Below, piece after piece: positions 1 through 64,000 of a stretch of 64,000 bases of DNA. Under the pieces are notes generated by a model, which saw only the letters and a list, made by a program, of their open reading frames with translations, made no database searches and was not told where the DNA came from. The DNA is from Cordylochernes scorpioides. Its lineage: Eukaryota; Arthropoda; Arachnida; Pseudoscorpiones; Chernetidae. The stretch covers positions 74,027,970 through 74,091,969 of the forward strand of contig CP092877.1 in assembly GCA_030710605.1 (NCBI GenBank), in the 5' to 3' direction. Each line of letters opens with the position of its first letter. The first letter of the stretch is position 1. The position numbers were made by a program, and so were the translations under genes.

Positions 1-321
1 TTCCAGACCTAACTTTCCAAGGTAGTGAAGTTACATCCAGATATGTTACATATTGGAGCGATGTATATGCCCGGAACAAACAAACATAGCGAAATATACA
101 TATAGAGATTGTAGAAAGCATTTAATGGATATTAATCCTCTGTACTCAATGAAGTAAATGGAAGATTTGAATCGACAGGAGTGATACATTTAGTTATTGT
201 GACGGAGATCGAAGGACCAATAAGTCCAAAAGCTTGAGTTCTTTTAATAAAAACTTATATAAAGACACTTTTCCCCGGATGGATATTCGAGTTATTCAAT
301 AGAAGGCGCATTTATAAAATA
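1..321. other. No gene recognised
   Basis: AT-rich sequence with no coding signal that I can support. A short stretch near 213-240 resembles a decayed copy of the PLE-associated motif annotated at 39513-39555. Confidence 0.5.
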
Positions 322-775
322 CACGCTCATGGACAAAACTTAAGGAAGTTGTACCTTTTAGCATGTATATCGGTATTCAGATAATAAATCTGAAAGATAT
401 TACAGTGACCTTTATTGAAGACACACGAGATAACCAAGTGTATATCCACTCATGGACAAAACTTAAGGAAGCTGTACCTTTTAGCATGTATATTCGGGAT
501 TCAGACAATAACTCTGGAAAGATATTACAGTTATATTTATTGAAGACACACGAGATAACCAAGTGTATATACACTCATGGACAAAACTTAAGGAAGTTGT
601 ACCTTTTAGCATGTATATCGGGATTCAGACAATAACTCTGAAAGATATTACAGTGTCCTTTATTGAAGACATACGAGATAACAAAATGTGAACAAAATTG
701 CCTCTGTATCCTTAAAATAACAGACAACAGGCAACAGCAAAGACTTTCCACTTCCTTAAGTTTTGTCCATGAGTG
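322..775 (+). mobile_element. S element, small TIR element with three internal repeat units
   Basis: The left end reads CACGCTCATGGACAAAAC and the right end is its inverse (GTTTTGTCCATGAGTG), each next to a TA. The interior holds about three copies of the roughly 123-bp unit that forms the giant array at 8985-20665, followed by a unique end region at about 685-750. There is no transposase. The inverted ends beside TA suggest a Tc1/mariner-type MITE, which is an inference. Other copies in the window are at 8132, 20885, 22252, 43192, 45408 and 53998. Confidence 0.7.
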
Positions 776-1200
776 TATATGTAGACATTTGATGATATGC
801 TTACGTTACTTACTGTGAAAATCCTTCATCCATAATTATCCTATAAAGGCCTGGAACTACCTCAGGTGGTGTGTTTATAGTACCAGCAGTAGCAACTTTC
901 TATCCGCCATGTTTTGTCCAAAAGTGTATATGTAGACATTTGATGATATACTTACGTTACATACTGTCAAAATCTTTCAACCATAACGGCTCTCGGCTTC
1001 TGATGAAATCCAGACGTCCCTTAGGGCTCCGTCTATTGTAAATATTTCTCCCTATTTTAACCTGTAACCTCTCTTCCTACTGTTGACTAGATGTAAATAA
1101 ACTGTTTTTAATTGTCAAAATTGGCTCTTTCTTATCGAGGTCTGGTACTACCACAAGTGGTGTATATACAGTACCAGCAGTAGCAACCTTCTATCACCAT
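773..1200. repeat. Two interleaved direct duplications
   Basis: About 50 bp at 773-825 recurs at 924-975. About 60 bp at 849-910 (containing GTACCAGCAGTAGCAAC in both copies) recurs at 1138-1200. No coding potential seen. Confidence 0.6.
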
Positions 1201-1628
1201 GGTTTATTATAACTTGTTATTAGAATAACTTATACTTTTTAAAAAAGTCCTGAAGGTTTAACAAACCAATTTAAACACCATCCCTCTATCTACACCGCCA
1301 TTAAAAGAATAACTAAACTTTCTATAAAGTTGAGAGAGTCCACACAAAAAAATTGTTGCAGAAAGTCAAACACCAAAATTTGAAGTTTATTTGTGGACTC
1401 TAAGAAGATTCCGGAGTTTTTGAAATATTGTTAATTAACATAATTAAAATGTATCTTTATCTTTCTAAAATATTGATCTAATTTAGGTAATGTTACAAAA
1501 GGTTTACGGTAGCCGAGAATAGCGACTTATTGGCGAATTTGTTTTTCAGGACGGTGTAATAATACCCAACAATTCTACTAGTCGAGGTAGATAAATCAAT
1601 GTGGTATATCCACCATATAAAAAAAAAG
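1201..1628. other. No feature recognised
   Basis: AT-rich sequence without recognisable coding or repeat structure. Confidence 0.4.
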
Positions 1629-1973
1629 AGATTCTGCGTGATTTTGATTATCTTGTGATTATGCTATGTTAATGCAGTCGCGGTTAAAATCTTGAAAGTT
1701 TAATCAAAATAGTAAAGATTAGAAATAGCTTTGATTGAGCTTATGTAATATAGAAAAAAAACATAATTTGATAAAAGTACTGCCTGGCTTAAGGCGTAAG
1801 AATAAAATAAATTAAAAACTTATTTACATAATATACAAAAAGATTTGAGGCGGCCATCGGGAAACAACAACAATGAGTTTTTATAGGGGAAGTGTGACCT
1901 CTGGCGGTCGATTTAACAGAGTATTTTTGAATCTATAAAATATAACTCCAAATAAAATAATATTTTAATATAA
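1629..1973 (-). repeat. R repeat, LTR-like, reverse orientation
   Basis: One of eight copies or fragments of a roughly 340-bp repeat; others are at 7060, 37630, 38504, 38943, 41142, about 41625/42052 and 48945. In sense orientation it begins TGTTATATTAAA, has CCTATAAAAACTC (TATA-like) near position 120, a conserved GGCCGGCTCAAA block, AATAAA-like motifs and, in the best copy, ends CCAACA. The TG..CA ends, mid-element TATA box and late polyadenylation-like signals suggest a solo LTR. No internal retrovirus-like region or primer-binding site is visible, so a SINE-like origin is also possible. Confidence 0.5.
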
Positions 1974-2006
1974 CATATATATTCAAATTCGAAACTATTT
2001 TAAAGG

Positions 2007-2128
2007 CGTAAGATTCTTTTTGATATTAAACAATTTCTACTGCCCTTACTGCAAAGGAAAAATTAAGTAATTGCAGTAAGGGCAGTAGAAATTGTTTAAT
2101 ATCAAAAATAATCTTACGCCTTTAAAAT
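2007..2128. repeat. Near-perfect palindrome from the K family
   Basis: The arms (GTAAGATTCTTTTTGATATT on the left, its complement on the right) include CTGCCCTTACTGCAA and meet at about 2068. It is a foldback made of two inverted copies of the tail of the K repeat; the hammerhead-like part is absent here. Confidence 0.75.
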
Positions 2129-2169
2129 AGTTTCGAATTTTGATAACAGATGGCGCGCTAGTGCATCAT

Positions 2170-2450
2170 ATAACATATATATATGTATTTCAATATCAAT
2201 ATTGGAGAGAGAATAATGAGAAAGAGGTACTTCGAGTGCCATGGACAGATACCATGGTCAAATGTTACAATATTTAATGAAATTAATCCTGTTAGATCCC
2301 TAGAATCCAGAATATACAAAGACTGGCTTACTTCAGACATATAATGAAAGCGAAAGGCTCAGATAATATGTTGATATTATGCAAAAATTGAAGGAAAAAG
2401 GAAGATAGAGGAAGAACTACAATAATATGGCTAGAAAGAATTCAATGAAC
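2170..2450 (+). pseudogene. LINE remnant, RTE-like C-terminal end
   Basis: Broken frames on the plus strand show the C-terminal signature of RTE-type reverse transcriptases: an INPVRSLESRIYK-like stretch, then IEGKRK and WLERIQ-like pieces, separated by stops and frameshifts. A second remnant with the same order of motifs is on the minus strand at 48030-48290. It is far too decayed to be functional. The RTE assignment rests on the motif pattern alone. Confidence 0.5.
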
Positions 2451-2517
2451 GTATTTTATATACACACATATATGTGTATATAAAAATAGTATTTATTATT
2501 AATTTGTTAACCTGATA

Positions 2518-2560
2518 CTCCTGTTGATGGACAGACAAGTCCGAAAGCTTGAAAAAAAAA
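2518..2560 (+). ncRNA. Decayed hammerhead-like motif, CTGTNGA type
   Basis: Reads CTGTTGA, then GGAC..GTCC stem II, then GAAAGCTTG. Same layout as 39513-39555. The core base after CTG is T rather than the catalytic A, so cleavage is not expected. Confidence 0.35.
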
Positions 2561-3535
2561 GGTCGTACAAGAAACTTAGCCCTGGAAGTTTTATTTATTT
2601 TATAAAATTGCCTCTGTCTATTTAAATAGAAAATTTTCCACTTTCTCAAGTATTGTTTATAAGTGTATATGAATTCTTTATTTAACATACTACAAAATAA
2701 TTTCCTACATGAATTCCATTTCCTATTTATAAACCCTAGTATTAAAACAAACACTAAAAGTAAACAGAACGCTCATTAATTGACACACACACAATCTACC
2801 TCTATATATATATATTTACATATTTCCTATAAATTAATCCCTCTTACTCAACTAATCTTCTTCCACAATATAAAGCTCTCTTCACACCAAATCAAAACTA
2901 TTAAAACTTATAATTATTCTCTTAAATATCAATTAACACACACACACCTGGAGAAATTAATAAAGTAAGATGTAAATTGAATGCAAGCCCTTACTCTCCA
3001 CCACACATATTCCTAGAAAAGTAAAAAAAAAAGTCAAATTTTGTCAATTTGCTGGCAATTTGCATAAATGGCACAGAATTCCAGCCGAACACAATAAATA
3101 AGGAATTTTCTGGGAAATTTCCAAAACTACTACAATTACCACAAAGTGTTAAGGGTAATGGAAAAACAGTTTTTTTGGCCCAACATTCCAATTTGTTTCC
3201 ATTTTTAAGTAAGAGCTTTTTAATTTTTGAGAACGTGTCTAAATTGTGTTCGTTATTTTATTTTATTTTTAAACATGAGAAAATTCTATGTTGTTTTATT
3301 CTGTTGAGAGAAAAACTAATCTTAATAAATTTTAATGTAAACAAACTTTTTATGAATAGGAATCTAATTTTAGGGAAGATAAATATTTTTCATTTTTTAC
3401 ATTAGTTTCTTTGTTGAAGTTATTTTTATTTATATAAATATAATTTTTGATATTCAATAAAATAATATCAATGTATCAATATTGAGAGATTGATATTGCT
3501 CCAAATAAAAGACACTTCGGCCAGTAAATATTTTT
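2561..3535. other. No feature recognised
   Basis: AT-rich with short CA and TA runs. The open frames are low-complexity and look like chance. Confidence 0.4.
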
Positions 3536-3540
3536 TATTG

Positions 3541-3585
3541 TCTCGACGTTTCGACAAAAATCTTTTGTCCTCGTCAGGAGCGAAC
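3541..3585 (-). ncRNA. Minimal type I hammerhead ribozyme candidate
   Basis: On the minus strand: CTGACGA core, stem II of seven pairs (GACAAAA with TTTTGTC, loop GAT), GAA, palindromic ACGT as stem III, then the cleavable C (GTC). Stem I is CTC/GAG plus TTGT/ACAA with a 3-nt bulge. A stem III this short cannot close alone, but the palindrome can pair between two molecules, as known for PLE-type dimeric hammerheads. The adjacent CACTTCGGCCAGTAAATA recurs in the palindrome at 4235-4365. Confidence 0.7.
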
Positions 3586-3724
3586 AAAAATTAAAACATT
3601 AGGCAAAGCTTTAGAAATTATTTTTGATTGATATTGAATATACCTTAATTAATCCTTAATATAAGGTCATATATAAGGTTAAATACAAAATTGAATACAT
3701 ATGAATATTTATATTATGATACAT

Positions 3725-3975
3725 TAGCGCCCCATCTGTTATGAAAATTCGAAACTATTTAAGACGCGTATGATTCTTTTTGAAATCAAACAATTTCTGC
3801 TGTCCTTACAGCAATGGAAAAAAATATTAATAGATTAAACTGGCGAAACCGCTGGGAGGGTTCACCACTGATGAGCCAGGTCCTCCCATTAATTTTTCCA
3901 TTGCAGTGAGGGCAATAGAAATTGTTTGATTTCAAAAAGAATCTTACGCGTCTATGATAATTTCCAATTTTCACA
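3725..3975 (+). repeat. K repeat copy, truncated and folded back
   Basis: The plus strand carries the K block from AGATTAAACTGGCGAAACC through CTGATGAGCCAGG to the CTTACTGCAATGG-type tail. The left part that would supply the cleavage site is replaced by an inverted copy of the tail, so the ends pair with each other. Confidence 0.65.
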
Positions 3976-4234
3976 TATAAATATATGAGAATTAAAAAAC
4001 CAATAAAGAGAGAGAGAGACAGGTAAAAATATTAAGCTTCAAAGGATAATTTTCTCTCTTTTTTATTAATACCAATCTCCAGCTTTCGAGTATAAAAGTT
4101 CTTCAACAAGAGAAAACATGCAACAATAAATCACCAATAAGGACACGAGTTATAATATTGTCACTGAATTGTCATAATATTGTAACTGTAAATACACTAA
4201 CGTTAAAAATAGAGGCTGCCTGGCCGGCATTCAT

Positions 4235-4365
4235 AGTTCTTCAAATTAAAGATACTTCGGCCAGTAAATCTTTTTTTTTGTTAGTTTTTATATTAATTAA
4301 TTATAATCAATTTAATAACAAAAAAAAATATTTACTGGCCGAAGTATCTTTAATTTGAAGTACTG
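4235..4365. repeat. Hairpin (inverted repeat)
   Basis: Arms of about 32 bp (TCAAATTAAAGATACTTCGG on the left, its complement on the right) separated by about 60 bp of AT-rich sequence. The arm sequence is shared with the flank of the ribozyme at 3541-3585. Confidence 0.7.
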
Positions 4366-4734
4366 TAAATACTCTGTTGTTAGTTTATCATCTAAAATAT
4401 TTGGTTACGTCATTTACCATTCTTGTAGATTATTACTTGTAAAATTTGTTATCAGGTTTTGCACATTCTATATACTTGTATTTTGTTAATAAATTATTTT
4501 TAACTATAGAAATACTTGTATTCTCTGCCATGACAATATAATCAAATACTATTTTACATAATTTCATACAAATATGGAATGTTAAAAACAATGAGAATAC
4601 TACAAACTTTTAAGTTTGATAAATTGAACTAGCGAAGACCTTCGTGATGAGACATGTCCACCCAATCTTTATCCAGAGAGTATAAACACAATAAATTCGT
4701 ATATATATATATGTTATAAAGGACTGCGGCGTAT

Positions 4735-5372
4735 GATTATAAAGTAATACTTAAAGTTGCACCGCATAAGTTTCTTTTCTGTGATAAATCAATATTTATT
4801 TCAAAGAGAAATATCTACTATTTCTAACTTTTTTGGATGACGTATGAACGGGTGAAAATATGAAGAGTGATGGTCTATATATGATTGGATGACGTATGAA
4901 AGGGTGAAAATATGAAGAGTGATGGTCTATATATGATTGGATGACGTATGAAAGGGTGAAAATATGAAGAGTGATGGTCTATATATGATTGGATGACGTA
5001 TGAAAGGGTGAAAATATGAAGAGTAATGGCGAACGGAAAAATAAAAGTGTCCAGGGGCGGGAATCGAACCCACAACCTTCCGCTTACCGGGCAGATGCCA
5101 TGTCCACTAGGCTACCCTGGACGTATCTTTCCGTTCGTAACTAATACTTCCCGCCCCTGGACACTTTCATTTTTCCGTTCGCCATTACTCTTCATATTTT
5201 CACCCTTTCATACGTCATCCAATCATATATAGACCATCACTCTTCATATTTTCACCCTTTCATACGTCATCAAAAAAAGTTTGAAATAGTAGATATTTCT
5301 CTTTGAAATAAATATTGATTTATCACAGAAAAGAAACTTATGCGGTGCAACTTTAAGTATTACTTTATATAT
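4735..5372. mobile_element. Foldback element F4 with 52-bp tandem repeats and a tRNA-like centre
   Basis: Long inverted arms: the left arm begins with a motif containing GTTGCACCGCATAAGTTTC and the right arm ends with its complement. Inside the left arm are four 52-bp units starting GGATGACGTATGAA at 4835, 4887, 4939 and 4991; the right arm holds inverted units. The centre contains the tRNA-like sequence at 5049-5122. A related copy without the tRNA is at 25585-25880. No coding capacity. TSDs were not identified. Confidence 0.75.
5049..5122 (-). tRNA. tRNA-like cloverleaf, possibly a tRNA pseudogene
   Basis: The minus strand folds as a cloverleaf: eight-pair acceptor (GTCCAGGG/CCCTGGAC), short D arm (GCC/GGC), five-pair anticodon stem (TCTGC/GCGGA with one G-T pair), T arm GTGGG/CCCGC with loop TTCGATT. 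The A box TAGCCTAGTGG and B box GGTTCGATTCC match the pol III consensus, and T runs follow. The anticodon loop is CCGGTAA, formally GGT (Thr), but it lacks the universal T33, so a working tRNA is doubtful. Its place in the middle of a foldback points to a captured or SINE-derived tRNA. Confidence 0.6.
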
Positions 5373-5377
5373 ATATG

Positions 5378-5510
5378 TATAAATAAATATAAAGCATATA
5401 TTGGATCTCTGAATTTATTATTCAACCAAAATTTCTAGGGGTAAGACGCCTCTCTTTATCAAGGCTTTGATTTAAACTAAATCATGTGGGTATGTGATCC
5501 ACTGTGGATT
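5378..5510 (+). repeat. Relic of a PLE terminal repeat
   Basis: Shares a diverged version of the right arm of the PLE at 56373-56690, including ACGCCTCTCTTTATCA and TATGTGATCCACT in the same order and orientation. Confidence 0.55.
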
Positions 5511-5727
5511 GCTCTGCCATCGTTCATGTGCACGTAGTCAAGATATGCCTTTTATTGATTTTAATACCAAACACTTGACCTTTTTATTATTTTTTCACAT
5601 ATATATTAATATAAAAAACATAATAAATTCAGATCTGAATATATGCTTTATATTTATTTATAGATATTATTATGGTTTGCTCAATCTCTTTAAAATAAAA
5701 TATATATGTATGTATATTTCGTGGTTG

Positions 5728-6077
5728 ACTTTTCTTGATTTATCAAGAAAATGGGTTAGCCAAATATCAGAGAACAGGATAAATCAATGTTTAGTTGATT
5801 TCTGTACCACTAGATGGCGCTCTGCCATCAAAAGATTCATGTGAACGTAGTCAATATATTCCTTTTTTATTTCCAATACCAAACACCTGACCTTTTTATT
5901 ATTTTTTTTCACATATATATTAATATTTAAAACAAAAATACCTATCCTGACCGCTTACCTGGATATTTTTAGATGACAGAGCGCCATCTAGTGGAACAAA
6001 AAACAACTAAACGTTGATTTAATTTGTTCCATGATATTTGGCCAACCGACGATAAATCAAGAAAAGCTAATCACGTA
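5728..6077. mobile_element. Foldback element F1, copy a
   Basis: Inverted arms of about 100 bp share TCTTGATTTATCAAGAAAAT, a GCCAAATATCA block and the AGATGGCGCTCTGCCATC hairpin. The family continues as tandem and foldback copies at 50524-52222. The sequence just beyond the right arm (TAATCACGTACGTGTTTTGAG) looks like a decayed form of the hammerhead annotated there. Confidence 0.65.
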
Positions 6078-6089
6078 CGTGTTTTGAGC

Positions 6090-6900
6090 TTTGTTTTTTA
6101 AATTTATATTTTTCACATATATTAATATAATAATAAATATATTTATTTTTTCTCCCTATATACATATATTTTCTCAAAAGTTTTATAGATATCAAAAATA
6201 TAAATTTTTAAAAATGTCTTCAATAGAAATCTATTCAATATATTTATTATTCAAGAAGATGCTTCCATTTCAAAATGACATTTATTAATATTATATTAGA
6301 CATTTTTACTGCTCTTTGATTTATAAAATATCTCCCCTAACCTTTTATATATTTGTTATTTGCTTAAAAGCGAAGAAAACACATTAATAGAATGTTTTTT
6401 TTTTCTAGTCAATTTTATAATCTCCACTTATAATGAGCATAATAACAACAATGATTAATAAATTCACACATTTTATTTCTTTAGGATATAAAAAAATAAT
6501 AAAAATAACTGATAAACTTCCTTTTTTTTTATTTATATAAATTTTTCAACACCCCCAATCGCATGTGAATAATGTATTTAGTCACGTGGTACAAAAATAC
6601 TTAGCGCTTATTGGTCATCTTCATTCTTCAATTAAAGCGTTTCCATGACAACCAGAAATGTGCTAAAGATCAGACGAATTATTTCATTAGGCGTCTTCGA
6701 CACCTGGCGACAGAGAAACTTGGGCTATAAATAGAAGTGGTAGTTAGAGAATATGTAATAATAATAATAATGATGGAAAAACACAAAGATAGGTATTGGT
6801 GATTATAGACTGGAGAATCTATTGTAAATTATAGTTATTAAATATCTCTGTTGGGTTGTTTGACGTTAATAAGGGTTTGTTAGTTAGTGAAGTTTTCTTT
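6090..6900. other. No feature recognised
   Basis: AT-rich, with poly-T and ATA runs. A faint SINE-body match lies at about 6904-6960 (CATGATAATCATGG). Confidence 0.4.
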
Positions 6901-7059
6901 GGCCTACACAAACACTCATCACGTAGTACACGCCATGATAATCATGGTTGTTGGCGATAACCATAAGAACATTGAGATAAGAATCCAACTTAGTTTACGG
7001 TAAGAATATGTCCATAGTTCACTTAGATACCAAGATATTCCTCTACACAGTGACCGATA

Positions 7060-7395
7060 TGTATATTAAAATATTATTTTATTTAAAATTATATAGATTC
7101 AAATATTATGTTAAATCGACCGCCAGAAGTCACGCTTCCCCTATAAAAACTTATTGTTGTTGTTTCCCGATGGCCGGCTCAAACCTTTTGTACATTATGT
7201 AAATAAGTTTTCCATTTTTTTTTATTCTTACGCCTTAAGCCAGGCAGTACTTTTACCAAATTATGTTTTATATATATATTCCTTAGCTCAATTAAAGAAA
7301 TCTCTGATCAAAACTATTTTTAGTAGTATACTTTCAATATTTTAACCACGACTGCATTACCATAGCATAATCCTCAAGATATTCAAAAGTCAACA
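7060..7395 (+). repeat. R repeat, LTR-like, full-length copy
   Basis: Sense-orientation copy of the R family: starts TGTATATTAAAATATT, has CCCTATAAAAAC, GGCCGGCTCAAA and the CGCCTTAAGCCAGGCAGTAC block, and ends at CAACA. Same architecture as 38943-39285. Confidence 0.55.
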
Positions 7396-7426
7396 GAAAA
7401 ATCTCTCATTTGTTTTTATATAACAA

Positions 7427-7821
7427 CTAGCCGAATGACCCGGGCAACGCCCGTGTTTTACCCGATTGAATGTTTTGATTCAAATACTATTTGTTACAAT
7501 TATAAATTGGCGCCTTAAATAAATGCATATTTTAATTAATAACTATAGCCTATGTGCTTTATCTGTTTATGTACTGTTGGCTTCCGTAGGCGTCTCTTAC
7601 TGGGAAAAAGAAAGAGAGGATTCCATTTGGTTATTAACTAATATATGCATTTATTTAAGGAGCGACCCGCTCCAACACAATAGTTACAGAAATGGGGGGG
7701 GGGGGGGGGGGGGGGGGGGGGCAAAGGTGGCGTGATCGTAGCCGACCAATAGGAGGGCGCCATTCCAAAAAAAAGCAAACCGTGACAGAGGCCACGCATG
7801 ACGTTCGTAACTGTATATAGA
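7427..7821 (-). mobile_element. Non-autonomous Helitron, copy 1
   Basis: On the minus strand it starts TCTATATACAGTTACGAACG and ends with a GC hairpin (CGGGCGTTGCCCGG) followed by ATTCGGCTAG. A 5' TC, a subterminal hairpin and a 3' CTAG next to T are Helitron hallmarks. Copies of the same family are at 23526 and 47272. No Rep/helicase gene. Nested inverted sequences (AATGCATAT..AGTTATTAA type) at about 7513-7661 look like a smaller inserted palindrome. Confidence 0.75.
7694..7721 (+). repeat. 28-base poly-G run
   Basis: 28 consecutive Gs inside Helitron copy 1; the related copy at 47272 has a short C run in the equivalent place. The exact length may be affected by sequencing error. Confidence 0.8.
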
Positions 7822-7904
7822 ATAAGTCCACAGGATATTTACCTGTTTATTTTTCAAAATCAACAGTTTCTCATTTTTTTTTATAATATATATATATATA
7901 TATT

Positions 7905-7985
7905 AAAAAATAAAGAAGGCATCTCCTGACCACAAGCACATGTGCTTTTTAGATGGCAGAGTGCCATCTAGTAGAACAGTATAAT
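7905..7985 (+). repeat. F1 family fragment
   Basis: AAGGCATCTCCTGACCAC, the AGCACATGTGCT palindrome and the AGATGGCAGAGTGCCATCT hairpin, all shared with 22481, 24668 and 51667. Confidence 0.65.
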
Positions 7986-8131
7986 ATATATTATATAATC
8001 TAAAATGCAAATATTTTATTTTTTAAAAACATATATTTTATTTTCATTCATTGACTGTTCTATATTTTTTTACCTTAGATTTAGAACATAACACTTTGGC
8101 TATTATAAAAAAAAGGCATCTCCTTATCGTG

Positions 8132-8344
8132 CAACTCATTGACAGAGAACTTAAGAAAGTAGGAAGTCTTTGATATCGCCGGTCGTCTGTTTTTTCGTTT
8201 TTTTTTTAAGGAGACAGAGGTTGTTTACACTTATTATCTCGTGTGTCTTCAATAAAGGTCACTGTAATAATTTTCAGAGTTATTGTCTGAATCTCGATAT
8301 ACATGCTAAAAGGTACAACTTCTTTTAAGTTTTGTCTATGAGTG
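8132..8344 (-). mobile_element. S element with a single unit
   Basis: The most compact S copy: a diverged left TIR (ACTTAAGAAAGT), a unique block with GATATCGCCGGTCGTCT and GGAGACAGAGG, one repeat unit (TCTCGTGTGTCTTCAATAAA), and the right TIR (TTTTGTCTATGAGTG). It shows the ancestral one-unit layout of the element whose interior is amplified at 8985-20665. Confidence 0.7.
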
Positions 8345-8984
8345 TAGTTCTATATCCCCCCCCCCCTTTTTTTTCATTACAAAATCTACCTTAGTAAATT
8401 TCAGACATTGTATATGATATATTTCACAACTCTACAACAAGGTATCTTCATGATATCATAAAAAAAAACAAGATAGTAAGCTTCTTTAATTATTTTTAAC
8501 TATTCTATGGGCCTATATTTAAAGGGGGGAACCTTAAAGTAAACTATATATAAATACATAAGTCTTTAAACATGATACTAGACACTATTTCATGGCAAAA
8601 CAAAATTTTCTGAATAATTTTGTAATATAATACATTTATATTTTCTATATACTATATAAAGTTTTAAAAATCATTTCACTTTTTTTTAAAGTTCCTAAAA
8701 GGTCTATTCTTTAGAACTTTCCCTATTGAAATATATTTTTGACCAAAAAAAACTTTTCCAGAAATTAATTGGCGTTGTAAAAAAAAGCGATAAGTGAAGA
8801 AATTTTAATCCTTTTGAAAATATATAAAAGAAATTCAGAGTTCTAATTAAAATAGCTGTCATATTTTGCCCCAAATTTGGATTTATTTTTCGAAAAAAAA
8901 CTCTATGTTAAAAAGTTTATATATATATATATATCCCCACTTCTCTTTGTACAAATTTGAGAGAGAGTGTGTATATATATACTT
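8345..8984. other. No feature recognised
   Basis: AT-rich with a poly-C run near 8357 and poly-A/T runs. No coding signal. Confidence 0.4.
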
Positions 8985-11900
8985 GTACCTTTTAGTATGT
9001 ATATATCAGAATTCAGATAATAACTCTGAAAGATATTACAGTGACCTTTATTGAAGACACACGAGATAACCAAGTGTGTATACACTTATGGACATAATAG
9101 GATTCAGGCAATAACTCTGAAAGTTATTAAAGTGGCCTTTATTGAAGACACACGAGATAACCAAGTGTATATACACTCATGGACATAATGGGATTCAGGC
9201 AATAACTCTGAAAGTTATTAAAGTGATCTTTATTGAAGACACACGAGATAACCAAGTGTATATACACTCATGGACATAATGGGATTCAGGCAATAACTCT
9301 GAAAGTTATTAAAGTGATTTTTATTGAAGACACACGAGATAACCAAGTGTATATACACTCATGGACATAATGGGATTCAGGTAATAACTCTGAAAGTTAT
9401 TAAAGTGATCTTTATTGAAGACACACGAGATAACCAAGTGTATATACACTCATGGACATAATGGGATTCAGGCAATAACTCTGAAAGTTATTAAAGTGAT
9501 CTTTATTGAAAACACACGAGATAACCAAGTGTATATACACTCATGGACATAATGGGATTCAGGCAATAACTCTGAAAGTTATTAAAGTGATCTTTATTGA
9601 AGACACACGAGATAACCAAGTGTATATACACTCATGGACATAATGGGATTCAGGCAATAACTCTGAAAGTTATTAAAGTGGCCTTTATTGAAGACACACG
9701 AGATAACCAAGTGTATATAAACTCATGGACATAATGGGATTCAGGCAATAACTCTAAAAGTTATTAAAGTGACCTTTATTGAAGACACACGAGATAACCA
9801 AGTGTATATACACTCATGGACATAATGGGATTCAGGCAATAACTCTGAAAGTTATTAAAGTGACCTTTATTGAAGACACACGAGATAACCAAGTGTATAT
9901 ACACTCATGGACAAAACTTAAGGAAGTTGTACCTTTCACCATGTATATCAGGATTCAGACAATAGCTCTGAAAGATATTACAGTGATCTTTATTGAAGAC
10001 ACATGAGATAACCAAGTGTATACGCACTCATGGACAAAACTTAAGGAAGTTGTACCTTTTAACATGTATATCGGGATTCAGACAATAACTCTGAAAGATA
10101 TTACAGTGACCTTTATTGAAGACATACGAGATAACCGAGTGTATATACACTCATTGACAAAACTTAAGGAAGTTGTACCTTTTAACATGTATATCGGGAT
10201 TCAGACAATAACTCTGAAAGATATTACAGTGACCTTTATTGAAGACATACGAGATAACCGAGTGTATATACACTCATGGACAAAACTTAAGGAAGTTGTA
10301 CCTTTTAACATGTATATCGGGATTCAGACAATAACTCTGAAAGATATTACAGTGACCTTTATTGAAGACACGAGATAACCAAGTGTGTATACACTCATGG
10401 ATAAAACTTAAGGTAGTTGTACCTTTTAGCATGTATATCGGGATTCAGACAATAACTCTGAAAGTTATTACAGTGATCTTTATTGAAGACACACGAGATA
10501 ACCAAGTGTATATACACTCATGGACAAAACTTAAGGAAGTTGTACCTTTTAACATGTATATCGGGATTCAGACAATAACTCTGAAAGATATTACAGTGAC
10601 CTTTATTGAAGACATACCAGATAACCAAGTGTGTATACACTCATGGACAAAACTTAAGGAAGTTGTACCTTTTACCATGTACATAACTCTGAAAGATATT
10701 ACAGTGGCCTTTATTGAAGACACACGAGATAACCAAGTGTATATACACTCATGGACATAATGGGATTCAGGCAATAACTCTGAAAGTTATTAAAGTGATC
10801 TTTATTGAAGACACACGAGATAACCAAGTGTATATACACTCATGGACATAATGGGATTCAGGCAATAACTCTGAAAGTTATTAAAGTGGCCTTTATTGAA
10901 GACACACGAGATAACCAAGTATATATACACTCATGGACATAATGGGATTCAGGCAATAACTCTGAAAGTTATTAAAGTGGCCTTTATTGAAGACACACGA
11001 GATAACCAAGTGATTATACACTCATGGACATAATGGGATTCAGGCAATAACTATGAAAGATATTACAGTGGCCTTTATTGAAGACACACGAGATAACCAA
11101 GTGTATATACACTCATGGACATAATGGGATTCAGGCAATAACTCTGAAAGTTATTAAAGTGGCCTTTATTGAAGACACACGAGATAACCAAGTGTATATA
11201 CACTCATGGACATAATGGGATTCAGGCAATAACTCTGAAAGTTATTAAAGTGATCTTTATTGAAGACACACGAGATAACCAAGTGTATATACACTCATGG
11301 ACATAATGGGATTCAGGCAATAACTCTGAAAGTTATTAAAGTGATCTTTATTGAAGATACACTAGATAACCAAGTGTATATACACTCATGGACATAATGG
11401 GATTCAGGCAATAACTCTGAAAGTTATTAAAGTGATCTTTATTGAAGACACACGAGATAACCAAGTGTATATACACTCATGGACATAATGGGATTCAGGC
11501 AATAACTCTGAAAGTTATTAAAGTGATCTTTATTGAAGACACACGAGATAACCAAGTGTATATACACTCATGGACATAATGGGATTCAGGCAATAACTCT
11601 GAAAGTTATTAAAGTGATCTTTATTGAAGACACACGAGATAACCAAGTGTATATACACTCATGGACATAATGGGATTCAGGCAATAACTCTGAAAGTTAT
11701 TAAAGTGATCTTTATTGAAGACACACGAGATAACCAAGTGTATATACACTCATGGACATAATGGGATTCAGGCAATAACTCTGAAAGTTATTAAAGTGAT
11801 CTTTATTGAAGACACACGAGATAACCAAGTGTATATACACTCATGGACATAATGGGATTCAGGCAATAACTCTGAAAGTTATTAAAGTGATCTTTATTGA

Positions 11901-14900
11901 AGACACACGAGATAACCAAGTGTATATACACTCATGGACATAATGGGATTCAGGCAATAACTCTGAAAGTTATTAAAGTGGCCTTTATTGAAGACACACG
12001 AGATAACCAAGTGTGTATACACTTATGGACATAATGGGATTCAGGCAATAACTCTGAAAGTTATTAAAGTGGCCTTTATTGAAGACACACGAGATAACCA
12101 AGTGTATATACACTCATGGACATAATGGGATTCAGGCAATAACTCTGAAAGTTATTAAAGTGATCTTTATTGAAGACACACGAGATAACCAAGTGTATAT
12201 ACACTCATGGACATAATGGGATTCAGGCAATAACTCTGAAAGTTATTAAAGTGATCTTTATTGAAGACACACGAGATAACCAAGTGTATATACACTCATG
12301 GACCTAATGGGATTCAGGTAATAACTCTGAAAGTTATTAAAGTGATCTTTATTGAAGACACACGAGATAACCAAGTGTATATACACTCGTGGACATAATG
12401 GGATTCAGGCAATAACTCTGAAAGTTATTAAAGTGATCTTTATTGAAGACACACGAGATAACCAAGTGTATATACACTCATGGACATAATGGGATTCAGG
12501 CAATAACTCTGAAAGTTATTAAAGTGATCTTTATTGAAGACACACGAGATAACCAAGTGTATATACACTCATGGACATAATGGGATTCAGGCAATAACTC
12601 TGAAAGTTATTAAAGTGGCCTTTATTGAAGACACACGAGATAACCAAGTGTATATAAACTGATGGACATAATGGGATTCAGGCAATAACTCTGAAAGTTA
12701 TTAAAGTGACCTTTATTGAAGACACACGAGATAACCAAGTGTATATACACTCATGGACATGATGGGATTCAGGCAATAACTCTGAAAGTTATTAAAGTGA
12801 CCTTTATTGAAGACACACGAGATAACCAAGTGTATATACACTCATGGACAAAACTTAAGGAAGTTGTACCTTTCACCATGTATATCAGGATTCAGACAAT
12901 AGCTCTGAAAGATATTACAGTGATCTTTATTGAAGACACATGAGATAACCAAGTGTATACGCACTCATGGACAAAACTTAAGGAAGTTGTACCTTTTAAC
13001 ATGTATATCGGGATTCAGACAATAACTCTGAAAGATATTACAGCGACCTTTATTGAAGACATACGAGATAACCGAGTGTATATACACTCATTGACAAAAC
13101 TTAAGGAAGTTGTACCTTTTAACATGTATATCGGGATTCAGACAATAACTCTGAAAGATATTACAGTGACCTTTATTGAAGACATACGAGATAACCGAGT
13201 GTATATACACTCATGGACAAAACTTAAGGAAGTTGTACCTTTTAACATGTATATCGGGATTCAGACAATAACTCTGAAAGATATTACAGTGACCTTTATT
13301 GAAGACACGAGATAAGCAAGTGTGTATACACTCATGGATAAAACTTATGGTAGTTGTACCTTTTAGCATGTATATCGGGATTCAGACAATAACTCTGAAA
13401 GTTATTACAGTGATCTTTATTGAAGACACACGAGATAACCAAGTGTATATACACTCATGGACAAAACTTAAGGAAGTTGTACCTTTTAACATGTATATCG
13501 GGATTCAGACAATAACTCTGAAAGATATTACAGTGACCTTTATTGAAGACATACCAGATAACCAAGTGTGTATACACTCATGGACAAAACTTAAGGAAGT
13601 TGTACCTTTTACCATGTACATAACTCTGAAAGATATTACAGTGGCCTTTATTGAAGACACACGAGATAACCAAGTGTATATACACTCATGGACATAATGG
13701 GATTCAGGCAATAACTCTGAAAGTTATTAAAGTGGCCTTTATTGAAGACACACGAGATAACCAAGTGTATATACACTCATGGACATAATGGGATTCAGGC
13801 AATAACTCTGAAAGTTATTAAAGTGATCTTTATTGAAAACACACGAGATAACCAAGTGTATATACACTCATGGACATAATGGGATTCAGGCAATAACTCT
13901 GAAAGTTATTAAAGTGACCTTTATTGAAGACACACGAGATAACCAAGTGTATATACACTCATGGACATAATGGGATTCAGGCAATAACTCTGAAAGTTAT
14001 TAAAGTGACCTTTATTGAAAACACACGAGATAACCAAGTGTATATACACTCATGGACAAAACTTAAGGAAGTTGTACCTTTCACCATGTATATCAGGATT
14101 AAGACAATAGCTCTGAAAGATATTACAGTGATCTTTATTGAAGACACATGAGATAACCAAGTGTATACGCACTCATGGACAAAACTTAAGGAAGTTGTAC
14201 CTTTTAACATGTATATCGGGATTCAGACAATAACTCTGAAAGATATTACAGTGACCTTTATTGAAGACATACGAGATAACCGAGTGTATATACACTCATT
14301 GACAAAACTTAAGGAAGTTGTACCTTTTAACATGTATATCGGGATTCAGACAATAACTCTGAAAGATATTACAGTGACCTTTATTGAAGACATACGAGAT
14401 AACCGAGTGTATATACACTCATGGACAAAACTTAAGGAAGTTGTACCTTTTAACATGTATATCGGGATTCAGACAATAACTCTGAAAGATATTACAGTGA
14501 CCTTTATTGAAGACACGAGATAACCAAGTGTGTATACACTCATGGATAAAACTTAAGGTAGTTGTACCTTTTAGCATGTATATCGGGATTCAGACAATAA
14601 CTCTGAAAGTTATTACAGTGATCTTTATTGAAGACACACGAGATAACCAAGTGTATATACACTCATGGACAAAACTTAAGGAAGTTGTACCTTTTAACAT
14701 GTATATCGGGATTCAGACAATAACTCTGAAAGATATTACAGTGACCTTTATTGAAGACATACCAGATAACCAAGTGTGTATACACTCATGGACAAAACTT
14801 AAGGAAGTTGTACCTTTTACCATGTACATAACTCTGAAAGATATTACAGTGGCCTTTATTGAAGACACACGAGATAACCAAATGTATATACACTCATGGA

Positions 14901-17900
14901 CATAATGGGATTCAGGCAATAACTCTGAAAGTTATTAAAGTGGCCTTTATTGAAGACACACGAGATAACCAAGTGTATATACACTCATGGACATAATGGG
15001 ATTCAGGCAATAACTCTGAAAGTTATTAAAGTGGCCTTTATTGAAGACACACGAGATAACCAAGTGTATATACACTCATGGACATAATGGGATTCAGGCA
15101 ATAACTCTGAAAGTTTTTAAAGTGATCTTTATTGAAGACACACTAGATAACCAAGTGTATATACACTCATGGACATAATGGGATTCAGGCAATAACTCTG
15201 AAAGTTATTAAAGTGACCTTTATTGAAGACACACGAGATAACCAAGTGTATATACACTCATGGACATAATGGGATTCAGGCAATAACTCTGAAAGTTATT
15301 AAAGTGATCTTTATTGAAGACACACGAGATAACCAAGTGTATATACACTCATGGACATAATGGGATTCAGGCAATAACTCTGAAAGTTATTAAAGTGATC
15401 TTTATTGAAGACACACGAGATAACCAAGTGTATATACACTCATGGACATAATGGGATTCAGGCAATAACTCTGAAAGTTATTAAAGTGATCTTTATTGAA
15501 GACACACGAGATAACCAAGTGTATATACACTCATGGACATAATGGGATTCAGGCAATAACTCTGAAAGTTATTAAAGTGATCTTTATTGAAGACACACGA
15601 GATAACCAAGTGTATATACACTCATGGACATAATGGGATTCAGGCAATAACTCTGAAAGTTATTAAAGTGATCTTTATTGAAGACACACGAGATAACCAA
15701 GTGTATATACACTCATGGACATAATGGGATTCAGGCAATAACTCTGAAAGTTATTAAAGTGGACTTTATTGAAGACACACGAGATAACCAAGTGTGTATA
15801 CACTTATGGACATAATGGGATTCAGGCAATAACTCTGAAAGTTATTAAAGTGGCCTTTATTGAAGACACACGAGATAACCAAGTGTATATACACTCATGG
15901 ACATAATGGGATTCAGGCAATAACTCTGAAAGTTATTAAAGTGATCTTTATTGAAGACACACGAGATAACCAAGTGTATATACACTCATGGACATAATGG
16001 GATTCAGGCAATAACTCTGAAAGTTATTAAAGTGATCTTTATTGAAGACACACGAGATAACCAAGTGTATATACACTCATGGACCTAATGGGATTCAGGT
16101 AATAACTCTGAAAGTTATTAAAGTGATCTTTATTGAAGACACACGAGATAACCAAGTGTATATACACTCGTGGACATAATGGGATTCAGGCAATAACTCT
16201 GAAAGTTATTAAAGTGATCTTTATTGAAGACACACGAGATAACCAAGTGTATATACACTCATGGACATAATGGGATTCAGGCAATAACTCTGAAAGTTAT
16301 TAAAGTGATCTTTATTGAAGACACACGAGATAACCAAGTGTATATACACTCATGGACATAATGGGATTCAGGCAATAACTCTGAAAGTTATTAAAGTGGC
16401 CTTTATTGAAGACACACGAGATAACCAAGTGTATATAAACTGATGGACATAATGGGATTCAGGCAATAACTCTGAAAGTTATTAAAGTGACCTTTATTGA
16501 AGACACACGAGATAACCAAGTGTATATACACTCATGGACATGATGGGATTCAGGCAATAACTCTGAAAGTTATTAAAGTGACCTTTATTGAAGACACACG
16601 AGATAACCAAGTGTATATACACTCATGGACAAAACTTAAGGAAGTTGTACCTTTCACCATGTATATCAGGATTCAGACAATAGCTCTGAAAGATATTACA
16701 GTGATCTTTATTGAAGACACATGAGATAACCAAGTGTATACGCACTCATGGACAAAACTTAAGGAAGTTGTACCTTTTAACATGTATATCGGGATTCAGA
16801 CAATAACTCTGAAAGATATTACAGCGACCTTTATTGAAGACATACGAGATAACCGAGTGTATATACACTCATTGACAAAACTTAAGGAAGTTGTACCTTT
16901 TAACATGTATATCGGGATTCAGACAATAACTCTGAAAGATATTACAGTGACCTTTATTGAAGACATACGAGATAACCGAGTGTATATACACTCATGGACA
17001 AAACTTAAGGAAGTTGTACCTTTTAACATGTATATCGGGATTCAGACAATAACTCTGAAAGATATTACAGTGACCTTTATTGAAGACACGAGATAAGCAA
17101 GTGTGTATACACTCATGGATAAAACTTATGGTAGTTGTACCTTTTAGCATGTATATCGGGATTCAGACAATAACTCTGAAAGTTATTACAGTGATCTTTA
17201 TTGAAGACACACGAGATAACCAAGTGTATATACACTCATGGACAAAACTTAAGGAAGTTGTACCTTTTAACATGTATATCGGGATTCAGACAATAACTCT
17301 GAAAGATATTACAGTGACCTTTATTGAAGACATACCAGATAACCAAGTGTGTATACACTCATGGACAAAACTTAAGGAAGTTGTACCTTTTACCATGTAC
17401 ATAACTCTGAAAGATATTACAGTGGCCTTTATTGAAGACACACGAGATAACCAAGTGTATATACACTCATGGACATAATGGGATTCAGGCAATAACTCTG
17501 AAAGTTATTAAAGTGGCCTTTATTGAAGACACACGAGATAACCAAGTGTATATACACTCATGGACATAATGGGATTCAGGCAATAACTCTGAAAGTTATT
17601 AAAGTGATCTTTATTGAAAACACACGAGATAACCAAGTGTATATACACTCATGGACATAATGGGATTCAGGCAATAACTCTGAAAGTTATTAAAGTGACC
17701 TTTATTGAAGACACACGAGATAACCAAGTGTATATACACTCATGGACATAATGGGATTCAGGCAATAACTCTGAAAGTTATTAAAGTGACCTTTATTGAA
17801 AACACACGAGATAACCAAGTGTATATACACTCATGGACAAAACTTAAGGAAGTTGTACCTTTCACCATGTATATCAGGATTAAGACAATAGCTCTGAAAG

Positions 17901-20665
17901 ATATTACAGTGATCTTTATTGAAGACACATGAGATAACCAAGTGTATACGCACTCATGGACAAAACTTAAGGAAGTTGTACCTTTTAACATGTATATCGG
18001 GATTCAGACAATAACTCTGAAAGATATTACAGTGACCTTTATTGAAGACATACGAGATAACCGAGTGTATATACACTCATTGACAAAACTTAAGGAAGTT
18101 GTACCTTTTAACATGTATATCGGGATTCAGACAATAACTCTGAAAGATATTACAGTGACCTTTATTGAAGACATACGAGATAACCGAGTGTATATACACT
18201 CATGGACAAAACTTAAGGAAGTTGTACCTTTTAACATGTATATCGGGATTCAGACAATAACTCTGAAATATATTACAGTGACCTTTATTGAAGACACGAG
18301 ATAACCAAGTGTGTATACACTCATGGATAAAACTTAAGGTAGTTGTACCTTTTAGCATGTATATCGGGATTCAGACAATAACTCTGAAAGTTATTACAGT
18401 GATCTTTATTGAAGACACACGAGATAACCAAGTGTATATACACTCATGGACAAAACTTAAGGAAGTTGTACCTTTTAACATGTATATCGGGATTCAGACA
18501 ATAACTCTGAAAGATATTACAGTGACCTTTATTGAAGACATACCAGATAACCAAGTGTGTATACACTCATGGACAAAACTTAAGGAAGTTGTACCTTTTA
18601 CCATGTACATAACTCTGAAAGATATTACAGTGGCCTTTATTGAAGACACACGAGATAACCAAATGTATATACACTCATGGACATAATGGGATTCAGGCAA
18701 TAACTCTGAAAGTTATTAAAGTGGCCTTTATTGAAGACACACGAGATAACCAAGTGTATATACACTCATGGACATAATGGGATTCAGGCAATAACTCTGA
18801 AAGTTATTAAAGTGGCCTTTATTGAAGACACACGAGATAACCAAGTGATTATACACTCATGGACATAATGGGATTCAGGCAATAACTATGAAAGATATTA
18901 CAGTGGCCTTTATTGAAGACACACGAGATAACCAAGTGTATATACACTCATGGACATAATGGGATTCAGGCAATAACTCTGAAAGTTATTAAAGTGGCCT
19001 TTATTGAAGACACACGAGATAACCAAGTGTATATACACTCATGGACATAATGGGATTCAGGCAATAACTCTGAAAGTTATTAAAGTGATCTTTATTGAAG
19101 ACACACGAGATAACCAAGTGTATATACACTCATGGACATAATGGGATTCAGGCAATAACTCTGAAAGTTATTAAAGTGATCTTTATTGAAGACACACGAG
19201 ATAACCAAGTGTATATACACTCATGGACATAATGGGATTCAGGCAATAACTCTGAAAGTTATTAAAGTGATCTTTATTGAAGACACACGAGATAACCAAG
19301 TGTATATACACTCATGGACATAATGGGATTCAGGCAATAACTCTGAAAGTTATTAAAGTGATCTTTATTGAAGACACACGAGATAACCAAGTGTATATAC
19401 ACTCATGGACATAATGGGATTCAGGCAATAACTCTGAAAGTTATTAAAGTGATCTTTATTGAAGACACACGAGATAACCAAGTGTATATACACTCATGGA
19501 CATAATGGGATTCAGGCAATAACTCTGAAAGTTATTAAAGTGATCTTTATTGAAGACACACGAGATAACCAAGTGTATATACACTCATGGACATAATGGG
19601 ATTCAGGCAATAACTCTGAAAGTTATTAAAGTGATCTTTATTGAAGACACACGAGATAACCAAGTGTATATACACTCATGGACATAATGGGATTCAGGCA
19701 ATAACTCTGAAAGTTATTAAAGTGATCTTTATTGAAGACACACGAGATAACCAAGTGTATATACACTCATGGACATAATGGGATTCAGGCAATAACTCTG
19801 AAAGTTATTAAAGTGATCTTTATTGAAGACACACGAGATAACCAAGTGTATATACACTCATGGACATAATGGGATTCAGGCAATAACTCTGAAAGTTTTT
19901 AAAGTGATCTTTATTGAAGACACACGAGATAACCAAGTGTATATACACTCATGGACATAATGGGATTCAGGCAATAAATCTGAAAGTTATTAAAGTGACC
20001 TTTATTGAAGACACACGAGATAACCAAGTGTATATACACTCATGGACATAATGGGATTCAGGCAATAACTCTGAAAGTTATTAAAGTGATCTTTATTGAA
20101 GACACACGAGATAACCAAGTGTATATACACTCATGGACATAATGGGATTCAGGCAATAACTCTGAAAGTTATTAAAGTGACCTTTATTGAAGACACACGA
20201 GATAACCAAGTGTATATACACTCATGGACATAATGGGATTCAGGCAATAACTCTGAAAGTTATTAAAGTGACCTTTATTGAAGACACACGAGATAACCAA
20301 GTGTATATACACTCATGGACATAATGGGATTCAGGCAATAACTCTGAAAGTTATTAAAGTGACCTTTATTGAAGACACACGAGATAACCAAGTGTATATA
20401 CATTCATGGACATAATGGGATTCAGGCAATAACTCTGAAAGTTATTAAAGTGACCTTTATTGAAGACACACGAGATAACCAAGTGTATATACACTCATGG
20501 ACATAATGGGATTCAGGCAATAACTCTGAAAGTTATTAAAGTGACCTTTATTGAAGACACACGAGATAACCAAGTGTATATACACTCATGGACATAATGG
20601 GATTCAGGCAATAACTCTGAAAGTTATTAAAGTGACCTTTATTGAAGACACACGAGATAACCAAG
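8985..20665 (+). repeat. Giant tandem array of 91-bp and 123-bp units with higher-order structure
   Basis: About 11.7 kb of head-to-tail repeats, well over 100 units. The short unit is 91 bp (GGACATAATGGGATTCAGG ... AACCAAGTGTATATACACTC). The long unit is 123 bp and has 32 extra bases (AACTTAAGGAAGTTGTACC region). Long units cluster in five blocks starting near 9779, 12716, 13924, 16497 and 17705. Landmark variants recur exactly 3,781 bp apart (12301/16082, 12388/16169, 12010/15791, 11358/15139), showing a higher-order repeat. Another variant recurs 7,836 bp apart (11010/18846). Long units are 41 codons and stay open in one frame, but frames break in the 91-bp units, so I regard the array as non-coding. 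Confidence 0.95.
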
Positions 20666-20755
20666 TGTGAACAAACTCTGTCTCCTTCAAAAAAGAAAAA
20701 ATAGACGACCGGCGATATCAAAATATGAAATTTCCGTAAGTTGTGTTAACGAGTG
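20666..20755 (+). mobile_element. Right end of the S element that contains the giant array
   Basis: Directly after the last unit come the S-specific end sequence (GACGACCGGCGATATC, in the same order as the unique block of other S copies) and a diverged right TIR ending GAGTG next to TA. The array therefore sits inside an S element. The matching left TIR is not recognisable at 8985. Confidence 0.65.
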
Positions 20756-20884
20756 TATAGATATTAATATTATGACGTGCTACTGCATTTCTCGGAAACA
20801 ACTTAACTAAAGAAAGTTTAGGGTTTTTTTTCGCTACGCTATTAATTCACAGGGATAGAATGAGATAAGTTGTTAACTATATTA

Positions 20885-21336
20885 CACTCATGAACAAAAC
20901 TTAAGGAAGTAGAAAGTCTTTGATATCGCCAGTCATCTTTTTTTTTTTTTAGGAGACAAAGGCAATTTTGTTTACATTTGGTTATATCGTGTGTCTTTAA
21001 TAAAGGTCACTGTAATACCTTACAGAGTTATTGTCTGAATCCCGATATACATGTTAAAAGGTACAACTTCCTTAAATTTTGCCCATGAGTTTATATACAC
21101 TTGGTTATCTCGTGTGTCTTCAATAAAGGTGACTGTAATATCTTTCAGAGTTATTGTCTGAATCCCGATATACATGTTAAAAGGTACAACTTCCTTAAAT
21201 TTTGCCCATGAGTTTATATACACTTGGTTATCTCGTGTGTCTTAAATAAAGGTCACTGTAATATCTTACAGAGTTATTGTCTGAATCCCGATATACATGG
21301 TAAAAGGTACAACTTCCTTAGGTTTCATCTATGAGT
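20885..21336 (-). mobile_element. S element with three units
   Basis: Left TIR CACTCATGAACAAAACTTAA after TA, the block GATATCGCCAGTCATC with a T run and GGAGACAAAGG, three units in the opposite orientation to the array, and a right end at ATGAG. Same architecture as 322-775. Confidence 0.7.
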
Positions 21337-21549
21337 ATAATTGAAATATAAAATTGGATTATGTTTATAGAAATCTGTGATTTTAGAACGTTATTTGTTA
21401 GATCCAGTAGGGTTAGCAAGAAGATAGCTTATATACCGATAGAGAAGAGCTATTGATTTCATATTGGACACATATATATACTCTAAGTATTTCTTAAATA
21501 TATATTACAGGAATGTCTTGATGGGAGTTAAAGACTAAAAAGAATTATT

Positions 21550-21775
21550 TAAAAGGCATCTCCTTATCGTGCAACTTAAAGTTGCTGGTTGCTTTCTCCA
21601 TATATCGGAATAAATATCAACTATTCTCTTTGATTTTTTAATTATTCCAGAATTGGAAAAATACCCATTCTTGATTAATCAAGAAAAGTTAATATAAGCT
21701 AAGATAAAGAAATGCCAATTTCATAATATATGCAACTTATCCCAGTAAAATATCACATTTGTACTATTTTTTAAC
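21550..21775 (+). repeat. M family repeat copy
   Basis: Shares AAAAGGCATCTCCTTATCGT at its left end and CCCAGTAAAATATCACATTT at its right with the copy at 40317-40565. Function unknown. Confidence 0.5.
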
Positions 21776-22190
21776 TAGATAGAATGTTTCTTGGCTACAT
21801 AGATGACGTAATCAATTTATGACGAGATGGTAGTCTTACCTTCAAGAACGGTGATCTTCTGCCAAACAAATAGGATTAGATAGGGTTTCTTCTGCCTAGG
21901 AAAACTTTCATCTCAAGGCTGAGCTAATCTTGTTTGTGGTGACCTTTAATATTGATTGGTACAGTGGTTTCAAGATCGAATTCATTTTATACTTGTCAAT
22001 TGATTTATATTTACCGGACACATAGTTTAAACAATATCACAGATTTCTGGAGATGAGTTCCTTTTCATCAACGTTGTCTCAAGCTTTCTCTCCTCTTCTA
22101 CAGTAGAACATAAATAAACGTATAAAACGCTGCCTGACACTAAACTATTACAAAAATCTATATTAGTATTAGACGGTGTTTTATTAATTA
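21776..22190. other. No feature recognised
   Basis: Moderately AT-rich. No coding signal or clear repeat. Confidence 0.4.
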
Positions 22191-22251
22191 ATTTATTTAC
22201 TGCTGTAAAAGGACAGAGATGCCCGAAAGCTTGAGATTACATTAATAAAAT

Positions 22252-22443
22252 GAAAAGAAGGTGGAAAGTCTTTGATGTCTCCAGTCGTCTTTTTTTTTAA
22301 GGAGAAAGAGGTTGTTTACACTTAGTTATCTCGTATGTCTTCAATAAAGGTCACTACGTATCAAATATCTTTCAGCGTTATTTTCTGAATCCCGATATAT
22401 ATATGCTAAAAGGTACAACTTATTTGAGGTTTGTCCGTGAGTA
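22252..22443 (-). mobile_element. S element, diverged single-unit copy
   Basis: GGAAAGTCTTTGATGTCTCC block, T run, one unit and a right end (GTTTGTCCGTGAGTA). Just before it, 22199-22242 holds a decayed PLE-type motif (CCCGAAAGCTTGAG). Confidence 0.55.
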
Positions 22444-22480
22444 TATATATATACATATGTAGTAATACATATATATATAT

Positions 22481-22601
22481 TAAAAATAAAGAAGGCATCT
22501 CCTGACCACAAGCACATGTGCTTTTCAGATGGCAGAGCATGTGATGTGTTGATGACAAAAGCACATGTGCTTGTGGTCAGGAGATGCCTTCTTTATTTTT
22601 A
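22481..22601. repeat. F1 family short hairpin
   Basis: Arms of about 44 bp (AAAAATAAAGAAGGCATCTC and complement, each with AGCACATGTGCT) flank a 30-base loop. Confidence 0.75.
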
Positions 22602-22639
22602 ATATCAACACCTGACCCACTTTTATTTTTTTCTATTGT

Positions 22640-23520
22640 TTTTCATATATATATATATATGTAGTAACGTGTATTATACGTGAGAATATTGTGTAAAGAA
22701 TAGCTAATTCTATGAATGATCTCTACTTAGCTTGTGATTGGACCAACTTCAAGGTATAAATTGACCGCCTAGGGTGGAAGATAGCTAATTAAGATCCACA
22801 CATATAATTGACTTAATTAGAAGAGATACAAATTCTAAGAGGAGATAATTGGGGAAGATTTTAGAAGATTGGAAACGAGGATTGTATAATCCCACTGAGA
22901 GATTTGATCTAAATTGTATTCCTCCGGTTTATGGACTTCGTGCCGTTGCTACGGTTCCCATCTGATGGATTACCTCGGTCAATGGTCAGAAATCATTTAT
23001 GAAAAATATTCATAGAGACTTATTCTGTGATTATGGGAGTTTTGCAATTATACCTTTATTTAATATCAGGAATAGTCTTAATTTTTCTATGTAAACTATT
23101 TTTATAATATAATTATATATATATAACTATTTGTAAAAATTTATTTAGCGTTTGAATTGAATAACATACACAATTTATATAATAAATTTAATAGATTCAA
23201 AAAGAGATATTGTAGATCTATATCAATTTGTAAATAGAAGATATAATTATCATAGATTTAACTATATTTGTAAATATATTCATGATTATCTTTCTAACCT
23301 GAAAGGTTCAGGTTCCTAATATATATTATTGTTTCTCTTTTTTATTTTGATTACTTTTTCTTGTATAATATGTTTATAACTGTTTCTGTTTAAAAAAATG
23401 TAAATCGACGCAATTATCCCTAGCCGGGATATCGCGTTTTGTGTGTTGAAATAAATAAATAAAAAAGAAATATTTTATATATTTTATATTAAAATTATAT
23501 ATATATTGGGAGGAAATATA
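22640..23520. other. No feature recognised
   Basis: AT-rich, with no repeat that I can relate to others in the window and no coding signal. Confidence 0.4.
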
Positions 23521-23525
23521 TGTAT

Positions 23526-23839
23526 TATATATACAGTTATCAGCGTCATAATCAATTCTTTCTTAATCAATTCTGTCACCGTTTGCTTTTGTGAATGGAA
23601 TAAATACCCAAATATGGCCATTTCTCATACCCATCGGTGGTTCAGTGGTAGAATGCTCGCCTGCCACGCGTTCGATTCCCGGCCGATGCATTTTTTTTTT
23701 TTTTTACAATTTTTAAAATTCCTTTATATATTATACAAGAATGACATCCACGGCGCCAATTTATAATTGTAACGAATAGTATTTGAATAAAAGCATTTAA
23801 TCGGGTAAAACCCGGGCGTTGCCCGGGCCATTCGGCTAG
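23526..23839 (+). mobile_element. Non-autonomous Helitron, copy 2, carrying a tRNA-Gly pseudogene
   Basis: The 5' part matches copies 1 and 3 (TATATACAGTTATCAGCGTC, CACCGTTTGCTTTT), and the 3' end has the CGGGCGTTGCCCGGGCCATT hairpin region and CTAG followed by T. The middle differs: a tRNA-Gly-like sequence with a T run replaces the internal palindrome of the other copies. The first base pair of the 5' TC is mutated (TA). Confidence 0.7.
23631..23690 (+). pseudogene. tRNA-Gly(GCC) pseudogene inside a Helitron
   Basis: ATCGGTGGTTCAGTGGTAGA, CTCGCCTGCCACGCG and TTCGATTCCCGGCCGATGCA match animal tRNA-Gly(GCC) almost exactly, but about 11 bases of the variable region and 5' T stem are missing and the first base is changed. 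The A box (TGGTTCAGTGG) and B box are present and a T run follows, so pol III signals remain although the cloverleaf is broken. Confidence 0.85.
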
Positions 23840-24022
23840 TTTTTAATATAAAATGCTTTCATGATATTATTTTTATTATCAATTGTTTAATTACATAACT
23901 CTCTAATATAGAATTTATGCTGAAAACTCCATTTTAAAGGTTGAAATTTACAAATAAATTTCCCTATTTACATATCTGTAAACACAAAGCAATAACGCGC
24001 CATCTATACATATAAAATGAAA

Positions 24023-24215
24023 GGATTTAAAAGCACGAATGTTTCTTTTATACATAATAGAAACTTCTACTGCCCTTACTGCGATTAAAAAAATATATTG
24101 GAGTTCTTGGCTCATCAGTGGTGAACCCTCCCAGCGGTTTCGCCTAGTTTAATCTACCTGACCTGCTTCTCAGAGCTCTAATACTGTATTGGATGATTCT
24201 GATTCTATACGCAGC
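24023..24215 (-). repeat. K repeat copy, decayed
   Basis: Minus-strand K copy with CTGATGAGCCAAG and GGCGAAACCGCTGGGAGG, but substitutions break helices I, II and III. It lies next to the better copy at 24475, with shared flanking sequence (TCTCAGAGCTCTAATACTG). Confidence 0.65.
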
Positions 24216-24474
24216 ACTGAAGGATGGAATCTCAGAAATGATTTTCAAGAAAACTATGGACATAAGCTTATAGAAAAGTAGAATTACATTGAAATATTTG
24301 CATCGAGCAATGCTCTTCCGCAAACAATAAAGACAAGGCCAGTTAGGCATGAATTAACACGAATCAATAAGGCGCCATCTATACATATAGAATGAAAGGA
24401 TTTAAAAACACGAATGTTTCTTTTATACAAAATACAAACTTCTTCTGCCCTTACTGCGATGAAAAAAATATATT

Positions 24475-24542
24475 GGGAGGTCTTGGCTCATCAGTGCTTA
24501 ACCCTCCCAGCGGTTTCGCCAATTTAATCTACCAGACCGCTT
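24475..24542 (-). ncRNA. K-family hammerhead-like motif, UUGGC subtype
   Basis: Minus strand: AGCGGT then C (GTC cleavage triplet), TGGT, linker AGATTAAA, TTGGC, GAA, ACCGCT, spacer, AGCA, CTGATGA, GCCAA, then CCTCCC pairing with GGGAGG. Helix II is TTGGC/GCCAA, where the copies at 25365 and 28204 have CTGG(C/T)/GCCAG. Helix I has one mismatch. See the finding on the K family. Confidence 0.5.
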
Positions 24543-24667
24543 CTCAGAGCTCTAATACTGTATTGGATGATTCTGCTTCTATACGCAGTACTGAAGGATG
24601 GAATCTTTTGTGTGAATAGTTAATTTTAATTCACAGAGTAATATATGAGAAAAATATGTTAAAAAGA

Positions 24668-24762
24668 AGAAAGGTCAGGTGTTAATATCAAAAACAAAAT
24701 AAACATTTCCTGACCGCTCCCATGAGCTTTTTAGATAGCAGAGCGCCATCTAGTGGAACAGA
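24668..24762 (+). repeat. F1 family fragment
   Basis: AAAGGTCAGGTGTTAATATC, TTTCCTGACCGCTCC and the GCAGAGCGCCATCTAGTGGA hairpin, shared with F1 copies. Confidence 0.6.
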
Positions 24763-24934
24763 AATTATTGTTAAATAATGGTTTTATTCATATTCAAATG
24801 TACAACCTTGTTTACACATGTATTATAATATTGTGTGTAATTGAGAAATATCGATTTTTTTTGTTGAATTAACATTAAATTTGCTAATGAAATATATATA
24901 TATCGTAATTTAAACAATGTGATATGTAAGTAAT

Positions 24935-25320
24935 AAAGTTATGACGTCCTTTCTAGTCGTCTCAAAGTGACACCAGCTTGCGACCGGACACTTGGGGGAT
25001 CCAGGTAGGGAAAAAAAGGGCGTTGGTCCAGATGTTGACAGTTAGTTAGGGGACAGTGGATATTTTCGGACAGCCCCGCTCAGTGGTAGGCCATCATCAT
25101 CTCACGACGGTCCCCGCGGTTTCAGGCTGGACGCCGAGCTTTCCTCAGTTAATCCTCAACTTTCCCCTGGTCCTGGTGCTACGTGAGACGTACTAGGAGA
25201 GCGTCTTTTGACCCCAAACTTTGTCCTTACTGTCCCGTGCGGACTTCCCACTCTGCACGCCTTGCCACTCAACCCCGACTGCTTCCAACACACTTGTCTT
25301 ACCCGGGTTTACGACATATA
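24935..25320. other. GC-rich block of unknown origin
   Basis: Conspicuously richer in GC than its surroundings, with no long open frame. It could be an LTR or a fragment of an element inserted whole, but I see neither terminal repeats nor protein similarity. Confidence 0.4.
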
Positions 25321-25364
25321 TTTTCCAAAATAAATTTATAATTGTATTTTAAGTATAAATATAA

Positions 25365-25432
25365 CAGCGGTATGGTAGATTAAACTGGTGAAACCGCTGG
25401 GAGGGTTCACCACTGATGAGCCAGGACCTCCC
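25365..25432 (+). ncRNA. K-family hammerhead-like motif, most complete plus-strand copy
   Basis: Strand order: CAGCGGT (25365-25371), A at the cleavage position (25372), TGGT (25373-25376), linker AGATTAAA, CTGGT (25385-25389), GAA (25390-25392), ACCGCTG (25393-25399), spacer, ACCA (25409-25412), CTGATGA (25413-25419), GCCAG (25420-25424). All three hammerhead helices form (7, 4 and 5 pairs) and both core strands are intact. GGGAGG/CCTCCC (25399-25404 with 25427-25432) can form an alternative closing stem. Confidence 0.55.
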
Positions 25433-25584
25433 ATTAATTTTTTTCCATTGCAGTAAGGACAGTAGAAATTGTTTATTTTTAGAAATAATCATACACGTCT
25501 ATAATAGTTTCGAATTTTGATAAATATAGTCATAATTGGGTTTGTATGATAAGCGATAGAGAAATAAATATAAATAACTTATTA

Positions 25585-25880
25585 TAAAGGACTGCGGCTT
25601 ATGATTATAAAACAACACTTAAAGTTTCACGGCATAAGTTTCTTTTCTGTGAAAAATCAATATTTATTTCAAAGAAATAAAAAAAAAAAAAAGTTAGAAA
25701 TAGTAAATATTTCTCTTTGAGGACACTTTTATTTTTCCGTTCGCCATTACTCTTCATATTTTCACCCTTTCATACTTCATCCAAAAAAAGTTAGAAATAG
25801 TAAATATTTCTCTTTGAAATAAATATTGATTTTTCACAGAAAAGAAACTTATGCGGTGAAACTTTAAGTGTTGTTTTATA
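25585..25880. mobile_element. Foldback element F4, copy b, without tRNA
   Basis: Arms match those at 4735-5372 (AAGTTTCTTTTCTGTGA on the left, TCACAGAAAAGAAACTT on the right). The interior is shortened but keeps CCGTTCGCCATTACTCTTCA. A mariner lies directly next to its right end. Confidence 0.7.
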
Positions 25881-25895
25881 AATAACTTATATATA

Positions 25896-27219
25896 CAAGG
25901 GTCGTTCCAAAGGTTTTTGCAATCAATATTAAATAATTAAAATATTAAAAAATAAATTATACCATTAAAATCTACATGCATTTTTTACCTAACATAAACA
26001 TTTTCATAAAATAGTAACATAAATGATTCATAGAGGGCGCGACTTTGTTAACAGCGTCAGCGGTAATTTCTAAACATTGCATCAGACACAATGGAGTTTA
26101 CTAGAGAAAGTTTACGCGCCATGATTTTGTATGATTATAAAAGTAATTTAACTTTTAAAGAACTCACAATGAAAGATTGATCAAAGCTTTAGGAGATAAA
26201 GCTCCTTCTATTAGAACAGTTTTTAATTGGTTTAATGAATTTAAATTTGGAAAAACCAACCTTGAAGATGAACCTCGTTCAGGTCGACCACCAACAGCAG
26301 TTATCCAAAATATAATTGAGCTGGTAAGATTTTTACTTAGAGAAGATCGAAGAATTACCTATCAGCAGTTAGAGAAATATGTGGGCATTGGATCGGCAGC
26401 AATCAACACCATCATTAATTATCATTTAAAATACAGAAAACTTATTAGTAGATGGTTACCTCACAGCTTGACTGAAGACCAAAAACTTGGTCGCGTTAAA
26501 TGGTGTAATTTCATTTTGAAAAATTTTATGAAGGCAAATCAAAGGCTGTTTTTAATATTATTACAGGTGACGAAACTTGGATTTACAATTTTGATCCAGA
26601 AACAAAACGGCAATCTACTCTTTGGTGCTCTTCAATAATACCTCCTCCTAAGAAAGTTCGCAGAGCTCGAAGTGTTGGAAAACAAATGGTTGCCTGTTTT
26701 TTTTTTTTAGAAAAAGTGGTTTCATTGATATTCAGAAGTTAGAAGATCGAAAGACAGTTAATAGTGACTGGTATACAACAAAATGCCTTCCAGCAGTATT
26801 TGAAAAAATCAAGCAAAGCAGACCAAGAGCTCAACTTAGAGGAGTCCTTCTTCACCATGACAATGCAAGACCGCACACCTCAGCCCAAACATTAGACTTT
26901 TTAGCCAACTCTGGTGTCCAATTAGTCACTCATCCACCATATTCACCAGACCTAGCACCTTGTGACTTTTCTTTATTCCAAAAGTTAAGTTATTGTTGAA
27001 AGGGATAAAATTTGACACTGATGATGAAGCACTGCAAGCCTTTATCAATGCCGTAAATTCATCCCCGAAGATGACTGGTGTAAGTGCTTTGATAATTGGT
27101 TTACAAGGATGAAATCTTGCATAGGTGCTAAGGGTGAATACTTTGAGAAACTCTGAAAATTTGAAAGTTTCAGCTTTAATAAAAATAAGTGATTGCAAAA
27201 ACCTTTGGAATGAGCTTTT
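25896..27219 (+). mobile_element. mariner element, 1.3 kb, both ends present
   Basis: TIRs of about 30 bp (GTTCCAAAGGTTTTTGCAAT on the left at 25896-25926, complement at 27190-27219), each next to a TA (25894-25895 and 27220-27221), the mariner target duplication. Length and single-gene layout are typical of mariner. The transposase inside is frameshifted. Confidence 0.9.
26091..27156 (+). pseudogene. mariner transposase, frameshifted
   Basis: Begins ATGGAGTTTACTAGAGAAAG, giving MEFTRESLRAMI, a usual mariner N-terminus. A frame change near 26165-26177 precedes the helix-turn-helix part (SIRTVFNWFNEFKFGKTNL, LEDEPRSGRPP, and SRWLPHSLTE). A second change after 26530 leads to the catalytic GDETW block; the HHDNARPHT block and the YSPDLAPCDFSLF block follow, giving the three-aspartate (DD34D-type) layout. 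Another single-base loss lies near 26978 and a T run near 26695 may be a further lesion. The last residues end at TGA 27154-27156. The enzyme cannot be made intact from this copy. Confidence 0.9.
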
Positions 27220-27221
27220 TA

Positions 27222-28130
27222 GATCAATATTCTAACGTAAAATTCCCCACATATCTAATAGACCAATCAATTAAATAATAAAAAAATGTAAATGGTCTAC
27301 AAATGTTTACGCTCTAAATAGGTTACCACGAGTTATAAAAGAAATATTTAGTAGAAATTTATAGTCCCTGCCAATTAGTAAACGCCTCTACAGCACACAA
27401 AAAAAGGTTATAACAGCTTGGGAGCAAAGCACTTTTTAAACTTAAAAAATTTATATAGCTCCAGAGAAAAATTCCATTTAAAATTCACAAGCACGCTTCC
27501 TTTCCTCAACTTTTAAACAAAGCCTTTTTTTAAGGGAAAGAGGTGAATTTATTTTTTAAAAGTTGAGCGGCGGAAGTTTTGTGCCCCTATTTTTATTCTT
27601 TTTTTTTGTCGAGGAAATACCTTATATGCTTTGGATAGAGTTACATAAGTCATTGTTATATCTTATTGGAAGGTAGATATATTCAAACTGGAATAATTGT
27701 GTAGATTCATTGTAACATCAATAATTTATTGTAGACATATCTCTGCCTTTAAATGGAGTCAATGCATTCTCACACTTTGGGGTTTGCTCTTCCGTTATTT
27801 TTTAATCTTAATTTCTTCATTACAATTTTTACTATGGATAAATAGATCTATACTGACCTATTAAATGGTGATTTTTAGATGGCATAGCTCCATCCATTAT
27901 AATAAATATCAACTATACGTTCAATTCGGTTTTTTTCATTACTTATTCCCTTTATAAAAAAATCAATAATACATAAAGGTTAAGTTTCTTGTACAATTTT
28001 CAATTTATCAATATTTCAGAACTATCATCCCTTCAACTGGAATATCACATGGAGAGCTTGCACCCAGCTGATTAGTCCCTAGGCATGAGATACAAAGTTG
28101 TACAATAAACTTAGCTTTCAAAGTACAAAA
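27222..28130. other. No feature recognised
   Basis: AT-rich, no coding signal. A faint F1-like hairpin (AGATGGCATAGCTCCATC) lies near 27877. Confidence 0.4.
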
Positions 28131-28203
28131 CTATTCTAGACGCGTAATATTCTTTTTAAAATAAAACAATTTCTACTGCCCTTACTGCAATGGAAAAATT
28201 AAA

Positions 28204-28271
28204 GGGAGGGCCTGGCTCATCAGTGGTGAACCCTCCCAGCGGTTTCGCCAGTTTAATCTACCATACCGCTG
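28204..28271 (-). ncRNA. K-family hammerhead-like motif, minus strand
   Basis: Same order as 25365-25432 on the opposite strand: CAGCGGT, A, TGGT, linker, CTGGC, GAA, ACCGCTG, spacer, ACCA, CTGATGA, GCCAG, with the extra stem GGGAGGG/CCCTCCC. All pairings are Watson-Crick here. The K tail (TTGCAGTAAGGGCAGTAG) follows. Confidence 0.55.
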
Positions 28272-28532
28272 TTATATTGCATTTTTTGGAACTTCCTTTT
28301 ATAGTGATACTAATGCTTGACTCTTCGAATGGGTATTTTAGATTAACTATGTACATAAGCTTTTAAGACAGCAGAATTACATATAATAATAAATATATAA
28401 TATGCTTCGAGCAATCGTTCTTCCGCATATATCAATTTGTGTCTTTTATTCAAACATTTATTTTACAATGCACTAGCGCGCCATCTGTTATCAAAGTACA
28501 AAACTATTCTAGACGCGTAATATTCTTTTTAA

Positions 28533-28816
28533 CACTTTCGACCCGAGGGACGTGATTTCGCATCCTTGCCGATTTTGCCTCAAGCCCGAAGGACGTGAAT
28601 TCGCGTCCTCGATTTTCAAAATTAAATATAAAATCGTCGGCGGCTGACACGAATTCACACCCACCAGGATCTTGTTCCATACCTTCTTGCCTATCTATCA
28701 GTAGGTTGGGGGGATGTCAGCTGACCTAATATACCTGTAAAACTTTACGTGAGATCGTCATTCCATCAGCCCCTATTGCCTCCTATACAACTGAAGAATC
28801 GTCAGTCCTCAAAGTG
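28533..28816. mobile_element. piggyBac-type MITE inserted in a K repeat
   Basis: Flanked by TTAA on both sides (28529-28532 and 28817-28820). Ends are CACTTTCGACC and its partial inverse CCTCAAAGTG. Internal repeats read GAGGGACGTGATTTCGC and GAAGGACGTGAATTCGC. The flanks join to restore the K sequence ..ATTCTTTTTAA/AAACAATTT.., so it landed inside an existing K copy. TTAA duplication and CAC..GTG ends are typical of piggyBac. No transposase. Confidence 0.8.
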
Positions 28817-29039
28817 TTAAAAAAAAAAAAACAATTTATATTGCCCTTACTTGGCGCGTAAAACTTAGCTTTGGATGCATTATTGATTTTATTAAATCTA
28901 TATTCTGATATATAAAGAGTAATTAAAGTGAACATATCAGGCTCATCTAGGAATAAAAAAGAAACTTATACCTGGAAGACTGATGTTTTATCTTAATATT
29001 GACATAAAGGATCAATAAATAGCAATAACGCGCCATCTA

Positions 29040-29600
29040 TATGATAAAAATGAAAACACCAAAACGCGAATTTTTCTTTTCACAAATAAATCAAATTTGG
29101 ACTGTTTTTATTGCGATGAAAAAATATTGGGAGGGCTTGGCTCATCAGGGATGAACCCTCCCAACGGTTTCGCCAATTTAATCTACCCGACCGCTTCTTC
29201 AGAGCTCTAATACTCTTTTGAATCATCCTACTTTTATATGCAACACTGAAGGGTGGAATCTTAGAAATGGTATTTAAGCAAACTATGTACATAAGCATTT
29301 AGGACAGTAGAATTACATTTAAATATTTGCATCGAGTAATTATCTTCCTCTTCTTCTACTATCCTAAAAGCATATGTCCATAGTTTGCTTAAATACCATT
29401 TCTAAGATTCCACCCTTCAGATTTGCCTATAAAAGCAGAATGGTTCAATACAGTATTAGAGCTCTAAAGAAGCGGTCTGGTAGATTAAATTAGCGATACC
29501 GTTGGGAGGGTTCACCACTGATGAGCCAACCCCTCTCATTATTTTTTCATCGCAATAAGGACAGTAGAAGTTTTCAAAATTCGAAACTATTATAGACGCG
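29040..29600. repeat. Pair of inverted K repeats (foldback)
   Basis: A minus-strand K copy (29040-29300) and a plus-strand copy (29330-29600) face each other and share flanks such as GGAATCTTAGAAATGGTATT. The plus copy has GATA in place of the GAAA core and a broken helix II, so it is decayed. Confidence 0.7.
29129..29196 (-). ncRNA. K-family hammerhead-like motif with compensatory change in helix I
   Basis: Minus strand: AAGCGGT, C (GTC triplet), GGGT, linker, TTGGC, GAA, ACCGTT, spacer, ATCC, CTGATGA, GCCAA. Helix I is GGGT/ATCC where other copies have TGGT/ACCA, and helix II is TTGGC/GCCAA, so base changes on one side are matched on the other. Confidence 0.5.
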
Positions 29601-29943
29601 TATGATTATTTTGTAAATTACACAATTTCTACTGCCCTTACTGCAATGGAAAAATTAATGGGAATTTGTTCTATTTGTGAAAAGAAAGATTCGCGTTTTG
29701 GTGTTTTTATTTGTAATATAAGGGATTATTTTTATCGAAATCTCTTTTTTGTTTTCTATACATAGTTTTATTCTCATTTTTCCTTAGAATGTTTAACCTC
29801 TTACATATAATTTTTTCCCTTTATTTTAATAAAAATGAAAAATGAACTAATTGTTGTAAATATATTTAATGCCACTTTTTTTTTTCTTTCTCCTTGTTAT
29901 TATCATATGACTATACTTTACTGCTTAAAATTACTGTAAATAT

Positions 29944-30092
29944 ACGGGGCTCTGGCACATTTGTAAGTGCAAAGTCGAACTGCTTTCACATGTGTAGACA
30001 TGTGGGGCGCTTACAGTAAAAAGCAGTCGCTAACTACCCACCATAAATATCATGGACTGTACCACGTGTACTAGGGATAAGCAAAAAAAAAA
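29944..30092 (+). mobile_element. SINE, 5'-truncated copy with TSD
   Basis: 3' half of the SINE described at 48482, ending ACTAGGGATAAGC plus an A run. Flanked by 11-bp direct repeats ACTGTAAATAT at 29933-29943 and 30093-30103. 5' truncation with a TSD is what LINE-driven retrotransposition leaves. Confidence 0.85.
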
Positions 30093-30099
30093 ACTGTAA

Positions 30100-30750
30100 A
30101 TATGTATAGACAAATGTAAAAAAAAATACATGTATGACAGCGCAAGTGTCCCTAAAGGGATAATCATGCTTTAAATTGAAATAAAATAAATCTAGATTTA
30201 AATAGGTAACGTTTCCTATTTATAAATAAGAGATAATCACAATACTTTGTGTTTTAATATTTAATTTAATTATATAAAAAGGTTAACCATAATATTTTTA
30301 ACCACATAACCATAATACCCTAATATATAAACAAACCAAACTTATGCAAATTTAGAGAAAGAAAGAGAAAGTACAGTGTTGCCGACTACCTAACTATGTT
30401 ATAAAATCAATGAATAATTAAATATTTTACATAAATAAATAAAATATCGAGAACTATTCGCAATTTTATAATAGTAAATCGCAATTTATCCTATATCTGA
30501 ACATAAATAAATACAAAGCATGTTATAAGATATAAAAATTTATTTGAAATTTTAAGGTGAATACTGTGATTCATCATTGATATGAAAATACGATGTAAAT
30601 AATCATTTTTGTAAAGAAAAACATAAAAGCTGTACACATCTCAAGTTTTGGTATCATCTAAATTAGGCTTAGTAAGTCCATCTGGCAAAAAGCTTTTTGT
30701 AATAATTACAATGATTCATTCATGGTACTGCGAGGACCATTACGAAATGA
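30100..30750. other. No feature recognised
   Basis: AT-rich sequence with no coding signal. Confidence 0.4.
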
Positions 30751-30752
30751 GA

Positions 30753-31805
30753 GTGTGGATTTACCTAGGCCTAATTCTATTTTTAGCAAATTGAAAATTA
30801 CTGCCATCTATTGGACATTTTGGGTACTATCTTATATAATGTGAATAAACCCATTTTAACACTATATTCTTTATTTGAAATCACAAAAGTTACGACATAT
30901 ATATATTTATTCAGTATAGAATTTATTTTATTAATGTGTGGATTTACCTAGGCCTAATTCTATTTTTAGATAATTGAAAATTACTGCCATCTATCGGACA
31001 TTTTGGGTACTATCTTATATAATGTGAATAAACACATTTTAACACTATTTTATTTATTTGAAATCACAAAGGTTACGACATATATATATTTATTTATTCA
31101 GCATAGAATTTATTTTTTGAGAGTAATGTGTGGATTTACCTAGGCCTAATTCTATTTTTGGATATTTGAAAATTACTGCCATCTATCGGACATTTTTGAT
31201 AATATCTTATATATATATATATATATATTTGCTTATCCCTAGTACACGTGGTACAGGCCATGATAATCATGGTGGGTAGTTAGCGACTACTTTTTACTGT
31301 AAGCGCACCACATATCTACACATGTGAAAAGCAGTTAGACTTTGCACTTACAAATGCCAGAGCCCCGTTTGGTTACTTGCACTCGCTGGTGGGGTTGGAC
31401 TTTTGCAAGAATCGGGGGCCATTGGAGCATTTTTTTTTTTAAAACAGAAAAAAGTGTCCAATGCGGGAATCGAACCCGGGTACTAGTGGTCGAAAACCAA
31501 ACGGTTTAACCAGCCTTCCACCGACCCCCCAATATCTTATATAATGTGAATAAACCCATTTTAACGCTATTTTATTTATTTAATATCACAAAAGTTACGA
31601 CATATATATATTTAATTAACATAGAATGAGAGTAATGTGTGGATTTACCTAGGCCTATTCTATTTAGATAATTGAAAATTACTGCCATCTATCGGACAGT
31701 TTTGATACTATCTTATATAATGTTAATAAACACATTTTAACGATATTTTATTTATTTGATATCACAAAGGTTACGACATATATATATTTATTTATTCAGC
31801 ATAGA
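30753..31805 (+). repeat. Tandem array, four units of 180-193 bp
   Basis: Units start GTGTGGATTTACCTAGGCCT at 30753, 30935, 31128 and 31637. The third is split by a SINE at 31214-31530. Each unit ends with a TTACGACATATATATATTTA stretch. No coding potential. Confidence 0.85.
31214..31530 (-). mobile_element. tRNA-derived SINE, full length, with TSD
   Basis: Minus strand: a tRNA-like head with B box (GGGTTCGATTCCCGC) and a TTC anticodon-like loop, a body with the palindrome CCATGATAATCATGG, then CTAGGGATAAGC and an AT tail. 13-bp direct repeats AATATCTTATATA at 31201-31213 and 31531-31543 flank it. It interrupts the tandem repeat, giving a clear before/after order. Confidence 0.9.
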
Positions 31806-31829
31806 ATAATTTCTTAAATAATTGGGATA

Positions 31830-32598
31830 GAGAAAATATCTTTATTTTACGGGGCTGCTAACCAAAATGAATGATTTTTGAGCCCCGATGGACGCATAAA
31901 GCGGAATATATACAAAGCATAGTTGGAGGGGCCTGGGGATGGGTGGCCAGGGATCATCGCCAGGTGAGGCCAGGAGAGCCGGGATGTAGAGGAGGACCGG
32001 GGGGGAGCAGGGTGGTGATCCGCGGAGTTCAGGGGGTGGCAGAGACGGGTTCAATGGTGTTGAAGCAGGCGTAGCAGGTTTGTAGCAGGCAGACAAGCCG
32101 CAATGCACGATGTAAAGTATCAAGGTGCTGCACGCAACCAAGGCTGTTCAAAAAGGTTAGATTCCCCAGGCCAGGGAAAATAAAAGAAAGACAACTGTTG
32201 TTTAAATAAGAATATTAGATAAAGCGAGAATGATTCAGCAACTGATGGGAAAAGATAGATTATTATTTTATTTATTTATTATTATTATTATTATTATTTT
32301 TTTTTTTGTAAAAATGAATATATTAAAGTTTTGGATAAGAATACTGGTGGGGTACCAGTGCTAAGACGACCAACCAGAAAAGTACACCATGGATTGCATA
32401 GCGCGTTCAAATGGGTCGCTGCGTAAGTCGATTTCTCGAGCAGCCCGCGCCGTCGAATCGCCAAACCATTTGCCCTCTGTCCTTGGGTTACAGAGACAGC
32501 GTCAGGGGCGATCACATACGCAGGGCAGGTCGCGAAACCGATCTTAAACAGCGGCACATGCCAGAGTTACGTCTACGAGCGGCCGCCAATGACCGGTG
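31830..32598 (-). other. 3' region of the LINE
   Basis: Downstream of ORF2 on the minus strand. Contains a GC-rich part (31850-32200, with open frames that look like chance) and a TAA-repeat/A-rich part at 32262-32310, the kind of 3' tail known from I-type LINEs. Which of the two ends is the real 3' terminus is unresolved. Confidence 0.5.
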
Positions 32599-35500
32599 TT
32601 AACCATGAGGTGAGGAGTCCGAGTCACTTAGGTGATCGGAATCCTCCGCGCGGACGCGTGGCTTAAGTCTATCAGAGGCCTTTAGGAACTCCAGGCAGGC
32701 TCGCCAAGTGCTCCTGTTGAAAATAAAGTCTTTGAGTGACCGCGGAGTGTACCCTAATTCTTCTGCACAGGTGGAAAGAAGGGGGAATCTAAGGGCATCA
32801 AGACTGCTGCACTCAAGCACGATGTGAGACAGAGTTTCTTCCCTGTCGGCGTCGCAGTAAGGGCAGGAAGGATCGTCAATGACGCCTATCCTGTGGGCGA
32901 AACTGTCCGTCCACGTGTGTCCCGTTAGCAGGCCTACCACAATGTGCTCGCTAGGGACGATGTACGCATACCTTTTGTCTAAAAGACTCATTGGAGTAAG
33001 GCCAAAGCGGGTGTGGATAGAAGGAGCTAGAGAGAGGAATCTGCTTTCCCATGCTTCACGCGCCCGGCCGTAGATTGCCGATTTTACAAACGACAAAGGA
33101 GCGAGTTTGTAACAGCTTGGGTCAGCAGACTCAGCACCCCGCTTTGCGAGTGTGTCCGCAATGTCATTACCCACGTTCCCACTGTGGCCCTTGATCCATT
33201 GTATGGTGCATCTGTTCCCGTTGCGATTCAATCGCGAAATCAGTAGCAGAGCTCTGTCAATAAGGTAATTACCAGTCTTAGAGTTCAGAACTGACTTCAC
33301 GACTGAGAGGTTGTCCAGGAAGAATCCTAAGGTTAGATGATTAGGTAAAGTGGTTGCGTTTTCAAGAGCCTTAACCAATCCAAGGGCTTCCGCCTGAAAG
33401 ACAGAACAATGAGGGGACAGAACATGAGATTCACGTATTTCAGGTGCACAATCGAGACAAGAGAACCTGTACACGCCGGCGCCAACTCCATCTCTGGTTT
33501 TGGAACCATCTGTATAGTATGCCACGTGGAAGAAAAGAGCAGGAATATTACTGGGAGCGGAGTAATAGGGGGGGTAGGGGAGAGGATGTGGAAAGGGAGG
33601 AGGCTCGAGTGGAATTTCAGCGTCAACCAATCCATACTTTTTAAGGTATAGCTCAGTTTTAGCCAAGATTTCCAGATCGAGAGGAAGGACTCTGGAGAGG
33701 GAGATTAGAGCAGCGTTGCTGGTTGATCTGAAAGCTCTACAAGCTCTCACTAGGAAAGGCCTTTGAGCACTCAGTAGAACATTCAAGGAGCGTTGAGAAA
33801 GATTAGGAAACCAAACCGCCGAGGCATAGGCAATGGCCGGAACAACCACTTGCAGATACAGAGTTCTCAAGGCGCGGTAACCAAAACCAAAGTTGAGATT
33901 AGCGGCTGCGGTCAAACGCGGCAACATGCCGCGGACCTTGGCGCAGACTTCAACTACGTGCTGGTAGAAAGATAGACGTTGATCAAATCTCACTCCCAGC
34001 ACCTTAATTGAGTCGCACCATTGGATTGGCCGTCCGTGGATAACCAGATCCCGGCGCGGTTCAGGCAGTCTCCCGTGTGGTCTGAGGAGAACCATAGCCT
34101 GGCACTTCCCCACGCTGAGTTCCAGTTTATGCAAACTGCACCACCTAGCGATCATATCTATGGTGTGTTGGGCCGCGGGAAGTTGACTAGGTCGGCATCC
34201 CGAGACCACCACGACCAGATCATCCGCGTAGGCTTGCGGGAAAACATTATTCCTGTAGTCCAGCGTGAGGAGTTCATCAAAGACAATATTCCAAAGGAAT
34301 GGGCCGAGAACTGAACCCTGGGGACATCCTTTGGAAATTCGTCTCGACACAGTACAACCATTCATAGATAGTCTCACAACACGGTTACATAGAAACGAGT
34401 TTATCAGGTGATAAATGTTTCTGGGACAGACGCTTTTGTGCAACGCTCTCAAGATACTGGAGTGGAGCACGTTGTCAAAAGCGCCTTTAACATCAAAAGA
34501 AAGAAGAAGACAAGATTTCCTATTTTTAATCGTCCGGGTTATAGTAGATTTTAGATTTAAGAGTGCGGCTGTAGTAGATCTACAAGGCTTAAATCCGAAC
34601 TGGTTTGGAGGCGCTTTACACATCCTATCGGCCATCCACGACAGCCTAGCAAGAATTAGACGCTCAAGGATCTTGCCCAAACCAGGCAGCATCGTGATTG
34701 GACGGTGTGATGCGAGAAAGTCCTCCCCACTTCGCTTGGGGACGAGAACGACGTCCCCCAGCTTCCATGTAGATGGAAAGTGGCCAGTGGTTAAACACAT
34801 GTTGAAAATACTTAGAAAAAACGTCCGAAAATGTTTAACTAGTTTTACGATAAGAAGAGGTGGCATGCCATCACTACCAGGAGAAGAAGATAAGTTTACC
34901 TTATCCGCTGTCAACAACAACTCGTTATCTGTAAACAAAGGGTCGTTATCAGATGACGATGCGATGACTTTGCTTAAATCTTTGTGTTCTAACATGGTAT
35001 CGGCCGGGACGCGGCCGAAATAGTAATCTAATACGTGATTTAATGTGTCCCGCGGACCTTCAGTGAAGCCGCTACCAACTGGGAGAGCTGAGAGGGGTTT
35101 GCGCTTAAAATTTCCCTTGATGAAACTGTAGATTCCACCCCAAGGGCTGATTTCGCAACGCGAGCAGGCTGCCCTCCATGCTTCTTTCTTAGCCAGTCTC
35201 CTCGCACGGCGATATCTTGCCTTCAGTCTTTTGTAAAAGACCTCCAGCACACCCTTAACGACACCGCGTGCCTTTATAAAGGCCCGCTGTGCCTTTTGAG
35301 TGGCTCTTTTGAGAGGATTCAAATCAGATTTCCACCAAGAGATGGACTTGAGGTATTTATCACTTCTGGGACGGGATGGAATGGTGTTTAGACATGTGTG
35401 AAAAATCTCTTCGCCGAGTAAATTAATTACATCGTCGAGGGAGGATGAGTCACGCACATTTTCTAAAAAAAGATTAATATTTTCTATTTTTTGGCTGAAA

Positions 35501-36279
35501 TGTTCAAAAACTCTATCCCAGTCAGCGCGACCAAAGCTGAAGTATATTTCGCTAAATTTGTTTAATTTAAATCTGGTGTTGTCCTGTGAAGAGGGAGCAA
35601 AATTGAGGTTAAAGACGAGGCGTTTGTGGTCAGACAACTCCTGGTACTCAGGATGCCAATCGGTAACGCTATTTACAAGGCCAGCACTACAGCAAGTGAC
35701 GTCGATGGAAGAAGAGCGGTTGCCCTCCTCCCACGTCACCGCGCCGTGAGTGTTGAGCACATGCAAATAGTTGGCATCAATAAAGTTTTCAACTAGATCT
35801 CTCTTAGGTGAGTGATGCCTGAGGAGCAGAGGTTTATCCGACCACCTAATAGATTCAACATTTAGATCGCCGCAAAAAATGACCTCGTCATAGTTCAGAG
35901 AATTAAGGCTAAAATTTATCTTATCGAGAAGAGGGGAGGGATCACATGATGGCGGAAGGTAAACATTACAAAGAAGAATACTTTTACCACTCAATTCACA
36001 CATGACAAACACGACATTAACACTGGACAAATGAGACAAATGGACAAATTTAAGGCTAGGATTTACTACAATGACCATAGCTCCCAACCTAGAGTTTGTA
36101 ATAGGGCCATAGCAAACTCTGTTAGATGGGATTGGCAGCGATGGGATTTTGCCGCGCGCGGCTGGGAGCTCTTGTAAAAGTAGTAAATCTATGTTCTCCT
36201 CACGACAATCATTCAATACTGAATACAAACAAGGCTGAGAGCGTCTTATATTGATTTGTAGGCACTTGAAAACAATCAT
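32599..36279 (-). CDS. LINE ORF2: endonuclease, reverse transcriptase, RNase H
   Basis: 1,226 residues, uninterrupted. An APE-type endonuclease fills residues 1-225 (QIN at 8-10, QE at 36-37, GDLN at 137-140, SID at 191-193, SDH at 216-218). Reverse transcriptase spans about 440-730, with FDVKGAFD at 595-602, GCPQGSVLGP at 651-660 and catalytic YADD at 684-687. RNase H spans about 918-1050 with the acidic set D924, E964, D989 and D1039. A CPYC..H..EC zinc motif lies at 1139-1157. EN-RT-RNase H order with a C-terminal zinc motif is the plan of the I/R1/LOA group. The start ATG overlaps the ORF1 stop as ATGA (36276-36279), suggesting coupled translation. It would nick target DNA and copy the element RNA in the nucleus. 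All catalytic residues that I can check are present. Confidence 0.95.
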   Translation of the reverse strand: MIVFKCLQINIRRSQPCLYSVLNDCREENIDLLLLQELPAARGKIPSLPIPSNRVCYGPITNSRLGAMVIVVNPSLKFVHLSHLSSVNVVFVMCELSGKSILLCNVYLPPSCDPSPLLDKINFSLNSLNYDEVIFCGDLNVESIRWSDKPLLLRHHSPKRDLVENFIDANYLHVLNTHGAVTWEEGNRSSSIDVTCCSAGLVNSVTDWHPEYQELSDHKRLVFNLNFAPSSQDNTRFKLNKFSEIYFSFGRADWDRVFEHFSQKIENINLFLENVRDSSSLDDVINLLGEEIFHTCLNTIPSRPRSDKYLKSISWWKSDLNPLKRATQKAQRAFIKARGVVKGVLEVFYKRLKARYRRARRLAKKEAWRAACSRCEISPWGGIYSFIKGNFKRKPLSALPVGSGFTEGPRDTLNHVLDYYFGRVPADTMLEHKDLSKVIASSSDNDPLFTDNELLLTADKVNLSSSPGSDGMPPLLIVKLVKHFRTFFLSIFNMCLTTGHFPSTWKLGDVVLVPKRSGEDFLASHRPITMLPGLGKILERLILARLSWMADRMCKAPPNQFGFKPCRSTTAALLNLKSTITRTIKNRKSCLLLSFDVKGAFDNVLHSSILRALHKSVCPRNIYHLINSFLCNRVVRLSMNGCTVSRRISKGCPQGSVLGPFLWNIVFDELLTLDYRNNVFPQAYADDLVVVVSGCRPSQLPAAQHTIDMIARWCSLHKLELSVGKCQAMVLLRPHGRLPEPRRDLVIHGRPIQWCDSIKVLGVRFDQRLSFYQHVVEVCAKVRGMLPRLTAAANLNFGFGYRALRTLYLQVVVPAIAYASAVWFPNLSQRSLNVLLSAQRPFLVRACRAFRSTSNAALISLSRVLPLDLEILAKTELYLKKYGLVDAEIPLEPPPFPHPLPYPPYYSAPSNIPALFFHVAYYTDGSKTRDGVGAGVYRFSCLDCAPEIRESHVLSPHCSVFQAEALGLVKALENATTLPNHLTLGFFLDNLSVVKSVLNSKTGNYLIDRALLLISRLNRNGNRCTIQWIKGHSGNVGNDIADTLAKRGAESADPSCYKLAPLSFVKSAIYGRAREAWESRFLSLAPSIHTRFGLTPMSLLDKRYAYIVPSEHIVVGLLTGHTWTDSFAHRIGVIDDPSCPYCDADREETLSHIVLECSSLDALRFPLLSTCAEELGYTPRSLKDFIFNRSTWRACLEFLKASDRLKPRVRAEDSDHLSDSDSSPHG

Positions 36280-37538
36280 TTGACTATCGACTTATTGAAC
36301 TGATCCTGGGCATCTCGCATGTGCTTGCACATCATGGAGTTGGCATTGTGCTTGTCACCGCACCTGTGACACTTAAGCGCGCTTTTATTTTCACAGGCAG
36401 TGGTAAGATGTGCACCTGCACAATTGGCGCACTTGGGCGCATTGGTGCACTTTTTACCATCAGTGTGCGTCCTGTGAGAGAGGCTACCGCAGATACCACA
36501 TGGGAAGACGCGTTTCGCCTGGGCGAGCCTGAGGGACAGGAAGTCAACAGTGACGCGGCCGCGTGCAAGGAGAGCTTCCTCGATACCCTTATTGACCTCT
36601 ATGATAGCGGTGGAAGGCAAACCTTCCTTCCTAATCAATTTAACCAGCTTCAAGCCGCCGCTGTTATTAATTAACTGCGGGGCTATCACAGGGTTTTCCA
36701 TCAGATCAGACACCAGATCAGATTCAGATTTTTCGACAGGGATGCCGAAAATTGCCAACCTGGGCCTGAATGTCGGGTTTGGTAGGACTTTAAGTCCGTC
36801 AATGTTGGCGGTCTTAAATCCGTCCACAAACCGCTTTGATTATGCAGAATTGGGAAAGTGAAGGACAAGTTTTTTGTCCTTCCCAGTTACCGCCGTCACA
36901 TCACAACTCTTCAACTGTGGAGTCTTGGCAATTTTGGCTCTGATGGCCTCGAAAGATAAGGTGTCTGAGCCAATTTTTACATGGTTTACACTGTTCTTTA
37001 ACGTCTGCGCGTAGGTTGAACGCGCTGGCACTCTAGGGTGTACAGTTGTGGGTTGGTTGGACCTAATTTGGATAGCAGAAGTATCAGGTTGGGGGATCAT
37101 TTTAACGGGGTTAGGAGGAGAGGGAGGCTTGGCCAACCTTTTCCTAAGTTGGATGACCTCATTTTCAACTATTTTTACATTTTTTTTGAAGATTCTTAAC
37201 ACTTCAGTTTGTAAAGCGTTAAAAATACGCCTTACATCGTCTTTCACTGAGTCAGATAACCCAGTGCGGGTGGTAGCAGGAAGGTTAGAGGCAGCGATAT
37301 CCGCTACCTCATGAAAATTTTTGTTGAAAAGAGAATCTATCTCTTCCCAGCAGTCAGAGGATCCAGAATGGGTACAGGAAGGAATGGAAGTAGGGGCCTG
37401 GGGGATCTTACCTTGGGCAGTCCTATTAATAGGAGCGGAGACCTCTTCGGCCACGGTCCCAGGACTTGTGGAGGGCTCCAAAGGTGGGAATGGGTCGTCA
37501 GCTGACATGGCCCGCGTCTGCCGGCGAGTAAAGACCAT
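36276..37538 (-). pseudogene. LINE ORF1 (gag-like), one in-frame stop
   Basis: Starts at ATG 37536-37538 (MVFTRRQTRAMSADD) and runs 232 codons to TAA at 36840-36842. The same frame continues for 187 more codons to TGA at 36276-36278. The second part (36276-36827) has three CCHC-type zinc knuckles near its end (CGICGSLSH.., CANCAGAHLTTAC, CHRCGDKHNANSMMC), the RNA-binding signature of I/Jockey/R1 gag proteins. The first part is hydrophilic with a proline-rich stretch around residue 140. Because the frame is unbroken apart from one stop, this is either a single nonsense mutation in a recent copy or readthrough; I favour the mutation. Confidence 0.85.
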
Positions 37539-37629
37539 CTTGTATCTTGTCTCTTCGTGGTTGTTATGGTAGTCAGTCGTTGTAAAAAAAAAAAAAAAAA
37601 TTATATATATATATATATTTTTTTAGGCT

Positions 37630-37752
37630 AATAATTGGGATAAAACAACAACGAGTTTTTATAGGGGAAGAGCGACCTCTCGCGGTCGATTTAACAGAGT
37701 ATTTGAATCTATGAAATTATAATTTAAAATAAAATAATATTTTTATATAACA
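37630..37752 (-). repeat. R repeat, partial copy split by the LINE
   Basis: Contains AACAACGAGTTTTTATAGG and CGGTCGATTTAACAGAGTAT of the R family in reverse orientation, ending at TAACA. The truncated side is the LINE junction. Confidence 0.6.
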
Positions 37753-38503
37753 TATATATTGTTTCATATTCAATTTATAATAAAAGAAAATATCTCCTAG
37801 AGTGGATACATAATATATTATTTGCTAATACTTATGTCTATATTTATTGATTCTTCATTTTTGCGAGCTCTTTAAAAAGTAAAACGCTATGTATTAAAAA
37901 GCAAAAGATAATTTTCTATAGTATCTTTTGGAATTATTTCCACAAATATATACTCGAATTGAATATTTAAAATGTAATATCACGTGAATTTCAAATCCAT
38001 TATCTTCCCATTCTCTCAAATTGATATAAAAAAACTGTTTGAATTGCAGCCATTATTTCAGAGCGAGAGATATTAAAGTGATATCTTTTGATCAATAAAA
38101 TAATATTTTGTCCATTTTACTTCCATATTGATTATAAATTAATACATCACACTTAACAAGATACTTCATTGACATGCTTAAGAAACTGTGAATATTGGAA
38201 TTGATTTTTATTGCTTTGTGTTGATACTTAACTTAAGAATCTGTGAATATTGGAATTGATTTTATATGCTAATTATAAAGAGAGAATAAATATTTAAAAT
38301 ATAATTTTTTCTAATAAAATTCCATACGATATGTCACATTGTATCCTTAAATATTTAGACAAGATATCAGGCATTCAACCACGGTGTTATCTATTTTTTA
38401 CATGTCATTTAATATAAATATGGTCTGTTGACAATAGATAACTTCTGCCATAAAAACGCTATCCAAATCGTAATAGTATTATAATAGATTTATATTATAT
38501 AAA
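37753..38503. other. No feature recognised
   Basis: AT-rich. A short duplication (GAATATTGGAATTGATTTT) occurs twice near 38190-38270. Confidence 0.4.
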
Positions 38504-38829
38504 TGTTATATAAAAATATTATTTTATTTTAAATTATAATTTTATGGATTCAAATGCTCTGCTGAATTGACCGCCAGAGGTCACTCTTACCCTATAAAAA
38601 CTCGTTGTTGTTTTATCCCAATGGCCGGCTCAAAACTTTTGTACATTATGTAAATAATCTTTTGTTTTCCTTATTCTACTCGCCTTAAGCCAGGCGGTAT
38701 TTTTACCAAATTATATTTATTTTATTTATTCCATTTGTTCAAATAAAGCAATCAATGATCAAAACTCTTTTAATATTCCCGCGACTGCAAAGAACAATAT
38801 CGTAACATACTCATGGATACAAAAACCAA
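38504..38829 (+). repeat. R repeat, LTR-like copy
   Basis: TGTTATATAAAAATATT start, CCTATAAAAACTCGTTG, GGCCGGCTCAAAACTTTTG, CGCCTTAAGCCAGGCGGTA and AATAAAG in order; the 3' end is diverged. Confidence 0.55.
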
Positions 38830-38942
38830 GCATCAATTAATAATTCAATATAAATCTCATTCTAAAATACAACAGAAATCTTTTATTTATAACATATAAA
38901 CGGTTTTAAAATGTATAAAATAAATTTTAGCACATATATATA

Positions 38943-39285
38943 TGTTATATTAAATTATATTATTTTATTTGAAAAATTATATATTTCATAGATGCAAATA
39001 CTCTGCTAAATCGACCCCCAGAGGTCACTCTTCCCCTATAAAAACTCGTTGTTGTTCTTCCCCGTTGGTCGGCTCAAACATGTTTGTAATTATGTAAATA
39101 AAATTTTGTTTTATTTATTCTTACGCCTTAAGCCAGGCAGTACTTTAATCAAATTATGTTCTTATATATTACTTTAGCTCAAATAAAACAATCTTTGATC
39201 AAAATCTTTTTTGTTATCATACTTTCAAGATTTTAGCCACGACTGCACCACCATAGCATAGTCATCAAGATGATCAAAACCAACA
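38943..39285 (+). repeat. R repeat, LTR-like, best-preserved copy
   Basis: Runs from TGTTATATTAAATTATAT to ACCAACA with the TATA-like box and AATAAA motifs. It shares orientation with 38504-38829 about 110 bp upstream. A TA microsatellite follows at 39290-39318. Confidence 0.6.
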
Positions 39286-39322
<37 letters not shown>

Positions 39323-39512
39323 TGTATATAAATTCGGCGTGTTATAATTGGCTAGAATTTGTACTTCTGGATCTCTATGTAGAAGGGCATGTTAGCCTAA
39401 AATCTCGAGCTATAAAAGAAATAAGAAAATGATCATTTGTATAAAAATAGTATTAATCATTAATATATTAAGTAATAATCCTGTTGAAGGACTGACATAT
39501 GTTAAAGTGATA

Positions 39513-39555
39513 ATCGTGTTGAAGGACTGACAAGTCCGAAAGCTTGAAAATAAAG
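39513..39555 (+). ncRNA. Hammerhead-like motif, CTGTNGA core variant
   Basis: GTGTTGAAGGACTGACAAGTCC forms stem II (GGAC/GTCC), followed by GAA, palindromic AGCT, T and GAAAAT. A partial duplicate lies immediately upstream (39482-39500). Same layout as 42933 and 56597. The conserved A after CTG is T, so activity is doubtful. Confidence 0.4.
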
Positions 39556-40010
39556 GTTACACAAGAAACGTAATTATATCTGTTTAATTTAGTTCGAATA
39601 TTTATGTTTATATAAAGGTTTAATATAATTTTTCAATGATTGTTTAAATATTCATTGAATTTATCATCATCACCTTTTTTGTTTACAAAAATGTTATATG
39701 AAAAATAAAGTAATGTAATTGAGCGAAATGGTTGCCCTCATGTTTACTGATCCAATGTTTTAATAATCTAAGGTTTATGTTGTAAGAAAATTATACATTG
39801 AGAAGAACTAAACAATATCCAAAGACCTTAAACCATGATTGACATGTCTTAAGCTAGGGGGGAACAGGGTTGAAACAAATAATCTACTGTTTCAATATGA
39901 TTTAATAGTTCAAACTCATTGAAATAAGCAAATTTCTATCTATTTATATATATAATTGGCATCTATCCATAAAATGTGTAACAAATAAATTTACTGTGTT
40001 TCTTTTCAAT
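39556..40010. other. No feature recognised
   Basis: AT-rich, no coding signal. Confidence 0.4.
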
Positions 40011-40017
40011 ATAATAA

Positions 40018-40135
40018 TCAAATATTATCTCTACAGAGACCTTACTGCAATGATATATGTTATTGAATGAAAGGGATTGGCTCATTCAAAAACTTATATC
40101 ATTGCAGTAAGGTCTGCAGAGATAATATTTGATGA
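40018..40135. repeat. K-related hairpin
   Basis: Arms CAAATATTATCTCTACAGAG and complement, including CCTTACTGCAATGATAT, surround a loop with GGATTGGCTCATTC, a decayed K core. Confidence 0.7.
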
Positions 40136-40316
40136 TTTTATTGAAAAGGAACACATTGCCATTAAATTTATTTGTTACACAAAATTATACCTGTTAAATA
40201 TTTATTTTTACTTATATTTTTTGGGAATAGATCAATCCATAAATAAATCTTTGATTAAAAAGGCATATATTGGATCAAAATATCATTGGTTGTTGACACA
40301 CATTAATATTATGAAA

Positions 40317-40565
40317 AAGGCATCTCCTTATCGTGCAACTGAAAGTTGCTGATGGCTTCCGAAGCGCGTCCGTGGTTAGCTTTTATTAATTAATCAAGAA
40401 TGGGTATTTGGCCAATTCTGGAATAATTAAAAATCAACGAGAATCGTTGATATTCCGATAGATGGCGCAAGCCATCAGAAACTTTCAGTTGCAGGATAAG
40501 AAGATGCCTTTTTCATAATTTATGCATCTTATCCCAGTACAATATCACATTTGTACTATTTTTCA
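40317..40565. mobile_element. M family foldback
   Basis: TIR-like ends AAAAAGGCATCTCCTTATCG and its inverse at 40480-40523, each with AACTGAAAGTTGC/AACTTTCAGTTGC. CCGAAGCGCGTCCGTGG near 40356 resembles a decayed F1 hammerhead. The copy at 21550 shares the outer parts. Confidence 0.6.
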
Positions 40566-41140
40566 CACATTAATATGTTATAATACCTTGAAGAAGGTTG
40601 GCGTTCAGTCAACTGAAATATTAGTAAAATAATGATATTTTGATCCAATATATGCCTTTTTAATTAATGACTTATATTATGTCTTTAATTAATATCAAGA
40701 ACTGAATAAAGCTTTTTCTCGGAGTAAAATAAGGAATTGGATCTTCCTTTCGTAGCATTTTCCTCATTTTCGATTCAACACAGTTATTTATTTAGATTTC
40801 TACGGATATAATAATATTGGATAAATCATATTTGACCATGGATAATTGAATTATCGCTATCTTTTATTATAATCAAACGTATTCGGGGATATATATATGG
40901 TTGTAGATTGGTGCTAAATATGGAAGCAGAAGACTCAAGGTAGGAAAGCCGATAAGATGCTTTTGGCGGGAAAGGTGTAGTAATAAGACTTGGCCACACT
41001 GCTATCTTTTTTTATCTGGCACCGCTTCATCAATCGTCCGCATCCTCGTTAATCAAAATATTTTCTCTTTGGCTTCTTATTGGCTGATAACCCCAAATTT
41101 ACCTCTTTATGGTTGTACCGCGAATTGTTACTACATATAT
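40566..41140. other. No feature recognised
   Basis: AT-rich with no coding signal. GATCCAATATATGCCTTTTTAA near 40650 is a PLE-arm-like fragment. Confidence 0.4.
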
Positions 41141-41141
41141 A

Positions 41142-41366
41142 TGTTATATTAAAATATAATTTTATTTTAAAAGATATTTTATAGATTCAAATATTCGGTT
41201 TAAATCTACCACCAGATGTCGGGACTTTCTCTATATAAAACCGATTGTTGTTGTTTCTCGTTGGCCGGCTCAAAACTTATGTACATTATGTAAATAAGTT
41301 TTTCATTTTTTAGATTATTACGCCTTAAGCCAGGCATTACTTCTATCAAATTATGGTTTTTTATAT
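41142..41366 (+). repeat. R repeat, 3'-truncated copy
   Basis: TGTTATATTAAAATATAATT start, CTATATAAAACCG, TTGGCCGGCTCAAAAC and CGCCTTAAGCCAGGCATTAC, then loss of similarity. Confidence 0.55.
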
Positions 41367-41624
41367 ACGAAATTTTTTTTACGAAAATTCGCGTTGTATA
41401 AATAAATTTGTCGCAATTTTTTTTATCGCGTTGTACGAAATCGCTTGGTAAAAACTCGCGTTATAGGAGAGTCTACTGTATAAGTATTATATGATAGTGT
41501 GTTGAGATAGATTTTATTAGTTAGCTTTTGTGGATACATGAGTATTTATGTATTGTTAATTGCATTCGTGGTAATATTAATACACAATAGTTTAGATAAG
41601 AATAAACTTTCAATTGAGCGCTTA

Positions 41625-42165
41625 TGGTATATAAAATACATATTTTGAATAAAGTACTATCTGACTTAAGGCGAGTAGAATAAAGAATATAAAATATTAC
41701 ATATTTACATATAGATGGAAATTTTGCCGGGAGGATAAATATCTAAAGAGACAAGGGTCGCCTCTCCCGTCAAAATAGACATCAAAAACCTGACGCCATC
41801 TATTGACCGTCGCCGCAAACTAGCGGCCTCGGGTCGGTGACAAAGCCACAACACCAGGTTTGGCAAACTGAAAAGCTTCGAGGGCCATTAGCCCGAAACC
41901 ATGGTCTCTAGGTGGACGCTTTTCAGTTTGCCAAAGCTGGTGTTGTTGCTTTGTCACCGACCTGAGGCCGCTAGTTTGCGGCGACGGTCAATAGATGGCG
42001 TCTAGTGTTTGACGTTTATTTTGACGAGAGAGGCGACCGTTGAATCTTTAGATATTTACATATCTACAGAAAGATTTGAGCCGGCCAACGGGAAAAACAA
42101 CAACAAGTGTTTATAAAGGGAAAACTGCGACATCTGGCTGTCGTCTTTACAGAGTATTTTGATCT
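41625..42165 (-). repeat. R repeat interrupted by foldback F2a
   Basis: Two R halves (41625-41712 and 42052-42165) are separated by the foldback. Joining them across the 12-bp duplication gives a continuous R copy. Confidence 0.65.
41713..42051. mobile_element. Foldback F2, copy a, with 12-bp TSD
   Basis: Arms of about 125 bp (GGTCGCCTCTCCCGTCAAAA, GCGGCCTCGGGTCGGTGAC) at 41750-41875 and 41919-42043. The loop holds CGAGGGCCATTAGCCCGAAA, a hammerhead-like stem-loop with a damaged core. Flanked by 12-bp repeats ATATTTACATAT (41701-41712 and 42052-42063), a length more like retrotransposition than a cut-and-paste TIR element. Confidence 0.8.
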
Positions 42166-42169
42166 ATTA

Positions 42170-42730
42170 TCATTTATGATTATCATTTGTATCGCTCTGA
42201 ATATAAAGCAATCCATATTTAAATATTTAGATAATAAAAAGGTATATATTAGGTAGAATAAAAGATTTATTTGTTAACATTTCTGTTGTCTGAACGCCAA
42301 AATCCGAAAATTTAAATGTACAGTTCCTGAGCGTAATGTTAGAGGTTATTGATCTAATTTAGAATACAAATTAAGGAACAGATTGTTAATTAGGCGATAT
42401 AGAGAAAGTAAGAATAAGCATAACGGTTACACAAGTCTCATGTCAGAGTTTTATAAAAAAAGAAAAGAGTCAATTGTAATATCTTTCTTGAAGACATGGC
42501 ACTTATCTGTTCCATAATGAGCGGGTTGATTCTCTCCTTCAGAATCTCCTTTGTGAAATGCCACTTAAGACTTTCTCAAATGACAGATATCCTCTTATAA
42601 ATGGTATTTCAACTTACATGGGGTAAGTTAATGACTTCAAAACTATCGGTGGTTTGTTGGATTAGAATATTGGAATAACCTTTTATAGAAACCTCTCATT
42701 TAGTACGGTTAAACTATTCATTGATTTGTT
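42170..42730. other. No feature recognised
   Basis: AT-rich, no coding signal. Confidence 0.4.
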
Positions 42731-42732
42731 TG

Positions 42733-43019
42733 TTCAAATCTAAAAGCTTGAGGGATGAGTTTCTTTTGCGAATAAATTTATTTCGAGCTTTCGGGCAACG
42801 CCCTTCTACAGGAAAATTAAAAATAAAGTCAATTAAATTATATTACACTGAGATTAAGCGAGGAAAATGTATAACAAACTATAGAAAATAAATATCAGAA
42901 TTTAAATTAAAATTTAATTTACTTTATTTTTAATTTTCATGTAGAAGGGCGTTGCCCGAAAGCTCGAAATAAATTTATTTGCAAAAGAAACTCATCCCTC
43001 AAGCTTATAGATTTGAACA
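42733..43019. mobile_element. Foldback F3 built from PLE-type terminal motifs
   Basis: Arms of about 105 bp contain GGGATGAGTTTCTTTTGC and a CGAGCTTTCGGGCAACGCCC block; the right arm reads GTAGAAGGGCGTTGCCCGAA. The same motif lies in the arms of the PLE at 54390 and 56373, so F3 looks like a non-autonomous PLE-derived inverted repeat. Confidence 0.7.
42933..42975 (+). ncRNA. Hammerhead-like motif in F3, core variant
   Basis: ATGTAGA (CTGTAGA in the inverted left arm), stem II GGGC/GCCC, GAA, palindromic AGCT, C, then GAAAT. Stem II differs in sequence from 39513 but keeps pairing. Confidence 0.4.
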
Positions 43020-43191
43020 TTCTATTAAGGGATTAGCCTATTAATTATTCATTGATTTGTAGAAATTGAGAAGATCAATATAAAAACTGATATACGTATA
43101 TTCTATACGTATATTCGTATATCCTTTCTTTAAATTTTGATCAATTTAAATATAAATAAAAGATAAATGTTGTGTATTTGATCCGTGTAGT

Positions 43192-44023
43192 TGTACATTC
43201 TTGAATAAAACTTAAGGAAGTGCAAGGTATTTGATATCGCCTTCGTTTGTTTTTTAAGGAGACAGAGGCAATTTTTTCACACTTGGTTATCTCGTGTGTC
43301 TTCAATAAAGATCACTGTAATATCTTTCAGAATTATTGTCTGAATCCCGATATATATGCTAAAAGGTACAACTTCCTTAAGTTTTGTCAAAGGCAATGTT
43401 GTTCACACTTGGTTATCTCGTGTGTCTTCAATAAAGATCACTGTAATATCTTTCAGAGTTATTGTCTGAATCCCGATATACATGCTAAAAGGTACAACTT
43501 CCTTAAGTTTTGTCCAAGGCAATGTTGTTCACACTTGGTTATCTCGTGTGTCTTCAATAAAGATCACTGTAATATCTTTCAGAGTTATTGTCTGAATCCC
43601 GATATACATGCTAAAAGGTACAACTTCCTTAAGTTTTGTCCAAGGCAATGTTGTTCACACTTGGTTATCTCGTGTGTCTTCAATAAAGGTCACTGTAATA
43701 TCTTTCAGAGTTATTGTCTGAATCCCGATATACATGCTAAAAGGTACAACTTCCTTAAGTTTTGTCTATGAGTGTATATACACTTGGTTATCTCGTGTGT
43801 CTTCAATAAAGATCACTGTAATATCTTTCAGAGTTGTTGTCTGAATCCCGATATACATGCTGAAAGGTACAACTTCCCTTAAGTTTGGTCCATGAGTGTA
43901 TATACACTTGGTTATCTCGTGTGTCTTCAATAAATGTCACTGTAATATCTTACAGAGTTATCGTCTGAATCCCGATATATATTCTAAAAGGTACAACTTC
44001 CTTAAGTTTTGTCTATGAGTGTA
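43192..44023 (-). mobile_element. S element with about six units
   Basis: Left TIR relic (AAAACTTAAGGAAGTGCAAG), GATATCGCC block, then repeats. Three consecutive junctions (CAAGGCAATGTTGTTCACAC type) lie 126 bp apart at 43391, 43517 and 43643, giving a 174-codon frame of 42-residue repeats that I do not regard as a gene. Ends in GTCTATGAGTG beside TA. Confidence 0.75.
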
Positions 44024-44162
44024 AACATTCTAATTCATTATTCTATTTCAATATATAAGGGTTAACCAACCTTGGTGATATATTTTAGATAAATATTTTG
44101 CTCTTTTATGAGAATGTTCGAACAAAAAAGTATTTATTTGATATATTTATATTGTAATAATC

Positions 44163-44255
44163 CCAAGTAAACATAGTACGGACCATGATAATCATAGTGG
44201 TGTGTTAACAACTGCATTTTACTCTAACAGACTACATGTCTACCCATATAGAAAA
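44163..44255 (-). repeat. SINE relic
   Basis: Diverged body of the SINE (GGACCATGATAATCATAG, then a TGTCTACCCATAT stretch), truncated on the head side, with no TSD seen. Confidence 0.55.
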
Positions 44256-44462
44256 AAGATGTCAGTAGATGGCACATACTTTTATTTTGATGCGTCACCT
44301 TTCTTTTATTGATAAAATAAGAGAGGTACTTCACACAGCACATGAGAAAACACACATCTAAGAAACCTAAATGAACGATATCCATGTCAATATTTTTTCC
44401 CTCGTGATCTTATTTACTTTTATTATTTACATACTATAACGCAATATGTAGAGATTGTATGT

Positions 44463-44755
44463 ATATATATATTTAAAGAGGCAAGGGTCGCCTCTCCCGT
44501 CAAAACAGACGTCTAAATCCAGACGCCAGCTATGGACCGTCGCCGCAACTAGCGGCCTCGGGTCGGTGACAAATCCACAACACCAGCTTTGGCAAACTGA
44601 AAAGTGTCCACCTAGAGCTGGTGTTGTGGCTTTGTCACCGACCCGAGGCCGCTAGTTGCGGCGACGGTCAATAGATGGCGTCTGGATTTAGACGTCTGTT
44701 TTGACGGGAGAGGCGACCCTTGCCTCTTTAGATCAATTTCCTCCCGGCAAAATTT
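44463..44755. mobile_element. Foldback F2, copy b
   Basis: Two long arms (AGGGTCGCCTCTCCCGTCAA; GCGGCCTCGGGTCGGTGAC) almost meet at 44595-44615 with a very short loop. More uniform than copy a. The right end continues CTCCCGGCAAAATTTCC. Confidence 0.8.
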
Positions 44756-45004
44756 CCATATATATATATATCTTTACACTAAATTAATAAACTTACCTTT
44801 ACATGGTACAATGATACTACTAGTGATGAGAGTTTTCACATTGAAGACTTACCTACACACACCAAATTAGACATTTAGCGATTGATAATTGCGTTAGAAA
44901 GATACAAATTTATAAAAATCGAATATTTGACGATGCCATAACACCGACTTTATAAATGATGAGGTACAATTTAAACACATTTCACTGATATATTACGAAA
45001 AACT

Positions 45005-45190
45005 ATCGCGCCATCTGTTATGAAAATTAGAAACTATTCTAGACGCGTAAGATTCTTTTTGAAATTAAACAATTACCACTGTCCTTACTACAATGGAAAA
45101 ATTAAAGGGAGGACCTGGATCATCAGTGGTAAACCCTCCTAGCGGTTTCGCCAGTTTAATCTACCATACTGCTGTTATATTGCATTTTTT
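45005..45190 (-). repeat. K repeat copy
   Basis: Minus-strand K copy with helix I TGGT/ACCA intact but GATGATCC instead of GATGAGCC and a mismatch in helix III. Flanks match the 28.2-kb copy (AACTATTCTAGACGCGTAA). Confidence 0.65.
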
Positions 45191-45407
45191 TATCTTCCTT
45201 TTATAGGGAAACTGTTTCTACACTCTTGGAACTAATTCACTGAGTTATTTATCAGATATATGAGGCCATAGAAGTCCCAAGCTACTCTGTGTGGAGTTAT
45301 ATGGGGGCAAATTGTCTCCTTTTTCCCCTCAAGAGTTTGTAGTCACTGAAGAAGGCCCTGCAGCGAAAACGACCGAAGAATAAAACCCTGCTGTGAATTC
45401 TATCATC

Positions 45408-45742
45408 TAAACACCCATGGACAAAATTTAAGGAATTTGTAAGTCTTTGATGTAGCCTGTGTCTTCTTTTTTTAAGGAGACAGGCAATTTTGTTCACACT
45501 TGACTATCTCGTGTGTCTTCAATAAAGGTCTCTGTGTATCAAATATCTTTCAGTCTTATTGTCTGAATCCCGACATACATGCTAACAGGTACAACTTCCT
45601 TAAATTTTGTCTATGAGTGTATATCACTTTGGTTATCTCGTATGTCTTCAATAAAGGTCACTGTAATATCTTTCAGAGTTATTGTCTCAATTCCGATATA
45701 CATGCTAAAAGGTACAACTTCCTTAAGTTTTGTCTATGAGCG
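45408..45742 (-). mobile_element. S element with two units
   Basis: Left TIR CACCCATGGACAAAATTTAA, GGAGACAGGCAATTTTGTTC block, two units, right end AGTTTTGTCTATGAG. Confidence 0.65.
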
Positions 45743-45749
45743 AATATTA

Positions 45750-46215
45750 TCCAATATTATCTCTACAAACATCTCTGCAATTATATAGATTATTGATTGA
45801 GAAAGGGCTTGTCTCATCAATGACGAACCCTCTCAGCAGTTTCGCCAAATAAATATTTGATCTTATCGATAAATCCCAATGGAATTTATAAATGTAATTT
45901 ACTAATAAATTGCTTTAATATAAAACCATATTTGTGGAATAGCATTTCTCGATGTAATTTATTGTAATTTTATGTATATGCAACTATACAGACCTATAAA
46001 CTTATGTCCATAGGTTCCCTAAACACCCCTAAGCTGTCTTCCATAGTGAATATAGTAAATTCAGTGTATATAAGAAAAACCAATTCAATACAATAGTAGA
46101 GCGGTCTAGAGGTTAATTTGACGAAACCGCTGAGAGAGTTCACCAATGACGAGCCAAACCCTCTTATTCAATAACCTTTATCATTGCAATAAGGTCTGTA
46201 GAGATATTATTTAAT
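45750..46215. repeat. Pair of inverted, older K repeats
   Basis: The left (minus) copy has GGCGAAACTGCTGAGAGGG and TTGATGAGACAAG; the right (plus) copy has AGAGCGGTCTAGAGG, GACGAAACCGCTGAGAG and AATGACGAGCC. Both have changes in the core or helices. Tails TTGCAATAAGGTCTGTAGAG resemble 40018. Confidence 0.6.
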
Positions 46216-46284
46216 GCTATTTGTCAAACGAAACATACATTACCAAAGTAGTATAACAAATTTTATAGAAACTTATATAATGAC

Positions 46285-46440
46285 AATATAATGGTAGATT
46301 AAACTGGCGAAACCGCTGGAAGGGTTCACCACTGATGAGCCAGGTCCTCCCATTAATTTTTCCATTGCAGTAAGGGCAGTAGAAATTGGTTAATTTCAAA
46401 AAGAATCTTACGCCTTTAAAATAGTTTCGATTTTTGATTT
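46285..46440 (+). repeat. K repeat copy, 5'-truncated
   Basis: ATGGTAGATTAAACTGGCG through CTGATGAGCCAGG to the tail; the CAGCGGT strand with the cleavage position is missing. Confidence 0.65.
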
Positions 46441-47205
46441 AAAAAATAGTATATTTTTTATTGCTAAAAAAAGGCACCCTCGAGAACAGATATTTGAAAT
46501 TGAATGTTTAATTATCACACAATATAAAAACAAGATATAAACTCTATATATAGATATATTAAGATCTTATGGTTCTCTCTCTTTTTTTTACAATTCCAGA
46601 AATTAATTATCATTATTATGATTTCATAAGAGTTTCTATGACGTCATATTGAATTAAACATTTTTTAATCAAAGACATTTTTGATAAGTAAAAATATCGA
46701 TACATATGAAATAAATATTCATATCAAAACGCTAAATAAAACATTCATAAGATTTTCTATACATTTTGAAATTGTGTTGTCTTTTATATATAATTATTAG
46801 CTTTATATATACTGAATGTAATATTTAAATCAAAGATACAATTCTTTCATTGGCCTTGTAGAACGAGAGTGGTGTACGCGTTCTCGCATGTTTTAGTAAA
46901 AAACACAAACATCCTCGATAAAGAGAGGCAAGTTGCCTCTCGAAATATTGGAACAACAAAATAATTATAAATCCAATATATGCATCTTTGTTGAATACAT
47001 ACATATATGATACATTTTGAATGATAGAATGTAAATTTTATTTTTTTTCTAAAGATTTAACTAAATGGTGTATGTAAATTTTGTTTTGTTTAAAAAGATT
47101 TGAAAAAAATAAAGAGATGATTATTGAAGTGGAGACGGCCACAAACGACTGCTAATTCTTTTCACACATCTAGAATAGAAATATATCATATATATATATA
47201 TTTAT
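46441..47205. other. No gene; PLE-type relic near 46905
   Basis: AT-rich. At 46910-46960 GAGAGGCAAGTTGCCTCTCGAAAT gives a strong stem followed by GAAA, like the second motif of the PLE arms. Confidence 0.4.
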
Positions 47206-47209
47206 ATTA

Positions 47210-47270
47210 AAAACAAATATGGCATATCCTGACCAGGCTCACATGAGCATTTCTAGATGGCAGAGCGCCA
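47210..47270 (+). repeat. F1 family fragment cut by a Helitron
   Basis: CATATCCTGACCAGGCTCAC and GATGGCAGAGCGCCAT, then a sudden switch to Helitron copy 3. Confidence 0.65.
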
Positions 47271-47271
47271 T

Positions 47272-47668
47272 TCTATATACAGTTACGAGCGTCATTCCTC
47301 ATCGGCCTCTGTCACCGTTTGCTTTTTTTTTTGGAATGGCGCCCTCCTATTGGTTGGCTACGATCACGCCACCTTTGCCCCCCCCCCCACTCGCTTTTTC
47401 GTTTTTGTAACTATTGTGTTGGAGCGGGTCGCTCTTTAAACAAATGCATATATTAGTTAATAACTAAATGTAATCCTCTCTTTCCTTTTCCCAGTAAGAG
47501 ACGCCTACGGAAGCCAACAGTACATAGACAGATAAAGCACATAGGCTTTAGTTATTAACTAATATATGCATTTATTAAAGGCGCCAAATTTATAATTGTA
47601 ACAAATAGTATTTGAATAAAAACATTCAATCGGGTAAAACACGGGCGTTGCCCGGGTCATTCGGCTAG
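47272..47668 (+). mobile_element. Non-autonomous Helitron, copy 3
   Basis: Begins TCTATATACAGTTACGAGCG and ends ACGGGCGTTGCCCGGGTCAT followed by TCGGCTAG and T. Same family as 7427-7821, including the internal AATGCATATATTAGTTAATA inverted sequences at about 47443-47575. Confidence 0.8.
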
Positions 47669-48029
47669 TTTAAATACATATTACAGGATTTCCATCTGTG
47701 CTTCCTTTCTTTTACTGTGGCGAATATGTATAAGACCGTTGGTCATAATAAATCTGTGTGTGTGTATATATAACACATGTAATTTATATAAAAACATATA
47801 TGTGAGAGAGATGAGGATGAGATGTAGAATTTATATACTTGATTAAAAATATATATAATAAATATCTTTAAAATATAAAAGCATCTCCTCTGATTGTTCA
47901 ACTGAATTTTAATGACGATTTACGCGCCATCTAGCGAAATTTTAATCAACTAATTGCATATTTAGAAATTGAATCGTGGTTTGTTGTTGTTATTAATGTC
48001 TCCTTCAACTTATGGACAAATATTCTTCA

Positions 48030-48290
48030 ATTTAATCTGTTAGTGTCCATTATTCACAGCCCATCTAGTGACCTTCTGGTAGCTTTCTTGACCTCTTCTA
48101 GCCAGTTTATTGCAGGTTTTCCTCTCTTCCTTCAATTATTTCCAACATCAATGTCTTTTATAATCCATTTTCTCTTATTATATGTTCGAAATAGGTTAGT
48201 CTTTGTTTACATAATTCGGATTCTAGGGATCTACCAGGATGACCTTTATTTAAGATTGAAACATGTGGTATTCCACTTTACACGAATGAG
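48030..48290 (-). pseudogene. LINE remnant, RTE-like C-terminal end
   Basis: Minus-strand frames give HPGRSLESELCKQRLTYFE, then IIEGRRGKPAINWLEEVKK and a SLDGL-like end, with at least one frame change. This is the C-terminal pattern of RTE reverse transcriptases, and the same as at 2170-2450 but less decayed. The plus-strand 145-codon frame over it is a shadow. Confidence 0.6.
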
Positions 48291-48481
48291 TTTAAGTAAC
48301 AATGAGACGATTCTAATCAGTAGAAACTCTAACTTTATTATATTCTCTTCACCTATATATATACATCGCGCTACTCGCGGACATGCAAATATATTCACCT
48401 ATCATAAGAAACAACATGTAAAATATATAAAACAAAACAATACTATGCAAATATGTCGAGGTATGCGACAAAACATTTGAA

Positions 48482-48796
48482 CTAGGTGTTGGTGGAAGGA
48501 TGGTCTAAACCGTTGGTTTTCGACCGCTATGACCCGGGATCGAATCCTGCATTGGATACTTTTTTCTGATTTAAAAAAAATGCTCTAATGGTCCCCGATT
48601 CTTACAAAAGTCCAACCCCACCAGCAAGTGCAAGTAACCAAAACGGGACTCTGGCTCAATTTGTAAGTGCAAAGTCGAACTGCTTTTCACATATGTAAAC
48701 ATGTGGTGCACCTACAGTTAAAGTAGTCGCCTACTTCTACCCACCATGATTATCATGGCCTGTACCACGTGTACTAGGGATAAGCGAACAAAAAAA
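48482..48796 (+). mobile_element. tRNA-derived SINE, full length, with TSD
   Basis: tRNA-like head from about 48488 (GGTGGAAGGATGG, TTGGTTTTCGACC anticodon arm, B box region GGGATCGAATCC), then a body ending CTAGGGATAAGCG and an A run. 11-bp direct repeats AAACATTTGAA at 48471-48481 and 48797-48807. Same family and length as 31214-31530 and 49747-50057. Confidence 0.9.
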
Positions 48797-48865
48797 AAAC
48801 ATTTGAAGTTTTACCCGGCATGACACTCTGAGTAGTATTCTCCATGTCTACAATATAAAAGTATT

Positions 48866-48944
48866 GTATTGAGTTATTGTCTGAATCCCGATATACATGC
48901 TAAAAGTAAAGCTTAATTAAGTTTTGTTCATGAGTGTATATGTG
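48866..48944 (-). mobile_element. S element fragment
   Basis: End part of a unit (TTGTCTGAATCCCGATATAC) and right TIR (GTTTTGTTCATGAGTG), directly next to an R copy. Confidence 0.55.
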
Positions 48945-49245
48945 TGTTATATAAGAATTATTAAATTTAAAATTATCATTTCTAGAATAAACTACTCTGT
49001 TAAGAAGACCACCAGTTGTCGCCGCTTTCCCTATATAAACCCATTGTTGTTGTTTCCTGTTGGCCGGCTCAAATCTTTTTGAACATATGTAAATATGTAA
49101 TACTTTATCTTCTTCTTTACGCCTCAAATCAGGTATTTCTTCCATAGTTATTTTACTCCACTAAATTAAAACAAAGTGTGATTTAAACTTAATTTTACAA
49201 GATGACCCGACTACAATACCATTAAGTACTCATGTATCATTTAAC
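48945..49245 (+). repeat. R repeat, diverged copy
   Basis: TGTTATATAAGAATT start, CCCTATATAAACCCATTG, TTGGCCGGCTCAAATC; the rest is diverged. Confidence 0.5.
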
Positions 49246-49285
49246 AACCTAAGAAAATCTTTTTATAATATATATATAAATAGTA

Positions 49286-49700
49286 TATGACTATTTTTTT
49301 CCCCGAGGATATCACGGGATTTTGGAACAGCGACCCTTCAAATTGCTACTTCTGCAATGCCGTCATCCAAGACAATTTGGTCCATTATCTATTCCATTGC
49401 CCATTTCTACAGGAAAAGAGACTGGAAATTCACGAAATTTCGAGGCTAACTCACTATAGTGAACAACATGTATATAAAATATTTACTACTCTTCTGCTGG
49501 TTAAAACATTTGTTTATAAATATTTAAAAAATTTCAAGGCGATTGATAAAATGAGGGAAAAAGTGCTCAACTCCACAGACAACGGCTGATTGCTCCCCCT
49601 CCCCTCTAAATTGTTTTTCCTCCTCACTCATGTTCATATATAACCTTTTAGGGTAATCCTCTTGTAAGACAATAGTGTCTTAATAAAGGTTTTGTTGTTG
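49286..49700 (+). mobile_element. 5'-truncated LINE 3' end with 13-bp TSD
   Basis: Direct repeats TATATAAATAGTA at 49273-49285 and 49701-49713 frame the block. It holds the tail of an ORF2 (49287-49589), a 3' UTR with AATAAAGG, and ends in a TTG repeat. A perfect TSD implies recent arrival. Confidence 0.85.
49287..49589 (+). pseudogene. C-terminal fragment of a LINE ORF2
   Basis: About 95 residues. CYFCNAVIQDNLVHYLFHC is a C-x2-C..H..C zinc motif of the type that ends many LINE ORF2 proteins, followed by a basic tail. Everything upstream (endonuclease, RT) is missing because of 5' truncation. The clade is uncertain (CR1/L2/Jockey-like) and it is not the LINE at 31830. Confidence 0.65.
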
Positions 49701-49746
49701 TATATAAATAGTAATACAGAAATGTGTATTTCCGTGATAGAATCAA

Positions 49747-50057
49747 TTTTTTTTTTTAATTATCCCTAGTACACGTGGTACAGACCATGATAATCATGAT
49801 GGGTAGTTAGCGACTGCTTTTACTGTAAGTGCACCACATGTCTACACATGTGAAAAGCAGTTCGACTTTGCACTTACAAATGTGCCAGAGCCCTGTTTGG
49901 TTACTTGTACTCGCTGGTGGGGTTGAACTTTTGCAAAAATCGGGAGCCATTGGAGCATTTTTTTTTTAAACAGAAAAAAAGTGTCCAATGCGGGAATCGA
50001 ACCCGGGTCGTAGTGGTCGAAAACCAAACGGTTTAACCAGCCTTCCACCGATCCCCC
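49747..50057 (-). mobile_element. tRNA-derived SINE, full length, with TSD
   Basis: Reverse-oriented SINE: T run and TTATCCCTAGTACACGTGG at its 3' end, head with GGGTTCGATTCCCGC at the right. 10-bp direct repeats ATAGAATCAA at 49737-49746 and 50058-50067. Very similar to 31214-31530. Confidence 0.9.
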
Positions 50058-50067
50058 ATAGAATCAA

Positions 50068-50379
50068 CTAAAAGTTGAGAGAGAGTTCAAGCAAATACAT
50101 TCCCAGGATTGATATCTCCGTCTGAGAGTCAAGAACAACATATCCAACATATATTTTACTACGAGCGGGGTATTCTATAGCACGGCTATAGCCCCAGGCC
50201 TAGCTGAAAATTGCCCCTTCAAATTTTAAATGTAATTTCTTACGGGGAAGTTGCCGATATGGAATATAGCTATAAAAAGTTAAATTGAACTTTATATATA
50301 ACGGTCATTTCAACATTTTATACCTTTATTTCAGTTCGATAATTCACGTGAAAAATTATCTTTCAATATATACAAGTAA

Positions 50380-50411
<32 letters not shown>

Positions 50412-50523
50412 ACCAAATCCACTTGATATGATTTATCATTCTTATCAGTTTGCTCCTTGAGTTTTAAATGTGGAATCACTGTTATATTTTTGTTATATAG
50501 TTTTTACACTATATATATATATA
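50068..50523. other. No feature recognised
   Basis: AT-rich with TA microsatellites at about 50380-50405 and 50510-50525. Confidence 0.4.
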
Positions 50524-50727
50524 TATTAAAAAACGAAATAAAAAATAAAAGATAAAAAGATCAGGTGTTAAAATCAATATAAAAAAATGGCATATCCTGA
50601 CCAGGAGCACATGTGCTTTACAGAAGGCAGAGCGCCATCTGGTGGAACAGAAATCAACTAAACATTGATTTAGCCTGTTCCCTGATATTTGGCCAACCCA
50701 ATTTCTTGATAAATCAAGAAAAGCCAT

Positions 50728-50768
50728 CCACGAACGCGTTTCGCGCTTTTTGGCGCTCGTCAGCGTGG
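50728..50768 (-). ncRNA. Type I hammerhead ribozyme, unit 1
   Basis: Minus strand: stem I CCACG/CGTGG, core CTGACGA, stem II GCGC/GCGC with loop CAAAAA, GAA, palindromic ACGCGT as stem III, U at the cleavage position. All invariant core bases are present. Stem III is too short to close alone, but ACGCGT is self-complementary, so two copies can share a six-pair stem III (double hammerhead), and tandem units provide them. Confidence 0.82.
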
Positions 50769-51078
50769 AGTAGGCTGAACCATTGAGACCAAAAAAGATT
50801 TTTTGATCCCAATGGCTTCCCGAAAAACCAAGAAATGGGTATTTATGGCCAAACTTGCGTTAATACGCTTAGCACATTAAAAAACGAAATAAAAAAATAA
50901 AAGATAAAAAGATCAGGTGTTAAAATCAATATAAAAAATGGCATATCCTGACCAGGAGCACATGTGCTTTACAGAAGGCAGAGCGCCATCTGGTGGAACA
51001 GAAATCAACTAAACATTGATTTAGCCTGTTCCCTGATATTTGGCCAACCCAATTTCTTGATAAATCAAGAAAAGCCAT

Positions 51079-51119
51079 CCACGAACGCGTTTCGCGCTTT
51101 TTGGCGCTCGTCAGCGTGG
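51079..51119 (-). ncRNA. Type I hammerhead ribozyme, unit 2
   Basis: Identical to the motif at 50728-50768, 351 bp away. Confidence 0.82.
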
Positions 51120-51429
51120 AGTAGGCTGAACCATTGAGACCAAAAAAGATTTTTTGATCCCAATGGCTTCCCGAAAAACCAAGAAATGGGTATTTATGGC
51201 CAAACTTGCGTTAATACGCTTAGCACATTAAAAAACGAAATAAAAAAATAAAAGATAAAAAGATCAGGTGTTAAAATCAATATAAAAAATGGCATATCCT
51301 GACCAGGAGCACATGTGCTTTACAGAAGGCAGAGCGCCATCTGGTGGAACAGAAATCAACTAAACATTGATTTAGCCTGTTCCCTGATATTTGGCCAACC
51401 CAATTTCTTGATAAATCAAGAAAAGCCAT

Positions 51430-51470
51430 CCACGAACGCGTTTCGCGCTTTTTGGCGCTCGTCAGCGTGG
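51430..51470 (-). ncRNA. Type I hammerhead ribozyme, unit 3
   Basis: Identical to the motif at 51079-51119, 351 bp away. Confidence 0.82.
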
Positions 51471-51666
51471 AGTAGGCTGAACCATTGAGACCAAAAAAGA
51501 TTTTTTGATCCCAATGGCTTCCCGAAAAACCAAGAAATGGGTATTTATGGCCAAACTTGCGTTAATACGCTTAGCACATTAAAAAACGAAATAAAAAAAT
51601 AAAAGATAAAAAGATCAGGTGTTAAAATCAATATAAAAAATGGCATATCCTGACCAGGAGCACATA

Positions 51667-52222
51667 TATGAAAAAATAATAGAAAAAATAAAAGATAAGT
51701 GGGTCAGATGTTGATATTAAAAATAAAAAAGGCATCTCCTGACCACGAGCACATGTGCTTTTTAGATGGCAGAGCGCCATCTAGTGGAGCAAAAATAAAC
51801 TAAACGTTTATTTAGCTTGCTCCGTGATATTTGGCCAACCCAATTTCTTAATAAATCAAGAAAAGTCATCCACGAATTTACGCAAATTTGGCCTTAAATA
51901 CCCATTTCTTGATTTCTCGGGAAGCCATTGGGACCAAAAAATATTTTTGGTCGCAGTGGTTACAGCCTTCTCCACGCTGACGAGCGCCAACAGCGCGAAA
52001 CGCGTTCGTGGATGACTTTTCTTGATTTATCAAGAAATTGGGTTGGCCAAATATCACGGAGCAAGCTAAATAAACGTTTAGTTTATTCTTGCTCCACTAA
52101 ATGACGCTCTGCTATCTAAAAAGCACATGTGCTCGTGGTCAGGAGATGCCTTCTTTATTTTTAATATCAACACCTGACCCACTTATCTTTTATTTTGTTT
52201 CTATTGTTTTTTCATATGTATA
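51667..52222. mobile_element. Foldback F1, copy c, with hammerhead
   Basis: Inverted arms of about 200 bp (ATGAAAAAATAATAGAAAAA, GAGCACATGTGCTTTTTAGA, CTCCGTGATATTTGGCCAA) at 51667-51870 and 52015-52222. The central part holds the hammerhead at 51971-52012. The array to the left carries the same family without the foldback. Confidence 0.8.
51971..52012 (+). ncRNA. Type I hammerhead ribozyme, plus strand
   Basis: Stem I TCCACG/CGTGGA (six pairs), core CTGACGA, stem II GCGC/GCGC with loop CAACA, GAA, palindromic ACGCGT, U, then stem I. It differs from the array copies only in the stem II loop and the extra stem I pair, and points the other way. Confidence 0.82.
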
Positions 52223-53997
52223 TATGTTATAAAATAAAAGAATTTTAATAAATACTATTTAAAATATTTTAGAATTTAAATTGTTAATATAGTATATATA
52301 TGAGAAATGGAAGCATAAAACAAACTTCTAATAATCTTACATCGATGAAAAATATTCGGGAGGGTTGGCTCATCAGTGGTAAACCCTCTATTGGTAAACC
52401 CACCAACCTTTCATTGCTATCTCTTTTTTAAACTCTTCTATATCATAGATATAGTCATTAAATAAGAGAGTTGAAAGGATGTACAGTATTTATATTATTT
52501 TCGTGTCATATATACAAATCAATATATATCTTGCACAATCTCCCATAGGAGACATTTTATGTTTACATCTAAAACAACTAAATAAAGACATTGTGGATAA
52601 TTGAAAATAAACAGAAGAGATAAAGAAAAAAGTTGATATTTCTTTTAAACACTGGAGTGGACGATGCAAAAGGAATTTGTTAAATTACCAGCAAAGGAGC
52701 GATTTATTTGAATTAAAATACTCTGAGAAATTCACTGAAGCGAAAGAAAAAAAAAAAAACAATTTTTACTCCCCTACCATCAGCGAATAAGGAGAAAAAG
52801 AAATTTGACCCATGACTTATAATTTGGCGCCGAATATTTTGCAAGCTGAGTGGGTGGTAATTTTGTGAAAAATGTGATTTTGGCTAAACATTAATTATGG
52901 TTTAGGAAGGAAAATTTTGTTTTTTAAAAACTCTTTCATCTTATTTTTTCCATTCTCAAATTTCTTTTACTAAGTTTTATTTTTGAAACTGTGAGAGATT
53001 ATCGTTCGTAAACAACTCTGTTAAAATGGTAAAAACAAAATAGGCGTATTTTAAAATTCATTCACAACTTTGTCGGAATAGATAAATGATAAATTATCTG
53101 AAAATTCTGAGAGAGAGAGAGAGAGAGAGAGAGATTGAGATTGAAACTGATTTATTATAACGTCCATATAAGAATATATAAGGTTAAATACATAAAATGA
53201 ATAAATAAGATTAACAATGATAGATATATGAATAAATAGATATAAATAGATAAAATAGATGATGAATATACATATATATATACAAGGTCTTCATTGGCGG
53301 AGATTCAGAGAGAGAGAGAGAGATTGAAAAAAGATAAAAATAGTTTGATATTATATGAAATCATATTTATGTTCACACACACAGTTCTTTATTATTATAA
53401 TTAGTAATAACCATTTACTCGTATATATTAGCAAGAAATTTATCCTCGGAGGCTGTTTTCATTATTGCGCACATTTCAGAGGCTTCTATCTTTCGTATTT
53501 ATATATTATTTTACTTAAGTCTAGTCATCTACGGACAATGACTTTCCAGAATGGTTGCAAGGTTTTCCCACTATGTACTAAGTGTCAACCTGTAACCCCA
53601 AAACACAACATGGCTCATCCATTGATGAGCCATCCCTAGCAGACACCATCAACATGGTCTACAAACTTGATACCCTAATATACAACTATAACAACAGATT
53701 GTTAACTCCAGCAAAACGAAAGCATGTTGGCCATAGATCTTGACCGGCACAACACAAGTGAGTAATTATTAAAAAAAAACAACCTCAAATATCTTGGGCT
53801 TCGACACATCAACAATACATCTACAACATAAATTTAACCAACACACACAACCTAACCACAACACGACCAGAACACTCTAAACCAAACTATATAAAACTTT
53901 GTATATATATTATATCCTGATTTCTCCTGTAAAAGGAATTTCAAGCACGGAATCAGGAGATTTGAATACATTTAAATTATCTCTGTTTTCCTTATGT
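52223..53997. other. No gene; microsatellites and faint relics
   Basis: A GA microsatellite at 53110-53143 and another near 53310. A K-like fragment at 52325-52395 (GGCTCATCAGTGGTAAACCC). At 53550-53640, CKVFPLCTKC with a following PKHN resembles a LINE-type zinc motif, but too little is left to call. Confidence 0.4.
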
Positions 53998-54263
53998 ATA
54001 TACCTTAATAACTATCGACACTCATAGACAAATTTTAGGGAACAAATAAGTATTTGATGTCGCCGGTCGTCAGTTTTTTATTATTATTATTATATCTAGG
54101 AAGATGAAGAAGAAGAAGAAGAATAAAACAGAGATAAATTTTGTTCACACTTGGTTATCTCGTGTGTCTTCAATTAAGGCCGCTGTAATATCTTTCAGAG
54201 TTATTGTCTGAATCCTGATATTGATGCTAAGAGGTATAACTTCCTTGAGATTTGTTCATGAGT
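53998..54263 (-). mobile_element. S element, diverged single-unit copy
   Basis: CACTCATAGACAAATTTTAG left end, GATGTCGCCGGTCGTC block, a GAAGAA run, one unit, and right end TTGTTCATGAGTA. Confidence 0.6.
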
Positions 54264-54269
54264 ATATAA

Positions 54270-54357
54270 CCCAACCACGACCACAATACATTGAAAAATA
54301 AACCACGATCACAACGTAAACACTAATTTAACTATAATTCAAACATAATTTAACCAC
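54270..54357 (+). repeat. 114-bp minisatellite, left flank of the PLE
   Basis: Same sequence as the array at 56691-57540 (ACTATAATTCAAACATAATT). ATAATTTAACCAC occurs at 54345-54357 and again at 56686-56698 on the other side of the PLE. Confidence 0.7.
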
Positions 54358-54389
54358 TTTTTGATTTAAGACGAATAATCCTTTCAATA

Positions 54390-54708
54390 ATTATAATAAT
54401 GAATAGATTCAAAAGGATGAGTTTCTTTATTTGAAAAATTAATTCGAGCTTTCGGGCGCAAGCTGCCCTTCTACAGGAATAATGGTTACAATTTCAAGTA
54501 ATCATGTATTTACAGTTATATATATTTTATTTAAATGGTTCCTCGCTTTGGTCTTGTATAGCGTGAGTGGATCACATGCCCGCGTGATTTAGCCTAAATC
54601 AAAGAAAAGCCCTGATAAAGAGAGGCGTGTTGCTCCTAGAAACACTAGCTGATTAACAATTTATATCCAGTATATGCTATATATCTATTTATACATATAT
54701 ATAAGCTA
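54390..54708. repeat. Left inverted arm of the PLE
   Basis: 318 bp, the reverse complement of 56373-56690 except for one base (CTTGTATAGCG versus CTTGCATAGCG). Holds a CTGTAGA-type hammerhead-like motif at 54438-54483 (minus strand) and a CTGATAAAGAGAGG..GAAACAC motif near 54610-54655. Confidence 0.9.
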
Positions 54709-54848
54709 TTTTTTGCATATTTAGGATTTTTTATGAAGTTTTATATTTTATTATTTAAGTAAAATTATTGCTATGTAAATTAGTCAATTGGTTCATATTA
54801 TTATATGCAAAATTATTAAGTGGTGTGGTTAAGAGAAATCGGATAATT

Positions 54849-56303
54849 CTATTTTAGTTTTTGGACCAGCCTATCATATGTCTCTGGAATATCTATGTGT
54901 CTATTTATGCTATTATATTTTGATGAAATCAGTGCTTCCAGTATTAATCTTTTGTATTTACTATTTATGTTTGTATAGTGAATATTAGGGTTTGCTAGGT
55001 TGAAATCGTGATCTGTGTTTCTGATATGTTGCACTATTAGAGATTTGGGGTCTTTGTTTTTAATATTTCTTCTATGTTCGTCTATTCTGTCTTTAATATG
55101 TCTGCCTGTTTCACCTACATATACATTATTACATTGGTTGCATGGTATGGAATATACGGCTTTGCTATTGTATAGTTTTGTTATAGGAATACTGTTTCTT
55201 GTAATGGGGTTTCTTATTATGGTTGCTATACTCGGGTTGCTTTCATAATATGTTCTTATACCGTGTTTGCTTAAAATTCTGGCTATATTGGTACTACTAT
55301 GGGAATAGGGAAATATACATATTGATTTATAAACATGGTTATTTCTTATAAGAGAGGGATTATGGAAATGTCTTAATATAAAGTTTTTCGGATAACCACT
55401 AGAAGTGAGTTTATTGATCAAAAATTGGGTTTCTGTATCTTTTGAGAGTTGGGTGGAACAATGTGTATATATTCGTTTTGAGAGGGTTTTTACAGTGTTG
55501 ATCTTGTGACTGAGGGGGCAATAAGAGGAAAAGTGTATATAATCTGGAGTGGAGTTTGGTTTATGGTATATTTCTGTTGTATATTGGTTTTGTGTTTTTA
55601 GTATAAGTACATCTAGAAATGGTAAGGTCTTATTGTTTTCTGTTTCTATGGTAAAATCAATATCATTATGTATGGACTTTAGTTGGGTAAAAATGGTATC
55701 TATTTTGGTAGAGTTGGCTATACAAAAGATGTCGTCTATGTATCTCTGCCAGATGATGATATCTGTGGGAAAAAGGTTGGTTATTGTTTTATCTATTTTT
55801 CTCATTACTATTTCTGCCAAAGGTGAAGAGAGGGGACTTCCCATGGGGGAGCCCTTGGTTTGTCTATAAAAATTACTATTGAAGGAGAATATGTTGTATT
55901 GTAGGCTGAGCTTAACTAATGAAATAATTTTAGAAGAGGTATCTGGAGGAATATTGTTTAATGCTAAAAATTCTATTGTGTTATCTATTATTAGACGGTG
56001 TGGTAGGCTTGGGTACATATTAACTACGTCAAAAGATATCATGGTGCTGTTAGGAGAGGGGGGGAGGCTGTGTATATTTTCTATAAATTTTGGTATGGAT
56101 GTGATGGATGTGGTGGTAGGATTATCTTTTAGAATGGGGATATGGAAGTTTGCTAGGAACTTAGCTAAGGGGGCTATAGGAGACATATGATAGGCTATGA
56201 TAGGGCGAATAGGAATACCTGGTTTATGGGTCTTGGGTTGGCCGTAAATATAAGCGGTACTTTTTATGTTTTCTAGGAACGATTTTAATTGAATTTTATT
56301 CTT
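54849..56303 (-). CDS. Penelope-like RT with GIY-YIG endonuclease, N-terminus damaged
   Basis: The frame is open from 56303 to the stop at 54849; the first ATG is at 56184-56186 (445 residues), but homology starts before it (YGQPKTHKPGIPIRPI at 56200-56250, an RT motif), so the gene is truncated rather than starting there. From the ATG: SFDVVNMYPSLP at 51-62, GSPMGSPLSSPLAEI at 112-126, catalytic YIDD at 149-152, and a C-terminal GIY-YIG-type domain (AVYSIPCNQC at 343-352, VYVGETGRHIKDRIDEHRR at 355-373). RT plus C-terminal GIY-YIG defines EN-positive Penelope-like elements. A TAA just upstream (56304-56306) and frame breaks there mark the damage. Sense is opposite to the window strand. Confidence 0.9.
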   Translation of the reverse strand, partial: KNKIQLKSFLENIKSTAYIYGQPKTHKPGIPIRPIIAYHMSPIAPLAKFLANFHIPILKDNPTTTSITSIPKFIENIHSLPPSPNSTMISFDVVNMYPSLPHRLIIDNTIEFLALNNIPPDTSSKIISLVKLSLQYNIFSFNSNFYRQTKGSPMGSPLSSPLAEIVMRKIDKTITNLFPTDIIIWQRYIDDIFCIANSTKIDTIFTQLKSIHNDIDFTIETENNKTLPFLDVLILKTQNQYTTEIYHKPNSTPDYIHFSSYCPLSHKINTVKTLSKRIYTHCSTQLSKDTETQFLINKLTSSGYPKNFILRHFHNPSLIRNNHVYKSICIFPYSHSSTNIARILSKHGIRTYYESNPSIATIIRNPITRNSIPITKLYNSKAVYSIPCNQCNNVYVGETGRHIKDRIDEHRRNIKNKDPKSLIVQHIRNTDHDFNLANPNIHYTNINSKYKRLILEALISSKYNSINRHIDIPETYDRLVQKLK

Positions 56304-56372
56304 TTATTCTGAGGGTTGGTGGTATAAAATTGTGGACTTCACAAATCCTATTAAATATGAGATGCTTTCTCC

Positions 56373-56690
56373 AGCTTATATATATGTATAAATAGATATA
56401 TAGCATATACTGGATATAAATTGTTAATCAGCTAGTGTTTCTAGGAGCAACACGCCTCTCTTTATCAGGGCTTTTCTTTGATTTAGGCTAAATCACGCGG
56501 GCATGTGATCCACTCACGCTATGCAAGACCAAAGCGAGGAACCATTTAAATAAAATATATATAACTGTAAATACATGATTACTTGAAATTGTAACCATTA
56601 TTCCTGTAGAAGGGCAGCTTGCGCCCGAAAGCTCGAATTAATTTTTCAAATAAAGAAACTCATCCTTTTGAATCTATTCATTATTATAAT
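56373..56690. repeat. Right inverted arm of the PLE
   Basis: Mirror of 54390-54708. Relics of the same arm occur at 5378-5510, and the terminal motif also occurs in F3. Confidence 0.9.
56597..56642 (+). ncRNA. Hammerhead-like motif in the PLE arm, core variant
   Basis: ATTC, CTGTAGA, stem II GGGC/GCCC, GAA, palindromic AGCT, C, GAAT. Stem I ATTC/GAAT pairs. The only departure from a hammerhead core is T for A after CTG. Confidence 0.5.
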
Positions 56691-57540
56691 TTAACCACAA
56701 TATAAGCACAATGTAACTACAACCACAACATAGTGTAACCACAATATAAGCACAATGTAACTACAACCACAACATAATGTAACCACGACCATAACAAAAT
56801 GTAACCGAAACCACAAAAAACACCAATATAACTATAATACAACTATAAAACTATAATTCAAACATAATTCAACCACAATATAAGCACAATGTAACCACGA
56901 CCATAACAAAATGTAACCAAAACCACAAAACAAACACCAATTTACCTATAATACAACTATAAAACTATAATTCAAACATAATTCAACCACAATATAAGCA
57001 CAATGTAACCACGACCACAGCACAATGTAACCACGACCACAAACCAAACACCAATTTAACTATAATACAACTATAAAACTATACTTCAAACATAATTTAA
57101 CCACAATATAAGTACAATGTAACCACGACCACAACACAATGTAACCACGACCACAAAACAAACACCAATATAACTATAATACAACTATAAATCTATATTT
57201 CAAACATAATTCAACCACAATATAAGCACAATGTAACCACGACCATAACAAAATGTAACCACGACCACAAACCAAACTCCAATTTAACTATAATACAACT
57301 ATGAAACTATAATTCAAACATAATTTAACCACAATATAAGCACAATGTAACCACGACCACAACACAGAGTAACCCCCCACGACCACAAACCAAACTCCAA
57401 TTTAACTATAATACAACTATGAAACTATAATTCAAACATAATTTAACCACAATATAAGCACTATGTAACCACGACCACAACACAATGTAACCACGACCAC
57501 AACACAGAGTAACCACGACACAAACACAATCTACCCACGA
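56691..57540 (+). repeat. 114-bp minisatellite array
   Basis: AACATAATT(C/T) recurs at 56861, 56975, 57089, 57203, 57317 and 57435, so the unit is 114 bp (one step of 118). Each unit contains GTAACCACGACCACAACAC subrepeats in varying number. Confidence 0.9.
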
Positions 57541-57744
57541 CCCAAACCCGACGACCAGCCGGAAGTGGCGATCCAAGAAAGAAAGGATAACGAGCAGCCG
57601 TAAAATCGCCCGAGTCCGTGCAGGTTCCCCGAGGTTGCTAGGAGACCGGGAGACCCAGAATAGTAACAATCAATGGACGAGAGATTAAAAATAGATGGCG
57701 GCCCAGTGCTCCTACATCCCCCACACCGGGGTCATACAGCTACG
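57541..57744. other. GC-rich junction between two minisatellites
   Basis: Moderately GC-rich unique sequence, no open frame of note. Confidence 0.4.
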
Positions 57745-58290
57745 AGGCCGAGTAACCGCTGTTACGTCTTCCTTGCAGCTACAGCGCGGTATAACCGCCC
57801 CTACATCCCCGCTATAGACACAGCAGCGGCCGTACAGCTACAGCGCGGTATAACCGCCCCTACATCCCCGCTACAGACACGGCAGCGGGAGCACAGCTAC
57901 AGTGCGGTATAACCGCCCCTACATCCCCGCTACAGACACGGCAGCGGCCGTACAGATACAGTGCGGTATAACCGCCCCTACATCCCCGCTACAGACACGG
58001 CAGCGGCCGCACAGCTACAGCGCGGTATAACCGCCCCTACATCCACGATACAGACACGGCAGCGGCCGCACAGCTACAGTGCGGTATAACAGCCCCTACA
58101 TCCCCGCTACAGACACGGCAGCGGCCGCACAGCTACAGTGCGGTATAACCGCCCCTACATCTACGATACAGACACGGCAGCGGCCACACAGCTACAGTGC
58201 GGTATAACCGCCCCTACATCCCCGCTACAGACACGGCAGCGGCCGCACAGATACAGCGCGGTATAACCGCCCCTACATCCACGATACAGA
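57745..58290 (+). repeat. CpG-rich minisatellite, 59-60-bp unit
   Basis: About nine units with GCGGTATAACCGCCCCTACA and CAGACACGGCAGCGGCCG. Strikingly GC- and CpG-rich in an AT-rich window. GCGGTATAACCGC is an inverted repeat in each unit. Confidence 0.9.
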
Positions 58291-60825
58291 CAGTGCAAAT
58301 AAACCTCTGGCACCTTGCAAAGTCGAACTTCTACAACCTAGAGACATGTTGTGAACTCACGGCGACATGTAATTCATATGGAAATCAAAAGGTAAATTTT
58401 ACCATGTTCGTCTAGTTTGATGAAGTGGGTTATAATGAGCTTTTATCATTGTCCATACGATACCGACAGAATACTGGACAACATTTTATTAACCACTTGA
58501 CAAAAGGCCCAGAATTCGCCTAGAAATATGCAATACAAATGGGGTATGCAAATTATCCTGTTATCGTACTTATATGCATATATCACGGCTGAAACTTCTC
58601 TCTTACAGACCTATCCCTGTATTTGGTTAAATGCCCTTCTTCTCTTCACTTATCGCTCAATTTTCAGAGAGATATGTCTTTCTTTAAAGATATATCTTAA
58701 AGAGATCACTTCGAAGATATTTCAAGGTTTCATCTAATTGATAATTTATAAAATCGGTTAGGTCCAATCCGAGTTAGAAGGATATCTGTGAATATATATT
58801 TGTCAGAAAAGCGATTTTCTCCTATATAACTTTGAATTAATTTAGGGAAAAGTTTATTATTGTGGGAGATGTGACACCGAGTAATTGACCATCACTAAAG
58901 ACATTTCAAACTAATTAAACAAATTTAAAACATTTAATCTTTAGTAAATTAAAATGTAATTTTGCAAATCTTTCAAATTATGTTCACCAGTTTCGATAAA
59001 ATAATCCCTTGAATCTATTTCATGGATGCTTAAATGTTCTTATTTTAAAAAGTCCACCAGTGTTGGAAAGGTGGAAGTGATATGCAAATATGTAATGGCG
59101 CGGCTAACACCTACTAGTTCCTGCCGCCACCACGAGAGGGAGCCACAGTTTAGTTTAGACAATTGACAATTAAAATAATTTTATTGACATCTTGTCAATA
59201 CATACAAAGTGCACAGTCTGTACTATTTAAAAAAAAAAGATAATATGGATTATATACACTATGTACAATAAATATAGCGCCTCTGCCAGCGCTGCAGAGT
59301 TTGGTAGAGAATCACCAGTGGGTCTCCAGCGACACCACGTATTTCGCGATTTACGAAGAATACGTAGATCGCGTACTTCGCCGCTGAGGAGATGGTGATG
59401 GCGTGGTCCTCGAGACCACTGGTTTAGTTTAGATTAACGATCAGAGTCAGTTTTACCTTTGTCTACTGTACATAATTCTTGTAAACAAATCCTCTTAAAA
59501 AAAAAACCTTTCCTCTTCATATTAAATAACTTTTTATTGATATATATTACTATTTGATTATTTGAAATATCCAAAAAACTAGTTTTGAAGTTATAGGAGA
59601 CTCAGATTTTAATTTTAATGGTGTACCTCTTCACCCTTCTATCTAGTTCTGGAATATCTTGAAGCTGAAAATATTGAAACGAATAGAAACCTTAAACAAG
59701 AGAAACAAAAAAGTCAAATTTCTTCTATCATATAATGTATCTAAATAGATTATAAAGATCCGTGTTTTTACATAGAATTTTATAAGAATTCTATTATATA
59801 TTTAAGGTATTATATATTGCGCGAATTATATAAAAGGCAATTATACTGTGTGAGTGGTCTTGAATAAATAAAATATAAATAAATGTTTGAATAGAAATTT
59901 AAATGTCGGATAATGGACTCTTCTAGATAAGGGTGCGTTTCCTGGAATAAATAGATAAATAGAGTGAGATGGGAAGAGATAAAAGAAAACGAGAATTAGT
60001 TGCGTAATATCTCAATGAGATTACGTAATCAAATCCAAGTAGAATAAGTGCTGCCATCTCTCGCCCAGTTTTGTAACTATTCATAATTTTTTTCTAATTT
60101 TTGCATTAATTGACAAAAATTTACATTTTAAAAAAATTAATTTTGAGATATATATTATTTTTAAAAAATTGAATACAAAATTAACTACTTTTAAAAAAAT
60201 TATAGTATTGTTTCAAAACTTTTGTTAAAAAGATAGCCTGTGAGACATATACTGCCATCTATGAACACTTTTAACAACTATTTATATGAAAGTAACAATT
60301 TTAAGCTAAATTAGTCTTAAGCTATGGTTATATTCGATCTATATTTTAATTAAAGTTTTTAAAGTTTGATTTAGAGAAATAAAATATATAAATTAGTTTT
60401 TTTATTATATATTTTAAAGAAATTTCTGGCATAAAAATAACCCTAAACGAAACACTATTTAAAAAAAAAGTGAAGCGATTGTTAAAAGTTAACAGACGAT
60501 GCATGGAGAGAATATAAAAACAGAGTAAAATTTAATATAAATTAATAAAGGAAAACTTCAAGCGTGAACTTGAAAGGAAAGAATCTCTCGCTAAGAAATA
60601 ATTATTTTGTTAAGTAATTTAAAATACATTTTTAAAATGAGCAATATATTTTTGAAATTGTTTTCTTTTAATTATTCTGAAGCACAAATATTTGTATTTT
60701 TTCAATAACAATTTAATATTTTATAAATGTTATGTTTTTATCAAATTGAGATATTTAATAAAACAGATATTTTAAATCGATATTGTCAAATTTTTTAATA
60801 GAATATCCCCATTACTTTTATATGG
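58291..60825. other. No gene recognised
   Basis: Mostly AT-rich. Two GC-richer patches (59075-59165 and 59280-59425) flank a T/A-rich stretch; the second has inverted sequences around ATTTCGCGATTTACG. Neither has protein similarity that I can see. Confidence 0.4.
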
Positions 60826-61229
60826 AATTTTTTTCCGGAAAGAAATTGATCTATAAAATTAAATAGTGCCTCTCCCGTCAAAATAGACACTAAAACTAAA
60901 CGCCATCTATTTATCGTCTTTGCAAACTAGCGGACTCAGGTCGTTGACAAAGCCACAACACCAGCTTTGGTAAATTGAGAAGCGTCCACCTAGAGAAAAT
61001 TGTTTCGGGCTAATGGCCCTCTTCAGTACAGGCAGGACTTTATCTAATGATATTCACAAGGGATCAGATGAAAAAAATCTTCATATTCTGCCAAAAAGGT
61101 GTTTAGCTTGTAGAGTGAGCTTGTTTGCGGAGACGTTCAATAGATAGCGCTTAATTATAGTGTCTATTTTGACGGGAGAGGCGCTATTTAATTTTATGAT
61201 TCAATTTCTTTCCGGAAAAAATTTCCATA
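60826..61229. mobile_element. Foldback F2, copy c
   Basis: Ends pair over about 70 bp (AATAGTGCCTCTCCCGTCAA; TTGACGGGAGAGGCGCTATT). Inner arms are diverged. The interior has CTGAAGAGGGCCATTAGCCC then GAAAC on the minus strand (61000-61026): an intact hammerhead core and stem II, but stem III and stem I do not pair. A further F2 fragment is at 61304-61327. Confidence 0.75.
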
Positions 61230-61344
61230 TAAAAGTGAATATTTTATTATAAAATTTGACAATATCGTTTTGAAAATCTGTTTTATTAAATGTCCCAATT
61301 TTAGCGTCTATTATGACGGGAGAGGTGCCCATTATATTTATATA

Positions 61345-62457
61345 CTAGCGGACGTACCCGGCTTCGCCCGAGGTTTTACCCGAGTAAAGGTTTGTCTAAC
61401 GAACATTTGCCCGTGTTTTACCCGAGTAAAGGTTTGTCTAACGAATCTCTCGATAAAGTGAACATTTTTTCCCGGTCCCTTGAAAAAGACTCGATAAGTT
61501 GAATAAATTCAATATTAATCGGTACCCGAGTAAAGGTCTGTCTAACGAACATTTGTTAAAACAATTCTCTATAGACTTATAAAAAGAAATAGATATATTT
61601 TGATAATTTGAAACTGATAAAGTGATCATTTTTTCCCGGTCCCTGTGTGCCGTGTCATTCTGAATTTTGTCTTTCCTAATTTTCTACATTACAAAATCAT
61701 CGTTTTATCTAGTGAACATTTTTTTCCCGGTCCCTTGAAAAATACTCGATAAGGTTGAATAAATTCATGGTCGTTTATGGAAGATGGACGAAGTGCCCGG
61801 AGGTCATCTTGGGCAAGCTCCCGCGAGGCTTTTTTTCTTGTCTACTTGGCATAGCTGTGTCACCAACTCTGCCCTGATTGGTCGGTGGGTACTTTGACTG
61901 TCGGCCGGCGGCCGGGCGAATCCATTCTCGCACGGGGTCTGCCCCACTCCAAACTTTTGGCAAAGCACTTTCTAATATTAAAGATTATTGTCTTAAATAA
62001 TCTTTAAGAACAAAAAGTATAATAATTGAACGATAGGAAATTATAGTAAATAATTATACTAAACTAAATGATGTAAAAATAATTATACATGAAATTTGAA
62101 ATAAGTTTTAGAAAAGTAAGTCCACGGGAAAAGATGTAGCCAAAACAAATAGGTTTTTAACAGTGACACGTGAGCACCCGCCTCGAGACGCGCTCCTCTC
62201 TTCTAACATTACTCCCCCTCTTGAAAAAGCCTATCTCCGTCTCAATGGTGGCGCTGCTTGCGAGTTAAAGCTACAAATCTGCAAATACCTCTAAGGATAT
62301 TCAAGATATTAAAGAAATTATTTTTCGTAAACCTTTCCGGGGATATACCTAATAATATCCCAAAATTTCACGGCGATTGGATGTATGGTTTTTGAATCCA
62401 TAGAGGACACACACACAGACAGACAGACACACAGACATTCATTTATATATATATAGA
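61345..62457 (-). mobile_element. Helitron, 1.1 kb, non-autonomous
   Basis: On the minus strand: A then TCTATATATATAAATGAATG with a GTCT microsatellite at the 5' end, and at the 3' end a hairpin (CTCGGGCGAAGCCGGGT), ACGTCCG and CTAG followed by T. 5' TC, 3' hairpin plus CTAG and A/T insertion are Helitron rules. Internal ACCCGAGTAAAGG and TTTTTTCCCGGTCCCT repeats. No Rep/helicase frame. A different family from the three short Helitrons. Confidence 0.85.
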
Positions 62458-63760
62458 TTTACTTTTATGGCCATCTGAAGTAGGAGGTAATTGGATATTA
62501 TGGGGAAAGAGACTAAACAAAATTCACGATATTCTCTCCAATCATCTATATGTGGAATTGTTATTTTCCTAACACAGGAACTTCTCTGATGTTTCCTAGT
62601 GTTACAGAGTTATGGGACACCAAGCAACTTACACAGGGTGTGGGTATAAGGTGTTTAAAGACATGTGCTTGTACCGCCCATGGCCCAAAGTGTTTATTCG
62701 CTGCTTTTATGTCTTTTGTAGGTAGCTTCTATGGCAGAAATAATTTCAACACAATAGTGGAATCAGCATGCTGCTATCGTTACGATTTTCATAAACCTAC
62801 CGATATGGAAATATGGAAATTTTATTGATTTCGATCATTTGCTAATTAGGTTCTTTATCTTTCTTATCTCCACTCAGTGATATCAGGGTATCAAGCCTGT
62901 AGATCTCCATAATTATTGGGTGAAGTAAAATGTGTCTGTATTTGTCATTAAGACTGAGAGCACTACTCAGTGGCAGGCTGACTTAGCTCCAATATGAAAT
63001 GGCCACCTTTGACATGAGGAACAGACACCATGTGCAACCGCTCCTAACATGGAGTACAGACTCATCCTGTATCCCTGGATCAGGAGCCCTTACAGGGTAC
63101 TATTAACCGGACCAGATAAGCCCAAGGTTTTTAGCAATCTTGTTATTGCTCCCCTTCCTCCTTTTTCAACTGAGCTTTGGACCGGTAACTGCGAAGTTCG
63201 CTAATTAGGTGTGGAAGGAGATGGAGGCAGGGAGACCTGTGGCAAGGCTTATATAAAACAAACATCGCTATAACATCATAAGGATTTCCTATTGCCTTGT
63301 AGCAGGTTAAAGAGATGGTTAACGAGAATCCTGGAACTTCCATGCAAGCCAGATATCTACAAGTGTTCTTGGGAACAATCCAGAATGTAGTTAATGTAAA
63401 CTAACTGTATAAGTACTACGCCATGAAATAAAAGGTCAGCCTATGTCAGCACAAACTCAGCAATTATAGCTAATCCTCGGTAAACGCACTTTCAGCAATG
63501 ATTAGTTCTTCTACAACAACAATTAGAGACATTACATAGATAAAGAGAAAATAAATTAGTATAATAATCATTTATTTCGCTAAGAAAAGTTCTAATTATG
63601 TAAATATTTACCTGTATATAAATATTATCTTTCAGTTTCTTGAAAAGTCGCCTGTCGAAGGTGGTAAAAAGTCCAAAAACTTGCCGAATTTACAGCATTA
63701 ATAAAAGAAATTCGTTGCCGTTAATTTTCGTTCCTTCTTCAGCAACAAAGATTTAAGCCA
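62458..63760. other. No gene recognised
   Basis: Less AT-rich than average. A 92-codon frame (62550-62828) with six Cys lacks similarity that I can name and has no supporting context; it may be chance. Confidence 0.4.
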
Positions 63761-63761
63761 G

Positions 63762-64000
63762 GATCAGAGGTTTAACAGGAGACACTGTAGATTGCCGGCT
63801 TCCAATCCTTCTAATGTCCATCGTGTCATGCAGAGAAGAATCACGGCAAAGGCTTGGTCCTAGGGATCTTAAATAACGAAGGTTATGTGTAATATGCCTT
63901 TCTAATATCTTTACTCATGGCCTTCGAGTAAATGCCAAAGGTTTAACAGGAGACACTGTAGATTGCTGGCTTCCAATCTTGCTAATGTCAATCGTGTCAT
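63762..64000 (+). repeat. Direct repeat running off the window
   Basis: About 64 bp at 63767-63830 (GTTTAACAGGAGACACTGTA, then CTTCCAATC, then ATCGTGTCAT) recurs at 63941-64000, with a spacing of about 175 bp. The second copy is cut by the window end. Confidence 0.8.

Follow-up and report, generated by a model that had tools for sequence, protein, structure and literature searches.

A hammerhead ribozyme with its conserved blocks in the order cleavage site (S), GAAA (G) and CUGAUGA (C), termed type SGC, was published in 2023 by Eckert et al. and cleaves in vitro (PMC10085705). That study predicted 583 type-SGC sequences, five of which were cleaved at the predicted site. In SGC-3, the sole construct so tested, cleavage required four helices, including one linking the other side of stem I to that of stem II (PMC10085705). 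The spacing between this fourth helix and stem III ranges from 0 to 44 nt, and the 0-nt case, displayed by few sequences, is hard to fit to the crystal structure (PMC10085705). Almost all motifs of that work derive from metatranscriptomes; the genome of a known organism yielded one type-GCS candidate only, and type-SGC motifs, found in no known organism's genome, come from environmental RNA with unknown hosts (PMC10085705). In animals, metazoan non-LTR retrozymes (Cervera and de la Peña 2020) are described as tandem units of 170-400 nt that carry type I hammerheads and co-occur with Penelope-like elements (PMC7229834). Here we describe a pseudoscorpion repeat family, K, which from its sequence is likely to be a non-autonomous, retrozyme-like retroelement of about 375 nt with a type-SGC hammerhead as its catalytic part.

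The window is a 64,000-nt stretch of the genome of Cordylochernes scorpioides, and one of its retrotransposon proteins matches a protein of that species at 99% identity. It harbors a K copy at 25365-25432 (+) with every part of a hammerhead core present in the block order cleavage site, GAAA, CUGAUGA. Block S opens with the 5' strand of stem III, CAGCGGT (25365-25371, assigned from sequence and pair counts), the last T of which is U16.1. It is followed by H17 (A25372) and the 5' strand of stem I, TGGT (25373-25376). From the hammerhead core, cleavage is predicted between A25372 and T25373 (GTA^TGG). An S-G linker of 8 nt (25377-25384) leads to block G (25385-25393), consisting of the 3' strand of stem II, CTGGT (25385-25389), and GAAA (25390-25393); the 3' strand of stem III, ACCGCTG, occupies 25393-25399. 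At 0 nt from stem III lies GGAGGG (25400-25405), which we matched to the text of PMC10085705 as the 5' strand of the fourth helix, the stem I-II interaction. Block C (25409-25424) comprises the 3' strand of stem I, ACCA (25409-25412), CTGATGA (25413-25419) and the 5' strand of stem II, GCCAG (25420-25424). The 3' strand of the fourth helix, ACCTCC (25426-25431), has one mismatch to GGAGGG and reads CCCTCC in the copy at 28223. Stems I and II would cross stem III, and the fourth helix would link stem I to stem II. The original prediction had placed the strands of the hammerhead in this order (a-c-b in its notation), pseudoknotted within one RNA, and the parts lie where it put them.

Two of its readings do not survive comparison with the published ribozyme. 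The connectivity, held to be undescribed, is that of type SGC, and GGGAGG/CCTCCC, taken for a competing stem, matches the fourth helix of that type, which connects stems I and II on their other sides. With type SGC (the HRIMA-1 motif and its variants), K shares the S-G-C order, a full core, stems I-III, the fourth helix and the 0-nt spacing. K differs in its S-G linker, which is 8 nt as opposed to typically 3 nt in the published set, and in stem I, which has 4 bp (3 in subfamily D) versus 5 in HRIMA-1. Furthermore, K resides in animal genomic DNA at high copy number, whereas almost all the published motifs are metatranscriptomic. The catalytic topology is already known; the animal-genome setting, the large number and the near-identical copies appear to be new. 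A search that left most subscription papers outside its reach found no literature linking a hammerhead ribozyme with a pseudoscorpion, and the accessible parts of PMC11167929, PMC13096302 and PMC11722881 make no mention of a permuted hammerhead.

Twelve CTGATGA motifs occur in the window, 10 of them inside K copies, and two further K copies are degenerate. A subfamily A copy at 28195-28279 (-) has an intact core and all four helices intact. The subfamily B copy at 29120-29204 (-) has stem I as GGGT/ATCC with an intact core, and lies head to head with a B copy at 29462-29546 (+). Two more B copies form a head-to-tail pair with a 375-nt period: one, at 24090-24175 (-), is decayed and the other, at 24466-24550 (-), has one stem I mismatch. 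Besides the copy at 25365 (+), the a-c-b order had been predicted at 28204 (-), 29129 (-) and 24475 (-); it holds at 25365, 28204 and 29129, and the copy at 24475 is imperfect, with a G-G mismatch in stem I. Decay is evident in several window copies: A14 is changed in the copy at 29518 (29462-29546), and the 5' arm of stem III is absent at 3868 and 46332. The former of these two (3812-3896, +) is truncated within block S and fused to an inverted tail, and the latter (46276-46360, +) belongs to subfamily A. Another A copy, at 45098-45182 (-), has two mismatches in stem III and one in stem II. A degenerate subfamily D copy (46091-46174, +; ATGACGA) stands head to head with a degenerate copy that is D-like by eye (45792-45876, -), and a divergent copy at 52348-52416 (-) has, by eye, lost GAAA. 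Elsewhere in the genome, a degenerate K-like sequence at L031:5793-5882 has a different 7-bp stem III, ACAATAG/CTATTGT, perfectly complementary by eye, and is perhaps an old subfamily.

A custom descriptor allowing the a-c-b order, proposed as a check by the original prediction, was fitted by three window copies. In its strict form (core plus 4 bp in stem I, 5 bp in stem II and 6 bp in stem III), it gave 3 S-G-C matches and 0 in other orders within the window; 5011 dinucleotide shuffles gave 0 S-G-C matches and 7 matches over all six orders. Relaxed to 4, 4 and 5 bp in stems I, II and III, it returned the same 3 window matches, together with 8 S-G-C matches and 46 across all orders in the 5011 shuffles. 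Since the three window matches represent one family, they are counted as one event. Scanning the whole window at Rfam gathering scores revealed one tRNA and nothing else. E-value scans of window parts gave no hammerhead match to K copies, with none in 23800-30000 up to E=10; the K ribozyme escapes Rfam scans of the kind made here. Two K patterns searched against viral contigs and a 123-bp K query searched against phages returned no match; both searches may have excluded records close to the genome of the window.

Conservation was assessed on an alignment of 60 copies; 61 had passed score and length limits that excluded shorter or weaker matches, and L044 was omitted for its long A-run insertion. 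Rows came mostly from best-hit lists and are therefore not a random sample. Over the 54 distinct copies, 90.5% of pair cells were paired, a level reached in 0 of 500 shuffles and compared with 31-54% when the structure was slid by 1-3 columns. By helix, the values were 86.1% for stem III, 95.8% for stem I, 93.7% for stem II and 89.5% for the fourth helix in these 54 copies. Cells changed on both sides of a pair numbered 23, versus 7.8 (sd 2.2) in shuffles (0/500 as high) and 4-8 in slid controls, with 15 of the 23 tracing to one inherited C-G to U-A change. Pairs with double changes numbered 7; the figure was 3.8 in shuffles, 11/500 of which reached 7, and slid controls gave 4-6. Additional pair types were not above shuffles (128/500). 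Stem III had a single doubly changed cell among the 54 distinct copies, and the nine window copies alone gave a weak covariation signal. Overall, the covariation is partial, supporting stems I, II and IV and hardly stem III through few independent events. Both double changes named in the original prediction, one in helix I and one in helix II, are real, and the additional copies strengthen stems I, II and the fourth helix. The whole core, fully paired stems I and II and at most one stem III mismatch coexist in 21 of the 54 distinct copies. In four of six copies inspected, the lowest-energy nested fold contained stem III and the GGGAGG/CCTCCC hairpin, with the partners of stems I and II left in loops or in weaker local pairs.

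Decay weighs less on a comparison between subfamilies. Nine substitutions and one deletion separate subfamily A from D, and six of the substitutions combine into three compensated pairs, with stems I, II and IV having one apiece. When changes were placed at random outside the core, three compensated pairs arose in 102 of 300,000 trials, a somewhat favorable figure because D was noticed for changes that looked compensated. Between A and B there is one compensated pair, a result that random placement equaled in 18,099 of 300,000 trials. Counting against the model, the B and D consensus leaves the outermost pair of stem III open, and D lacks the fourth pair of stem I. In copy L039, stem II reads TTGTC/GACAA. 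Across 12 A-B copy pairs, identity was 87% in the ribozyme stretch, 59% upstream and 68% in the tail; upstream identity is about 63% (mean of eight values) when copy 25413, which has no upstream homology, is left out. Within B, five copy pairs gave the small contrast of 89% in the ribozyme stretch and 85% upstream. CTGATGA and GAAA were kept in all 20 B copies fetched (20 of 41 best-match rows), and three further D loci matched the query at 100% identity along 161 nt.

The linker around GATTAAA comes close to the core in conservation, and A, B and some D copies have a TATA-like box upstream, features that would suit a conserved DNA or promoter box, or a non-catalytic structured RNA, resembling a hammerhead by chance. 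Such a chance likeness is very improbable in our estimation: the strict descriptor found no S-G-C match in 5011 shuffles, two of the three compensated A-D pairs fall in helices that cross stem III, and the A, B and D consensus keeps every core nucleotide intact (CUGAnGA, GAAA, U16.1-H17).

A separate question is whether the active form would be the pseudoknotted monomer or a canonical hammerhead assembled across two units, with strands a and b from one and c from the next. Some K units are in tandem, and vertebrate retrozyme hammerheads are described as acting best as dimers (PMC7229834). A two-copy fold is unneeded. A single 68-nt unit accommodates all four helices with short linkers, and the fourth helix bears a compensated change; tandem pairs are few (5 of 21 neighbors), and the published assays of SGC forms used single units (PMC10085705). 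We judge the two-unit form decidedly improbable and favor the type-SGC monomer.

Head-to-tail copies have a period of 375 in the window (24118/24494) and of 378 in a D pair with two identical, intact ribozymes. The period is 371 at L036, with a first unit that includes K only in part, and 373-375 at 28223, preceded by a tail piece only. The longest open stretch in a tripled K unit is 76 aa, and GC content is 37%. At their 3' ends, 17 of 20 B copies lose likeness just after CCTTTCATTTTATA(T) and 3 of 20 continue into AGATGGCGC, which directly follows the usual K 3' end. In a set of 48 oriented copies from several subfamilies, 18-21 of 47 alignments to the A reference stop at +103 to +108 from the core. 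By eye, 5' ends of B copies vary. In the five longest, likeness starts at unit positions 72, 96, 121, 125 and 140 with a common 3' end at 150, such that they exceed one turn by 10-78 nt; an inverted copy precedes the one starting at 121. The joining of units head to tail, the shared 3' end, the varied 5' starts and the copies exceeding one turn together suggest a retrozyme-like retroelement that would use a type-SGC hammerhead to excise RNA units copied as circles or multimers. Head-to-tail and more-than-one-turn copies are the pattern expected from reverse transcription of circular or multimeric RNA, and multimeric transcripts could give rise to the head-to-tail copies even if no circles form.

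In four truncated copies (L037:9697, L033:9957, L008:2342 and window 46332), the 5' homology start coincides by eye with the predicted cleavage site. No clear pile-up of 5' breakpoints was seen there by eye, and such clustering was dropped as evidence because several junctions have microhomology and other copies start elsewhere. The number of copies compared is also small.

Neighboring K copies are most commonly head to head (11 of 21, with 5 of 21 head to tail), an excess that a simple circle model does not predict. Head-to-head copies lie 19-262 bp apart at L008, L010, L011, L021, L024 and window 29148/29518. This arrangement, along with fold-back junctions and tail-only palindromes, would fit a fold-back or MITE-like DNA element carrying the type-SGC hammerhead as a passenger, unused for RNA circles. 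We regard that origin as unlikely, since a shared 3' end combined with varying 5' ends, head-to-tail units and copies longer than one turn mark reverse transcription of circular or multimeric RNA, and a DNA element has no need of a conserved RNA core. The head-to-head pairs may instead arise from template switching during reverse transcription, which we rate above a fold-back element on account of the 3' and 5' ends of K.

The retrozyme-like retroelement that we prefer resembles metazoan retrozymes (PMC7229834) in its unit length (371-378 nt at four loci, the first unit being incomplete at two of them), its lack of a long ORF, its occasional head-to-tail arrangement, its one hammerhead per unit and the presence of a Penelope-like ORF in the same genome. 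It is unlike them in carrying a type SGC rather than a type I hammerhead, and in its few tandem copies and many inverted pairs. Because K departs from the type I feature of animal retrozymes, we file it as a variant of them.

The same window holds a tandem array of type I hammerheads, with a 351-bp period, 3.3 copies and 99% matches (50525-51665). Its three ribozymes lie at 50713-50779 (-), 51064-51130 (-) and 51415-51481 (-); the first scores 38 bits with Rfam HH9, below the gathering score of 52. An inverted relative adjoins at 51961-52026, and all of these fall below the Rfam gathering score. The array and K share a genome, a similar unit size and a downstream AGATGGCGC, located 109-114 nt from the core in the four K copies that have it and at 122 nt in the three type I copies. 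Their ribozymes differ, canonical type I in the array versus SGC in K, and blasts show no relation over the ribozyme. By bare count, GCGCCATCT has 15 occurrences in the window (e.g., 24372, 50632 and 51774). The GCGCCATCT/AGATGGCGC motif resembles the arthropod CTCF site.

An ORF at 54849-56303 (-) encodes RVT_1 (reverse transcriptase) and GIY-YIG domains, a combination from which we take it to be Penelope-like, and it is a possible source of enzyme for K. By eye, the RT/GIY-YIG ORF has inverted repeats of about 280 bp on either side (54380-56690). Penelope pseudo-LTRs as the carrier of K were an early idea that was not retained, with no K copy demonstrated beside a Penelope ORF. Other repeats in the window include a large satellite of 11.7 kb (9011-20668), scored with 91-bp units and 123-bp sub-arrays and having related short arrays elsewhere in the window. 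A Mariner-like transposase remnant with a Mos1-type HTH match, frame-broken by eye, lies at 26159-27150, and beside it are two 71-nt inverted arms (25605-25675 and 25811-25881). A non-LTR retrotransposon spans 32599-37622 (-), with endonuclease, RT and RNase H domains in its ORF at 32599-36291.

Abundance was estimated in the 2.62-Gb assembly of 24 contigs. Candidates from the genome search numbered at least 2760 for subfamily A, at least 4086 for B and at least 391 for D, in lists that may overlap. Ten 10-kb stretches at round coordinates (L039-L048) gave six matches with E < 0.001, some degenerate; scaling yields approximately 150,000 copies, an estimate that has a wide error and far exceeds the listed candidates. 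By this rough extrapolation, K, a repeat of about 375 nt, has perhaps 10^5 copies.

As a retrozyme-like element, K would be transcribed head to tail and cut in every unit at GGUM^UGGU (GGUC^UAG in subfamily D). Monomers would then be closed into circles, probably by a host ligase, and the reverse transcriptase of another element may copy the circle from a fixed start, giving insertions that range from 5'-truncated to more than unit length. We lean, with some reserve, toward the view that an animal genome has amplified a retroelement to approximately 10^5 copies by way of a non-circularly permuted, doubly pseudoknotted hammerhead. If so, K would provide the first known genomic occurrence of a type-SGC ribozyme, and would represent a second, topologically different route to RNA-circle retrotransposition beside the type I retrozymes of the same genome. 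With both hammerhead topologies present in one genome, in mobile units of similar size, a direct comparison is possible. Arthropod elements of this kind could also be the origin of, or related to, the type-SGC RNAs that have been seen in metatranscriptomes only. A named animal with numerous near-identical, intact-looking copies makes the biology of type SGC testable, including cleavage in vivo, circular RNA, the enzyme responsible for spreading and the origin of the permutation.
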